Source of the DNA: Tilletiopsis washingtonensis
Taxonomy: Eukaryota; Basidiomycota; Exobasidiomycetes; Entylomatales
Direction: 5' to 3'
Assembly: GCF_003144115.1 (NCBI RefSeq)
Contig: NW_020312022.1
Span: forward strand, 288,116-352,115
DNA: 64,000 nt
Each line of letters opens with the position of its first letter. Positions within the stretch are counted from its first letter, which is position 1. The notes below the pieces were generated by a model. The model made no database searches and was not told where the DNA came from. It saw only the letters and a list, made by a program, of their open reading frames with translations. Both the position numbers and the translations under genes were made by a program. Below, piece after piece: positions 1 through 64,000 of the stretch.

Positions 1-375
1 CAAGTGCTTTCTCGAGGCGCTGCTCACGTTCAACGGCGGGCCCGTGCGCGCCGGCGAGGAGGAGAATGAGGATGTCAAGGAGGCGGTGGAGCAGGTGCTG
101 GAGATGGTCGAGGCGACGTTCGACAACGTCAAGGACGTGCGCAACGAGCTGCGGCGTGCCTTCCGCTTCTGGGACGCGGTGAGTCCCCCCCCCCCGTTCC
201 CCACCGGAGCGCCTCTCCTGCAGGCGACCTCTCGTGCTCACACAGCCCTCATGTCGCACAGCTCATGAAGGCCACGGCGACGCTGCGCGTCAAGTCCGAA
301 GAGAGCATCACGCCCGAGCTCGTCGCGCAGTTCGAGGCCGCCGACAAGTGGCTCAAGCCCATGACGCGCATCTGA
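1..375 (+). CDS. Unknown protein, 3' end only
   Basis: This is the C-terminal part of a gene that starts left of the window. An open frame beginning at base 2 runs to a donor (GTGAGT) at 179; an intron with a poly-C run ends at 261, and the last exon runs 262-375 to a TGA. The visible ~95 residues are mostly helical and charged, with a stretch rich in Glu/Val, then a segment ending in FRFWDAL and a Lys/Glu-rich tail ending KPMTRI. The splice keeps frame and joins two helix-like segments. I do not recognise the family and assign no function. It could be the end of a large helical-repeat or coiled-coil protein. Confidence 0.6.
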
Positions 376-727
376 AACCGGCGGGGATGCGGTGCGAGAG
401 GAGGAGAGAGGGGGGTTAGAGAGGTCACATGGAGGCGAGGCGAGGCTGAGCTAGGCACGTTATGTGCCGTCGCGCGTGGCCTGGAGCCATTGCGGGCAGC
501 CTCTGGTCATCAGACGGACAGACGGGCAGAAGAGCGTGCAAATGACATGGCTTGAAGAGAGATGACAGAGCGTGAAGGTGACCGACGTGATGTTGTGTGG
601 TGACGAGGCGGGAATGATGATGATGGTGTGTCGCGAAGGGAATGATGGGCCGAGCCAGGAAAGGCGAGCACAGGCTAGTGAGAAACGAGAAAGGGAAGAG
701 AGAGCTGGCCAGCACCTCAGGGCAAGC
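376..727. other. Convergent intergenic gap
   Basis: About 350 bp lie between the end of the partial gene and the end of the DNA ligase gene on the other strand. I see no credible coding frame or RNA gene; it probably holds the two 3' untranslated regions. Confidence 0.6.
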
Positions 728-3070
728 TCAGTATCTGCGGCGCTTGGCCGACGACTCGCTGCCGTACGGATTGGCCTCCTTGGCCACGGCGTACTGCGGC
801 TTGTTGATGCCCGAGGCGCGCAGACGCGTGCTGCGGACGATGGCACTGCGTGCGAGAGGGGGGCGTGAGCGGGACAAGGCGAGGCAGGTGGACCGCGACG
901 CACTCTTTCGCCTCAAACTTGTCGACGGGGCAGCCTTCGAACTGCGGAGGCGTGCGTCAGCCAGCCGCAAGGGGACAAGCGAGATGTGAGGGGGCGCACA
1001 ATGGGGAAGCTGAGTAGGAGGTGTCAGCAAATGGCCGCCTGCCGACAATCTGAGCTGACTCACCGAGGCGTGCCGTCCTGCAGCAGCTCTCTGTGGCGAG
1101 AAGGAAGCGACAGGTCAGCGCCTTGCGTTACCTTACAGCAAAGTCTGGCGGCTCACTGGAAGCGGTACCGCACCACCGTGCCCTTCTTGGGCTCCCACAT
1201 GGCGCGCTGTTCATCCGTAAAGCCCTGAGAGAGGCATGCGATGAGTAAGTGTCCTTTCCGCCGCGGATGCTGAAGGCGGCGACGCACGCTGCCAATCTCC
1301 AGCTCGCGGCCTGCACAGGCACTTGCGTCAGCATGCGCGAGCCTTCAACGACGACTTCTGGCTGCCCTCACCATTCTCCATCTGCACGATGATGTTGCCC
1401 ATGACGCGCTGCGGCCTGGTGAGCCGCGTTGCGAGAAGAAGGAAAGGAGAGAGGTGAGACGCACCTTGTTCTTCTCCGTGCCGTACGAGTGGCCCACGAC
1501 GATGGCCTCTGCGTCGTACCAGCTCCTGGCAACGACAGCACATTGTGAGCGTCCGGCTGGGTGGAGCATCGAGGCCCACTCACTTGACCTTCCAGATGAC
1601 CTTTGACCTTCCCGGGCCTCTGCATTCATACTTGCTCTTCGGCTTGCGCAGCATCAGGCCTTCGCCGCCCTGCTCCTCTACGCGATGCAGCTCCTCTCTG
1701 CAGTGTTCGTTGTCTCTGCACTGCACCATCGGCAGCACGCAGACATGCATGCCCTTCTCGCGCGCCTGCACGGCAGAGGGAGAGAGGACGCCGTTGGGCA
1801 GGCGCTCGGCGAGCAGCTTGATGCGCTCCTCGTAGAGCATCTGCACGTTCGTCACGTCAAAGGCCATGAAGTTGACATCCTTCCACGCCTCCTTGGAGGA
1901 GCGCTGGCAGATGCCGTTGGTCATCTGCGAAGCGCGGTGAGCGCTGTGCACAATTGGAGCGCGGAGCGGCGAGGACAACGAACCTCAAAGGCATCACGAC
2001 GGATCCAGAGCTCGCCGTCCAGATGCAGGCTGCCCGAGCGAGTGTCAGTCTGGACGAGAGAACGGCAGTCGCTGTGCCGCAACTCACTCCTTGGGCAGCT
2101 TCTCCGTCCACCACTTCGGTGCATTCCAGCAGTTGCCAGCGCGCGAGTACTGCCACCGCAGATCAGCGAACATCTACGCATCTCTGCCAGCGAGGACCAC
2201 GCACCAGCGCCGAGCCGTTCCACCATGCGCGCACGCCGTCGAGCTTCTCAGTCATCCAGAATCCGGTGGGGTCGGCGAGGCGCGTCTTGGGATCGTCGAG
2301 CTTGTAGTTGTCGCCGAGCATCAGGTGCATCTGCGCCCGAGGGCTGTGCATCAGCGTTCTGCCGCGGTGCGACGCAGTCAGGGCCGACTCACGCCGCCAT
2401 GGGCGTCGCGCGGGCCCAGATCGTCGACGCCGTTCCAGCCATTGCCAAAGTGGCGCGTGTCCCAGCTCTCCTCCTCCACCTCGCGCTCCTTGCGCTTCTC
2501 CGCCGTCTCGGCCATGCGCTTCAGGCTCGCAAAGCCCTGGTTCTTCACGCTCGGCAGAGTCTCCTTGGCGACGGCCAGGCGCACAGACTCGTACGCGGCG
2601 CCGTTGAGCGTGGCGAGATGTGCGCAGGTGCGCGCGCTGCGCGGCTCCTTGGAGTACACCCAGCGCGTGCAGGTGCAGGTGAAGGACTGGCCGTCGGGCA
2701 CGCGCTGCAGCGGCACATCAGCGGCTGCGTCGTGCGGCGCCCGACGCTGCAGACGACGCACCTTGGCGACGTACGTCTTGCCCGCGCCGCCCGGGAAGGA
2801 GCGCTCCTCGCCGGGCGCGAGGAGCGACTTGGGCTTCTGGCCGCGCACCAGGCCTGTGGCCAGGTCGATGGACGGCGCGGCTGCTGCGGCTGCAGCGGCA
2901 GGCGCGACAGGAGCGGTGGAAGATGAGGCGGCGGGAGTAGCGGCAGCGGCGCTCACGGCGGCGGCGGGCTCGGTCGAAGTGGAGCTCGCGGTGCTGGCTG
3001 CAGCCGCGGCCGCGGTTGCATTGAGCATGGCCTCGGCCTCAGCCTCGGCGGCGGCGGCTGCGGCGCTCAT
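728..3070 (-). CDS. ATP-dependent DNA ligase with SWIM-like zinc finger
   Basis: Several exons assemble into a small ATP-dependent ligase. Exon 1 (3070-2393) holds an Ala-rich disordered start and a SWIM-like finger, C-T-C then fourteen residues then C-A-H. Exon 2 (2330-2205) carries adenylation motif I, EKLDGVRAWWNG, with the lysine that takes AMP. Later exons give motif III (LDGELW at ~2020), the AFDV segment, motif IV (EGLMLR) and motif V (WKVK) near 1590, then an OB-fold tail with FTDEQR near 1210, ending RRY-stop at 728. The enzyme seals nicks in DNA. The catalytic part resembles compact bacterial and phage ligases with a short OB domain rather than Cdc9/Lig1. An upstream in-frame Met at 3316 would add ~80 Arg/Ser/Thr-rich residues lacking acids early on, like a mitochondrial presequence; I chose 3070 as the conservative start. 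Exon borders downstream of 1580 are approximate. Confidence 0.85.
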
Positions 3071-3468
3071 TGCTGCCGCGAGAGTGAAGGGGGAGAGAGA
3101 GACGCCAAGGCGCAGTGGAGCAGAGAGGAGGCGAGGAGGTGCCGATGTGTTCTCACTGCGAGTGAGGAGGGAGGATGTGGCCGCGAGCGAAGATGCGCAA
3201 TGCACACGTCGGCGCGTGCCTCCACAGCGCGTAGAGTGCCGTGGGAGCGCAATACAAGAGTGGCACGTGCGAGGTTGTAGTCGCAGCTTCAGGCCGGACC
3301 CGAGGGTCCGGTGCATTTTGCTAGTCGCCCGCTGGCGCGGCCCCGCGTCGGCGTTCTGGCGCGCGGAGCGACGGCGGCCAGCCGCTCATCCAGCGCGCGG
3401 CGCCGCCTGCCTCGTCTCCTCTTGCCTCTGCCCTCGCCCGCTCTCTCCTCTTCTCGCCTCTATCGACC

Positions 3469-4952
3469 ATGGCCCTCTCTCTCCTCACTCCGCCGCGCGC
3501 GCTGCGCTACGTCTCCGCCTCGCTCGCCGCCGCGCTCGACCGCGCCCTCTTCTCGCCCACCCACGCCTTCCCGCCCGCCGTGCTCATCGAGCTCAGCGGC
3601 CTCGCCATCGCGCAGATTGTGGCGCGCGAGTATCCGCGCCACACCTACCCCTGCGTGCTCGTCGCCGCGGGGCCGGGCAACCAGGGCGCCGACGGCCTGG
3701 CCGCGGCGCGCCATCTGCGCACGTGGGGCTGGAAGATCGCCGTGTGGGGGCCGCGCCTCAAGGGCGACAGCGAGGTGCGTCAGAGGCGATGCGCAGGAGA
3801 GGCGATGCGCAAGAGAGGAGATGCGCAAGAGAAGAGATGCGCAAGAGAGGCGTGGCGCAAGAGAGGCGATGTGGCTCGAGCGACTCGGTCTGCGCATGGA
3901 CTGTGCAGCGTGGCGCGCCTGCGCAAGAATAGGGACGGCGCCAGCGGCAGGGGTTTGCAATGCTCGCTTGAGCCTGAGAAGGAATGAAGCGATGAGCGGA
4001 CAGCGAATGGGTCGGCCACACAGCCTGACTCGAGGCGAGGCTGTGCCGGCGCGCGCTTCAGCCAGCTTCCCGTCTACTCTCCCGCGCCCATGCAGGCGCC
4101 AAGCTCATTCGTTTCCTGCTGCAGCAACTAGCCACGCAGCTCTCTCACTTCGACGTGCACTTCCTCGACTCGGACGCGCAAGCGTTTGAGGACTATCTCG
4201 AGCACGCCGACGTCGTGCTCGACACGCTCTTTGGCTTCTCCTTCCAGGGTCCCGCGCGCGAGCCGTATGCCGAGATTCTGCGGCTGCTGAGCTCCGAGGT
4301 GAGTGAAATTGAGAGCGCTTGGACAGCGCCAGCGACTGATGGCAAAGTGCGGCAGTCGCGCATCGAGTTCGCGTTCCGTCGTCCGCGCCCGCCCATCGTC
4401 TCCGTCGACATTCCCTCTGGCTGGCCCGTCGACGCCTCCTCCTCTTCTGCCTCCGCCTCCTCCTCTTCCTCCTCCTCGGCAGCAGCAAGCAGCGATGGCC
4501 TGGCGCCGCCCGGCTGCTTCACGCCGCAGGTGCTCATCTCGCTCTCGGCGCCCAAGACTGGCGTGCGCGCGCTCGTCTCGCAGCCCAGCGCCGCGCTGGC
4601 GCCGCCGCAGCAGCCGGCGCAGCAGCCGCGCGCCCAGCACGCGCACGCACAGCAGCCGCTCAAGCACTACCTCGCCGGCCGCTTCATCCCGCCGGCCCTC
4701 GAGGCGGAGCTGGGCCTGGCGCTGCCGCTGTACGAGGGCACGCAGGGCTGGCTGGACGTGACTGGTTGGCCGGAGATGAGCGAGGAGGAGGCAAAGGCAC
4801 TGCATGCGGAGGCCAAGAAGCGGCAGGAGGAACTGGAGGAACAAGGCGTGAGGGACGCCGAGATGGCCGAGATGCAGGCGGAGCAGGAGGACGAGGAGGC
4901 GCAAGGCGCTGACGAGGAGGAGGATGCAAAGACGGTCAAGGCCGATGCTTAA
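3469..4952 (+). CDS. NAXE: NAD(P)HX epimerase (YjeF N-terminal domain)
   Basis: This enzyme interconverts the R and S forms of hydrated NADH/NADPH, the first step of nicotinamide nucleotide repair. Exon 1 (3469-3774) has the Rossmann-like start ELSGLAIAQ and the signature GPGNQGADGLAAARHL. After a long repeat-filled intron, exon 2 carries DTLFGFSFQGPAREPY. A 57-nt intron (4299-4355) precedes the last exon with VSVDIPSGW, the catalytic-Asp region, and the LSAPK substrate motif. To keep frame, the first intron most likely ends at 4061 rather than at the more obvious CAG at 4095. Odd points are a poly-Ser insert after IPSGW, a Gln/Ala-rich insert near 4610 and a ~50-residue acidic tail (EEEAKALHAEA onward) not usual in the family. 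The gene is divergent from the ligase, with ~400 bp between the start codons. Confidence 0.9.
3783..3875 (+). repeat. Intronic minisatellite in NAXE intron 1
   Basis: About six imperfect copies of a ~15-16 bp unit of the form GATGCGCAAGAGAGGA run in tandem just after the donor site. They fill a third of an intron that is ~290 nt long, several times the usual intron size here. Confidence 0.85.
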
Positions 4953-5293
4953 GCGAGCACGCCGTCTGTCTCTTCGGCGGGCCGCAGCGTATCGCCGGCG
5001 GCCCCTTCTCATACACGTCTGGCCTTGCCGGTTACACCTGTCCCTCGCCGCTGCCCTTCCGCGAATCCGCCAGCCCGCCGCTCTCTCCACTTGCCCGTTG
5101 CGCTCCGCACTTGGTCTCAAGTCCCAATCGCCCTCGCCATCTCTACGTCCCTGCCCCCCTCGAGCCCGCTCAACTGCCGCACCAGTCGTCGGGTCCGATG
5201 CTTTTTCCGTGCCCTGGCCATCATCGCTCTCATGCTCACACATCACACCCCGCCCGGGGCTTGCCCAACCTCGCTGTGTCTCACGCTTCCACC

Positions 5294-5324
<31 letters not shown>

Positions 5325-5415
5325 TACTCTGCACCTCTGCCTCTCTCCACATACACACCGCTCTCGCTCCGCGTAGGGGTTGGTGTGGCATGCCAATTCG
5401 CAATCTCATTGACCT
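4953..5415. other. Convergent intergenic region with CA repeat
   Basis: The gap lies between the ends of NAXE and the SNARE gene. It holds a CA/CACG dinucleotide run at about 5291-5320 and CT-rich DNA. A long minus-strand open frame spans it but is Arg-rich and without family features, so I regard it as non-coding. Confidence 0.6.
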
Positions 5416-7007
5416 TCAGTCCATCCCTGTGCGCGCGGCGTCAGCCACTGCATGCAGTCCATCCTTGCGCCCCTCTGCTCTCGCCAAACTCACAGTGCAA
5501 GAACAGCAGGCCGCAGCCCGAGCCGACGAGGAAGATGGCGAGCCACTTGGTCGCGGCGCGATGGCTGCGGCGCGCCTTCTCGAGCTGCACGTTGCCCATC
5601 TCGACGCCCTGGCGATGCAGCATCGCCTCCTCGCCCAGCGCCCGCGTCGTGTCCATCTGCGCGCCCAGATGCTGCAGCAGCGTCGTCTGCAGCTCGCCGA
5701 TCTCGGCCAGGCGGCGCTCGGCCGCCTGCACGGCATGCAGGTCCGCCTCGAGCACGCGCACCAGCGCCGAGGCCTCGGCGTCGAACAGCTGTGCCTGCTC
5801 GGCCGACGGCGCCGCGAGCCCGAGGGCGCCAGCCGGCGCCGCGACGGCGTCCATCTCCACGCCCATGCCCGCGGCGCTGCTCGCCGAGCGTGTCAGGCGC
5901 GCAGAGGCGCCCGCAGCGAGGCGCGCCGCGGCCTTTGCGGCGGCGAGATGGCGCTCCTGCAGCGCACGCAGCGCGGCGGAGAGCGCCTGCAGCTGCGTGC
6001 GCAGCGAGGCGCAGATGGCGGCGCGATGCGCGGCCAGCTGCGCGGAGAAGAGCGGGTGCGCGCGCGTGCCGAACGTGCTTGACGGACGCAGGCGCGAGAG
6101 GAGCGAGGAGGAGGAGGTGGTGCGCTGTCGCACTGAGCGCCCCCCGCCAACATCAGCACGCTTCTCGCAGATGAGTGAGAGAGAATCGCCAAGAAACACT
6201 CACCAGCCTCGCCCTCCTCCAGGCCCTCGACGCGCTGCACCGCCTTGCGCAGCGCATCCGAGACGGCCCAGTCGATCTGCGCGCGCTCGGCATCCACCAG
6301 CGCCGGCGCCTCGCGTGCCCACGCCGCGAGCGCCGCCGCGGGTGCGCCGGGCAGCGGGAGCGTGCGCGATGCTGCCGCACTGCTGCTGCCGTTGCGAGAG
6401 GAGCGCGTGGAGAGGTAAGGGCGCCGCACGGCGGCGAGAAAGAGGTGCAGGGCATGGAGGTGCGCCGCCTGCCGCATGCGCCCGTGTCAGCATTTGATGC
6501 CAGCTACATGCTGGTCAAGTCAAAAGGCGGTAGCCCTACGCCAGCAGGCCCTTCTGATAGATGGAGGCAAGAAGCTGCCTCAGCCTGACGTGCAAGTCAC
6601 AGCTTGCAGATGATGCCAAGCGCCTTTGCTCCTGCCCACTGCTTGCTGATGCCTGCGCCCGCTTTCCTCTCGCTGTTGCTCTTGGCGGCCGGGCGACTCA
6701 CTATCCGCTGTGCCTCGTCGATCCACGCGCGCTCGGCATGCCGGATGCGCGCTTCAGGGCGCGCTGCTTCGTCGTGCCGCTCCTTGCCTGCTGCACTGCT
6801 GCTGCTGCCGGGCGCCGGCGGCAGGTAGCCCACGGGCCCACGCGCGGCGCTGCGGGCGGCGAGGAAGCGCGCGGCGGCGGCGAGCGCTTCGGCTGAGGCG
6901 GATGAAGTGCTGCCATCGTTGCTGCTGCTGGCGCTGCCGCTGCTGCTGCGCGCCGGACAGCGCTCGCGGAAGAGCGGCGTGAGTTCGGCGGCGACGAGAC
7001 GCGGCAT
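5416..7007 (-). CDS. UFE1: ER Qa-SNARE, Ufe1/syntaxin-18 type
   Basis: This t-SNARE sits on the ER and receives retrograde COPI vesicles from the Golgi. The N-terminus has the family hallmark ELTPLFRERC after MPRLVAA. Exon 2 (about 6460-6205) covers the helical N-domain, and exon 3 the long helix with the Qa motif region LQTTLLQHLGAQMDTT, then a tail anchor WLAIFLVGSGCGLLFLH. The apparent open frame continues to 5441, but a GTGAGT donor lies directly after the anchor. Splicing to the AG at 5427 gives the ending LLFLHWMD, matching the short lumenal tail of syntaxin 18 proteins, so I end the gene at 5416. The N-terminal region has Ser- and Ala-rich inserts. Exon 1/2 and 2/3 borders are by frame only. 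Confidence 0.85.
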
Positions 7008-7244
7008 CGCGCGCGGCTGCTGCAGTGCGAGGCGAGAGCGAGATGGATGCGACAGGGAAGAGGATGGGTGATGGAGGTGGGACGCGAAGCTTCGCGCGCC
7101 AGCGACAAGACACCGACACGCGCGCGCGCGCATGGCCCATGCGCGCTTCCCTCGCGACCTCCACCACCCTGACCACCCGCACTTCCACCTCCTCCCAACA
7201 AGAACGCTGCACGCCGCCGCAGCCGCGCGCGCCGCGAGCCCGCC

Positions 7245-9063
7245 ATGGGCCTGCTGACCATCATCCGCAAGAACAAGTGTGCGCCTCGCCGCTCCTCCCT
7301 CACCCTTGCCCCACCACTAACACTCTCTCCAGTCAAGGACCGCGAGCTGCGCCTCCTCTTCCTCGGCCTCGACAACAGCGGCAAGAGCAGCATCGTGCGC
7401 CGCATCCTCGGCGAGGACATTGCCGGCGTCAGCCCCACACTGGGCTTTGACATTAGGACGGTGGTGCACCGCGGGTAAGTGGGGGGAAGTGGCAGAGAGA
7501 GGCACAGCGAGAAGCGGAGCAGAGGGCCTGCTGTGAGAGGCAATGCAGGGAGAATGGCCGACCACTGTCTCGAGGCGTGCGAGGGAGATGCAGGAGTATG
7601 GCCTGCCATTGCGCCAAGGCGTGCGAGGGAGAGGCAGTCGCATGGCCTGCCGCTGCTTCGAGGAGAGGCAAGAGGCATGGCGTCTGCACTTGCCTCGAGC
7701 AAGGGGAATGCAGACGCAGAGTGCCTGCACTTGCCTCTTACTGCCTCGCCGAGAGAAGTGGGGCCGAGAGGCATGGGGCAAGGGGAATGGCCAGGAGAGA
7801 CAGAAGCAGAGTGTCTGCAAGTGACTCGCGCTGCGTTGCCTCTCCGGCCAGTGTCCTCTCCTCTCTCTCTCCTCTTTCCTCTCTCCTCTATCCTCTCCCC
7901 TCTCTTCCTCCTCCCTCCTCTCCGAGAGGAGTGGTGGCCGGGAAGAAGGAGAATGCAGAAGCACAGTGCCTGCAGTTCCCTTTCGCTGCTTCGCGCTGCG
8001 GCCAACTATCCTCTGCTCTCTCCTCTCTTCCTCCTCGCTGACCCTCCTGCTCCAGCTACACGCTCAACATCTGGGACGTCGGCGGGCAGAAGTCGCTGCG
8101 CCCCTACTGGCGCAACTACTTTGAGCGCACCGACGCCCTCGTCTGGGTCGTCGACAGCGGCGACCGCGCGCGGCTCGACGATGCGCGCGAGGAGCTGTGG
8201 GGCGTGCTGGGCGAGGAGGTGAGTCGAGCAAGAGCAGCAGGGGGCGAGAGGAGCTGGGCAAGGTGCTGCACTGAGGCGTGGAGAAGAGAAGGGAGACGAG
8301 AGGCGGGAGGAGAGGCAAGTGCGGAAGCGCAGCCGCGAGGCGGCCGTGGCCTTTTTCCTTTCGGAGGCACGGCGAGCAGGGCGCTGGAGCACGCCAGCGT
8401 CAGCGCGGCAGGGCAGGGCCTGCTGTGCCCTCTCTCCTTCGCAGTCGCTGCACAGGCGCACTGCCCCGCTTGGCGCTGGACAGTGTGGCGGAGGAGCAGG
8501 AGCGGGCAGGCCGGCTCGCTCCCGCCGCAAAAGCACATGGTCGCCAGGGCGCCATGATGGGCGAGACTCGGCGGGGCGTGCGCACAGCGCCCTCCTTCGC
8601 TGCGGCGCGCCGCAGAGAGGGCCAGAGGCTGCGCATCAGTCCATGCCGCAGCCAAGCGCCGGACGCGGTCTAGCGATGCCTTCTGCCAGCGCTGCCGTGC
8701 GCTCTCTCACGCCGAGCGGCTGCTGCTCTGTGGCGCCGCCCATCTTGCCGTGTCAGGTCGCTGATCGCACCCTCCTCTCAGCGGCTAGCCGGCGCCTCCA
8801 TCCTCATCTTCGCCAACAAGCAGGACATCGTCGGCGCGCTGTCGGCCGAGGAGATCCGCCGCGCGCTGGCCCTCGACGCCATCTCGAGCCACGCGTGGCG
8901 CATCCAGCCGTGCTCGGCGGCCACGGGCGCGCAGCTGGGCGCGGGCGTCGACTGGGCAGTGGAGGATGTGGGGCGGCGCATGTACTTTGGCGGCGGCGGC
9001 GGCGTGGCGCCGCCCGAGGCGAGCAAGGAGGCAGAGAGGAGAGGCGAGACAGGCACGGCGTAA
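7245..9063 (+). CDS. ARL2: ADP-ribosylation factor-like GTPase Arl2
   Basis: Arl2 (yeast Cin4, fission yeast Alp41) helps tubulin cofactors fold alpha/beta-tubulin. Four exons join cleanly: 7245-7278, 7333-7474, 8056-8218 and 8782-9063. The start [18 protein letters not shown] matches Arl2 almost residue for residue. The G motifs are GLDNSGKS (P-loop), PTLGF (switch I), [13 protein letters not shown] (switch II), ANKQD (G4) and CSA (G5). The Gly2 is preserved. The C-terminus is extended by ~25 residues of Gly and charged sequence ([11 protein letters not shown] onward) compared with the usual ~184 residues. Introns 2 (7475-8055) and 3 (8219-8781) are each over 550 nt, long for this genome, and carry repeats. 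It converges on the next gene with ~90 bp between stop codons. Confidence 0.95.
7500..7830 (+). repeat. Imperfect tandem repeats in ARL2 intron 2
   Basis: The intron contains recurring units built from GAGGCGTGCGAGGGAGA, ATGGCCTGCC and AGTGCCTGCACTTGCCTC. The phrase beginning GCAGAGTG(C/T)CTGCA recurs three times (near 7715, 7810 and 7960). A strong CT tract follows at 7850-7920. Confidence 0.7.
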
Positions 9064-9151
9064 TGCGAGGATGTGCCATTGCAAAGTGAGTGTGGGTGGT
9101 ATAGGAGACGAACATGGGCAGGGCAAGCGGGTAGCAAGGGAGAGGCGCAGT

Positions 9152-10402
9152 TCACAGCAGCAGCGCACCTCCGACGAGCGCAAGCAGTGCGCCCGAGAGC
9201 GGGGCGAGCGCCAGCGTCGCCGCGGCGCCGGTCTGCGACGAGGCGCGCTGTGTCGCCGAAATCACCGAGGCACTCGTCGTGCTGCTGGACGTGACGATCT
9301 GCACGGCGACGGTGGTGCGTGTCGTGCCGGAGGTGACGGTGCTTGTCGCCGTGCTGCTGCTGGACGACGACGAGGTGGAGGTGGGCGTGGCGCTCGACGA
9401 GGAGCTGCTGCTGCTGCTCGAGGAGCTCGTCGACGCCGCGGCCGCGGCCTGGTTGGCCGGCACAGTGCTGCCGCCGGTGATGGTCGCCTGGAACTTGCAG
9501 TTGCTGCTGCTCGGCGCCGGGTGCGGGCTCGGCACCGCGACGCCGTAGCTCGTGTCCGTCTGCTGGAACGTCGCGAGGCCCGGGTAGCCGTACATGATGT
9601 CCTGCGCGTCGTCGCCGTCGCACGACTCGAACTGCCCCGCGGCGTAGTTGCCCGGCATGTTGAAGCCGCAGCCCAGCACGTCGTACGTGTGCCGGCAGAG
9701 CGACGTGGCGCGATCGCCCGGGAAGCAGGCACGGATGCAGAAGTCGGTGGCGCTTTGGAACTGCATCCATTCGGGCATCTGGACGTTGTTCTGCGCGGGT
9801 GGTGGCATCGTCAGCGCGGCTCGCCTGAGCTGCTCGCCTGCTGCGACTCACCGAGTACACGACGCCGCCCACGGGGTTGCCCTCGCCCGTGGCGCCGTGC
9901 GGGTCGAGCTCGCCGCCCTCGTCGCCGGCCGTGATGCCGATCTTTGTGAAGTCTAAGCCGAACTGTCAGCCCTTGCTCTGCCCACTGACACTGCCGCCAC
10001 TCACCGCCCGTGCCCGTCACCTGCACATAGTGCGGCGTGCGCACCCAGTGCGCGCCCTGGATGGTGCCCTCGGGAAAGACGCGTGTGCCGTAGCCGCTCT
10101 TGGTGCAGTACGCCACCTCCTCGGCCTCGTGCTCCGCCACGCCGCCGCCGTTGGGCGGCGCGTAGAGGCAGAAGTCGTCGACTGCGCGCAGCGGGCGTGG
10201 GGTTAGCGGCGAGGCACGCAAGGGGGCGGCAGAGGCGGGCGCGGGCATGGTGGGGCACGCCGCGGCCGTCTCCCTCGCTCCCCAAGACACACTGCAGCAG
10301 CTCACGGTTGTTGATGTTGATGACACGCGACATGCTGTCCTGCTGCGCGGCGGCCGTGGCGGCGAGGGCGCCGAGGAGGAGGAGCGAGCGGGCGGCGTGC
10401 AT
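9152..10402 (-). CDS. GPI-anchored secreted glycoprotein, macrophage-activating-glycoprotein family
   Basis: The protein starts with a clean signal peptide (MHAARSLLLLGALAATAAAQ). Four exons join in frame: the first ends at ININN, and the second starts DDFCLYAPPNGGG. The third gives DFTKIGITAGDEGGELDPHG, and the fourth starts NNVQMPEWMQF. Many Cys are spaced as in the basidiomycete family named after a Cryptococcus macrophage-activating glycoprotein. Shared motifs are YCTKSGYGTR, ELDPHGATGEGNPVGG and CRHTYDVLGCGFNMPGNY. A ~100-residue Ser/Thr stalk, probably O-glycosylated, precedes a hydrophobic tail (LALAPLSGALLALVGGALLL), the usual GPI-addition arrangement, so it should sit on the plasma membrane or wall. 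Biochemical function is unknown in this family. The upstream ~1 kb is free of genes and probably holds its promoter. Confidence 0.85.
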
Positions 10403-11421
10403 TGCGGATAGGCTTGGCGTGGCTGAAGGTGTGAGGCTGGTGTCGCAGCGTCGAGCTGGGCAGAGCGGCCGGCCTTATATGAGCTGTGACCTGCTCGCCG
10501 GCCTCGGAGGCCAAGCAAGGCAGAGCGCAGACGCTGCGCCGCTGCCGCTGCCGCACATCAACACCAGATCTGGCGGCGGCCAGCGCGGCAGGTCACACAC
10601 GAACGGCGCACCACGCGGCCGCGCCGACGCAGGCACCGAGGCACAGCAGCAAACACGCTCGGCTGACACGCAACTCCGGCGGTCCGGGGCCGGCGTGCAT
10701 GGCGCAAATGACGCAGGGCATGGGCGCACTAGCCTCGACAGGCGAGGGCGATGCAGGTACGCTCAGCCGCTGAGATCTGAGCCGCCGAGCCGCCGCATGG
10801 CCCGCCGGCGGGCGGCTGACGCTGCCGCGGCAGAGCAGGCGACAAGCGTGCCGAGCCGAGCCGCCGGTTTGGAGCGCTCTGCTCCTCTCGCTCGGCAGCG
10901 GCGCTCCACGCGTCCGAGACGTCGGGCGTCGCATCTCCGACGTCGCGGCGCGTGCATCTCGGCGCTGCCGCCGACGCCGCGCGGACACAGAGCGGCAGCA
11001 GCTCCGAGGCATCCCGCGGGCATTCACTAGACTGTCAGATCTGCGTCTGTGCTCGCTCCACCTGCGCGCCCGCTGCCCGCTGAGATCTCGCACAGCCTCG
11101 CACACCAGCCAAGCGTCGAGTGACAGCTATGGCGGCTTCGACTTGGGTGCCACGACATGCTCGCACCTCTGCCGCGCCCAGCCACGGCACACCGAGACGC
11201 GCAGATGGGCCATCTCGCCTCTCTCTCTCTCTCGCCTCGCCACCTCGCGCGCGAGGGCCTAGACGTGCGTGCCTCCCAGATGCTCTTCATTCAGCGCTCG
11301 GCGCCAGGCGCAAGAGCGCAAGGCACTGCAGTGACATGGGCCTGCCTGCTTTGTCTCCCACCTCTTGCCCATTCTTCATTCGGCAGAGCACATTCTCTTG
11401 AGCTGCACGTCGAGCGCATCG
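10403..11421. other. Intergenic region upstream of the glycoprotein gene
   Basis: About 1 kb lies between two minus-strand genes. No frame shows family-like sequence. It probably holds the promoter of the GPI protein and the 3' region of the histidine phosphatase. Confidence 0.6.
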
Positions 11422-12803
11422 TCATTTTCTCCACATCTCGGCCAGGCTGCGCTGGCCCTTTGCCCGCGCCTCCTTCTTCGCCGCGCCGCTCTTGCCCAGA
11501 TGCCGCGCGTTGTCCTCGAGCAGCAGCACCAGCCCACCCTCAGGGGCGCGCACGACGACAAAGACGCCCGTGTTCTGCGCGAAGCGCACGTGCTGGGCGG
11601 GCAGGAAGAGCTTGAAGAAGAGCGAGAGGAAGAGGCCGTGCGTGACTGCGACGAGATGTGGCGCTGGCGAAGGCGGAGACGGAGAGAGGGGCGCGGCAAG
11701 CGTGTGGCTGGAGGATGCGTCGGTCGAGGATCGCGACTTGTCGGGCGAGACAGGGACTGCAGACGCAGCAGGAGTAGCGGCAGCGGCGGCGTCGCCTGCT
11801 CGCAAAGAGCGCGCAGGCTCCGCGACGGCGGAGAAGGAGGGCGCATAGCTGCCGATGGGCGCCAGTGCTCGCGCCCGCGGAGCACTCGGCGCAGAGGTCG
11901 ACGAGGCAGCAGCAGAGGGCACTGTGGCCTGCGCTGCGTCAGGAACAGCGGGCGGGGCCGCTGCCTCGGCTGTCTGCTGCAAGTCCTCAGTCAGGCGTCG
12001 CCGCTTGACTGCGGGCGCCGCGGGCTCTGCCGAGGGCGCGGACTGCAGCGCGGCCTCTGCCTCGCGCGCAGCTTCCACGGCGTCGACGTCCTCGTCGTCC
12101 TCGTCGGCGTCGCGAACCCGAGTGCGGCTGGCGAGCGGAGCTACCGAGCTCGAGCCGCTGCCGCCGGCGAATGGGACGTCTGTGAGAAAGCAGCGGGGTG
12201 AGCGTCAGCGATCGCTCACGGCTTGAGGACGTCTGAGCCAGCCGCACTGCAGCGTCAGAGCAGGCCACGAAGCCACGCCAGCCAGCGAGTGCAGCCTGGC
12301 ATCCATGAAGCAACGGCCAAGGCGCTGTTTCATCCGAGCATCCTGCCCCCCACATCGAAGCGGCCGCACAGCGCAGCACTGGCATAACGAGACATCGGTA
12401 GTCACTCACCAAGCAGGCCAGCACGCCTTAGCAGCTCGCAGCCCTCGTCGCGCACGCGCCTGCGCCACGCCTCCTCGCTCTCGCCGCGCCCCGTGCCCTT
12501 CTCGAAGCCGCGCTGGTGCACGCCGCGGCGCGTGCCTTCGCGCGCGCCAAAGTCACGCTCTTGCAAGCCCGTGCGCGGCTCGGGAGTGAGCTTGAGAGAG
12601 GCAGCCAATGGCGCGGCTGTTGCGCGGGTGCGGCCCAAGGGCGAGACGAAGAGTGCCGTTGGCTGCTGTTGCGTGAAATGTGGATTGGCAGGCAGCGCCT
12701 CGGCCTGCCGCCGCCCGAGCGCCGTCAGCGGCGAGTCGGAGCTGCCCTGCAGCAGATGCGCCGCATTCGCCTCCGTCTGTGCATGCCGAATGAGCGTCAA
12801 CAT
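11422..12803 (-). CDS. Histidine phosphatase (phosphoglycerate-mutase superfamily) with disordered insert
   Basis: Exon 1 (12803-12410) starts MLTLIRHAQTEAN, the phospho-acceptor motif (RHA in place of the usual RHG), followed by SPLGRTRATA and the acid-donor segment LQERDFG. Exon 2 (12179-11422) begins at a split Asp codon (DVPFAGG) and contains ~160 residues of Ala/Ser/Pro-rich sequence. The second catalytic His follows in HLVAVTHGLFLSLFF, and the protein ends in a basic tail. The family hydrolyses phosphate esters of sugars or phosphoproteins; the substrate cannot be told from the sequence. The insert between the helix after LQERDFG and the second catalytic His is far longer than in typical members (~200-280 residues in total). 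The insert includes a short basic patch (KRRR). The start is the first Met and leaves only five residues before the Arg-His pair, as usual. Confidence 0.85.
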
Positions 12804-12889
12804 CGCGCCGCGTGCCCTCTACACGCCTGGAGCTCCCTGCCCCTCGCGCCTTGTGCCCGCTACACGCCTGGAGCTCCCTCGCGCTCCCT

Positions 12890-13146
12890 CTACACGCGCG
12901 CCGCGGGCCCCGTGTACAGCTCGCGCGGCGGCGCCTCGCCGCGCGCGAAGCGGCCGAGGAGCGCGTAGAGCGAGCGTCCCTCGGGACGCAGGTGGGCGTT
13001 CTTGGCGTCCGTCTCCCAGAGGCGATAGGCGAAGAGGCCGGTGAGGAGGCCGAGGAGCGGGTCGGCGGCGCTGCATCGCAGGGTGAGCAGGGGCAGCGCG
13101 GGGCAGAGGCGAGGCACACGCACCGCGAGACGAGGTAGGCGGGCAT
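12890..13146 (-). CDS. NCE101: Non-classical export protein 1 (Nce101 family)
   Basis: Two exons, 13146-13124 (only 23 nt) and 13070-12890, join through a GTGCGT...CAG intron to give a ~68-residue protein starting MPAYLVSRAADPLLGLLTG. This fits the fungal Nce101 pattern of Met-Pro-x-Tyr-Leu-(I/V)-Ser-Arg-x-x-Asp-Pro, one membrane-spanning segment, then a charged tail (here RLWETDAKNAHLRPEG). Yeast Nce101 was described in export of leaderless proteins; the mechanism is not known. The tail is longer than in ascomycete members. The first exon is too short for ordinary ORF calling. It is divergent from FIS1 with 233 bp between start codons, so the two probably share a promoter. Confidence 0.85.
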
Positions 13147-13379
13147 GTGTGGTGGCGGTGGTGGTGGTGAGGAGGATCGAAGCGTCGCCGCGTGCGAGTG
13201 TGGCGTGGTCGTGGTGGTGGTGGTGAGGAGAGAAGCGCCGCCTGCTCGCTTGCCGTGCGGCTGCGCGCGTTGCGCTGCGCCTCCTCGCTGTTCCCACGCC
13301 GCGCCACGCCCGCTTGGTGCTGCGCCTCTCCACTGCTGCGCTTCACTGTCGTGCTTTCCTCCGCTCCACCACCACACCC

Positions 13380-15044
13380 ATGTCGCTGCCCTACGCCCTC
13401 GACGCCTCGACGCCCCTCGCGCCCCAGGAGCTCGCCGTGCTGCGCGGCCAGTACGAGCGCGAGCTCGGCGCCGGCCACGCCAGCACGCAGACCAAGTTCA
13501 ACTACGCATGGGGCCTCGTCAAGAGCCGCGAGCGCGCAGACGTCGCACAGGCCGTCGGCGTGCTGGCGGGTGAGTGCAAGCGGGGCATGGGCGGCGCACG
13601 GAGAGACGGGGCGGCAGAAGGAGAGAAGGGCGGCGCGAGGGGAGAAGGGCGGCAGAAGGAGAGAAGGGCGGCACAAGGAGAGAAGGAGCAGCGAGCGGCA
13701 CAAGGAGAGAAGGGCGGCGCAAGGAGAGAAGGAGCAGCGGAGCGGAGGCATGTGCGTCGCCGCGAGGCATGTGCGTCGCCGCGAGGAGACAGTGCGCGCG
13801 CGCGAGGAGATCACAGATGCGCAGCACAGGGGCAAGAGAGGCGCCGAAGCGGAGGCGCACGTCCGGCGAGGCGGCGCAGCGTGTGGGTCGCCGTGGGGAG
13901 GCAGCGCACTCGAGAGAGAGGAGATCTCAGAGGCGCAGCACAGCGACAAGCGGCGCGCACGCGAGACGCACGCCCGTGCTCGCGGCGGCGACACGCAGCG
14001 GGCACGCCAGACGCACGCCCTTGCTCGCGGCGACCAGCGCGAGGCAGAGAGCTGGCAGAGAGAGGCAGAGATTGGGCAGGGAGAGGCAGAGAGCGGGCAG
14101 AGAGAGGCAGAGAGCGGGCAGAGAGCGGGCAGAGAGCGGGCAGAGAGAGGGCAGAGAGAGGTAGAGAGCGGGCAGAGCGAGGCGCCGAGGCCAAGCCATC
14201 TCCCGCATCTCACCTCGCTGACGCACCCTGTCACCAGACATCTACCGCACCGACGCGCCGCGCCGTCGCGAGTGTCTCTACTACCTTGCGCTGGGCCACT
14301 TTAAGCTGGGCAACTTTGACGAGGCGCGGCGATTCAACGGTGCGTGTGGTCTCCCCTTGCCGAGGACGCCGCACGCAGGGCCACGAGGGACGATGGCAAG
14401 GAGGCGCAACAGAGGGCGCAGCGTCTGCACAAAGACAGTGGCTGCGCTCACGCTTTGGAAGGTCGAGATGGGCGCAGCCGCAAGGCGTCTCGGTGAGGGG
14501 AGCTGGCTGCTCCCTGAGCACAGAGCGTGCCGTCGGTGCCCGCGAGCCGGCTCGGGCGCGCGGTAGCCGCGAGCGAGAGAGCGACCGCGCGCGCTCGCAG
14601 CTCTTGCGCCCAGAGCGGGGGCCCTCGAGAGCCGGGCCGAAGTCTCGTCGACGCTGCTCGATGGGCCCGCGGGTGCAGGTCTGGAGCATGGACGCACGGG
14701 CCTGCCGCAGTTCTCGGCGCAGTGCCGCAGAGAGGGAGAGAGCGAGGTGGCACGACGCAGAATGGTCGCCCGCTGACGACCCTTTCCCCGCCCTTGTGGC
14801 GCAAATAGCACTGCTGCTCGAGCGCGAGCCGAACAACCTGCAGGCGCAGTCCTTGGCGCAGCTCATCGAGAAGGGCGTGCAGCGCGGTGCGTTCTCCTCT
14901 TCCCCCTTCTTCCTCTCTCTGAGCGTCGAGCTGACACTGCGTGGGGTGCCGGCAGAGGGCTACATCGGCATGGCGCTCGTCGGCACGGCCGCGGCGGCCA
15001 GTGCCGTGGTGGCCGCGTGGCTGTTCAGCCCGAAGCGGCGGTAG
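13380..15044 (+). CDS. FIS1: Mitochondrial fission protein Fis1
   Basis: Fis1 is a tail-anchored protein of the mitochondrial outer membrane (and peroxisomes) that recruits the dynamin fission machinery. Exons 13380-13569, 14238-14339, 14809-14886 and 14956-15044 join in frame. Exon 1 has [20 protein letters not shown], the family's first TPR helices. Exon 2 has [21 protein letters not shown], the second TPR. Exon 3 has [19 protein letters not shown], and exon 4 is the anchor [22 protein letters not shown] with the basic end SPKRR. Total length of ~152 residues matches the family. The first intron is 668 nt, unusually long, and is packed with repeats; the second is 469 nt. Confidence 0.95.
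13602..13740 (+). repeat. Purine-rich minisatellite in FIS1 intron 1 (first block)
   Basis: About seven imperfect copies of a unit close to GGAGAGAAGGGCGGCGCAA occur in tandem, almost entirely purines plus GCGGC. Confidence 0.85.
14041..14180 (+). repeat. Purine-rich minisatellite in FIS1 intron 1 (second block)
   Basis: Tandem copies of GAGAGAGGCAGAGAGCGGGCA and of shorter GAGAGCGGGCA units fill the 3' part of the same intron, ~60 nt upstream of the acceptor. Confidence 0.85.
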
Positions 15045-15927
15045 TCTCGCCCGGGTAGCGTGGCCAGCGCGAGAGGTCAGAGGCGAGCCAGTGATCGTGG
15101 CGATGTATATATGTTCTCGGACGGCCCGTCTGTGCGAGCCGTCGCTGTCTCGCTCACTGGCGTCCGAGACTGAGCACCGCAGATGCAGCATGGAGGCCGA
15201 GCAGACACGCGTGGGAGCGCGTGCGTGGCTGCGCAGAGGCACAGTCGACCGTAGCAGAGACTCGAGCTGCGTCGGCTCGGCGCTGCTCCGAGCTCCTGCG
15301 GATGCATGCGCCGTGCGTCGCGGTGCTGGCGCTGGGGCTCTGGCGGAGTGGCTTGCGGCGCACGAGGCACACGCGGCGGGCGCAGGGCCAAAGCCGAGCA
15401 TTTCCGCGCCGCGCCGGCGCCGGCGCCGGCAAAGTCGCCGACGAGGGCGCGGCGAAAGCGGCGCGGCTTTGGCGTGTGGGAACGCCCGGCAGCGTCGGAC
15501 CGCCGCCCGTCGGCGGCGCGGCGCGGCGCGGACGCTGGGCGACGCTGGGGCTTGTGCAGATGGGGCCAGCCACAACACGCCCGATGACTCGACCAGGCTC
15601 GAGGAACGAGCAGCTGAGAAAGGCGAGACGGGCAATGGGCGCAGCGCCAGTGGCAGGGTGCGGCACCACGCCCGATCGGCGTCGGCGCTCGCGGCCGCCG
15701 GCAGGGCGGCGGAGCTTCGGCCGCTGCAGCAGCACAGCAGCAGCGTGCAGCACCAGACCTGCGTCGCTGCTCACGCGACCGCGGCCCCAACGCGGCGTCC
15801 ATGCGGGCGCCTCGGGCGGGCTAAAAGCAGCGGCAGGGTGGAGCAGGGAGCGCAGATGCAGCAACGCACGAGAGATACAGATAGCACAGCTTGCTTTCCC
15901 ACCGCATCAAGCAGCAGCCGCACACGC

Positions 15928-15987
<60 letters not shown>

Positions 15988-16073
15988 CCTCAAGCACCAG
16001 TCGCCCTCGAGCACCCTGAAGGAAGGCACAAGGCACCGCACCTAGGCACGCCCTCAAGCGACCCTCGGTGGCC
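15045..16073. other. Promoter-side intergenic region of the MFS gene
   Basis: About 1 kb between FIS1 and the MFS exporter without a credible gene. It holds a tetranucleotide repeat close to the start codon, listed separately. Confidence 0.6.
15929..15987 (+). repeat. (AAGC)n microsatellite
   Basis: About 14.5 perfect copies of AAGC lie ~90 bp upstream of the MFS start codon, so within its promoter or 5' untranslated region. Confidence 0.95.
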
Positions 16074-18600
16074 ATGCCCGCGTCTGCCACACCCGTGCCG
16101 ATGCCGCAGCCCGTGCGAGAGTCCGCGAGCGCGCACTCGCACGATGATGCGGCAGCGACCGCCGACGACGGCGGCGAGGCCGGGCATGCCTTCAACGAGC
16201 AGGTGTGTCTCGTCGTCGAGCCATCCTCGCTGCTCCTCACGCTGACGCCTGTCGCGCCTCGCGCAGACCAACTACGTGCCTCGGCGCCAGATCATCCAGG
16301 TGCGTGCCTCTTCGTCTCGTCCCTCCGTCTTCACTGCTGATCTCCACGTGCAGATCTTCCTCACCCTCTCCGCCGCCACCGCCTGCGCGCTCATCGACCA
16401 GAGCACGCTCGCCGTCGCCATCCCCACCATCTCCTCGGCGCTCGGCAGCGGCACGCAGAGCGCGTGGATCAGCAGCGCCTACTTTCTCACGAGCACGAGC
16501 TTCCAGCTGCTCTACGGCCGCATCTCCGACATTGGTGCGTCGTGCTTCGGGCGCGGCAATGCGCTGCAGAGCTGACATTGCGGCGCACAGTCGGGCGCAA
16601 GCACTGCCTGCTGGCCTGCATCGTCATCTTCTTCGTCGGCTCTCTCGCCAGCTCGCTAGCGCAGACCACACTGCAGCTCGCCATCTTCCGTGCCATGTGA
16701 AGTGCTCAGGCATGGCATGTCAGCGCCGAAACTCACGCGCCTCTCTTCCTGCAGCACCGGCATCGGCGGCGGCGGCTTCATCACGCTTGGGCAAGTCGTC
16801 ATCTCCGACGTCGTCTCGCTGCGGCAGCGCGGCACATACCAGGGCATCCTCGGCGCCATGGTGGCGCTGTGCAACGGCATCGGCCCCGTCATCGGCGGCG
16901 CGCTGGCCAGCCAGGCATCTTGGCGCGACATCTTCCGCCTCATGCTGCCACTCTCGGCATGCGCCTTCGTGTGTGTCTACCTCTTCCTGCCGCTCAAGAA
17001 GGTGCATGGCAGCGCGATGGAGAAGATCAAGGCCATCGACTGGGTCGGCGCCGTGCTCACACTCTGCTCGAGCGTGCTCATCGTGGTGCGTCTTCTCCGC
17101 TCTCCGCCCTGCTGTTCCTCCACTAACGCCGCCGCCGCGCAGCTGGGCCTCACGTGGGGCGGCGGCGAGCATGCCTGGGACTCAGCATACGTCCTCGTGC
17201 CGCTGCTGCTTGGCGTGGCAATCGGCGTGCTCTTCTGCCTGTGGGAGTGGAAAGGCACCCCACTGCCGCTGATGCCGCTGCGCCTCTTCCACAAGCGCAT
17301 CGTCGTCGGAGGCCTCATCACGCAGGTGTGTCGCTCTCGACAGTATGGCACAGTGGCAGCAGCTGACATGACCGAGCAGTTCATCAATGGCTGGGTGTTC
17401 CTCGTGCAGGTGCGCAGCGGAGCAGCACCGTACTGGCTTTCGGCGACTCACACCCATCCTCCGCCCAGATCTTCTACATCACGCAGTTCTACCAGCTCGT
17501 CTTTGGCCACAGCGCCATCGTGAGCGGCGCGCTCCTTATCCCCGTCACAGTGATGCAGAGTGCGTCGCCCCTGGCCCTGCATCCGGCCTCCGCACTGACC
17601 CTCTTCTCCTCTCAGCCGTCGCTTCCACGGCCTCCGGCGCCGTGCTGAGCTGGACGGGCATGTATCGCTGGAGCCTGCTCTTTGGCTGGACGACATGGAC
17701 CGTCGCCATGGGCCTCTTCTCGACGCTCAAGGAGGGCGACGGGCTCGGCAAGCAGGTCGGCTACGGCATCCTCGCCGGCGTCGGCGTCGGCAATACGCTC
17801 AGCGTGTGAGTACGCGCCCAGGCCGTGAACTCTGGGCCACTCGCTGATGCGCGCTCCTCGCTAGCTCGCTTGTGGCGATGCAGGGCGCCGTCGAGCGCAA
17901 GGACCAGGCCGTGGCGACTGCAGCGCGCTCCTTCTTCCGCTACCTCGGCGGCAGTCTGGGCCTGGCCGTCGCGGCCACCATCATGTAAGTGCCGTTTTCG
18001 CCCCTCACCCTCCTACCTTTGCTCACGGCTACTTCTGCCAGCAACAACTCGGCGAACCAGTCGCTGCGTCCGCTTGGCTGGTCCAGCGAGCGCATCAAGC
18101 TAACGCTCAACGACCCGAGCGTCCTTCTGCTCTCCACTTCGCCAGCAGACGCCGCCGACCTGCGGGACTTGCGCGAGGCCTACCGCACCGGCTTCCAGCG
18201 CAACTTCTGGCTGCTGGCGGCGCTGACGGCGTGCGCGTTCGGCGTCACGTTCGTGCTGATGCCGCAGCGCAGCGTGGACCGCAAGGACGACCAGGAGCTG
18301 CGCGACAAGGCCAAGCTCGAGCTCGAGGAGAAGAAGGAGCGCAAGCGGGCCAAGCGTGCTGGAGGCGCCGAGACGCCGGCGCACCACACGGCGAGCACGA
18401 GTGATGAGCCCGCCTCGCTCCATGAGCTACATCAGCATGATCGCAGCAGCAGCGCCGACTCGGACCAACACCACGCCGAGCTGGAGAAGGCCCTGCATGC
18501 GGCCGAGGCCAGTGCGGCGCTGGCGCCCGAGGTGGGCCTCCCGCCACCAGAGCTAGACGAGAAAGGCAGCGAGGACCGGAAGAGCACAAATGTGCCATAG
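16074..18600 (+). CDS. MFS multidrug exporter, 14-TM (DHA2/DHA14) type
   Basis: About eleven exons encode a drug:proton antiporter of the plasma membrane. Exon 1 (16074-16202) is a hydrophilic start. Exon 2 is a 33-nt exon (TNYVPRRQIIQ), and the next gives IFLTLSAATACALIDQSTLA. The DHA motifs follow: YFLTSTSFQLLYGRISDI with VGRK (motif A), RQRGTYQG, and GIGPVIGGALA (motif C, typical of exporters). Later exons supply QFYQLVFGHSAIVSGALLIP, SWTGMYRW and RSFFRYLGGSLGLAVA. The last exon has a final helix and a ~140-residue charged tail (KAKLELEEKKERKRAK onward) that is unusually long. Substrate cannot be inferred. It converges on BUD6 with 127 bp between stop codons. Internal exon borders are by frame and motif. 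Confidence 0.9.
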
Positions 18601-18727
18601 ACTCAACATGCTCCGCAAATGACACACGCATTTATCCTGGAGTCGTCTGATTGGAATGCTGAAGCGACCAGATGATGAGTAGAGAAGCAGGGAGAAGGAC
18701 AGCAGAGGCAGGGCATCGGAGGCCGCT

Positions 18728-21700
18728 CTAGGCATCGGCCTCCGAGAGCGGACTGGAGGGATCGTCGTGCGGCGAGACGGGCCCGTCGCGGCTCGCCGGC
18801 TTGCCGCCCAGCACGAGCTTGGGCGGCGGGCGCGAGGCTGACATGGCGCCCGGCGCGCCGCCAACGGCGTCGGCACCGCCGGAGAACATGGCGCGCATCG
18901 TCTGCTGGTCGCGGCGCGAGCGCACGCGCTCCGCCTCGAGGTGGCCGCCCGTCTTGCGCAGCGCCTTGCCCTCGACGAAGCCCGAGAGCTCGTCGGTGAA
19001 CTCGTCAGTGCGGCTGGCGATCTCCTTGGCGCGCAGCCGCTCGGCGGCATGCAGCGCCTTGAGACGCTTCTCGTGGTCGACCGACTGGCCGCGCACCTCG
19101 AGCATCACCGTCGTCAGGCCCTCGTGCCCCTCCTCGGGCGGCGGCGGCAGGAAGCCCTTGCCGTTGGCGCCCGACGGCCGCCCAACGCCGCGCAGCTTGA
19201 CGACCTGCTGAATGTTCTCGTACACGTCCTGCAGCGCGCCGTGGTCGTCGCGCAGGTCGGCAATGAGGCCCTCCTGGTGGTTGAGGAACTCCTGCTCGTC
19301 GACGATGTTCTGCAGCTCCGCCTCCCACGTCTTCTTCCAGCTCGGCTTGACGGTCTCGACGTACTTTTCCAGCTCCTCGAGGCCACGCGTCGCGCGCGCA
19401 ATGTCGTCGCCCACCTTGCGCATCAGCGCCGGCTTGGGCTTGACGCCGCGATTGATCACGTCGAGCTTGAGGTCGTCGACGGTGTCTTGCAGGTCCTCGA
19501 CGAGCGTGAGCACCTCCTGCGAATTGCCGTCGAGGCGCGCCTTGCCGGCGATGATGAAGTTGCGCTCCGCCGGCACCTCGGCCGACGCAATGGCTCGCAC
19601 GCGCGCCGACTGCTCGCGCAGCTTGGCCAGCAGGCCGCCAACGTCGGCGCCGAACTCCGTCTGGATCTGCCGCAGCACGGCGAGCTCGCGCCGCAGCGCC
19701 TGGACCTCATCGTACTGGTGCTTCAGCTCGCCAGCAATGCGTGCACCGCTCGTGGCGCCCGAGCTGTGCGACGCCGTGCTCATCGTCGGCGAATCGACGC
19801 CCTCGTTGGCCTCCTCGCGCAGCGTGCCGGCGCGCTTCAGCTGCTGCGCCACGCGTGCGCCAGCAGACGTGAACTGCGAGTCGGTGATGCGGCTCGACGG
19901 GCCTGCCTCGGCGGCCGCATTGACAGCGGCGAGCGCATCGCTCGCGTAGTTGACGCTCGCGCGACGGTTCGCCTCGCGATCGCGGTCGCGGTCGTGCACG
20001 GCCGTCTTCAGATCGCGCAACTCCCGCGTGATCGTGCCGAGCACGAGATCAAGGTGCTGCTTGACCTGGTCGAGCGCTGCGAAAGGAGATCTGTCAGCGC
20101 GCCGCACGGCTCTTGCTCTTCGCGGCTGCACCCACGCTCGATGTTCAGCGTCAGCACAGCGCCTTCCTGCAGCTCGTTGAGGTCTTCGAGCTCGTAGCTG
20201 ACGCCGCTCGGCACGTCCTTGACGTAGATCGTGGGGAAGTCCTCCTTGCGCGGCGAGTAGCCGAAGCGATCCATGAAGAGCATGCGCAGCTTGCCCACGC
20301 TCAGGCCGCGCCCGGCAGCACCGGGCAGCAGCTCGAGCTGTGCGCGCCGCGTCTGCCGCCCAAGCTGCAGGAATAGCGACAGCATGTTGGACGCCGGCGC
20401 TGACGCACGAGCCTGCGCGGCATCCAGCTTCTTCCGCTCGGCTGCCGTCGGCAGTGGCGGCACAGGCGGCACTGCGTCCATCTGATCGTACGGACTCGGT
20501 GGTGATGGGTCTGCCGCGTCAACGTACGGCAGGCTCTCCGTGGAGCTGGCGTTTGCATTGGACGTGTCGACTGGCGGCGGAGCCAGGCTCGTCGAGCCCT
20601 GCACGCGCGGCGAGAGATGCGGACTGAGGCGCGACTTGCCATTGAGCGGCCCTGGCGTGAGCTCCTCGCTTCCGCTGGGCACCAGTCCTTCGGCATCGGC
20701 ACCATCGGCGCCTCTCGGCCGCCGCGCCTCATCGCCTGACGATGCTGCGTCCGAGGGTGGGCCACCGGAGATGCCGCGCACCAGGCGCTTGCCTGCGCGC
20801 TGCGCCTCGCTGGTAGTACGGCGCTCTGCCAGCGGCGAGCTAGAGGGGCTGTGCAGCGACATGGCCGCGCCGCCCAGGCTCGACAGGCCCATGCCGAGGC
20901 CGAAGCCCTGCGGAGTGCCGACGCCCATTTTGTTGAACGTGTAGGCGCTGAAGCGCTTCGACGCTCGCCGCTCCAGCGCGTCGCGAGACTTGAGCGCGCG
21001 CAGCGATGGATCTGACTCTGCCTCGGCTGCTGCATGGGCGGCCGCCATCGCCCGGCGTCCGCGCGCCGAGCCGGGAGTGCGGGACGTGGAGGAGAGCGGT
21101 GGAGACGTGGCAGTGACGGGCGTCTGCACAGCCGACGTGCTGGCCAGCTGCGTGAGCGAAGTCGTCGGCGTGACTGTCTGCCCAGTGGCAGAGTCCGGCA
21201 CTGGCCCGTCGACGAGCGAGTGCCGCACGATGTCGTTTGGCGCTCTCTTCTCCGCCGGCGCGGGAGGCGTGCCCTCTTCCTCCTCCCGGACGGACTCGTA
21301 CACCGTGCTGCCGTCTGTGGATGCTTGCGGCGTCATGCCTGCATCGCGCGCGCTGCTGCTGCCGCCAGTGCCACGCCGCCGCGGCTCGTCGTGCTCTGAC
21401 AGCCCTGCACCGATCGTCGGCGACGCGACCATCGAGCCAGGCCGCGACAAGGGCCGGTCGTGCACGGGCGGCGGCGCAACTGGCCGGCGGCTGATGCTGC
21501 CTGTCGTGCTCCGCCGATGCCCCGAGACCTCCTCGCTCGTGTTGCTCCGCTCGCTGCGCGATCCGCGCGAGCGGTGCCCCGAGCCGCCGCCGCCGCCCGT
21601 CCGCTGCGCCAGCAGGTACTGCTTGTACTCGGCCTGCTTGAGCTTGAGGCCCTGCAGCAGGTTGATGATGATCTCGCGGATCGGCGGCAGATGTACCTCG

Positions 21701-22506
21701 AGCACCTGCGGCGAGGCGTCCTCGGAGAGGCACCGCTCGAGGCAGGCGCGCAAGTCGTCGGGCACAGATGCCAGGTCGCTGAGCGGACGCGTCAGCGCTG
21801 TGCCAGCAGCAGCAGCCAGCGCCTGCAGCTCATCGCGCGCACATCCGCTGCACTCACCTCATGTCGATGCCGTAGCTGCCGAACGCATGATTCGCCGTGT
21901 TGAAGTCGTTGCCCAGCCGCACGTAGATGTCTGAGACCTGCGTCTCGGTGCGCTGGCCCGTGCTCCACTTCGTCAGCGCCTCGAGCAGCATCTTGGTCGC
22001 GACGAGCAGGCGCGTGACGGACGACTCCATGTGCGACGATGAGTACTGCGCGCGCGCCTCAGCATGGTTGAGCTCGCCAGCCAGACGCTGCCACTCACGC
22101 GAGGTCCACTGGCGCCGTCGCTGCCCTGGCTCTCGCGTCCTGCTCGATCGCCGCGCGAGCTGCCGGCAGCAGACTGGCCGCTGCCACCCTGGATCTGCTG
22201 GCGCACTGCACGCTCCCGTTCTCGCTCGCGCGCCCGCATCTCCTCGGGCAGCATCGGGCCCTCGTCGCCGTAGCCGTTGCCCTGCCTCGAGGCGGCACTG
22301 GCAGCCTGCGCCTCTCGCGCCGAGGCCACGAGGGCGGCGGCACGGCGGGCCGACGACGAAGAGGAGAGCTGTGCGCCGCCGGCACTGCCAGGTAGCGCCG
22401 GCAGCGGCGCACTCGGCACGGCGCTGAGCTGCGGGCTGTGCGGCGACGACGACTCGGACGTCGGACGGCGCTCGCGGCGCAGCACCGAGGAGATGCCGGG
22501 CAGCAT
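18728..22506 (-). CDS. BUD6: Bud6/Aip3 actin and formin cofactor
   Basis: Bud6 binds actin monomers and the formin Bni1 at sites of polarised growth. Four exons (22506-22099, 22045-21858, 21778-20136, 20076-18728) give ~1,195 residues. The N-terminal domain has ESSVTRLLVATKMLLEALT and SDIYVRLGNDFNTANHAFG, then SDLASVPDDLRACLERCL. A ~350-residue Ser/Pro/Ala-rich linker follows. The AIP3 core starts FLQLGRQTRRAQLELLPG, continues through FMDRFGYSPRKEDFPTIYVKD and YELEDLNELQEGAVLTLNIE, then LDQVKQHLDLVLGTITREL and a long coiled coil to WKKTWEAELQNIVDEQEFL, the conserved actin-binding/flank region. The start is the first Met in frame before the conserved domain (MLPGISSV); more upstream in-frame sequence lacks features. 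Order and motifs match the fungal family throughout. Confidence 0.95.
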
Positions 22507-23331
22507 GGTCGCCAAGGAGGCCGCCGCCCGTGGCTGCGGATGGGCGTGGTGTCGAGCGAGATGCCACTGGACGCTGCGCGATGTGCGATGCGCGTGGCCT
22601 CGGCGGCGGTGAGAGGATAGGGATAGGGAGCGGAAGGAGGAGCGGAGAGAGGAGCGGGACGCGCGCTCACGCAGCACCCGCCCGGCACGCCGCGCGCGCG
22701 GCGCACGGCGCAGGCCGACGGCTGCCAGCCACGCCAGGCAGACGCTCCCACGCTGTGACGTCGGCACGCTGCCCTCGCGCGCACCGGCTGCACATCCGCA
22801 CACTTCCACTGCCGCAGCCCGACCTCTCAGCTGCCTATCGAAGTGTCGAAGAGGACCAGAATCGTTCCTAAATTACGTAGAGATGGATCGTCCTTCTTCT
22901 GAATCACAGACATGTCAGTGCACGGCGCAAAGCTACTGCAAGCGCGGCAGCGGCGCGTCGGTCTTTCTCCGGCTCAGCGGCTCTCGCGCGAGGACGCGCG
23001 GCGCCTGCGCTGCGACTGCAACGGTGAGCGCTACGCAGGCACTTGCACTCCTTCGGCTTGCCCTCAAAATCTTCCATAAGAGGTTATCGACTCGGCCAGC
23101 GCCAGTCCAGCATCATGTCACAGGGAAGGTCATTGTCATTCAGAAGCGAGAAAAAGCCAGGAGCTAAGGAGCTGAGAAACCTGGGTCATGGGAGCAAGAG
23201 CTCGAGTCAGAGACTCGAGGTGTTCTGCGGCGCGAGTCTGGAGAGCCGGATCGAGAGATAGGTCAAGGGCTTGGATCGAGAGAGACAGAGTCGAGATAGT
23301 CGAGAGCGTCAGATCAGGAGCGGCGAGAGGG
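22507..23331. other. Intergenic region upstream of BUD6
   Basis: About 825 bp with somewhat lower GC than the surroundings. It must hold the BUD6 promoter and the 3' end of the giant gene. No other feature is visible. Confidence 0.6.
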
Positions 23332-26300
23332 TTACTTGTGCACAAGCGCAGCGCGAGGCCTAAAGCAAGATGTCAGCGTCGAGTCTTGCACTGGTTGTAA
23401 CGACTCACTTCTGCACAGAGGTAGCAATGCCGACGAAGTGCTCGGCCAGCGAGACCTCTGAGCAATAGGATGAGCACATGGCTGAGCGCTGAGAGGCCCG
23501 ACAACGCTCACCGGAGATGGCTTGCACGTGAGCGCTAGCCGGAGCGTGAAGAGCGGCGAGGTCTGCCATGCGCTGCAGGCTGCTCGAAAGTCCGTCGGGA
23601 CCGAAGGAGACGGAGAAGAGCGTGACGGGAATTCCCGACACGTTTGCTGAGCGACAGAGTCCGTGCACCACGCTGTCCGTCAGGCCACATTCTCCGTCGC
23701 TGAGGAAGAGCCTGAAAAGCGCGTCAGTACGTCTCGATGAAAGGTTTTCTGAGGCCAACACACAGAACAGGAGGTCTGAGGCGTGGGAGCATGCGCGTCA
23801 GTAGAAGGCCATGAGCCTGTCGGAAAGCCTCTTTGGACGCACCTCTCCATTGACCACTGCCGAAGCATGACCTGCTCAGCGGCGGCAATTGCAGAGTTGA
23901 AGTCCGTGCCGTGCCACGGTGCGGCCATGCATTTCCTGTCCGTGCTCGTCAGCGCGTCTCGAAGCGCATAACTCACGCTAGACTCACTTTGTCAGCTCTT
24001 CAGGAGAGCTTGTCTCGTCTCCTTCGAACAGGACAGCTGGCGCGCTCGAGAACACAATTGCTGAGAACGAGTCGCGCTGCGCCGCCTGCGCATTGATGGT
24101 ACCGCGAGCATCCCAGAAAGCTCTGCAGGCGGAGAGCACAGCTCCAAAGCGGTTTGGGTAGTATTGCTCGATGTACGCCGTCATGGGCGTGTCTGGCAGA
24201 GGGCGACGGTCGCCTGCTGACATCTGTTGGGCGAATCAGCGCCGGACGTAGACAGTGTGGCCTGGAGCAACGCACCGAGCTCGAACCGTCCAACGCAAGC
24301 TTGCAAGGGGTCAGCGGTCAGCAAGGCTGGCGCAGAGGCGCGTACCTCATATCTTCGAGCTCACAATGAAGTGGGAAGCCGGTCCCTGAGACGGATTGGT
24401 GCACGAGAACGAGTGTCCGTCCGCAGATACGTAGCCTCCCGAGTGCAGAAGCGCCTTCTGCGGCGCGTGGAAGAGGTCCAGATCGCAGTAGGACGGGCTT
24501 GCGTGTGCGTCGTCGGCGCATTGCGCGTCGCACTTCCGGAACTCGAGTTGCTGCTGCTTGTCGTAAGGGTCTTGGAAGCCTCGACGCCGCCAGTACAGCT
24601 CGTGCGTGATGTAATCGGTGCCCTGGCTGCCGTGCATCTTGAGCTTGAAAGGCGCATGCGAGCGGTCTGCGCTGCCTTTGCAATCAGTGGCGCTTGCAGA
24701 CTGGCAGGCGTCGAAGTGTGTGTGCCGGTTGAGGCTGGTGCAGACGAGATTGCACAGCTACGTGCGCGGCATCAGTCTTCTGCACGGCGTTCTGGCTGGG
24801 AGAGACGTACCATCGAGGCGCCCGACTCGCCGCGCAGGAACTTATGACCTGCGGCCTCGATGACCGCGTCGCCTGAAGCTGCCTCCCACACCTCCTCTTC
24901 CATATTGCCGTGCTGCGTGGAGTGCTCCTGAGCGTGACCGAGCGGCTGGTTGCAGTAGTAGGCGCAGCTTGGGCACTGCGCAGATGAAGCTCAGCGAAGC
25001 CGAAGGGCTGCGACAAGCTCAACGGACCTGCACATCACAGAAGTGGAAGACACTGGCGTCGAGCGAATGCACGTGCTGGCCTTGGTGGTACAGCTCCCCG
25101 GCTGGGACGCGCTGGGCGCAGGGCAGGCGCTTCTGGACCTGCGAGTACTGCGGAGGGCGGATCAGCGCAAGCACACTTATTGCTGAGGCCAGGCGTCGCA
25201 CCTTCGTGTAGGTGAAGCTGTTCAGCGCGCCGCGAAAATGGGCCTGGACGGAGGCGGGCTGCGTGGAGATCTCGCAGATGCCGGGGAGCTCGCACTGGAG
25301 CGGACAGGCGTGGTCGCTGTCGCAGAGGTGGACTGCCGATGCGTCGAGTGCGTGGAGGTGGTCTAGCGCAGCGCAGCCTGTCATTGCGTGAGCGCTGCAA
25401 TGCAGACCCCTGAGGCGAGAGCCACACTCACTGCGGACACAGAGGCTGCACTTGATCGTGCACCCGCGAGCTGAGTTGCAGCTGTGGACGGTGTGGGCGG
25501 CGTCCCTTCAGGCGAGGCGTAAGTACAGTGAATTTCATCCAGGCTACCGGCTGGCTCACACGGGCAAAGCGCACGGCTCGAGGCACGCCGCAGTCTGCGC
25601 GCCGGCGCCATCGCTTGTCTTGACGCTGGAAAGCGCGCATGGGCTCGAGCATAAGTGGACAGAGCCGCATGCGTGATCGACGTTGATGGCATGATCCGGG
25701 TCCAGGCTGCATGTCAGTGTGCAGCCTCGCTGACCCTGTGCTGCGGATGCGCACGGCGCCGCACACGTGTGCTTGCCCTCGCTGCAACGGTGGCGCAGAG
25801 TGTCCGGATGACCAGCAGGAAGAGAGCACGGGGGCTTGTCGTCTTCATGGCTTTCGAAGGCGCAGCTGGCGTCGCACGCATGGTCTGTGGCGCAGTCATG
25901 CTCGCCTGTGTGGCTGCGGAGACGGCGGCAGCGGAGGTGGCAGGACTTGCAGCTTGAGCCGCAGAGCGTGAGGTCGGTCTTGAGTGCAGCAACGGCCGAC
26001 TCGAAGAGGCGCTGCAGCATCACGGCATTCACCTCGTCGTGGTCGAGACGCTCGGTGTTGACCTTCAGCCACTGCTGTGTCACCTCCTGCCGCAGCTTAA
26101 GCAGCTCGAACAGGCTTGCCTGCGCCTCATCGAACGTCGACGTGGGCTTGCCGAGAGCCTGTGCCTGCGTAGTGAGGCTCGCGAGGTGGTCGGAGGTCTT
26201 GCACTCCAGCGAGAATTGAGAATGGTCCTCGTTGATGGGCTCATCAGTGTCGAGATTCATCAGCGGCTCGAGAACGGCCGGCTCGACGGTGCTTGGGACG

Positions 26301-29300
26301 CCTCCAAGAATCAATGCGCTCTCCAGGTGCTCGCTGAGCTGCGCGAGGCGGTTCTTGCGCACCGACGCACCGATGGGAGTCCAGTCAAAGCTCTGAATCT
26401 GCGCCATCAGCGTCTTGAGCGTGCGCAGAAAGGCGCCTCCGGGCGGGTGAGACACCTCGGCTGCGTTGAGGAGCTCTGCGAGACAGCCGAACTCAGAGTA
26501 GAACGCAGGGTCCTGCAGGCCAGGCCACGGCACGATTGCGAGCTTGCCTCCGAAGAGCCTGGAGACGAAGTTGCCGCCCTGCTCCGTGGCCACGATGCTC
26601 TGGAAGCGGCGGTAGAACTCGGCTGCTGCCTCGTCACGGTCCGACATCTGCGCAAAGAGTGTGAGCAGCGGCTCGGATGAGGTAATCGTTGACGGCGCAG
26701 CGAGCTCACCATCACATCCTTGATGACGACGGCAAGGCTTCCGCGGAACAGCTCCGGATTGGCCGTCGGGTTCAGGATGCCGGCAGAGGCTTGGAAAGCG
26801 CCGAAGAGAGTGCGAATCTCGCGCGACAGCGAGAAGGAGTTCCGATAGATCACGAGGTTGGAAATTGCGGCGTTCATTAGCACGAGCAAGGCGTCCTCTT
26901 GCACTGAGCGCTCGACAGACTGCACGCCTTCGAAGTCAAGCACGACGTAGACAGTTGCGCCGCTGCTTGGTACCACGCTCATCCAGACGCCCTCGGTTGT
27001 GCGCGTCGCTGCGCCTTCAAACAACGTATCGAGCAGGTGGTTGAGTGCGAAACTCTTGCCTGTTGACTGCTCTCCCAGACTCGAGACAACCTTGACGTCG
27101 GCGGTGCTGTAGAGGTTGCCAAGGATCGACTCGAGATGGCCAAGCGACAAGCGTGATGCGATGTGCTGCGCAGAAGCGCCAAGCAGCGACTGCTCGAACT
27201 CCGGGTCGTTGATGCCGTCGTAGAACGAGACGAAGCGATTGTCGCGCGTGATGCCGAGCTGCACCGGGATGAGGCACACTAGCGACGCAAGGAACTCGCC
27301 AGCCTTGAAGCGCGAGACATCGCCCAGCGATGACGTCAAGGGCACCAGCTCGTGCGGCTTTTGCACCGTCGCCTTGAAGTAGCTACAGAAGGATGTAAGA
27401 GACGGATCGGCGCGTGTGCACGCGCTTCACTCACCGCAGCAGCGTGTGCCAGACCTCCTGCACTGTAGACACCGCAGGTACGACAATGCTTGGTGCGCAG
27501 CGGCCGTCTGCGCTCACGATGTCTTGCTGAAGCTCGGCGCGGATCGGGAAGCGCGTCCACACGTCGAACCATGCACCGAGCAGCGGCGGGGCGGCTGCGC
27601 CGCCAAGCGCGGCGCTTTCGGGCTTGCGGTCGGGCACCATGTCAAACGAGCGCTGGTCGGAAGTGATCGACAGCTCGAGCGAAGCGATCGAGAGCGAGGC
27701 AACCTCGAGCGAGGCATTTCCGAACAACGCAACCGTGCGTGGATCGAGGAGGAGCATGACGTGGCATCGGTCGGGAGAGCGGATCGACGTCACTGCCTGA
27801 CCGACGCTCGGAGGCAGGTCAAAGTGGCGCATAGACTCGTCGGTGCCAAAGTCCGCCAGATGGATGGTGCGAAGCGACGAACCAGAGACCAAGAGCAGGC
27901 AAAGGCCGTCCGGAGAGGCCGCGAGAGTGCTGAGCGGTGTAGCCATGTCAAGTTGGACGGTGGCGGGCTTCATCTGCTGTGTGACGAGCGAGTAGAGGCG
28001 CAGACGGCCCGATGCCTCAGCAATGGCAAGCGTCTCAGCTCCGGGTACGAGCGCCGTGGCGCAAATCTCTGGCAGTCCGCTCGAGTACCACTCTGTCAGA
28101 GTGCGCAGTGCGGCGCGAGGCGTCACGCTCTGCCACTTGTCGTCGCAGATGAAGACAGAGAGGTGCAGCTCGTCCTTGACGCTTCCGAGCACTGTGAACT
28201 GGCGCGCGCGCTCGTCCAGCGCGAAGCTCGGGTTGCTGCCGATGCGAGAGCGATCCATCTTGAGCTTGGCCTGGCCGTTGCTTACTGCAGCCCCCAGAGC
28301 GTGGGGCCGCTCGATGAAAAGCTGAAATTTCGCCAGCGTGTCGTCTTCAACAATGACGAAGCACAGTTCGCCGACCATTCTGATGAAGCTGTGACGTCGC
28401 GAGGTCAGCTGTAGCCTTTGACAAATGAAAGCTGAGGTACTCACGCAAGGCGCTGCTTGCCGGCGAGCAGCTCAAAGTGCGGCACGGGTCCTTTGGCGAA
28501 GTGAGGCGGAGGGCAGCGGAGATGCGCGCAGTCGGGGTCCGTCAAGAAGTCTTGGCGATAGATCAGCGGCTGTAGCTCGTGGCGAGTCATGCTCGGCGTC
28601 GCGTGCTCCTGCGTGCAGTTCAGCTCGCTGCTTCTACCGTGGTCCGAGTAAGATGGGAACGAAGCGTAGTGCGTGTGCCTTGACGATGTTGACGCTTTGA
28701 AGCCGTGAATCACAAGAGTGGAGCTGCGCAGAGTCGGCATCGTCAGTGCAAAAGCGAACCACAGCAAGAGACTTTAACTCACGCAAGCCCCGCAGGCGCG
28801 AGGGCCTCCTCCACCTTCAGGCGGAAGTCCTCCTCGATTGATGCAGCGTTGCTCTGCTTCTCGACGCCCGCCAGCTTCCTAATGCGCGCCTTCTCTTCCT
28901 CGCGCAATGTCTGCGTCAGCGCGTTGCTGATGGCGCTCAGCTTCTCGCGATTGAGGCGCGCGGAGGCCTGTTGCAGGGCAGAGAGGAAGACAAGACCTTT
29001 GCGACGCAGACTAGAATCCGCCGAGGCGCTGCGGATCAGCTTTAGCACCTGATGGCTGTCGACGTCTCTCGCGACCGTAGCCCATTTCTTGTCATCTGTT
29101 GCGGAAGCCGATTCGCCGGCCAAGAGCTCCTGGGCCTTGCCAAAAGCGCTGCTCAACAGCGACACCGGGGCGCGGTGCTGCTCGACGAAGCCGATGAGCT
29201 TGCTGTTCCAGGCCGCCTCGTCGACGCTCGTGCATTCGTACAGCTCGTACAGCGCCGCTTCGTCGTCGGAGCCACTCGCGAGGAGCAGCTTCTTTGCTGC

Positions 29301-31730
29301 TTGCCACAGCATGTAGAGACGCGTCTTGTGGCGCTGCGGTGTACAGGTACAGTCAGCGTCTGTGAGCGCTGTGTATGCTCGTACTACTGACCTTTAGCTC
29401 TGGCGTGGCCAGCGGTAAAGGCGAACGCTTGTACTGGAAGCCGAGAAGCCAAGAGAAATCGACCTTCTTGATGATGCCAGCCAGGCGTGCCCGTTGCGTT
29501 TTGTCCGACTCGGTCTCGGTCTCGACGCCATGATCAGCTCGGAGAGGTTGACGGTTCTCGAGATGCTCAGCCTCTGCGACTCGTGCCTTGTCGCTTGATG
29601 TTGAGACCTCGATCGCTGTCACGATCTCGCATGACACCGAGCTCTCGCTTGGTGCCGACGGAGCGCTGTCGTGGGGCACTGCGGCCGCGCTGGTCTCCTT
29701 CTCGATGCTGTTGGCGGCGTTCGTCTCCTTCTCGATGCTATTGGCGGCGTGCGGCTCCTGACCTCGACTCCCCTCGGCGCCTGACTCCTCGACATAGGAC
29801 TCGCTGTCGCGGCGCTCTTGGTCGGCATCGTTCTTCTTGGGAGCATTGTTCTCCTCGACGCGAGGCTCCTGTGCTTGGGCGTCGTGGGTGATAGCCGCCT
29901 GGTCGTGAGCCTGCTCGAGGCGTGCCTTCTCCACACGGGCCTGTTCGTCGCACTCGAGCTGCAGAACTTGAGCACGCAATTCGGCAGAGTCGAGGTCGAG
30001 GCGGCTCGCGATAAAGTTGCACGCTTCCTGTTGCGCCACATCGCGAATGATGGCCTCCGAGTAGTCCGAACCCGCCGATTCGAGCTTGCACTTCAAAGGC
30101 GCGTCGTAGGCCGCGGATGCCTGGCGTAGAGCTTCGTCCATCTGATGCAGCACGGCATCCGCGCTGTGGTTCTGAGACAGCCCGGCTGCGAAGAGATCGC
30201 GAATCTCGCGCATGGAGACTGTGCTGTCGATGAGAACGGCCTGCGACGAATCTCTAGCTCACAGTGTCAGTGTGTAGCCGCACTAGCAATCCGTAAGACT
30301 CACCCGAGCATCTTCTTGAGCATCATGGGAGTGTGCTTGACGCACGTGCGCTTCGGGACGACTTGCTCCGGCAGCGTCACGGTGGTCAGCACCGCCTGTG
30401 CTGCATGGCCAGGCACGATGTCGACGATGTCGACGTCATGGTCGACGGGAACGGCCGTGAGCGGGAAGCCATCGCTGATCTTGACGTCGGCCTCGCTCTC
30501 TTGTACTGCATCGACGGAGAAGGTAAAGAGGCGCCTCGTCGTGAATGCTGTAGCCTTGACGTCGAGGTTGTACATCTTCTTCGCGAACTCCTGGATGCCG
30601 GCGAGGTCCGCGTCGTCCATGAGACAGAGCTGCTGGTCCGTGAGCTTAGACAGGGAGCGCATCAGCGTCGTGCGCGTCTTGACCGCCGCGCCTGCCGGGG
30701 CCTCGCCGGCGCTCCACATCTCGGGCGTCGGCCAGAGTACGAGGTAGTTGCAGTCGTTGGCCGCGTCTGCGGCAGTGAAGAGGTAGATGCCGGGCTCGAG
30801 AGGGCGCAGCGGCACCGCCAGGTCATGCTTGGCGAGAAAGTCGATGAGCACTTCGCGCTTGCCGTAGAGCCCGACTACGCTGAGCGACGCGTTGTTGAGC
30901 GCACGGTAGTCGACCTTGGTGAGGCTCTTGTGCGAGCCGGGCGAGAGGAAGTTGGCGCACGCTGCGAAGCCCTCGCTGTGCACGACGATCTTGTCGACGA
31001 GGCCGCCGCTTGCCTGATCCTGCATGAGCTGCAGCAGGCAGAAGGAACCTGCAGTGAAGGAATGAGTATCTGCCGAGCTTTGCCGAGCCCTGAGACTCAC
31101 GAGGTCCGCTGGTCGGGCTCGGCTGAGGCGTTGCGGCGCGCATCGGCTCGTCCTCGACGAGATTGGGGCCGCGCTGAGAGTCAATGTCGACTCCGGTCGA
31201 GCCGGAAGCCTGCGCCGGTGCGGCACCGTCGTCGAGCATGAGTGCTCCCGGCGGAGGCTCGAGTGCTGCCGGGGTGGATGTCGCGGCCGAGGTCACAGAG
31301 ACGCCGTCGTCACTTGCAGTGTTCGCCATGGCTGCCTCGCCGAGGTCCGCCGTCAGCAGCACCTCATCCATGCGCTCCGGCTCGTGCAGCGCCGTCGAAG
31401 AGTCGATGCGCTGCGCTTAGGCGTGGCGGCACGCGAGAGCGACATCGCGCTGGCCTCTTCCGAAGCGCTGTCAAGCGCGTCGACGGCCGACAGAGTCGCA
31501 TCTGCGCAAGATGTGTGTCAGTCCCAGGGCCCTGGTGTTCGCAAAGCCAGCTCACCTTCATTGATGTACACGTGCGAGCCTTGCTCCGACGCTACCATGT
31601 ACAGAGCGTCGGCGGCGGCGCCGCTTGGCGAGTTGCTCCCGCTGTCGGGCGCGCTGTGCGTCGTGCTGGCGACGGTGCCGTCGTCGCCGCACAGGCTGAA
31701 ATCGCTCTCCGAGCGAGCGGAGAGCGACAT
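23332..31730 (-). CDS. Giant GBP/VLIG-like GTPase with zinc-binding array and VWA domain
   Basis: About twenty exons encode ~2,400 residues. From the N-terminus: ~180 disordered residues; a ~250-residue unknown domain (exon 31050-30303); a coiled, acidic region with a duplicated AANSIEKET; a helical exon; and a propeller-like exon (28420-27437). The G domain (27380-26713) has P-loop GEQSTGKS, TTEGVWMS (switch Thr), DFEG (G3) and VIKDV in the place of the GBP/VLIG TLRD motif. A helical stretch precedes repeated Cys/His clusters from 25960 to 24365 (CGSSCKSCHLRC, CSLCVRSC, FHFCDV, CPSCAYYC). The C-terminal VWA domain has a complete MIDAS: DGSSS, GTDFNSAI and LSDGEC. The apparent stop at 23405 overlaps a donor; splicing to 23371 gives the ending KPRAALVHK. 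Similar architecture occurs in uncharacterised basidiomycete proteins; function is unknown. The N-terminal exon joins (31555-31370) are unsure. Confidence 0.85.
24276..24299 (-). other. 24-nt microexon encoding the VWA metal-site motif
   Basis: This tiny exon lies between a GCAAG acceptor and a GTGCGT donor. It encodes LALDGSSS, the first MIDAS motif (DxSxS), flanked by exons ending SHFI and starting MSAGDRRPL. Both joins are phase 0. Confidence 0.75.
29696..29755 (-). repeat. In-frame 30-bp tandem duplication in the giant gene
   Basis: Two nearly identical 30-bp units encode AANSIEKETN and AANSIEKETS in the acidic coiled region, so the duplication keeps frame. Confidence 0.85.
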
Positions 31731-34700
31731 GGCGAGAAGGTTGGGCGGGTGTGTGTCTTTGAGTGGGTTGAGTGAGACGGGTGACAGGAGGAGAGGATGT
31801 GGGTGGGAGGGAAGGAAGAAGAGGGGGCAAAGGTTGCGCGCGGCTGACCAGAGCGCTGTCCTTATGTACTCGCCCGCACGGTCCTCGCGTCGCCGTGCCG
31901 CGCGCTGCGGCGGCCACCTGCCCTGTACTTGCCTCGAGAGCAAGCGTGAGCGGCTGCGCAGACATCCAGGCCAAGTCAGTTGCGACCACGCGGATTGAGA
32001 TAGCGAGCCTCGACACGCAGCGCACACAGGTGCGCAATCCTGCGTGCTGCGTTGAGGTGAGCACCTGCAACTGCCTCTCTCGACGAAACAGCCCGCGCGG
32101 TGGCCAGCGCATCAAAACCTCTCGCAGAGAGTCAGCGTGAAGGCGAGCTTGGAGGTGTCTGAGCTGTCTGCGCACCCGCCACACACGACATCTGCATTCG
32201 GCGCGGCTTCGCCCCTGATTGCGCGCCGTCCCGATTTGGGCAAGCGACGCGTCGAGCCTGGCGCTTGCAGGCGTCGCGTCCAAACATCGCGGAGCCGGAG
32301 GCCGAGAACATCGGGTGCGGGGAGAGCAGGTGGGTCTCCACACCACCTCACTGCTTCGCTCTGAGCGCTGCACCCTGTGCTGCGTGCGTCGTGCGTCGTC
32401 CTTTATCGCGCTTCGCGAGGCTCGTTGCGCACGCTCCGCGCAGCTGGGTGGTGGTGCGCGCTGTCTTCCCAGAAACAGCGGCACACAGTGATGAGCGTCG
32501 ACACGCTGTGATGCCAGACACGCCTATCTCCCATGCCACTCATCAGTCTGCTAATGTGAGAGCGAGAGCAAAGTAGCACTTAAGCCAGCCCCGGGCACCG
32601 AGCCGAGGCGCGACAAGGCCCCGGTGGAACGTGGCTGTGGGCGATCTCTCGAGCGCGCCGGGTCAGAAGCAGAAGTAGCACCTGAACCGTCTGTCTAAGC
32701 CGTGTTCGCTGTATAAATGCGAAGAATGCTGAAGGCATCGAGCTTGGACGAGCAGTGCCGTGCGGTCGCCGAGAGAGCAAGGCCGAAGAGCTCACTCATG
32801 ATCTCGTCGGCGTTCGGGCTGGGCGCTAGAAGGCGCCGCCGCTGTTCCCGTGCTCGCAACGGCGGTGCCTCGAGCACTCTCGCCCCCAGGCACAAAGCCG
32901 TGCCTCGGACCGGGCCCGAGATGTGGGACCCGGAACTGAAGGGCTGGCTGAGCGCTGCATCGAGCTGAGGATACCTTGCCATCGTGAGCGAAGCTGCGCT
33001 GGCTCGCCTTTAGGTGGTTGAGATTAGCCGACTGCGGCCTCCAGTGCAGTCAGCCTCTTGCACTCGACCGGGGTGCTGCTCAAGGATGAACACGCCTCGG
33101 CCCTTAGGGCAAGCGCAGGCGATTCGGAGCGACGCGCACCGCGCCGTCCTCGCGTCGCCAGCCGCGCGCCGCGGTGCGCCAGCGCGTCGCCCGAAATGTT
33201 CGGCCTTCGCGCTTGCCGCGCTCGCACATCAATGTCAGCCGGTGTCGCTGCGCAGCCTGATAGAGAGCTCGCGATGAGGAGCTCGCTGTGGTGGGAGCCA
33301 AGAAAGCAGTGAGCTCCGCAGCAGCGAGTGTAGATGCAGCGGCAGCGCAGCAGACGTGAGCTGCTGCGGCCCGTCGTCAGCTCGGACGTCCGAATTTGAG
33401 CTCTGCTGCGTCTGGACCTGGCCGCTGCTTCCCTGCGCTGCTGCTGATGCTGCATCTGCGCCTGCACGGCGCACGCTCTTTAGCGCCATCGCCTAGCGCG
33501 GCCTCCTCCCTGCTGCTGATGCTTCGCTGCCCCTTGGCCGGTATGCCTGCGCGCTGAGTGAAGCTGCAGCGCGCAGCTGATGGTGCAGCTGATGGCGCGT
33601 GCTGCACGAGTGCAGCCATCGTGCAGACGCCGCAGCATCGAGATGAGGGACGATGCGGCAGCGCAGGCGTGACTGTCGCCGCTCGGCCACACGACTGCTA
33701 GCCTGAGATGGAGGCCTCGGCGACACTGCTGCGAGATGAGCCTCGGACGCGCGCGAGCACCGCATCGCATCTGCAGCTGCCGCAGAGGGGCCGCGCCGCA
33801 GTTCGAGAGCTCGTCGGCTGCGGCCCCCTGCGATGGCGTGCAGGCGGGCGCACGGCGTGCAGATGCCGCCGCCGCTGCGAAGCAAGCCTGCCGCAGCAGC
33901 ATCAGGTGCAGCAAGCAGCCGCTGTCCCTGCAGCGCAAGCACAGCGTGAAGGGCTCGACGTGCGGCGGCGGCGTCGGACGTCGGGGTGCGGCGTTGCTGC
34001 GGCTGCGGCGGTGGGAAAGGAAGAACGTCGGAGCTGGCTGATGAGATGCGCACGCGCACGCGCACACGCGCACGCGCGCGCTGCCCTTCCATCTCATCTC
34101 GCGCAGCACCAGCATCCATCACCCGGATGAGCGGATGGGCTGCCGCTGTTGCTGCTTATAGCCTGTCACCTGCTCCTGTGCCCCTCGGCGGCCCGGAGCG
34201 CCGGGACGAGAGGCGGCGAGAGGGGCTCGGCAGCAGGCAGGAGGTGCGCTCGTGGTACGCGCAGGACGACGCGTCGGACGAGCAGGCGCGGCGCAGGCAC
34301 CACGGCAGCGGCTGCACGCCTGCAGCGGCAAGCGCGGCGGGCGCGCCGCCAGCGCTGGTGCTGGCGCTGCGCCTGCCCCTCTCCGCCGCCGCCGCTGTGG
34401 CGCCTGTGCGTGGTGGCCGTGAGTGGCCCCTGCTTGCGCTCTCCTTCTTCCGCTGCTTCTCCCGCGCCTGCTGCTCCAGTGCCTGCCTGAAATACCCTCG
34501 CGGCTCGCCTGCCTGCGCGTCTCTCCTAGGCGCGACAAGGCACACGGACAGCACTCGCGCCGCGCCCTGCCGCCCGCCGGCCTTCCCCTCGCGCCGCGCC
34601 GTGGCCGCCTCCCTCTCGGGCGTGGATCTCACCGCTCGCTCTCACTCCATCCTCACTCTCTGCTCGCTCTCGCCCCCTCACGCTGCCGTCTGCTGACCCG

Positions 34701-34930
34701 GTCTCTGTCTCGCCCTCACTTGCGTCTCGGCTTCCCTCGTTCCGGCCCAGCTGCGCGCGTCTCGTCTCTTCTGCCGTCACCTTCGTTTCGTTGCCTCGCC
34801 GAGTGCCCTCCTTCCACACGCGTGAGCATCTGCTTGCTGCCAGCGCCGGCCGCGTGTCTGACCGCTCTGCGCAGGCATCAGCGCCCACAGCATGCTCACC
34901 TCGTGCCACGCCTGAACGATCACGCGCACC
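31731..34930. other. 3.2-kb gene-poor divergent promoter region
   Basis: This lies between the divergent giant GTPase and RA-PH genes. Open frames on both strands are short or Arg/Ala-rich and show no family features. A CT-rich tract at about 34,640-34,800, before the RA-PH start codon, looks like a fungal core promoter or 5' leader. I see no tRNA or other RNA gene. Confidence 0.6.
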
Positions 34931-37900
34931 ATGCCCTCGGCGACGCACCGCGCGTCGCCGCAGCACTCGCCCGCCCACTCGCCGCTGCTCGCCTTCCGCC
35001 CGCTCGCCGCAAAGGCTGCGTCGCCGCCGACCGTGCCGCTGGCGCTCGATGCCCTCACCTCGGCGTTTGGCTTTCCCGAGCCGCCGGCACGCCCGTCGCG
35101 CCTGAGCGGCGCCGAGGAGCGCCGCAGCTCGCCGCCGCCGCGCCGCCGCCGGCTGCCGCGCCATGCCGCCCAGGCGCCGGCAGCACCGCGCACACGGCGC
35201 AAGGAGGAGTGGGCCAGTGGGCTGCCCAGCGAGGCGCATCCACACGAGGCGGGCACGCGGGACCTGGAGGAAGACGAGGACGAGTACGAGCAGCAGACGC
35301 CCGCCGGCTCGCACTCGCGTCTGCCGTCTGGCGCAGACGAGCGGGCGCCCAGGCGCGACAGCGCCGGCTCCTTTGGCGAGGCCGGCGACAGCTCCTTCAC
35401 CCGTCGGCCCTCTAGGGCATCACAGAGCGAAGACGCGCTCGGGCTCGACGTGAGCCAGGAGAGTGGCATGGTGCGCTCTGCCTCTGCCTTCTCGACGGGC
35501 TTCGTCTCCTCGCCGGGCTCCTCCATCGGCGAGCCCGAGGAGATGGTCGAGGAAGACTTCACCGATGGCAGTGCCGGCGGCATGAGCTTCTCCAGCGACG
35601 GCGAGTACCATCTGCCGACGACGCCGGCGTCGGCGCACGGCAATGCGTCAGGCTTTCCCGGCACGCTGCCACAATGGCGCCCGCGCGAGCTGCAGCTCGT
35701 GCGCAGCGGCTCGGAGGAGGCAGCGCGCGTGCCCGCGGCACACCGCTTCCCGCTGAGCATCTCGCCGTCTCCAAGCTACTCGGCCAGCGCACCGCAGCAC
35801 GCCGCGCGGCGCTCGCCTGCCAAACGTCCGCCGCACATGCGCGCCACGAGCACGACAAGCAGCGGCAGCGGCAGCAGCTCTGCCGCAGCCGCAAGCAGCG
35901 CCACGGGCCCGCGCGACCTGCTGCTGGCGTCCGCTGCCGTGCCCGCCGGAGCCATTCGCAGCCTCACATCGCCGTCGTTGAGCGTGACTGTGCCGCTGAA
36001 GAGCGCCACGCGCTCCGTGTCGCCCGTCAGCGGCGGCTCTGCGTCTTCTGTGCCGCGCAGCCCGCTGCCTGTGCTGTCGACCGGCCCTGCCTTCCCGCCA
36101 GGCCCGGATGCCACGCTCGAGAGCATGGCCGCCGAACGGCTGCCAAACGAGTCGCTCGCGACGCCCGCGCGCCGCGCGGGCGGCAGCGGACGCATCTCGC
36201 CCATGCTCACGCCTGGCAGCGCGTCGGGCGCGAGCCTCAGCGTCAGTCCCGTCGTCTCGGCGCCTTCGTGGGAGATGCCGACGCGCGCGTATTCGCCCCT
36301 GGGCACGGCCTCTGCGAACTCCTCGCCATTGCGTCCGCTCGTGCCTCTTCCGAGCAGTTCGAGCGCCGCAACTTCGCCGTCTAGCTCGCCGCAGGACGAG
36401 CGCGTGCCTCTCCCGCCGACGCGCGCGCGTGCACATTCCTTCGTGCGCTCCTCTGCATCCACGTCGCGTAGGAAGCCGCCGGCGCCGCTCGATCTGGCGG
36501 GCCTCAGCGCGAACCCCGGCGCTGAGCCTCGCAGCGGCGTCGTGATCAACGAGCCGACGCCTGATGCATACGCGCCCGGCGCGTCGCCTTCTTTCGACGA
36601 TGCTGCGTTCCACGCGCTGGAGGGCGAGAAGCTGCTGCTGGATCCCCAGACTGCGGTGTGGCCCGCTGGCGCCTCGACTCCACAAGCACAGGCCTCGCCG
36701 CGCATGCCGGGCAACCTGTCCGTGCCCGAGCCCGAGGCCGAGATGCCCATGACGGCCGCCACAGCTTTCTTCGACTTCGACAGCGCTGACACGTACGTGG
36801 CCGACATGTCCGTCGACGAGGGCACGCGCAGCAGTCGCAGTGCCGATGCAGACGAGCCAGCCCCGCACAGCGCCGGCTCTGTGCGCCTGGACCTGCCGCG
36901 CCTATCGCTGGCCTCGTCACATGCTTCGTCGGGCGGCCGCACTGTAGAGGCACCCTTCGAGTTCGACTACACGTCCGAGGCGGCCGCCGGCGCTGAGGCA
37001 AGCTCGCGCAGTGGGTCGCGCAGCGGCTCGCACACGTCCGACGTGCTTGCTCCGATGCCCGCATCGCCACGCGCCCAGCCGGTCGCCAGCGCATTTGAGT
37101 CGCCCGAGTCGAGCTACTCCACGGACTCGCCGCGGCAGTCGCAAGTGACGCCCAGCAGCTCGCGGATCTCATTCCGCACGTCGATGTTCCAGGTCTCGGT
37201 CGACTCGCCGCGGGGCGAGTCATTTGGGCCGCGAGGCACGCCCGATCTCGGTGCGGCTCCGTTCCCAGACGAAGGCGTGCAGTCCGGCGACCGTCCCAGC
37301 ACTGCCTCGTCGGCCTCACCGCGTCAGAGCATCGAGCCCGTCGGCCTGCAGCCAGCGCATGCTCTCCGACCTGGGTCACTCGGCCAGCACGCGCGCCGCC
37401 CTCAGGCAATGCACGAGGAGCAGACTCCTGGCAGCAGCTCTTCCTCTCCAGCCAGGAGCGTGGTGGCGCCGCCGCCACGGCCGACTGGGCATGCATCGCA
37501 GTCTGAGCCGCTGCCGACCGGCGAGTGGCGACCCACGCCGCTCAGCGTGCCGACGCGGGCGTCCATTTCATCGGGCAACACGTCGCCCGTCGGCGGCGTA
37601 TCGGCTGCACCGGCCGCAGGGCCCCCGTCCTCGCGCCCGAACCTCTCCATCCGCACGATGGACACACAGAACCGTCCGCTGCCGCCGCTTCCGCGATCGA
37701 AGCCGTCGATTGTGCCCGATACGCCGTCCTTTGGCTTCATGCCCTTCTCTCCAGCGCCACCCACCGCCGACGCTGCATACATGTCGCCTCCGGCTGTCGG
37801 CAGCTCGCACACGCCACAGAGTGGCACGTTCAGCGTTGACTCGGCCTACTCGGACCAGTACGCGCCCTTTGAGCAGGTCATGTCGAGCCGCTGGAGCTCG

Positions 37901-40900
37901 GGCTCCGAGTCGGACGACGAGCCGAGCGGCGGCAAGAGCAGCCGCAAGAACTCCAAGGCCAAGAAGACGGCCTCGGCCAACAGCAGCAAGCGTCCGTCTG
38001 CGAGCGGCAGCATGGGCCCGCCCGCCGCGCCGCTGCGCAAGGGCTCAGCCTTCTTGCAGGGCCTGGGCCTGCGCAAGAAGAGCTTCTCCAACGCTGCCGC
38101 GCCCTCGCCGTCGCAGCGCTCGGCCTCGCCGCACACGCCCGGCATCGCCTCGCCTGCCATGCTCGACACTGCCGCCGAGTTCCCGTTCCCTCCGGCTAGC
38201 CAGTTCACGCCCGGCTCGCCATCGGTCGCGACGCGCCTGAGCCGCTCACCTCATGTCACAGACAGCGCGCCACGCAGTCGTGCCGGCTCCGTCGCGTCTC
38301 GCTACTCGCAGAGTACCGGCAACAGCGGGCCGTCGATGAGTCATCGCCCTTCGCTGGCCAGTCTGCGCATGTCGAGCATGGACCAGAGCCGCCGGCCGTC
38401 GCTCACCGGCGATGGCGCGGAGAGCGTGCCGGCCTCGCCCAGTCTGCCGAGTGGCTTCGCGTTCCCCACTCGCAGTCGCAATGTCTCCGCCGCGGGCAGT
38501 CTCGACGCAGAGCTGGCAGGCCTGGGCATCGCGCTGCCGGCCGGAGCGCCCTACGCCGATCGCAATCGTCCGACGCACGCCAGCCGTCTGTCCAACAGCC
38601 TGCGCTCCGCACGAGCGTCGCTGAACAACCTGCGCGCGTCCAAGGACCTCGCGGCCGTCGAGGCCTCGGCCAATGCTCTCGCCGCTGCGCTGGCGAAGCG
38701 CAACAGCCAGGGCGGGCGGCAACGCTCAGCCACGATCAGCGCTGCGGATCTCGCACAGAGCCGCGCCTCCATCGCGGCTGCGACGCAAGGCGTGCTGCTG
38801 CCCGACGTCACGACTTCGCCGCCGCGCGGCGAGGCCCGACGCCGCAGCAAGAGCCAGTTCGACGAGTTCGACACGACGCCGCGCGTGGCGTACGCCTCGC
38901 TGCCCGGCTCGGGCCGCAGCAGCATTGCCAGTCCCACGCAGGCACGTTCGAATCTTTCGCGCTACGTGCACGACGATGAGGCACTCACGCGCCTTGGCTC
39001 GCATCTCGTGAGCACGGCGTCATGGGCCGACTTCTCGCCCGAGTCGGTGCCCAGCACGCCGCCCGTGCCCGCGCGCGGATCTTCCACTCGCGCGTTCAGC
39101 GGTCGCCGCTCCGACGCGGGTCTGGAGCGCCAGCCGTCGCCGCTCGTGGAGAGCGTCTCGGCAACTGCGGAGAAGCAGCCAGCACCGCGGAGGCGCCGCA
39201 TTATCTACTGCGAGGGCGCGCAGATTCGTCCGCACTACCCGTCGCTCAGCGACTTCGGTCGTGCGTGGTGCCAGGAGCACCCTGGATCCGCGCTCGAGGC
39301 GGCGCGAGGACCGGCGCTCATGGCTGCTGCCCTCGCGGCGCGCGGCTACGCAGGCGCCGGGGAGGGAGGCAATTCCGGCGCCAGCACACCCTCGGACGCG
39401 TCGACTGACTACTACGGGTCAAGCGACGGCGGCGGTGGCGCTGATGGCGATGCCTCTGACCCCGGCGAGCCGTCGGGCTCCGGCGGGGCAGGCGACGAGG
39501 ATGATCCGGAGGACCGCAAGGGCAACGGCGCCTGGCCGAGCCGAGCCGCACGCGACGCGCTGCTGGCATCTGACGAGGAAGAAATATCTTCAGATGACGA
39601 CGAGGACATCTATGGCGTTGACCGTGCCAAGGGCAGCTCGTCGGCCCTCTATGCGACGGCCAACGCCAGCTCGATGCCGCCGACCAGCGATGCCATCGAT
39701 CCCTCTGGCTCGTCCAGCCGTAGCGCCGAGTCGGATGACGTGCCGCTGGGCGAGCGCGTGCAAAATGCCGAGGCCCTGCAGTCTCGTCTGCGCGCGGCTG
39801 AGCGTCGGGAGCAGATCGCTTCTACTGCCCGTGCGCTCGAGCGCGGTGGCCGACATTCCAAGAGCGACCGCCTGCGGAAGCCTCGCGGCTTTGCGCCGGA
39901 GAAGGCACCCGACTCGTCGCCGCTCGACATCAATGATCTCATGGGCCGTCTGCAGAAGGTGCAAGTCCAGCAAGCTGCTGGCCTGCCGACGCGCGGACCG
40001 CAGCAAGTTGCGCCGAGTGGCGGCGATGTGCTCTCGTCTGCGAACCCGGCCCGCGTGCCACAGGGGCGAGCGCGCTCGAACACGACGACGGGGCGCGACC
40101 AACGTCTCGCCTCGGCGCCGGTGCCGACAGCGCCTGTGCTCCCGGCGGCAGTGCAGCAGCAGCAGATCCTGCTCCACCAGCAGCAGCAGATTGCGCAGCA
40201 GCAGGCGCAGATTGCGCAGCAGGCACAGCTTCTGCAGTCGATGAAGCAGCAGACGTCCGAGTCGGCGCCCAACTCGCGCACCGTCAGCCGGCAGCACACG
40301 CTTGCTGCGGCCTCGCGCGCGGCAGCTGGTGTGCGCCCTCGGCCTTCGTTCAACGAGCAGGTCCCTCAGCGTCTGCCTCCAAACGCGATCCCGGCCGATG
40401 CTCGCAGTGCGGCGGCCCACAAGGCGCCCACGGCTGCGCTCATGTTCCCGTCGTCGAGCTCTTCGGGCGCGTCCAGCCCTGCGATGGCCGGCACGCCGCA
40501 GCTTGGCATCTCCAGCACCATGGCCGGAGTGGTCAGCCAGGCGCAGATGACGCACCGCGCCGCCGAGCATCTGCGTGGCGGCGGTAGCCACTCGGCCTCG
40601 CCGGCACTGGGCACTGTCCCTCTGCGCATGTTCTCTGGCTCTGCGGAGCCGTCCGCGGACGGACACGCGGCGCCCGAGGAGCAGCCGCAGGTGCGCCTGC
40701 GCTCCCGCAGCATTTCGAGAGCTCGACCCAATGTCGTTGTCGATGCGCGCGTGGCGCCGCCGCTGCCGGTGCCTGTGCCGCGCCAGCAGCCAAACTCCGG
40801 CACCTCGTCGGCGTCGCACTTCTCGCCCGCCTCGGGCGGTGCGCCGGGCACGCAGACGCTCGCTGCTGCGACAGGCGAGGCCTCTCCGCGCTCGCCACTG

Positions 40901-42210
40901 GCGGGCCTGCCGGTCGTCGCAGCGCCGACCGGACCGCCGATCCAGCTCATGCAGCACCGCGTGTACATTGCCACGAAGCAGCGCTACGGCACGGCGCAGG
41001 TGCCGCTCGACGCGCGGGCGCGCGACCTCGTGATGGACATCACCGAGAAGGAGTACGTGCCCGTCGACGTGTCGCAGGGCGGCGGCGGCGGCTGGGTCAT
41101 CTTCGACTGCTGTCCGCAGTGGGGCATCGGTGAGTGTCACGTGTGTGTGTGCCGAAGGTGCGATGCTCATCCTAGCGGACCTTCAGAGCGCCCGCTGCGC
41201 GAGTACGAGATGATCACGGACGTCATCGACGCGCGCCCGACGCCCGACGACTACTTCCTGCTGAAGCGCACCGAGCTCGCGCCGTACCTGAGCTTCCGCG
41301 CGATCCCGACGAGCTCGCCGCTGCTGGCCGGCTACGTATACGTGCAGGACCACAAGCGCAAGTGGAGCAAGCGCTGGCTCGAGCTGCGCGACCACTCGCT
41401 GTACCATGCCAAGTCGGACAAGGTGAGCCGCAGCAATGCGAACGTGCCAGGCGTAGCTGACGCTTTGCGCAGGGCAAGGACGAGGTCTTCGTGTGCAACC
41501 TGTCGGCCTTCGACATCTACCTCGTCGACACGGCCAAGATCCGCACGCCCAAGCCGCACGCCTTTGCCGTGCGCAGCCAGGACAAGATCACGCAGTTCGA
41601 GAAGCCCGAGAACGACTACGTGCACTACTTCTGCCTCGGCGACCCGGCGGCGCACCGCGACTGGGTGCGCGCCATCATGAATGCGTGAGTGGCCGGCCCT
41701 CCTAGGCGCCCGCTGCCGGCTGCAGCGCTGACCGCTTCCGCTCGCAGGCACACCTATGTGCTCAAGCAGGAACGAGCCGCGCTTTTCGTCCCGCCCGTGC
41801 GGCCCATGGTGCCTCCGCCTGTGCCCGCCGAGCCAGAGGCCGGCACCAACGGCGCCTCTATTGCCACAGCCGGAGGCCTGTCACGGCGAGGCACACAACG
41901 CCGGCCGGGCCGCGCGCCCGACGCCAGCAGCAGCAGCGACATGAGTGCTGCCGTCGCCGCCGCCGCCACGCCCTCTGCGCCCGGCGGCGGCCTCATCGGA
42001 CGCGACGCCTTTGCCGGGCCGTTTGAGAAGGGCAGCCTGCTCGCCAACGCCGCGCTCAACGCGGCGCCCGAGGGCCTCGACCTGAGCCTGCACGAGCGCA
42101 CCCGCTCGCGCCAGGCCGAGGCCGCCCGGCGCGCCGAGCTGGCGGAGCGCATGCGCCGAGCGCGCGCCGCCGGGCAGCCGCTCGTCGATGTGGCGGCGCG
42201 GCCGTTCTGA
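34931..42210 (+). CDS. Large RA-PH scaffold protein
   Basis: Four exons (34931-41129, 41187-41422, 41473-41684, 41748-42210) give ~2,370 residues. The first ~1,980 are low-complexity, rich in Ser, Pro and Ala, with many SP/TP sites, a poly-acidic patch (DEEEISSDDDEDIYG) and a Gln-rich coiled segment near 40,150. The folded part begins with QHRVYIATKQRYGTAQVPLD, a Ras-association-like segment, then WVIFDCCPQWGIERPLREYE. A PH domain follows: LAGYVYVQDHKRKWSKRWLE, then VCNLSAFDIYLVD, and HYFCLGDPAAHRDWVRAIM with the invariant Trp of the last helix. The RA-PH tandem is the arrangement of the Grb7/RIAM/lamellipodin group, which links Ras-type GTPases and lipids to actin; in fungi the proteins are little studied. 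A basic helical tail ends the protein. The first exon, 6.2 kb without an intron, is exceptional here. Confidence 0.85.
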
Positions 42211-45200
42211 GGGGTGCAGACCCTCGTCCATGTCATGCTGTGCTATGCGCTCTCGGCCTCTCTCTGTCTCTCCTCTGTATTGCTAGCCACCCATGCCCGA
42301 CATGACCCGCGCGCCGGCGCTCCTGCCGCAGCCGCGCCTGGAAATGCGATGCGCCGTATGCATCGCAAAGCCGCCGACTCGCCGACACGTGGGGTGCGTG
42401 CACAGCCCCATGAGATGCGCGCTGGTTGTGCGCGCCGCAGCTGCCTGCCTGCACACTCGCTGCACGCCGCAGCGATCTCGCACGTCGTGAATGAAGGATC
42501 TGGGCCGCATCTGATGCGCCGCTGCTGCGCAGAGGGGCCGGAGCCGAGGGCAGCAGCGCACGCGGCGAAATCGCCGGCGGGCGTGCCGTCGGCGTGTCCC
42601 GCTCGCGTGGGCGGGTGGCGAATTTAGCGCGACGCGAGCCCGTCTGCGTCGGCCATCTCTCGATGTGCGAGCGCAGCAGCAGCGCTCAGCATGCTCCTCG
42701 CTCCTGACTCGCCGCTCCACGTTGCTAGCCGTGCATCTAGGAACGCCCGGCTCCACGCTGACAACCTTTCTCGGATGAACGTGCGTCGTGGCCCACTCGA
42801 AATAGGCAGCAGGCAGAGCTGCGCTGCGAGATACTCCGGCGCCGCGACTTCCTCGACGCTGCCGTACGGAAGGCAACCGCTCCACCTCGATCTCCTCTCG
42901 ATCTCGCCAGTCTCGAGGCGTTGTGAGATGGTCCAGCCGCGGCTGGACATGACACGAAGGTGAGGCAGCATGCTGCGCTGCCCGCGGCTACGCCGGCTAT
43001 CATCTGGCAATTTGAAATGGATGGCAGCGGCCGCAGCTTGCGCTTCGACACCTGCACGCCGCGCCCACACGATCGAGCTCAGCTCCGGGCGCGCAGCAGC
43101 CTCCAGCTCCGAGCGGCCGCAGCCTGCCCATCGGTATGTGGGGCCTGAAACAAGCCTCGACGGCGCTTCGTCATGGCCTGCACATGCAAGAGTGGGGTGA
43201 GAGCGAGCGTGCGGCGGGCATTTGCGACGACGCCGTGCCGCAAAAATCGAAACGAGGGCGCTGCGAGGGACGGCCGTGCTCCTCGGACTCCACGGAGGGC
43301 GCAGCGCGGCACGCCCGAGACGAACGCCCGCCGTGACGGTGCCCGATGGCCGCTGAGGCTGTGCAGCCCTCTAGCCGTTCCTGGGGCAGATTGCGCCCCG
43401 CGGCGTGGGCCCCGAGGAGCGGCGGCGCGTCGGTCGAGGGAGGCCATCTCCGCGGAGCACGGCGCCTGCTCGGCGTCCTTGCTCGCCGCACGGGTCCACG
43501 CAGCACGACACCGACGGCGACGCATCTCTCTGCCATCGTCCGAGGCGCTGCGCTGCGACAAAAATCGGTTTGCCTCGCCTCGTGCGACACTCCGGCTCGC
43601 TGCGACGTAAATCTGCGGGCGTGCTGATGCTGCAGCAGCTGCAGCGGAAGCTTCCGCCGTGCAGCGTGCTAACGCATGCTAACGCAGCGCCGCGATGGCA
43701 CCATCTGTGTGTGCTGCGTCTCAGCCTGCAGGCTGCGCTCTGCACCTCGGGCATGCTCGATGCCTCGGGCACCGCAGCGTCGAATGAGCGGCGTATTCGT
43801 CCATCACCGTCCGTCGTCGCGGCGCAGCGTGAGCTCTCGACGAAGCCGAAGCGCCAGCAGCAGGCCATCCCTTGCGGAGCGGTCTCCTTCGCAAGACAGG
43901 GGCCAGCAGCGCCTTGCTCTCTCTCTGCTCGCAACGGCTCTCGACAAGACGCCGGCTGCATCTGCATCTCAGCGCCTGCCGCCTTTCATGCCGTTGCGCT
44001 TGCTGCTTCCACGGGCGGAAGGGGATGGACGAGCGTTGCCTTGTTGCGGCTCCGGCTCGCCATCTCGCTTTCGGGCTCGCACTAGCGTCGCACGCCCACG
44101 CGGCCGGCGGACGTCGAGAGGTGCGACGCTGCACATCCGCTGCGAGGCGTCAGCAGCAAGACCACGAGCTCGCTCGTCGTCGCCGTGCGCCTCTGCCGTC
44201 TGCACGCTGCTCCGCATCCGTGACCCCCCTCGTCCGTCCCGATCGCTCGCCCAAGCCGTAGCGTGGGTCGCGGCCACGCTAAACGTCAGCGCACGGCGCA
44301 AGCGTCTCGCAACGGTGCCCGCCGCGGCCCGACTTGTCCTCGCCTCGAGATGACCACGGCGCCGGCGTGTCACGAAGCTCACCCCAGCCTCTGCTGGCTG
44401 CGCCACGCGGCGTGCCCAGCCGCGCCCAGCGAGTCTGGCCCCTGCGTGTTGCAGCGCGGCGGGAATGTGGCGCACGGCCAGCGGCGCAGGCGTGCGTGCG
44501 ACGGCGGACCCGGCAGAACTGGCTCGTGCTGGGGTGCCTCGGCGGGAGATGAAATTGAATTTGAGCGAGGGTCCTGCTCTGCGTGCTGCGGATGCGCTGC
44601 TGCGGCGAGGGTGCGGCCGGCGGGTGCGAGGAGGTTGGTAGCCGCGGCGCTGCACTGCCCAGCGAGGGCGCTGATCGTGTGCCTGCAGCTCGGGCGCACG
44701 CCTGCAGCTCGGGTGAGCGCCTGCGTCTGCGCCTGCAAGGACGCGCAGTGGCGTGGTGCCCGGCCGCTCGTTGCGCAGGGCAGCTGCATGCGATGCTAGG
44801 ACGCCGAGGGGGCGCAGCGCCTGCGAGCGCAGGCTATTTCGGGCAGCCGCGGCAGCGCTCAGGCGAGACCGCGCTCCGTCCTCTTGCCGCCGCCGCCGCC
44901 GTACCGAGAGCACCCGCACCCGCACCGAGGCCGGCGGAAGTGCCGCACCAAATCAGCGTCCTCGGCGCAGTCGACAGACCGCAGCGAACTGCCGCAGTCG
45001 TGCTCAGCGCTCAGCCGCGAAACAGCGGCCAGCGTGGCGAAGCAAGGCGCGGTCGCTGCACCCTTGCGCGCGCCGGAGTAAGTCTGCCGGCCAGCGAGCA
45101 GGCGGCGTTCTTGCGCGTGCCAGTGCCACCGCCGCCGCTGCGGGCGCCGCCAGGCACGGGCGCAGCGCCAGCCCGTGCCGTAGCCGGGCGGGCAAAGCAA

Positions 45201-46743
45201 GCTGCGGCCGCCGCACCCGCGTCCGTGCAGCAACCCTGCGGCCGGCGCCGGAGCCGCCGCCGCACGGCCAGGCGGCAGGCGTCGTCGAGATCGAGAGGCG
45301 AGCAGCGAGGGCAAACCGGCGGCCCAGCGAAGAGGCCGAGCAGCCGGCGCGCCGCCCGCGCCCACGCCAGCAGCACCAGCAGCAGCAGCACCAGACAGCC
45401 CGCCCGACGGCGCGTTCCTGGATCCAGCGCAGGTTTGCGCGAGCCGGGGCAGCGCAGCGCAGGAGGCGGGCGAGCGCAGGCGCCGTCGATCAAGAGCGAA
45501 GGGGCGCAGAGAAGGAGCAGCAGCAGAGGCAGCCGCTCAGCCTGCAGCGAACCCTCGAGGCGCCCTCGCCCGCCGACCCCGCGCCGAGCAGCTGGCGTCG
45601 CCCTCGTCCTGCCGCCTGCTCGTCCGTCGGGTCTCACCACCAGCACCGCCTCCTGTCGCATTCATCCGGACGCGCCGCGGCGCCCCCTCATAAGCGCTGT
45701 GCGCCGCCGTGTCCACCTCCCGCTCCGCTCTCGCCCCCGCTGCTCTGTCCCGTCCCGCTTGCCCGTCCATCCGTCTGCCCGTCACTGCCTCTGCCTCTTC
45801 TTCGCCTACTCTCTCTCTGCATCCATCCTCTCATCCTCTCCGGACCCATCGCACATCACACTCTGCGCCACGACGCACAAGGTGGCCCGCGCACACGCCG
45901 CACTCTGCCACCGCCTCGTGTGCCCGCTCGATCGAGCTGCGCCTCGGGCCGGCCAGCCTCCTCGTCGCGCCCGCCTCTTCCGCCTCTGCAGGCAGCCGAC
46001 AGTGAGTGCAGTGCCCACTCGGATCCGCCGTTGCCGCTGCCGCTGCCGAACTGCCCGAGCTCGATCCGACCGACTGTGCACGAAACGCCAGGAGAAGGGC
46101 CGTAGCGCCGCACTGCCGCACGTGGATGTCAGACCCGCACGGATGTCGAGAGGGCAGCACGCATCCACGATGGCGTGTCGCCGCCGCCCGACGTCCCTTG
46201 GAAGCTGGCTCGGCCGTGCCCTCGCGAACGCGTCGGGTGACGCGGCCTGCTCGCGTGCTCTCTGCAGAAGCGGGCCGTGTTCCTGATGGAAGGCTCGTGT
46301 TCGCTGCGGAGGCTCTTCAGCGGGCGCGCGAGATGTTGCGTGAGCCCGATTGGGGGCAGAGTGCAGCCTAATCGCAGGCGCCCGCACGCTCGGATGTGCG
46401 GAGCCGAGCATAGTGGTTCGCACGCGCGAGATCCGCGGCGCCAGCGTCTAGGGGCTTGCCTCGCGCAGCCACACGAACACTTCCGCACGACGCAGCGATG
46501 CCACGACGCTCGCGGCGCGCCGCAGAGCTCGGGCAGGCTGGCCAATCAGTCGCGGAAGGCCGAGCTGCTTTGTGCCTCGATCTGGCCAGGCACATTCTTA
46601 TTTGTCGGAAGCCCTCTCGTGAGGCGAAGAGAAGCGTTCTTGGCTGCCGAGCAGCCGGCCGCGTGACGCCCGCTCAAGCATGGCCTCGTCATCTCGCCTC
46701 TCGGTGTCTCTCAAAAGCTCACACTTCCTATGCCCCTCGCAGC
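42211..46743. other. 4.5-kb gene-poor region upstream of the GATA factor
   Basis: Open frames here are Arg/Ala/Ser-rich on both strands, including one of 567 codons (44583-46286), and show no domain or conserved feature. A strong pyrimidine-rich tract at about 45,690-45,860 resembles a fungal transcription start region, implying a long 5' leader of up to ~900 nt for the GATA gene. No RNA gene is recognisable. Confidence 0.6.
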
Positions 46744-48651
46744 ATGGCTTCTGCGCTTCCACCACCTGCGCCGTCGCTGCCTAGCCATCTCGACATGTCG
46801 CCGCCGCCTGTTCCGTCCTCCGAGCGGCCCACGCTGCCGTCGATCGTGACGCAGAGCCGCCTCTCTGGCACTGCCGGCGCGCCCTCCGAGCCGCCGAGCA
46901 GCGGGCCGTCGACGGTGTCGCGCTCGTCGGCCGTGGCGAGCGTGAGCTACATGCCGCGTCCGCGCTCGAGCTCGGACGTGCGCCTGCCGCCCATCGCATC
47001 TTTCCTGGCCGGCAGCCTGGGCCAGCAGGCTGGCCCCTCGTCGCTGCAACAAGGTCCGCCGCGCCCATCTGGCCTCTCAATGCTCGTCGGTGCGGATGCT
47101 GGCGCTCGCGGCCGCCTCAGCGGACCCGACTCGCACCCTCCGCCGGTACGCCGCACAGCACCGCGTCGGCCGCGCAGCAGCGAGGAGGCCGGCGCTGCGC
47201 GGTCTTCCTGGGCCAGTGCTCCCTCTGCCTGGCCTGGCGGCATCTCGGCGGCGCCCTCATCGTCGTCGAGCTACACTGGCCGATCTCCCGATCTGCGCGG
47301 CTCTGTGTCTGGCCGCGCGAGCCCGAGCTCGGCGGGCACGTCGCCTCGAGGACCATGGACCAGCGACAGTGCGTCGCCACTTCCGCGTTTGAGCGCCTCC
47401 GGCGCGGCAAGCGGTCCGTCTGCCTATCAGACGCTGCGCACCCTGTCTCCGCCGACTTCCTATCCTTCGCTGCCTGCCGGCTCGCTGTCTCCAAGCGAAG
47501 CAGGTCCGACGCGGCGCCGCTGGTCAGGCTCCACGCCACTGCACTCCTCGCCGTACCCGCGGCTCTCGCCCAACACGGCAACGCGCGAGGTGCGCCAGCG
47601 CCGCAACACGGATAGCAGCTACGGGCAGGAGCGGGAAGAGGCCCAGCTGGTGCACATGCTGCATCAGGTGCGCAGCGCCAATGCCCAGTGCGGCCTCGTG
47701 CTGCCTGGCTCGCCGGCGCTCTCCGACGACGAGCACTCGCTCGTGTCGGCGCTGCGCGGCGAGCTTCTGCGTCTGCGCATCTATGATGCGCCGGGCGCAG
47801 CACGCCTGGCAGCCGACGCCGGCCTCACGCTCGACGACGCTCTGGCGCCGTACGACAGCTCGAGCCACGCCGGCAGCTCGCGAGCCTCGCCGCCGAGCCC
47901 CATGAGCCCAGACATGTCCGCGCCGGCCGGCATGGTCGGCATCGCGGACGTCGACATGGCCGACGGTCCGCTCTCGCGCAAGGTGAAGCCGAAGCATGCG
48001 CCGCGCCGCGTGCGCAAGCGCGAGAACGAGCACCACCAGGCATGTCTCGGCTGCGACGCTGCCGAGACGCCAGAGTGGCGCAAGGGCCCGATGGGCAACC
48101 GCACGCTGTGCAACGCCTGCGGCCTGCTGTACGCCAAGCAGATCCGGCGCAAGGCCAAGGAGGCCACTGCTGCTGGCGCGCAGGCGCGGTCCGCTGCGGC
48201 CGAGACGGACGAGGACAAGCACGCCAGTCTCGAAGAGCTGCGCGCCGCCGTGCGTGCACGCTCATCCTCGTCGGCGTCGACGACGACTGCGCCGCCGCCG
48301 CCGCCGCCGTCTGCTTTTCTGCAGCGCATGGGCCCTGGCCCTCGCATGCGCGACGAGACCATCGACAACAGCCCGGTGCATGCACGCACGCTGTTCGCCG
48401 ACGACCCGGCCGGCCGCGCGGAGCCTCCGCGCGGAGGGCACCCGTATGCGGACATGCCGTACGCACGCGCCGGCCTGCCGCCGCTGTCGAGCTTCTTCTC
48501 GGACCCGAAAGGCGCTGCTGGCGAGCGCCCTCTGCCGCCGCTGCCACACGAGCACCCTGCTCAGCGCCTGCCGCCCCTCGCTGCCGGACAGCGGGCCACC
48601 TGGACGATGGCGCGGCCGCCGCACGACAGATCCCCGTCCCCTTCCCGATAG
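46744..48651 (+). CDS. GATA-type zinc-finger transcription factor
   Basis: A single exon encodes ~635 residues. Most is disordered, Ser/Pro-rich sequence with short motifs such as LPSIVTQSRLSG, RLPPIASFLAG and GLPPLSSFFSD. A helical segment (EEAQLVHMLHQVRSANAQCG) lies in the middle. The single GATA finger, near residue 430, reads CLGCDAAETPEWRKGPMGNR and closes LCNACGLLYAKQIRRK. It is Cys-x2-Cys-x18-Cys-x2-Cys, the 18-residue-loop class that includes light and development regulators in fungi, and it is preceded and followed by basic runs (KHAPRRVRKREN, RRKAKE). No PAS domain is present, so it is not a White-collar protein. The start at 46744 is the Met that begins the Pro-rich conserved-looking sequence; an upstream in-frame extension to 46456 looks like leader. 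It should bind GATA sites; targets are unknown. Confidence 0.9.
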   Translation: MASALPPPAPSLPSHLDMSPPPVPSSERPTLPSIVTQSRLSGTAGAPSEPPSSGPSTVSRSSAVASVSYMPRPRSSSDVRLPPIASFLAGSLGQQAGPSSLQQGPPRPSGLSMLVGADAGARGRLSGPDSHPPPVRRTAPRRPRSSEEAGAARSSWASAPSAWPGGISAAPSSSSSYTGRSPDLRGSVSGRASPSSAGTSPRGPWTSDSASPLPRLSASGAASGPSAYQTLRTLSPPTSYPSLPAGSLSPSEAGPTRRRWSGSTPLHSSPYPRLSPNTATREVRQRRNTDSSYGQEREEAQLVHMLHQVRSANAQCGLVLPGSPALSDDEHSLVSALRGELLRLRIYDAPGAARLAADAGLTLDDALAPYDSSSHAGSSRASPPSPMSPDMSAPAGMVGIADVDMADGPLSRKVKPKHAPRRVRKRENEHHQACLGCDAAETPEWRKGPMGNRTLCNACGLLYAKQIRRKAKEATAAGAQARSAAAETDEDKHASLEELRAAVRARSSSSASTTTAPPPPPPSAFLQRMGPGPRMRDETIDNSPVHARTLFADDPAGRAEPPRGGHPYADMPYARAGLPPLSSFFSDPKGAAGERPLPPLPHEHPAQRLPPLAAGQRATWTMARPPHDRSPSPSR

Positions 48652-48897
48652 CGGCAAGTCTGACGCACTCTTATACACCACGCTCCTGCTCTGCCGGACC
48701 CTCGCATCTTCTCCACCTCTGCATCCAGCCTCGACAGCACGCGCAGCGCGCCACACACACACCACGTTCCTTCTCCTGCCGCACCGGTGACCCACTCAAT
48801 AAACGCCAGTGGACGCCGCCTTTGCTCTGCGTGATGGATCGATATCTGATTGACTGAGGCCAGGGGCTGATGCTGCCGTCCGTGAGGAGCCGCCGTC

Positions 48898-51147
48898 TTA
48901 GACGGTAATTTGCGTGGCGTCGAGGTTGAGAGCGTGGAGCTGCGCCGCGGCGTTCAGTCAGGTGGGCTTGCAGCCTGCGCACGTCTCGGCTCACCAGCAG
49001 GTTCACGTTGCGGATGCGCAAGTCGCCCTCGCCGGCACTGCCTGTCCGCTCGGCCCACTCCTTGGCGGCAAAGACGTTCTCGAGAATCTTGTCCTTGAGC
49101 TCCTGCACGAGGATCTGCTGCTGCGCCATCGTCGAGCTGACGGCCAGCGCGGCCATCAGGTTCCACACCGGCTCGTCTTCGGCGTCGACGTTCTTCTCGG
49201 CCGCGGCGCCGCCGGCGTAGTACGACGTGCCGAACGGCAGCGCGGCGCGCACACGCGTCGATGGGAAGAGCGACGGCAGGACGCCAACGGTCGTGAGGCG
49301 CGAGAAAAGCAGCCCGAAGATCTCGGACCACTGCGTCGCCTCGTCGGCCGTCGGCGCGTCGACGCCCGAGGCCGCAGCGCCGCCCTGGCGCAGCGTCTCG
49401 GCGCGCGAGAGGAAGATCGTGAGGAACGCAATGCCCGGCTGAGGGAGGGCAAGAGTGTCAGCGCCGTACAGGCATGCCACCTCACGTAAGACGTACCTTG
49501 GTCTGCGCCACACGGATCAGGTCATTGCGCTCGACGAACAGCGCCAGCATGCCCGACACGATGCGCATCGGCGCGGTGGCCATCAGGCCAAGCATCGCCG
49601 GCACAACGGCCGTGCCGAAAGCGTCTGTTTGCCGCACGACCTCCTTGCGCAGCTCGCGGATCTGGTCGTTCTGGCCCTCGACAGGCAGGTCAAGCACCGC
49701 CGCCTGCCGCACGACGTCGAGCGTGTCGAACGACGCGACGACGAGCGTGAGCGCCGTGAGGATCTGCTCCTGGCTCAGATGCCGCAGCGCGCGCGGCAGG
49801 ATGCGCTTGCCCTTGACGCTCGAGAGCAGGCTGATGAACGGGTGCGGGTCGCTGACCTCAAGCGGCTCGAGCACGCGCAGCTCCGACCAGAGCGTCGCCA
49901 CGAGCTCCGTCTGCTGGGCAGTCCACGCTGCCATTGCCTCCGCCTCGGGCTCGTTGCTGCCAGGTGCGGGCCCAGGCACGCTCCGCCGCAGCTGCTCCAG
50001 CGCGAGCAGCGTGTCGTAGAGCTTCTCGAGGATGCGCAGCACGACGTGACGGCCGAGCGGCGGGCGCTTGCCGTCGGGCAGGATCGCCTCGTGTGCCAGA
50101 CTGGCGCCTTGCAGCGCCGCACGAACGGCATCCTGTGCGCTGCCGGCGCCCTCCTCGACACCGTCAGCCGCAGCCTTCTTGGCGCCCGGCGTCGGCGTGC
50201 CGGAGCGCGCATCGACCTGCAGCATCTGGCGCGGCGCCTTTGCGCTCGACGTGCCCACGCGGCCAAGCGCGCCCTCGAGCGCCGCACCCGCTGCGGCCTT
50301 CTCGCTGCGCTCCTTGCGGTTCTGCACAATGCGCTCGACCTGCGCCTGCATGCGCGCCATGGCCTGGTCGCGCCCGCTGCGGCCCTTGCGGCCCTTGGCC
50401 GGACCGCGCGGCGGCGCCTTGTCGCCGCTGGCGGCAGCCGCACCCATCAGGCCCGGGTTGCCCGCCGCGCCGGCGCCGGGCCCGCGCAGCTGGAAGTAGA
50501 TGTGCGCGTAGAAGTCGTCGGCGTACGGGTCCTGCGTGACGAGGCCGGAAACCTGGATGCGCGTGATGAAGTCCTTGTCGGAGAGCGTCATCAGGTTGTT
50601 GTAGTTGGACTGCGGCGGGTCAGCGGGGGCGGCACCAGCGGGCAGCAGCGTGACTCACCATCGCCTGAATCTTCATGGCGCGGCGCGCCAGGCGCATCTC
50701 GGCGCGCTCGATCTCCTCGAGCACGCCCATGGCCGGGCGCGACGCGGCCTCCTGCTCGTCGGGGCGCAGCAGGCCGGGGAACTGCGCGACGACGCCCTCG
50801 AGCGACGCAAACTGCGCGTGCGGCGGCAGACGCAGGATGATGTCGCGCACGGGCGCGGGCAGCGCATCGAGCATGGCACGCAGCTGCGCCATGTGCTGGG
50901 CGCGCGCGGCGGCGTTGCGCTCGGCGGCGGCATGCATCGCAGCAGCGGCCGGCGGCATGCCGCGCGGCAGACCAGACGGCGCACCGTTGCGGAAGTCCGG
51001 CCCATCGAGCGGCGCGCCCAGCGGCGGGAAATGGCCCGGTCCGGTGGGCATGGGCGGTTGGGCGCCGAGCGGCGGGAAGCCAGGCAGCTGCGGCGGACCC
51101 TGCTGCATCTGCGGCGGCGCCTGTGACGCAGGCATCTGCTGCGGAGG

Positions 51148-51181
<34 letters not shown>

Positions 51182-52018
51182 ATGGGCTGCGGCGGCGGCT
51201 GCGACTGCGGAGGCGCCGCAGCGGCACTCGCGCGCTGTGCGTTGGCACGCATCTCAGCCTCGACCTCCTCCAGCGTCAGCGGCGCGCCGGGCTGGCGCGG
51301 CGTGGGCGTGGCCGGTCCCTGAGGCCTGTGCTGCTGCTGCTGCGGCTGCGACTGCGGCTGCTGCTGCTGCTGCTGCTGGAAGGCAGCGTCAGGGCGCGGC
51401 TGCGCCTGTCTGCGCAGCTCGGCCTCGACCTCCTCAAGCGTTCGAGCCTGGCCGAAGGGCGCGGACTGCGGTACAGCCGGCGGCTTGGGAGCCGAGGGCG
51501 GCGGTGCTACACGCACAATGTCAGCGCCGGTGCTGCGTGGCCCCTGCTCGGCACACTCACCGCCCCAGACCTCCTGCCGCGGCGGCAGCGACGGCGGCAG
51601 GCCCCAGAAGTCGTCGAGCGTCGAGGCAAAAGCGGCATCGTTGGCCTTGCGCGGCGCCGCCGCGGGCAGGCCGAGGTGCGCCTGGGCGTTGGCGTTGGTC
51701 TGGCCGGCAAAGTCAAAGTCGCGGCCTGCCGTCACCTAGAGTCAGCTCCACTGGGCAGGCGGGGAGCACGCCGCGCCACGCACCGACGTCGGCGACGCCA
51801 AACGTGTCGTCGTTGAGCTCGTCGCCGCCCTCGTCGAGCAGGTCGCCGAGGCCGTCGTAGCCGTCGCCGCCCCACGTGTAGATCTCGACGTCCTCGCGCG
51901 CGCCGAGGGCGAGGCCGCGGATCTTGGCGTCGAGGGCGTCGTCGGGCTCGTCGTCGAGCTGCGGCGGCGACGCGGCGCGGTCGCGCGGCAGGGCCGTGTC
52001 GAAGCCGAAGAAGGACAT
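48898..52018 (-). CDS. PAT1: Pat1, decapping activator and P-body scaffold
   Basis: Pat1 bridges the Lsm1-7 ring, Dhh1 and Dcp2 to promote mRNA decapping. The start MSFFGFDTALPRD matches the family's N-terminal phenylalanine motif, followed by an acidic segment. Then come FASTLDDFWG, two copies of a TLEEVEAE motif (near 51,430 and 51,260), and a Gln/Pro-rich stretch with a poly-Gln run. The core begins MSNYNNLMTLSDKDFITRIQ, continues YADDFYAHIYFQLRG, and has the C-terminal helical domain (KGKRILPRALRHLS, FVERNDLIRVAQTK). After an intron it continues PGIAFLTIFLSRAE to NVNLLLHALNLDATQI, the typical end. The final intron joins NVNLL to LHALN, giving the TAA at 48,898. It is divergent from MAK11 with ~280 bp between starts. 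Confidence 0.95.
51150..51182 (-). repeat. CAG repeat coding poly-Gln in PAT1
   Basis: A run of about ten CTG triplets on the + strand (CAG on the coding strand) encodes poly-Gln in the disordered middle of Pat1. A shorter Gln run lies near 51,360. Confidence 0.9.
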
Positions 52019-52296
52019 GGCGGCGGCGGTGCGCAGTGGGTGCACTGGGCTGCTCGTCGTCGCGGGCGGTGGTCGGGAGGGGCGCACCGCCGGCTGCAGC
52101 GGGATGGCGGCGTCAGAGCAGCGGCCGTGCGCTGTGACGCGCGGCTGAGAGAGACTGCCTCGGCGGCGCGATGGCGGGCCTTGGCCGTCGTGGCCAGGTG
52201 GAGCACAGCGTCACGTGCGGCGGATTTTTGGAAGCCTGCGCCCCCTAGGCCGCCCTTCCTTCCAACGCCGCTCCGCTCTCTCCACCACACCGCGCC

Positions 52297-54118
52297 ATGC
52301 CGCCCAAACGCCCCGCACCCACGCCCGAGCGCCCCAGCGCCACCGTCTTCCGCCAGTCGGCTGCCAAGCGGGCGCGTGGCGGCAGCAGCAGCGCCGCCGC
52401 CGCCGCCGCCGCCGCCAGCAGCAGTGCCGCGCCGGCAGCCAAGGCGTCGCCTGCACGAGCACGTCCGGCCGCACCCACCGTCGCTGCCGGCAAGGCCAAG
52501 GCCAGCAACGGCCGCGCAGAGGCCAAGCCGAAGCCGCAGGGCAAGCCGCAGGGCAAGCCGCAGCACGCCCAGCGTGCCGCCGCAGCACCGGCGGCAAAGG
52601 CGCCCGCCCCGAGCAAGGCGGCCGCGCCGCGGCCTGCTGCGCCGCCCAAGCCGGCGCCCGCTGCGACCCCGCTGCCGCCTCGCCGCCCGGCCGCCGCCTT
52701 CCGCATCCTCGCCGGCTCGTACGAGCGGCATCTCTACGGCCTCGCCGTGACGGCAGCACCGGGCGCGACGGCAGGGCAGCTCTCGCTCGTCCTCACGCCA
52801 CAATTCGCGTTCCCCGCCCACCCGAGCGCCATCACGGCCGTCGCCGCCGCCGAGGACGCAAAGTGGGGCGCGAGCGGCGCGTCGGAGGACGTGGTCAAGG
52901 TGTGGGACCTGCGCAAGCGCAAGGAGGTCGGCGTGCTGCAGGGCCACACGGGTGCGTGTCGTGGCTTGGGCGCCGCTGGCTATCGCTGACCTTCGCTCTC
53001 AGGCACCATCACGGCGCTCGTCTTCCCGCTGCGCACCTATCTGCTCTCGGCGTCGTCGTCGGGCGAGCTGAACCTCTACCGCACGCGCGACTGGTCGCTG
53101 CTGCGCACGCTGCGCGGCCACACGGGGCCCATCCGCGCCATTGCGCCGCACCCGGGCGCGCGCCTGGCGCTGACGCTCGGCACGGATGCGCACCTGCGCG
53201 CCTGGGACCTGATGCGTGCCCGCGCCGCCGGCTCGACGCGCCTGCCGCTGAGCCGCACGGAGATGCCCGAAGATGTGCGCTGGGCGCACGACGGCCGCTC
53301 CTTCGTCGTGCTGGCACGCGGCGCCGTGCTGCTCTACGACGCCGCCATGCAGCTCAAGGCCGAGCTGCGCACGCCGCGCGAGCGGCCGAGGGAGCGCGCG
53401 ACGTGCGTGTGCTTTGCGCGCGGCCGCAGCGACGCCGAGCCGGCGCTGCTGCTCGCCGGCACCGAGGACGGCGTGGTGCGCGTGTATGCGCTGCCGGAGG
53501 GCGAGGGCGAGCTGCGCGAGGTGGGCAAGTGTGTGGGGCACGCCAACCGGTGAGTGGCAGGCGATGCGCAAGACGCCCAAACGGGAGCTGACAGGCTTGT
53601 GCTACAGGGTAAAGGCGATCACGACGCAGTCCTTCTCCCTGCCGCAAGGTGGCTCGACGGAGCTGTGCATCAGCATCAGCACCGATGGCAAAATCCGCGT
53701 CTTCGACCTGGCCACGTTCCTCGGCGCGACGGGCGATGTCGCAGAGGTCTCTGCGTGCGCGTCCCACGACACACGCGGTGCCCGTCTCATGTGCCTGGCA
53801 GCCGTCTCGGGCGACGCGTCAGGGCAGAGCGCCGAGCAGGGCGCCGACGAGGAGGTGCTGGCGAGCTCAGACGGCGAGGAGAGCGTCGGCGGCGACGAGA
53901 GCGACGTGCAGAGCGACGACGACGACGAGCTGGACCTCGACGTCACACTCGATCCGGCCGAGGAGGCGGAGCTGCGCGAGCTCATCGAGCAGGTGCGCGC
54001 GGCGCGGCGCAAGGGCGTGCGCGTCGAGGGCATGAGCGATGAAGAGGAGGACAGCGACGAGGACGGCAGCGAGCTGGAGGAGGAGGACGAGGAGGAGTCC
54101 GAGGGCGAGGCGGAGTAA
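52297..54118 (+). CDS. MAK11: Mak11/PAK1IP1-type WD40 ribosome-biogenesis factor
   Basis: Mak11 is a nucleolar WD40 protein needed for 60S subunit assembly. Exons 52297-52951, 53003-53549 and 53608-54118 join in frame. The first ~130 residues are Ala/Lys/Pro-rich and basic, probably nucleolar targeting. The propeller starts with the family signature ILAGSYERHLYGL. Repeats include AITAVAAAEDAKWGASGASE with VKVWDLRKRKEVGVLQGHTG, then ITALVFPLRTYLLSASSSGE and LLRTLRGHTGPIRAIAPHPG. The last two are LALTLGTDAHLRAWDL and CISISTDGKIRVFDL. The tail is strongly acidic (EEEDSDEDGSELEEEDEE), as in yeast Mak11. A ~25-residue acidic loop (DDDDELDLDV) precedes the final helix. I prefer MAK11 over other WD40 proteins because of the GSYE start and the acidic tail. 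Confidence 0.88.
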
Positions 54119-54234
54119 TGACAAGCCTGTCACACAGACATCGCTGAGACGGATCACATTGAGGCGAGGTGCGACATGGCGGGAATATGCAGAGCAGGAC
54201 GATGCCTGTTGCGGGAATGAGTGCGATGCGGTGC

Positions 54235-55297
54235 TCAGAGCTTCGAGCTCGACGGGCCATACGCGTACGGGCCGCCCCTGGTGCGGTCAGCAAGAGCTGC
54301 GGGCACGGCTGCCGCCACGGCGACTCACTTCTCGAGCGCACGCTGGTACGCCGGGCGCTCCTGGCAGCGCTTGACGTACTCGACGAGCGCCGGCGGCGTC
54401 ACGGGCGAGCGGCCGCCCATGACGCCCGTCTCGAGCGGGAAGAGCATCTGGTAGTCGGCGGCCGTCTGAGGCGTGGGATGAGCAAGGGCACGGACGGCAG
54501 CAGTGCGCAGCGCCGGGCTGTGGAGCACTGCCAGCTCACCGGGTTGCCGTCCTTGTCGCCGCCGGCGAACCACGCGGCGCCGCCGCCCTTCTTGTCGAGC
54601 TCGGCACCGGCGAAGCTGATCTTGCTCTTGAGGTCGGGGTCGATGAAGCCGCCGATGACGCTGCCGCAGATCATCTTGACGAGCGGGCGCACGAAAAACG
54701 GCGACTGCGTCGGGAGGAGCGTGCCGAAGAGGAGCTTGAGCACGAGCGTGGGCATGAGCGAGCCTGCAGGGAGTGTCAGGGCAGCGCGCATTTCGGGCAC
54801 GCTGCAGCGACGCACCCTCGGCAAAGTGCGACCAGAACGAGTCGTCGAGGCGCGCATCGGGCGACGTGGGCACGCCGCGGCCATCGCCGTACGTGGCGAT
54901 GAGGTACTCTGCGAAGTGCAGTTGGCGTCAGCAGCTGCACGACCGCCGAGCAGAGTAGCAGTTGCACGGCCACTGCGCAGCACCAGGCAGCATCTCGCCG
55001 CGCTGATCCGGCTAGGCCGCTGCACCCCGCCACGCACCGACGATGGCGCCGCTCTCGGCGACGGTGCGTGCGCCGTCGGTGATGACGGGCGCCTTGCCGA
55101 GCGGGTGCACGTCGCGCAGGCTCTGCGGCGCGCGGCGGTCGGCGCCGCGCTTGTGGTGCTGGATGGTGTACTGCGGCGAGGATGAGCGTGGGGTGCAGCG
55201 CTCACAGCGGCCCACACACCTCGACGCCGAGCTCCTCGAGCAGCCAGAGGATGCGCTGCGAGCGCGAGTCGTCGAGGTGGTGCACGACGATGGGCAT
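54235..55297 (-). CDS. Glutathione S-transferase
   Basis: The protein starts MPIVVHHLDDSRSQRILWLL, the thioredoxin-fold glutathione domain with a catalytic Ser candidate in DDSRSQR. After an intron come the cis-Pro region GKAPVITDG and the glutathione-binding AESGAIVEYL. The all-helical C-terminal domain follows, with DDSFWSHFAEG, SLMPTLVLKLLF and YQMLFPLETG. The last exon starts in ALVEYVKRCQERPAYQRALE. The frame shows a stop at 54,325 that overlaps a GTGAGT donor; splicing gives EKGGPYAYGPSSSKL, and Lys-Gly-Gly-Pro-Tyr is a common end of fungal enzymes of this type, so I set the end at 54,235. Its role would be detoxification; the class resembles fungal Gtt/Ure2-like enzymes, but I cannot fix the substrate. 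Confidence 0.85.
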
Positions 55298-56157
55298 GGC
55301 GGGCGAGGGCGGGGCAGAGGGTGTGGCTGTTGCTCGGCAAGGCGCGCGCACCGCTCGGCACGCACCGAAAGCGCGCGCCGCACCGGCATGCTCTGCCGAG
55401 ACCAACACCTTCGCACAGAACCGACAGTGCCGCTCTGACGCAGCCACATGGCACTCGGCAGTCTGGCGCTGATTCCTCAGGCATGCCGGACGGTGTCGCA
55501 GCCTTGCGGCATGCTGCAAGAGTCCGCTTGTCCGTCACTCTGCGAGAAGATGGCACCGGCACCGGCTGTGCGACTGCCGTGCTGCCGGAGCGCTGTCCGT
55601 GCGCGCCCAGGTGGAGCTGTGAGCTTGATGAGATCCTAGGAGGCCGTCCGCACAAGCGTGCCTGCAGCGATCGCTGCCGGGATCAGCGACCAGAGGCTGA
55701 TACTGAGCGATGCTGTGCGAAATCTGGTCCTCGTCTCATCCTCATGTGCGGCAGCAAGCAGGGCAGGCGCCGAGCCGAGCCAGGCCAGCGGCGCGTGCAG
55801 CCCGGGCGCCGCAGGTCCGCTGGCGCCGATGCGGGCTGCGAGAAGCTGCCGTCTGTCGATGTCGTTCCGGCGACGGCCGAGTATCTGGATCATCTCGCTG
55901 TGTCGAGAGCAGCAGACTGCGAGCTGCGATGCAGAAGCAGCAGCAGCAGTACAGGGCCGCTGCGGCGGCTGGCGGGCGCGGGCTGCGAAGGTGATATCGC
56001 CGATGCCGCCGCCACGCCGCGCGGCGGCGCGGATGGTGTGGCCCGACGCCGCTGCACGCGCGCGCCGCCGCACTGCGCCTCGCATTCCCACCTCCACCAC
56101 CGCTGCCCGTCGCCGCACTCTGCCCGCTGCATCGCACACCCCTCGCCGCCGACCGCG
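55298..56157. other. Divergent promoter region of GST and TPS1
   Basis: About 860 bp lie between the start codons of two genes often induced by stress. No gene is visible; a long open frame across it is the upstream extension of TPS1 and lacks family features. Confidence 0.6.
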
Positions 56158-58292
56158 ATGAGCAGCAGCAGCAGCTCGGCTCCGCCGTCGGGCGCCGCAC
56201 GCGCCGCGCCCGGCGAGACGCTGCCCGCGTCGTCGCGCCTCATCGTCGTGTCGAACCGCCTGCCCGTCACCATCAAGGCCGACGCCAGCCAGCCGGGCGG
56301 CTACTCCTTCACGCTGTCCAGCGGCGGCCTCGTCTCGGCGCTCTCCGGCTGCAAGAAGCGCATGGACTTCACCTGGATCGGCTGGCCGGGCATCAGCGTG
56401 CCGCCCGCCGACGCCGCCTTCATCGAGCAGCGCCTGCGCGACGAGTACAGCTGCCTGCCCGTCTGGCTCGACCCCGACGTCGCCGACCGCCACTACAACG
56501 GCTTCAGCAACTCGATTCTCTGGCCGCTCTTCCACTACCACCCCGGAGAGATGAACTTCGACGAGGCCAACTGGCTGGCGTACCGCGAGGCGAATCTCAT
56601 GTTCGCCGAGAAGGTGCGCGAGGAGGTGCGCCGCGGCGACATGGTCTGGGTGCAGGTGCGTGGTGCTGGGCGACATGCGACGGCTTGCGGCTCACATCTA
56701 CACTACAGGACTACCATCTCATGCTGCTGCCGCTCATGCTGCGCACGCTCATCGAGGGCTCCGGCGCACAGGGCCACGCCTCGCAGCGCGAGCTCGAGCA
56801 CGTGCGCCACGGCGTCGACGGCTCGTCGCACCTGCTGCACTCGGGCGCCCTCGCCGCGCCGCCGGGCTCCGAGGCGGCCGAGGGCGCCGCCGCCGCGGCG
56901 CGCAACGTCAGCGGGCAGAGCGGCGCCGCATACAGCAAGATGCAGGAGGAAGACGAGGAGATGGGCGGGCCGGGGCGGGGCACGAGCGACGGCGAGACGT
57001 CGCGCGGCGCCATCAAGATTGGCTTCTTCCTGCACACGCCATTTCCCAGCAGCGAGATCTACCGGTGAGTCAGGCCAGACCGCTGTGCGCTGCGGCGGCG
57101 CTGATGCGCGTGCAGCATCCTGCCGGTGCGGCGAGAGATCCTGCTGGGCATCCTGCACTGCGATCTCATCGGCTTCCACACGTACGACTACGCGCGGCAC
57201 TTTCTCTCGTCGTGCACGCGCATTCTCGGCCTGCCGACGATGCCAAACGGCGCCGAGTTCGAGGGCCGCTACGTGCACGTCGGCACGTACCCGATCGGCA
57301 TCGAGCCGAACCAGTTCCGCGACGGCCTCGAGCGCGAGAGTGTGCAGGCGCGCATCAAGACGCTCGAGCGGCGCTTCGAGGGCGTCAAGGTCGTCGTCGG
57401 CGTCGACCGGCTAGACTACATCAAGGGCATCCCGCAGAAGCTGCACGCGCTCGAGACGTTTCTGCAGGAGCACCCAGAGTGGATCGGCAAGGTGAGGAGG
57501 GTTGACGGCGCTCTTCGGCGGCAGCGCTGATGCGGCGCACCGCAGGTCGTGCTCGTGCAGGTCGCCGTGCCGTCACGGCAGGACGTGGAGGAGTACCAGA
57601 ACCTGCGCGCCATCATCAACGAGGCCGTCGGGCGCATCAACGGCCGCTTCGGCACCGTCGAGAGCATGCCGATCCACTTCTTGCATCGCTCGGTCAGCTT
57701 CGAGGAGCTGTGCGCGCTGTATGCGGTCAGCGATGCGTGCCTTGTGACGAGCACGCGCGACGGCATGAACTTGGTGAGCTGCAGAGACATGACGCGATGC
57801 ACAGCGACGCTGACTTTGTCTGCAGGTGTCCTACGAGTACATTGCGTGCCAGGGCGAGCGCAACGGCGTCATGATCCTGTCCGAGTTTGCTGGCGCTGCC
57901 CAGTGAGTCACGCAAAGTGTCGGTGCTTGTGCCGTAGCTGACGCCGCCGGGCAGGTCGCTCAACGGCTCGCTCATCGTGAACCCGTGGGACAAGTTCGCC
58001 GTCGCCGATGCGATTCACGAGGCGCTCACGATGGACCCCGAGACGCGCAAGGGCAACTTCAACAAGCTCAGCCGCTACGTGAACAAGCACACGGCGAGCT
58101 GGTGGGGCATGTCGTGCGTAGCGTTGCGGAGCGATAGGATATGCGCTGTGCTGACATAGGTCTCTTGTGCCCCTGTTGCAGCTTCGTCTCGGAGTGAGTC
58201 GAGCGCAGCAGCCCCGCAAACGTATCGCTGACTCTTCTCCGCGCAGTCTCAACCGCATCGAGATCGGCAAGGTCGGCACCAGCCAGCCATAG
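56158..58292 (+). CDS. TPS1: Trehalose-6-phosphate synthase
   Basis: Tps1 joins UDP-glucose and glucose-6-phosphate to make trehalose-6-phosphate. Eight exons join in frame: 56158-56655, 56709-57064, 57116-57491, 57546-57773, 57826-57902, 57955-58113, 58182-58193 and 58247-58292. GT20 motifs are all present: IVVSNRLPVTI, SSGGLVSAL, FTWIGWPGI, FSNSILWPLFHYHP, DYHLMLLP, GFFLHTPFPSSEIYR, TYPIGIEPNQF, GVDRLDYIKGIPQKL, QVAVPSR and STRDGMNLVSYEYI. Between LRTLIEG and IKIGFF there is an extra ~80-residue acidic, Ser/Gly-rich segment absent from yeast Tps1; a disordered insert at this place is known in the Cryptococcus enzyme. No phosphatase domain follows. The seventh exon is only 12 nt. Confidence 0.96.
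58182..58193 (+). other. 12-nt microexon in TPS1
   Basis: The exon lies between a TTGCAG acceptor and a GTGAGT donor. It contributes the end of a Ser codon, Phe-Val-Ser and two bases of an Asp codon, restoring the conserved WWGMSFVSDLNRIE end of the protein. Confidence 0.8.
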
Positions 58293-58398
58293 AGGGAGCG
58301 GCCGCCGCGCGAGTCACCAATACACACATAGATGCCACACGTCGCGTCGGTTGTGCTGCGGCGAGCCAGCGCCGACGTCTATAGATTACGCACGGCAG

Positions 58399-60107
58399 CT
58401 ACTCGATGCGGCCCTTGGCATCGGGCCCCGTGTCTTTCCGGCGATGCAGCGGCAGCACGTCGGCCGCGGCGTCCTCTGGCGGCAGGCCGGACTCGTTGGC
58501 GGCCGCGGCGAGGCGGCCGGCCTCTGCCTGCCGGTTCTTGCCGTATGCGTAGACAAGGCTGGGCGGGGGTCAGACAAGGCTCCGAGGCCTCCTGCTGCGG
58601 CACTCACCCGGCGATGAAGCCGACGCCGATGGCGCTCGTGCTGCCCAGCGTCGCCGGGTCGTGGAAGAAGACCATGCCGCTGAGCGCCAGCGGCAGCTTG
58701 TTGAGCGCGCCGACCATCGAGTATGTCGTCGACGACGTGGCGCGGATGCACCACGCCGTCGTGTACGAGATGAAGACGGCACACGCGCCCGAGAAGATGA
58801 TGGCTGCGAAGAGCGAATGCCGTGTCTCCGGCGGGCTGCGAGGGTGTGAGCTGAACGGCAGAATGGATAGCGCTGGTGCGCTCACAAGTTGCGCGAAAAG
58901 TTCTCGGAGCTCCAGTCCTCGACGAGCTGCTGCGTGTGAGCATGCGGCGGCAGCGCGGCGGCGGCGTGCTGCTCACCAGACTCATGAGGATCAGCACCGG
59001 CACGGAGAGCAGGTTGTTGTAGAACATCGTGTCCCAGTCCTTGAAGCCGGTGACCTTGATGCGCTTGCGCATGATCAGGACCTGAGAAGAGTCAGCATGC
59101 AATTGGCGTGCAAGGATCTGCAGCCAGACAGGACTCACGTATGCCGCGCTGAAGGCGCAGTTCAGCGCCATCCACACGTAGCCGCTGTTCAGCACGCCCC
59201 AGCCGCCCAGCCCGTCGAGCACGGCCTGCGCGTTGCCCTGCCCAGCGAGCTCGGCGATGCGCGCCTTCTCCGCCGCCAGCGGGTCGGCGACGCCGACGTC
59301 GATGCCCGAGATTGGGTCCTGCGTGATGGCGTTGAGAGAGTCGGGCGCGTGCGGCATGCGCAGGTTGGCGATCTCGAGCACGTGCGAGATGTCCGACGAC
59401 GCCGCGATGAGCGACGACACGACCATGAGCACAAAGGAGAGCATGATGATGCGTGTGAGGCGCGCCTGGAAGAGGAACACCTCGCCGTAGGCCTGGACCC
59501 CATCACCCGACGTCAGCTGGTGCAGTAAGAGCACGACCCGCGGCACGCACGATGAGAATGATGGTGAGGTTCTTGAAGATGGTGTAGACGGGAATGCTCA
59601 GGAATTGCTGCGCTGTGTCAGCGACAGGCATGCGCTGCAGGACCGCACCACGCACCAGCGCCTTGCTGCCCGTCCAGATGACGAAGACGAGCAGCGTCGA
59701 GATGGGCAGCCAGGCCCGCGCGTCCTGCCAGCTAAAGTCGCGGATCTGGATCGCGCCCGACGAGCGTGCGGCGCGCACGAGGAGCACGCCGACGAGCGAC
59801 TGCACGAGCAGCACGAGCATGTTGAGCGAGAAGTGTGCCGAGAGCACGTACTGCGGGCGCATGAGCGGCGGGCACGACAGGACAGGTGCGGCGCACTGCG
59901 GCGCACCTTGTTCACCACCGTCATGAGGATGCTGGCCGAGCAGTAGCTGAGGATCGGCGGCAGCGCGCTTGCGCGGGCCAGCGCGGCACTTGATGCGGCT
60001 GCCGGTGTGCCCCGCGGCGCAGGCTCGCCGTCGCCCGGCGGCAGGAACGGCTCGCGGTCGGCGGGCGCAGCGGCCGGCGGCGCGAAGAAGCTGCGCGAGC
60101 TCGACAT
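58399..60107 (-). CDS. VRG4: Golgi GDP-mannose transporter Vrg4
   Basis: Vrg4 exchanges cytosolic GDP-mannose for GMP across the Golgi membrane, feeding mannan and glycosphingolipid synthesis. About nine exons cover a short cytosolic N-terminus, then helix 1 ([20 protein letters not shown]) and [37 protein letters not shown] and [17 protein letters not shown] follow, then [15 protein letters not shown]. The two nucleotide-sugar recognition motifs are intact: [14 protein letters not shown] (FYNN) and [14 protein letters not shown] (GALNK). The end reads [15 protein letters not shown] with a ~35-residue charged tail. Between LARLTRI-type helices a lumenal loop of ~60 residues ([19 protein letters not shown]) is larger than in yeast. 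The stop at 58,399 leaves ~105 bp to the convergent TPS1. Exon borders are by frame and motif. Confidence 0.93.
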
Positions 60108-60678
60108 GGCGCAGGCCGGGGCCAGAGCGGGCCAAGGCGACGTGTGTGTGCGGTAGCTGGTAATGCAGAAGCTGAGTGGCGCGGTGGCCGACGGATGAAG
60201 TGGACCGGTGGATGGAGCAGGCCGGAGGCGGAGCAGGCCGGCGTCGGGATGGCGGAGCAGCGCCAAGGGGAGCCCGAGCTTCGCAGCGAGGACGAGGCGA
60301 GAGCCGTGCGCGCGGGCTGCGTGGGAACGCGCGACTCCTGCGCAGGCTGCTTGTCCTCGCCGCCGCCAGAGCCTGATCGCACAGCCTGCGTGATGGGTCA
60401 GCACGGCGTGAGCTGCCTCGTGGGTGCAGTGCACGCGGCGGTGCAGAGCGGGGGAATGTGTGTGCGGCGTGCGGGGCAGGAGTGGGAAAGGGGCTGGGCT
60501 GCTCGGCGGCGCACGGGGCGCACGGCAGGCCGCCAGCGTGGCGCATGCTCGGTGCTCGGCGCGCCTCCCGCGGCACGCGGCGCGGCGGCAAAACGCCGCC
60601 GCGAAGGGAGCAACACCTGCGACCGCCTCGGCGCCAGCACCCATGCCTCTCACCCTCACACCCGCACCCGCCGCCGCC
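60108..60678. other. Divergent promoter region of VRG4 and the PBDC1 gene
   Basis: About 570 bp lie between start codons. I see no gene and no clear repeat here. Confidence 0.6.
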
Positions 60679-62067
60679 ATGACGTCCGAGTTCGACGCCA
60701 ACCGCGCGCAGAACCTGCCCGAGATCGAGAAGCAGATGGCCGTCAAGTGCGTCGAGCATGCACAGACCTACTGGAACCTCCTCGAGAAGCTCGACGCGCG
60801 CAGCCTGCGCCTCACCAAGCTCGACGACGACATCTACGCGCACATGCTCGACGCCTTTCCCGAGCTCGCCGAGGGCGCCGCCGGCGACGCCGCCGTGGGC
60901 AAGATCGACGAGGAGGAGATGAAGAGCGAGAGCGGCAAGACGCGCTGGCGCGAGTTCATTGCGCGCTACGAGGGCAAGGGTGAGCAGCGCAGCGAGAGAC
61001 GTCCACGCAGCGAGCGAAGCGAGCGAAGGGGGCGGAGAGTGGTGAACGTGGCGCTGCGGTGCAAATTCCACGCATGCGCCCACTGGGAGCTGCGGTCGAT
61101 GAAGGGGCTGGCTGGGCCGGAGACCACCGGCGCGGCGAGAGCTGTGGCGAAGCCTATCGGGCTGGGCTGCAGTGTCGCTCTGCGGGCTGTGGAGGCCGTG
61201 AGCGTGTCTGTCTGTCCTCTTCGAGCTGCCGCGACGTTCCAGGCTGCCGCGTCACAGACTACTGACACCAGGCGCCGCGCAGTGACCGACTACAACTTCG
61301 GCACGCTCATCCGCACCGACGCCAGCGAGGAGTACACGCAGTTCAACACCACCTTTGGTGAGTCGAGATGGAGGTAGCGAGGTGCTGCGCGGGCGGACTA
61401 GTCGGTGTGAGGGCGGCGACGTCACAGGGATGAAGGGCTCGAGGCGTTGTTGACGCCAGGGACTGCGATGCTGCGAGGACGCAGGGCTCGTGACACGAGA
61501 GCTAGCCGATGCCGAGCTCTTCGTCGGCAGCATCAAGCGTCTGGAGCGTCTCTCCATGACGCTCGGTGTGGCCTGTCTCGGCGCCGCCCGTCTCGGCGCC
61601 GCTCAGAGCACAGAGGAATGCCTGCGGGGGCCCAGCGTACGGAAGAGCAGCTGTATAGCCAATCCGAATTGGCACGGCCGTGAAGCGCATCAGAAGCTAG
61701 CATCCTCGCCGCGTCGAGCAAGGGCGCTTGCCGCTCTGTGAGGCCTCGCTGGCGGTACGCGGCGCACTCTCGAACACACGAGCGGACTGGCACTGCGGGC
61801 CACGATCGCGCGTCCAGCGCGTCCCGGACCGCGCCTGCAGCACTCCTCGAATAGCCTCTTCGTGCCGTAACTGACACCTGCTCTTCAGTCACGCGGATGC
61901 AGTTCTACGTGTACGAGATTGCACGCAACCGGCGGGGGCTGAATGACTGGGTGCGCACCAAGGCGCAGAAGGAGGCCGAGGAGGAGAAGGCAAAGGTGAG
62001 TCTTCCGGCGTGCGGAGCGAGGCTGCAGCTGACGCGGTGACGCTCGCAGAAGAAGGGCAAGAAGTGA
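60679..62067 (+). CDS. PBDC1-like protein (DUF757 family)
   Basis: Four exons join in frame: 60679-60979, 61283-61357, 61889-61995 and 62050-62067. The ~165-residue product starts [20 protein letters not shown], contains [34 protein letters not shown] and [12 protein letters not shown], then [20 protein letters not shown]. It closes with [20 protein letters not shown] before a Lys/Glu-rich end (KKGKK). This matches the small, widely conserved eukaryotic and archaeal PBDC1 family. The biochemical function is not settled; despite the 'polysaccharide biosynthesis domain' name there is no visible catalytic site. The first two introns, 303 and 531 nt, are long. An in-frame Met 12 codons upstream (MPLTLTP) is possible, but the chosen start matches family starts better. 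Confidence 0.9.
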
Positions 62068-62572
62068 GCATAGAGTTGCTGCGACACGGGCTGTGCTCTG
62101 GGCGGGTGCGGCGCACTGGCTTGCGCTCTCTGTCCGACTGCAGGCTCTTAATCTAATGCGTGCTCAGCTGGAGCGGCGAGGTTGCCGACGGCGAAGCGGT
62201 GCGCGTCTGGCGAAGCGATGTGACATTGGCAAGGGCATCTATGTGGCGGTCAAGGGTGGTGACGAAGGTATGTGAATGAAGGGAGGAGATATGCGTCTAT
62301 GGATGGCGGTGCTTGATGGCTGCGATGTTGACAGCGAGGCGGCACGACGGCCGACGATGGGCGACGACGGCGGTGCGAGGACTTGATGGCGACAACAGCG
62401 GCTGCTCGACGGCGACTGCAAGCGTGTGGCCTGCGTGCGTCGGGCTGCAGAAGGGCAACGGGTCAGCACGAGTTATGCGATGTGATGTGCTCGAGCGGAA
62501 GCCGCTGCTCGACCGCACCCGCTTGACGCCTCGTACGCCCGCCCCACTACATGCCTCGTCGAGCCACTCACC
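62068..62572. other. Convergent intergenic gap near the chromosome end
   Basis: About 500 bp without a credible gene, between the PBDC1 stop and the small minus-strand frame. It may hold both 3' untranslated regions. Confidence 0.5.
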
Positions 62573-62824
62573 CTAGGCGCCCATGCGGGCGACACGCGTC
62601 TGGCAGCCGGCCTTGACGGCTGCGCCCGTCTGCAGCAGCAGCTCGGCCTCGTCGGCGGCGGCGCGGGCCGTGGGGCTGGCGGGCTGCGGCGCGGCGCTGG
62701 GCGACGGCACCATGCCCACGCGGCGCGGCGAGTTGCTCAGCACGGCGGCCGGCGCGGCGGGGGCGCTGAGCGGCGGCGCACGCAGCGCGGCGCGGGTGGT
62801 GAAAGTGCGGATGTGCGCGAGCAT
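62573..62824 (-). CDS. Small protein with mitochondrial-presequence-like start
   Basis: A single frame of 83 residues starts MLAHIRTFTTRAALRAPPLS, which has Arg, hydroxyl and hydrophobic residues and no acids, the usual look of a mitochondrial presequence. An Ala/Pro-rich middle and a short helical end follow (DEAELLLQTGAAVKAGCQTR). I do not recognise the family. The stop is followed directly by GGTGAGTGG, so a donor may lie just after it, and more exons downstream cannot be excluded. It is the gene nearest the telomere. Coding status rests on the composition of the N-terminus and the clean frame. Confidence 0.45.
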   Translation of the reverse strand: MLAHIRTFTTRAALRAPPLSAPAAPAAVLSNSPRRVGMVPSPSAAPQPASPTARAAADEAELLLQTGAAVKAGCQTRVARMGA

Positions 62825-63909
62825 GGTGGGTGGCGTGTGCGCTGGTGCGAAGCGGTGTGAGGTGACGGTGTGAGGTGCGACGGTGGGCAGTGCAGAGCGT
62901 TGCGGCAGAGGTGGTGGGCGGGAGCAGGGCAGGAGTGCCAGTACTGCGCCTTATGTACCCTGCGGCCACCGCTCCGTGCGCTCTTCCAGCAGATCTGCGA
63001 GGCGGCCCGCCTGAGTGCTCATTCGACGCTGATATGGCGTCGGCCGGCGGCATTGCCCCAGCGCACACGCTCAGGGGGGCGGCGCCGCGGTGCCTCGGCG
63101 GAACTCTCGTCGGCGCGCGGGCTACCCCAGAACGCATGCACGCCGGCACGTTGCGTGGAGGTCTTGCGGGGGTCCTGCCCGATGAGGCCTGTGCGCAGCG
63201 GCCGGCGCATGAACTGATAGCCCAGCGCTCGTGGCGCGACGGCGGCAGCATGACTCGCTCTCGCGGCCGGCAATCTCGCTGGGGCAGCGAGCGGAATCTT
63301 TGGGACGCGCCGGCGCACAGACCACGCGCGACGCGAGCGGCGCTCAGGGGAAGCCCTAGAACATTTGGCAAAGCTGACTATCCAGCAGCACCAGTCACTC
63401 TTGTTGGCAAGTCATGCCTGATACTGCATGCCTGCTGCTGCAGCCACGCACCCAATGGATGAAGGAAGAGCAGGACTGGTCAGACAGCAGCCTTGGCATA
63501 GCCCCTGCCACCCACTGGCTGCAAAGTCACAGGCCCAGGCCTCTGCCAGGGACAATGGCAATCAACTGTTGTGCCACTAGAATAAGACTGCACACAGCAC
63601 CACACATTGCTCAGGCTCCTTGTGCGCCATGCAGGGCTACAGTGTCAGTATTGAGGTCTTAGAGGGCAGGCATGCTCTATCAATAAGCTGGCCAGCAATG
63701 TTGAGGAGCAGGCCAGCAAGAGCAAGAGTTATGACAGCACCAGTGCGCAGATTATTGCCCCTTGCTGCAGTTCTGGGTGTTTGGAGGAGGAAGGAGCAAC
63801 AAGCTGTTTGGCAGCAACTGGGGCAGAATTTTGTCCTCTGTTTACAACCCTTGCTGCCCTCCACCAAATGATGATTGCACACTTCCTTGGCCCCTGCATG
63901 CCCTCAGGG
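62825..63909. other. Subtelomeric region with CpG-depleted block
   Basis: The first ~535 bp are normal GC- and CpG-rich DNA. From ~63,360 to the telomere the sequence changes: only three CpG sites remain in ~545 bp, while TG and CA are common and GC content falls. Short open frames here show no family features. This looks like subtelomeric repeat or silenced DNA rather than genes. Confidence 0.7.
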
Positions 63910-64000
63910 TTAGGGTTAGGGTTAGGGTTAGGGTTAGGGTTAGGGTTAGGGTTAGGGTTAGGGTTAGGGTTAGGGTTAGGGTTAGGGTTAGGGTTAGGGT
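63910..64000 (+). repeat. Telomere repeat (TTAGGG)n
   Basis: About fifteen perfect TTAGGG units run to the last base, in the orientation of the G-rich strand reaching the right chromosome end. A degenerate TCAGGG unit precedes them. Confidence 0.99.

Follow-up and report, generated by a model that had tools for sequence, protein, structure and literature searches.

The minus strand of the analysed window, a 64,000-nt stretch of the Tilletiopsis washingtonensis genome (contig NW_020312022.1, positions 288,116 to 352,115), carries one intact gene encoding a GTPase, a Cys/His-rich and a VWA part (Table 1). The coding region is exact from the ATG at 31730 to the stop codon ending at 23332, and the spliced model joins 20 exons that translate into 2,413 aa free of internal stops, a single open reading frame that confirmed the one-gene proposal of the preliminary description. 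Codon scores were computed for the 16 of the 20 exons that reach 90 nt, and all 16 ranked top of the six frames, including the weakest, exon 10 (−0.031). Eighteen of the 19 introns were 49–78 nt long, and the remaining one, intron 1, measured 140 nt and ends in TAAG, an unusual acceptor. The exon 1/exon 2 join, which falls inside the low-complexity N-terminus, is uncertain and may instead conceal an indel or an additional short exon. The gene was found in one copy among the best candidates scored in the genome, and most of the protein matched no family described in Pfam.

Table 1. Features of the gene, with coordinates given in the window
Feature	Coordinates	Strand	Basis
Whole gene, 20 exons, 2,413 aa	23332..31730	-	Spliced model, codon scores, intron lengths
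Exons 1-2, acidic/Ser-rich low-complexity N-terminus, residues 1 to about 163	31101..31730	-	Sequence composition
Exon 3, about 250 residues	30304..31048	-	No Pfam match
Exon 4, with Glu/Ala/Ser-rich linker (residues 521-665), probably disordered	29392..30253	-	Composition
Exons 5-6, residues about 700-976	28445..29333	-	No known family (Pfam)
Exon 7 (residues about 977-1293), tentatively beta-propeller-like	27435..28388	-	phmmer
Exon 8, G domain with P-loop, DFEG and IKDV	26710..27382	-	PF02263, PF05879, PF25683, human GBP1 match
Exon 9, putative rest of G domain and probable helical stretch, then start of Cys/His array	25560..26647	-	
Exons 10-13, remaining Cys/His array, probably zinc-binding	24365..25481	-	Ordered Cys/His motifs
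Exons 14-20, VWA domain, metal-site residues complete	23332..24299	-	PF13519, PF00092
12-nt microexon	23764..23775	-	Frame kept, VWA_2 score gain

The G-domain motifs GEQSTGKS, DFEG and VIKDV, claimed earlier from the sequence, were located in the spliced protein in order. The P-loop GEQSTGKS occupies residues 1397–1404 (27075..27052, minus strand), DFEG lies at residue 1443 (26937..26926, minus strand) and IKDV at residue 1514 (26724..26713, minus strand), giving the G1–G4 succession of P-loop, switch Thr, DFEG and KD. The GBP family (PF02263) scored 31.3 bits on exon 8 and 27.1 on the whole protein against a cut-off of 21.1, and human GBP1 matched the G domain with E = 0.00074. On exon 8, RHD3/Sey1 (PF05879) scored 33.0 bits, under its cut-off of 42.4, and URGCP (PF25683) 26.4 bits, well under its cut-off of 55. 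Only the early portion of the G domain is covered by these Pfam matches (GBP profile positions 17–113 of 264). Within the dynamin superfamily, the profile scores place the G domain in the group formed by GBP, RHD3 and URGCP. The GBP/VLIG label given previously thus stood as far as this group and not as GBP or VLIG specifically, because RHD3 scored slightly higher (under its own cut-off) and URGCP lower, and the P-loop has a Ser where GBP1 has an Arg. A single-sequence AlphaFold2 model of exon 8 had a mean pLDDT of 34.1, and a second single-sequence model one of 34.5.

The region ahead of the G domain appears to resemble a beta-propeller weakly. Propeller proteins made up four of the six phmmer matches listed for exon 7 (WDR1, E = 0.001; SWD3, two sequences, E = 0.25; RSE1, E = 0.49; all of which we take to have the beta-propeller fold), and Pfam gave no match for this exon. 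Exon 4 was without a Pfam match up to about residue 526 and also in the whole-protein scan. The best PDB match of exon 3 (E = 0.06) was dismissed as chance.

Downstream of the G domain, residues 1740–2200 contain 78 Cys and His residues. The motif H-x-C-x3-C occurred 5 times where shuffles averaged 0.28, and C-x3-C 13 times where they averaged 3.72; neither count was reached in any of 5,000 shuffles. C-x2-C was not enriched over shuffles, nor were close C/H pairs in a crude count (48 versus 52.0 in same-composition shuffles, with 1,528 of 2,000 shuffles reaching 48). The array is ordered and probably binds zinc. The array had no PDB match, and calling it RING/NFX1-like found no support, since Pfam listed no family for it at E ≤ 10 with filters that drop most weak matches.

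The VWA domain contains DGSSS (residues 2204–2208), T2297 and D2327, which presumably act as the metal-site residues and are all present. It is completed by the 12-nt microexon (ACCTCCTGTTCT), which preserves the frame and divides a gap of 131 nt, with an intron of 67 nt and one of 52 nt on its two sides. Including the microexon raised the VWA_2 (PF13519) score from 30.4 to 37.6 bits, against a cut-off of 27, and the PF00092 score with it was 21.3 bits, just under the cut-off of 23.8; a scan of the whole 2,409-aa model lacking the microexon gave 25.3 bits for PF13519, under the cut-off. The intact MIDAS seen at first reading was borne out by the complete metal site and a PF13519 score above the cut-off. 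No close relative of the domain was found among solved structures. When the species' own genome was scanned with VWA_2, four matches were listed, on contigs 1, 22 and 27, and the VWA domain of this gene, encoded in short, split exons, was absent from them.

Scans in which exons 8 and 13 and the VWA part served as queries detected no relative in the viral IMG/VR and prokaryotic GTDB collections, and three loosened DNA patterns had no match in viral contigs; since the collections hold prokaryotes and viruses, absence there says little about fungi. NCBIfam gave two matches only, both weak and unrelated, on four protein pieces, and the prokaryotic PADLOC library matched none of four pieces at E ≤ 1. 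No such architecture was mentioned among the titles and abstract beginnings listed for fungal GBP/VWA proteins. Around the gene, 20 neighbouring ORFs were scanned out of the 134 ORFs of at least 200 aa in the window; no defence gene was recognised among the 20, and the nameable neighbours are ordinary (Bud6/AIP3, Fis1, a GATA factor and GT20). The gene had been described as less codon-biased than its neighbours, which found no support: its GC3 of 0.777 and ENC of 39.1 lie inside the range of the five neighbouring ORFs with a Pfam match (GC3 0.72–0.81, ENC 36.6–44.4).

Taken together, we propose, with a probability of about 0.5, that the product of this single-copy intact gene is a large, soluble dynamin-superfamily GTPase from the GBP/RHD3 group, a self-assembling scaffold that would be switched by GTP and would grip partners via its VWA and Cys/His parts. 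The G domain would bind GTP and pair with that of a second copy, as in GBPs and Sey1/atlastins. The propeller-like and Cys/His parts may form a rigid protein-binding arm, and the VWA domain would grip a partner through a metal ion. Given such a metal-dependent grip, GTP-driven self-assembly could gather or remodel the VWA-bound partner at the surface of a protein or of a membrane.

In animals, GTPases related to GBP and VLIG serve immunity, and by analogy the fungal protein might be a cell-autonomous defence GTPase: it would assemble on viruses, on bacteria inside the cell or on foreign nuclei, much as GBPs in animals gather on pathogens. Membership of the G domain in the GBP group is consistent with this role, but RHD3/Sey1, a housekeeping group, fits the domain about equally well, the prokaryotic PADLOC library recognised none of four pieces, and one copy among the best candidates scored indicates no expanded family; we consider the defence role unlikely. 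Also in its favour, a table in PMC1550239 gives an EST from the fungus Blastocladiella emersonii as resembling interferon-induced guanylate-binding protein, so that GBP-like proteins have some precedent among fungi. Alternatively, the protein might do housekeeping work in assembly or quality control, its nucleotide cycle acting together with the metal site of the VWA domain by analogy with Midasin-type remodelling. This reading accords with the one copy found, the ordinary nature of the nameable neighbours and the complete metal site. In the scan of the whole protein, however, no AAA domain was listed, and the analogy lacks a recognised remodelling partner, which leaves this role doubtful too. 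The more specific picture of a fungal immunity machine on the GBP principle, where the giant GTPase would polymerise on invaders while a zinc arm and the VWA metal site recognise and grip them, is quite improbable.

A membrane-shaping GTPase with a function close to Sey1/atlastin would agree with the RHD3 model topping the G-domain scores, and with motifs that parallel those of a separate Sey1-like gene in the same genome (GSQSTGKS, TTKG-IW, DVEG, VIRD). Among 19-residue windows, hydropathy peaks at residue 1321 with a value of 1.61, borderline to the usual mark of 1.6 for a membrane span, so that membrane contact is possible. This window, however, precedes the P-loop, and every window after the G domain is at or below 1.31; hydropathy thus points to no convincing membrane span. 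With the RHD3 score below its cut-off and a Sey1-like gene already present, this function is very unlikely. That two adjacent genes were mis-joined, as the uncertain intron 1 might suggest, is hardly credible, because that intron, at 140 nt, is the largest non-coding gap and exon 8 has no Met ahead of the P-loop, so the GTPase cannot start there.

To our knowledge, few cell-autonomous immune proteins have been recognised in fungi. The scaffold reading, in which a GBP-group switch and a VWA grip share one giant protein, would either make the question of such immunity directly testable or bring to light a new assembly machine with a housekeeping role; were the immunity reading true, GBP-type immunity would extend into fungi in a new architecture.

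Compared with GBPs, the protein shares a G domain above the PF02263 cut-off, the W-M after the switch Thr and the D-x-EG motif. The P-loop arginine of human GBP1 (R48 in GLYRTGKS), which has a functional role there, is replaced by Ser in GEQSTGKS. In the 2,413-aa fungal protein, Cys/His and VWA parts replace the helical tail of GBPs, and no Pfam match to the GBP C-terminal helical domain was listed at E ≤ 1 for the whole 2,409-aa model lacking the microexon. The protein ends in LVHK, without the CaaX end that occurs in some GBPs. Of the three G-domain models, RHD3/Sey1 gives the protein its highest bit score, yet one below the family cut-off, and the protein's P-loop and KD motif parallel the P-loop and RD of the genome's own Sey1-like gene, whereas the C-terminal membrane hairpin was not seen by hydropathy. 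URGCP/VLIG GTPases have a related P-loop region, scoring well under the PF25683 cut-off, and VLIG GTPases are likewise giant; we know of no Cys/His or VWA part in them. With VWA proteins, it has in common the PF13519 score above the cut-off and the complete metal site, and differs in that the VWA domain is joined to a GTPase. Similar Cys/His-plus-VWA C-termini may occur in uncharacterised 'VWFA domain-containing' giants of mushroom fungi.

One minus-strand gene joins a G domain, a Cys/His array and a VWA domain. Its spliced model of 20 exons encodes 2,413 residues with no internal stops, and its start and end agree exactly with the preliminary description. The gene lies in the terminal stretch of contig 25 (bases 288116-352115 of 352115; assembly of 18.7 Mb in 32 contigs). 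The presence of a Bud6/AIP3 gene and the density of short introns point to a fungal source, probably among the basidiomycetes. Intron sizes were 49-78 nt in 18 of the 19 introns; GT...AG at all 19 intron ends reflects the choice of ends when the exons were joined, and a CTNAY branch-like site, which was not chosen, was found 15-26 nt from the 3' end in 16 of 19. Codon scores, trained on five ORFs (four with a Pfam match) and calculated for exons of at least 90 nt (16 exons, the four of 49, 28, 24 and 12 nt being unscored), were the best of six frames in all 16, with values near zero in exon 10 (-0.031) and exon 16 (0.004). Intron 1 (140 nt, TAAG acceptor) is doubtful, an uncertainty confined to the low-complexity N-terminus. 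Division into two separate genes is unlikely, since exon 8 has no Met ahead of the P-loop and every gap is smaller than a usual intergenic region.

Positions of the giant gene, its main parts, the neighbouring genes and the comparison gene
Feature	Position	Strand	Basis or remark
Giant gene	31730 (ATG) to 23332 (end of stop)	minus	20-exon model
Exon 7	27435-28388	minus
Exon 8, G domain	26710-27382	minus
Exons 14-20, VWA	23332-24299	minus
Fis1 TPR protein	13227-15044	plus	two pieces in one open frame
Bud6/AIP3 polarity gene	18728-21858	minus	two overlapping frames
ORF without Pfam match at E<=0.001	34916-41680	plus	uninterrupted, 2,254 codons
GATA zinc-finger protein	46414-48651	plus	ORF
Glycosyltransferase family 20 gene	55186-57414	plus	ORF
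Sey1-like gene, comparison	contig 15, about 179531-181394	minus	genome search and motif reading

Among the neighbours, the Fis1 TPR pieces (the second under its cut-off) are about 418 codons apart, by either a long insertion or in-frame introns. The Bud6/AIP3 frames are presumably joined by an intron; glycosyltransferase family 20 is the trehalose-6-phosphate synthase family. The 2,254-codon ORF had GC3 0.81 and ENC 36.5.

The giant gene had been described as less codon-biased than its neighbours, which found no support: its GC3 of 0.777 and ENC of 39.1 (2,409-aa model, lacking a 12-nt microexon) fell within the ranges of all nine ORFs compared (0.705-0.81 and 36.5-46.9). The five Pfam-matched ORFs, which run from stop to stop and so take in some non-coding sequence, gave GC3 of 0.806, 0.809, 0.744, 0.771 and 0.721 with ENC of 37.2, 36.6, 40.5, 38.3 and 44.4, respectively. 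The lower G+C of the region stems mainly from the second codon position, that is, protein composition (GC2 0.472 vs 0.52-0.73 in these five).

In the VWA region, a 131-nt gap resolved into the 12-nt microexon and two flanking introns (67 and 52 nt), and the protein with the microexon in place reads ERPPVLLFLSDGE. The VWA_2 score (Pfam) rose from 30.4 to 37.6 bits once it was added, which is supporting rather than blind evidence because the microexon was picked by eye, the strand ahead of the metal-site Asp being otherwise absent. With it, PF13519 exceeded its cut-off of 27 and PF00092 was slightly under its own; without it, PF13519 scored 30.4 for the VWA piece but 25.3, below cut-off, in the whole-protein scan. 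The metal-site residues D2204, S2206, S2208, T2297 and D2327 were all present; the proposed VWA domain with an intact MIDAS was borne out. No close solved structure was found for it among PDB sequences.

The array (residues 1740-2200; 42 Cys, 36 His) is a repeated, ordered pattern, since H-x-C-x3-C (5 vs a shuffle mean of 0.28), C-x(3-4)-H-x-C-x3-C (4 vs 0.05) and C-x3-C (13 vs 3.72) reached counts seen in 0 of 5,000 shuffles. C-x2-C (3 vs 3.68 by chance) and close C/H pairs, crudely counted (48 vs 52.0), were not enriched. It probably binds zinc, but no Pfam family and no PDB sequence was among the matches listed for it at E<=10, and the RING/NFX1-like label given earlier found no support.

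Exon 7, lacking a Pfam match, weakly resembles beta-propeller proteins (four of six listed matches; WDR1, E=0.001). Exons 3-6 matched no Pfam family; for exons 3-4, the PDB gave weak matches (best E=0.06), which were taken as chance. One 19-residue window at residue 1321 had a hydropathy of 1.61, right at the customary mark for a membrane span, and all other separate windows were at most 1.45; we read the protein as probably soluble.

Genome protein searches with the G-domain exon and the Cys/His-VWA part returned this gene alone among the best candidates scored, and PF02263 had one further match, on contig 10, at 14.7 bits and under cut-off. Titles and abstract starts of the papers that searches of open-access PMC listed yielded none on this architecture. 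Uncharacterised mushroom proteins presumably have similar C-termini; if so, this protein would not be a singleton but would belong to a widespread family that is as yet unstudied.

The sequence shows the anatomy of the protein; by analogy with its domain families, it may switch with GTP, self-assemble and grip partners. Defence is one of several readings: GBPs defend animal cells, RHD3/Sey1 proteins are housekeeping, and the G domain is about equally close in sequence to both. Exon 8 scored 33.0 bits against PF05879 (RHD3; cut-off 42.4), 31.3 against PF02263 (GBP; 21.1) and 26.4 against PF25683 (URGCP; 55), and the best solved relatives were human GBP1 (E=0.00074) and then Sey1 (E=0.0041). From these scores and matches and the motif comparison with the Sey1-like gene, a separate gene of this genome, the domain is judged by sequence a member of the GBP/RHD3 group that does not settle in one family; the earlier GBP/VLIG assignment stands for the group and the motifs, but not for one specific family. 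Its GEQSTGKS, TTEGVW, DFEG and VIKDV can be set beside GSQSTGKS, TTKG and GIW (split over two exons), DVEG and VIRD of the Sey1-like gene.
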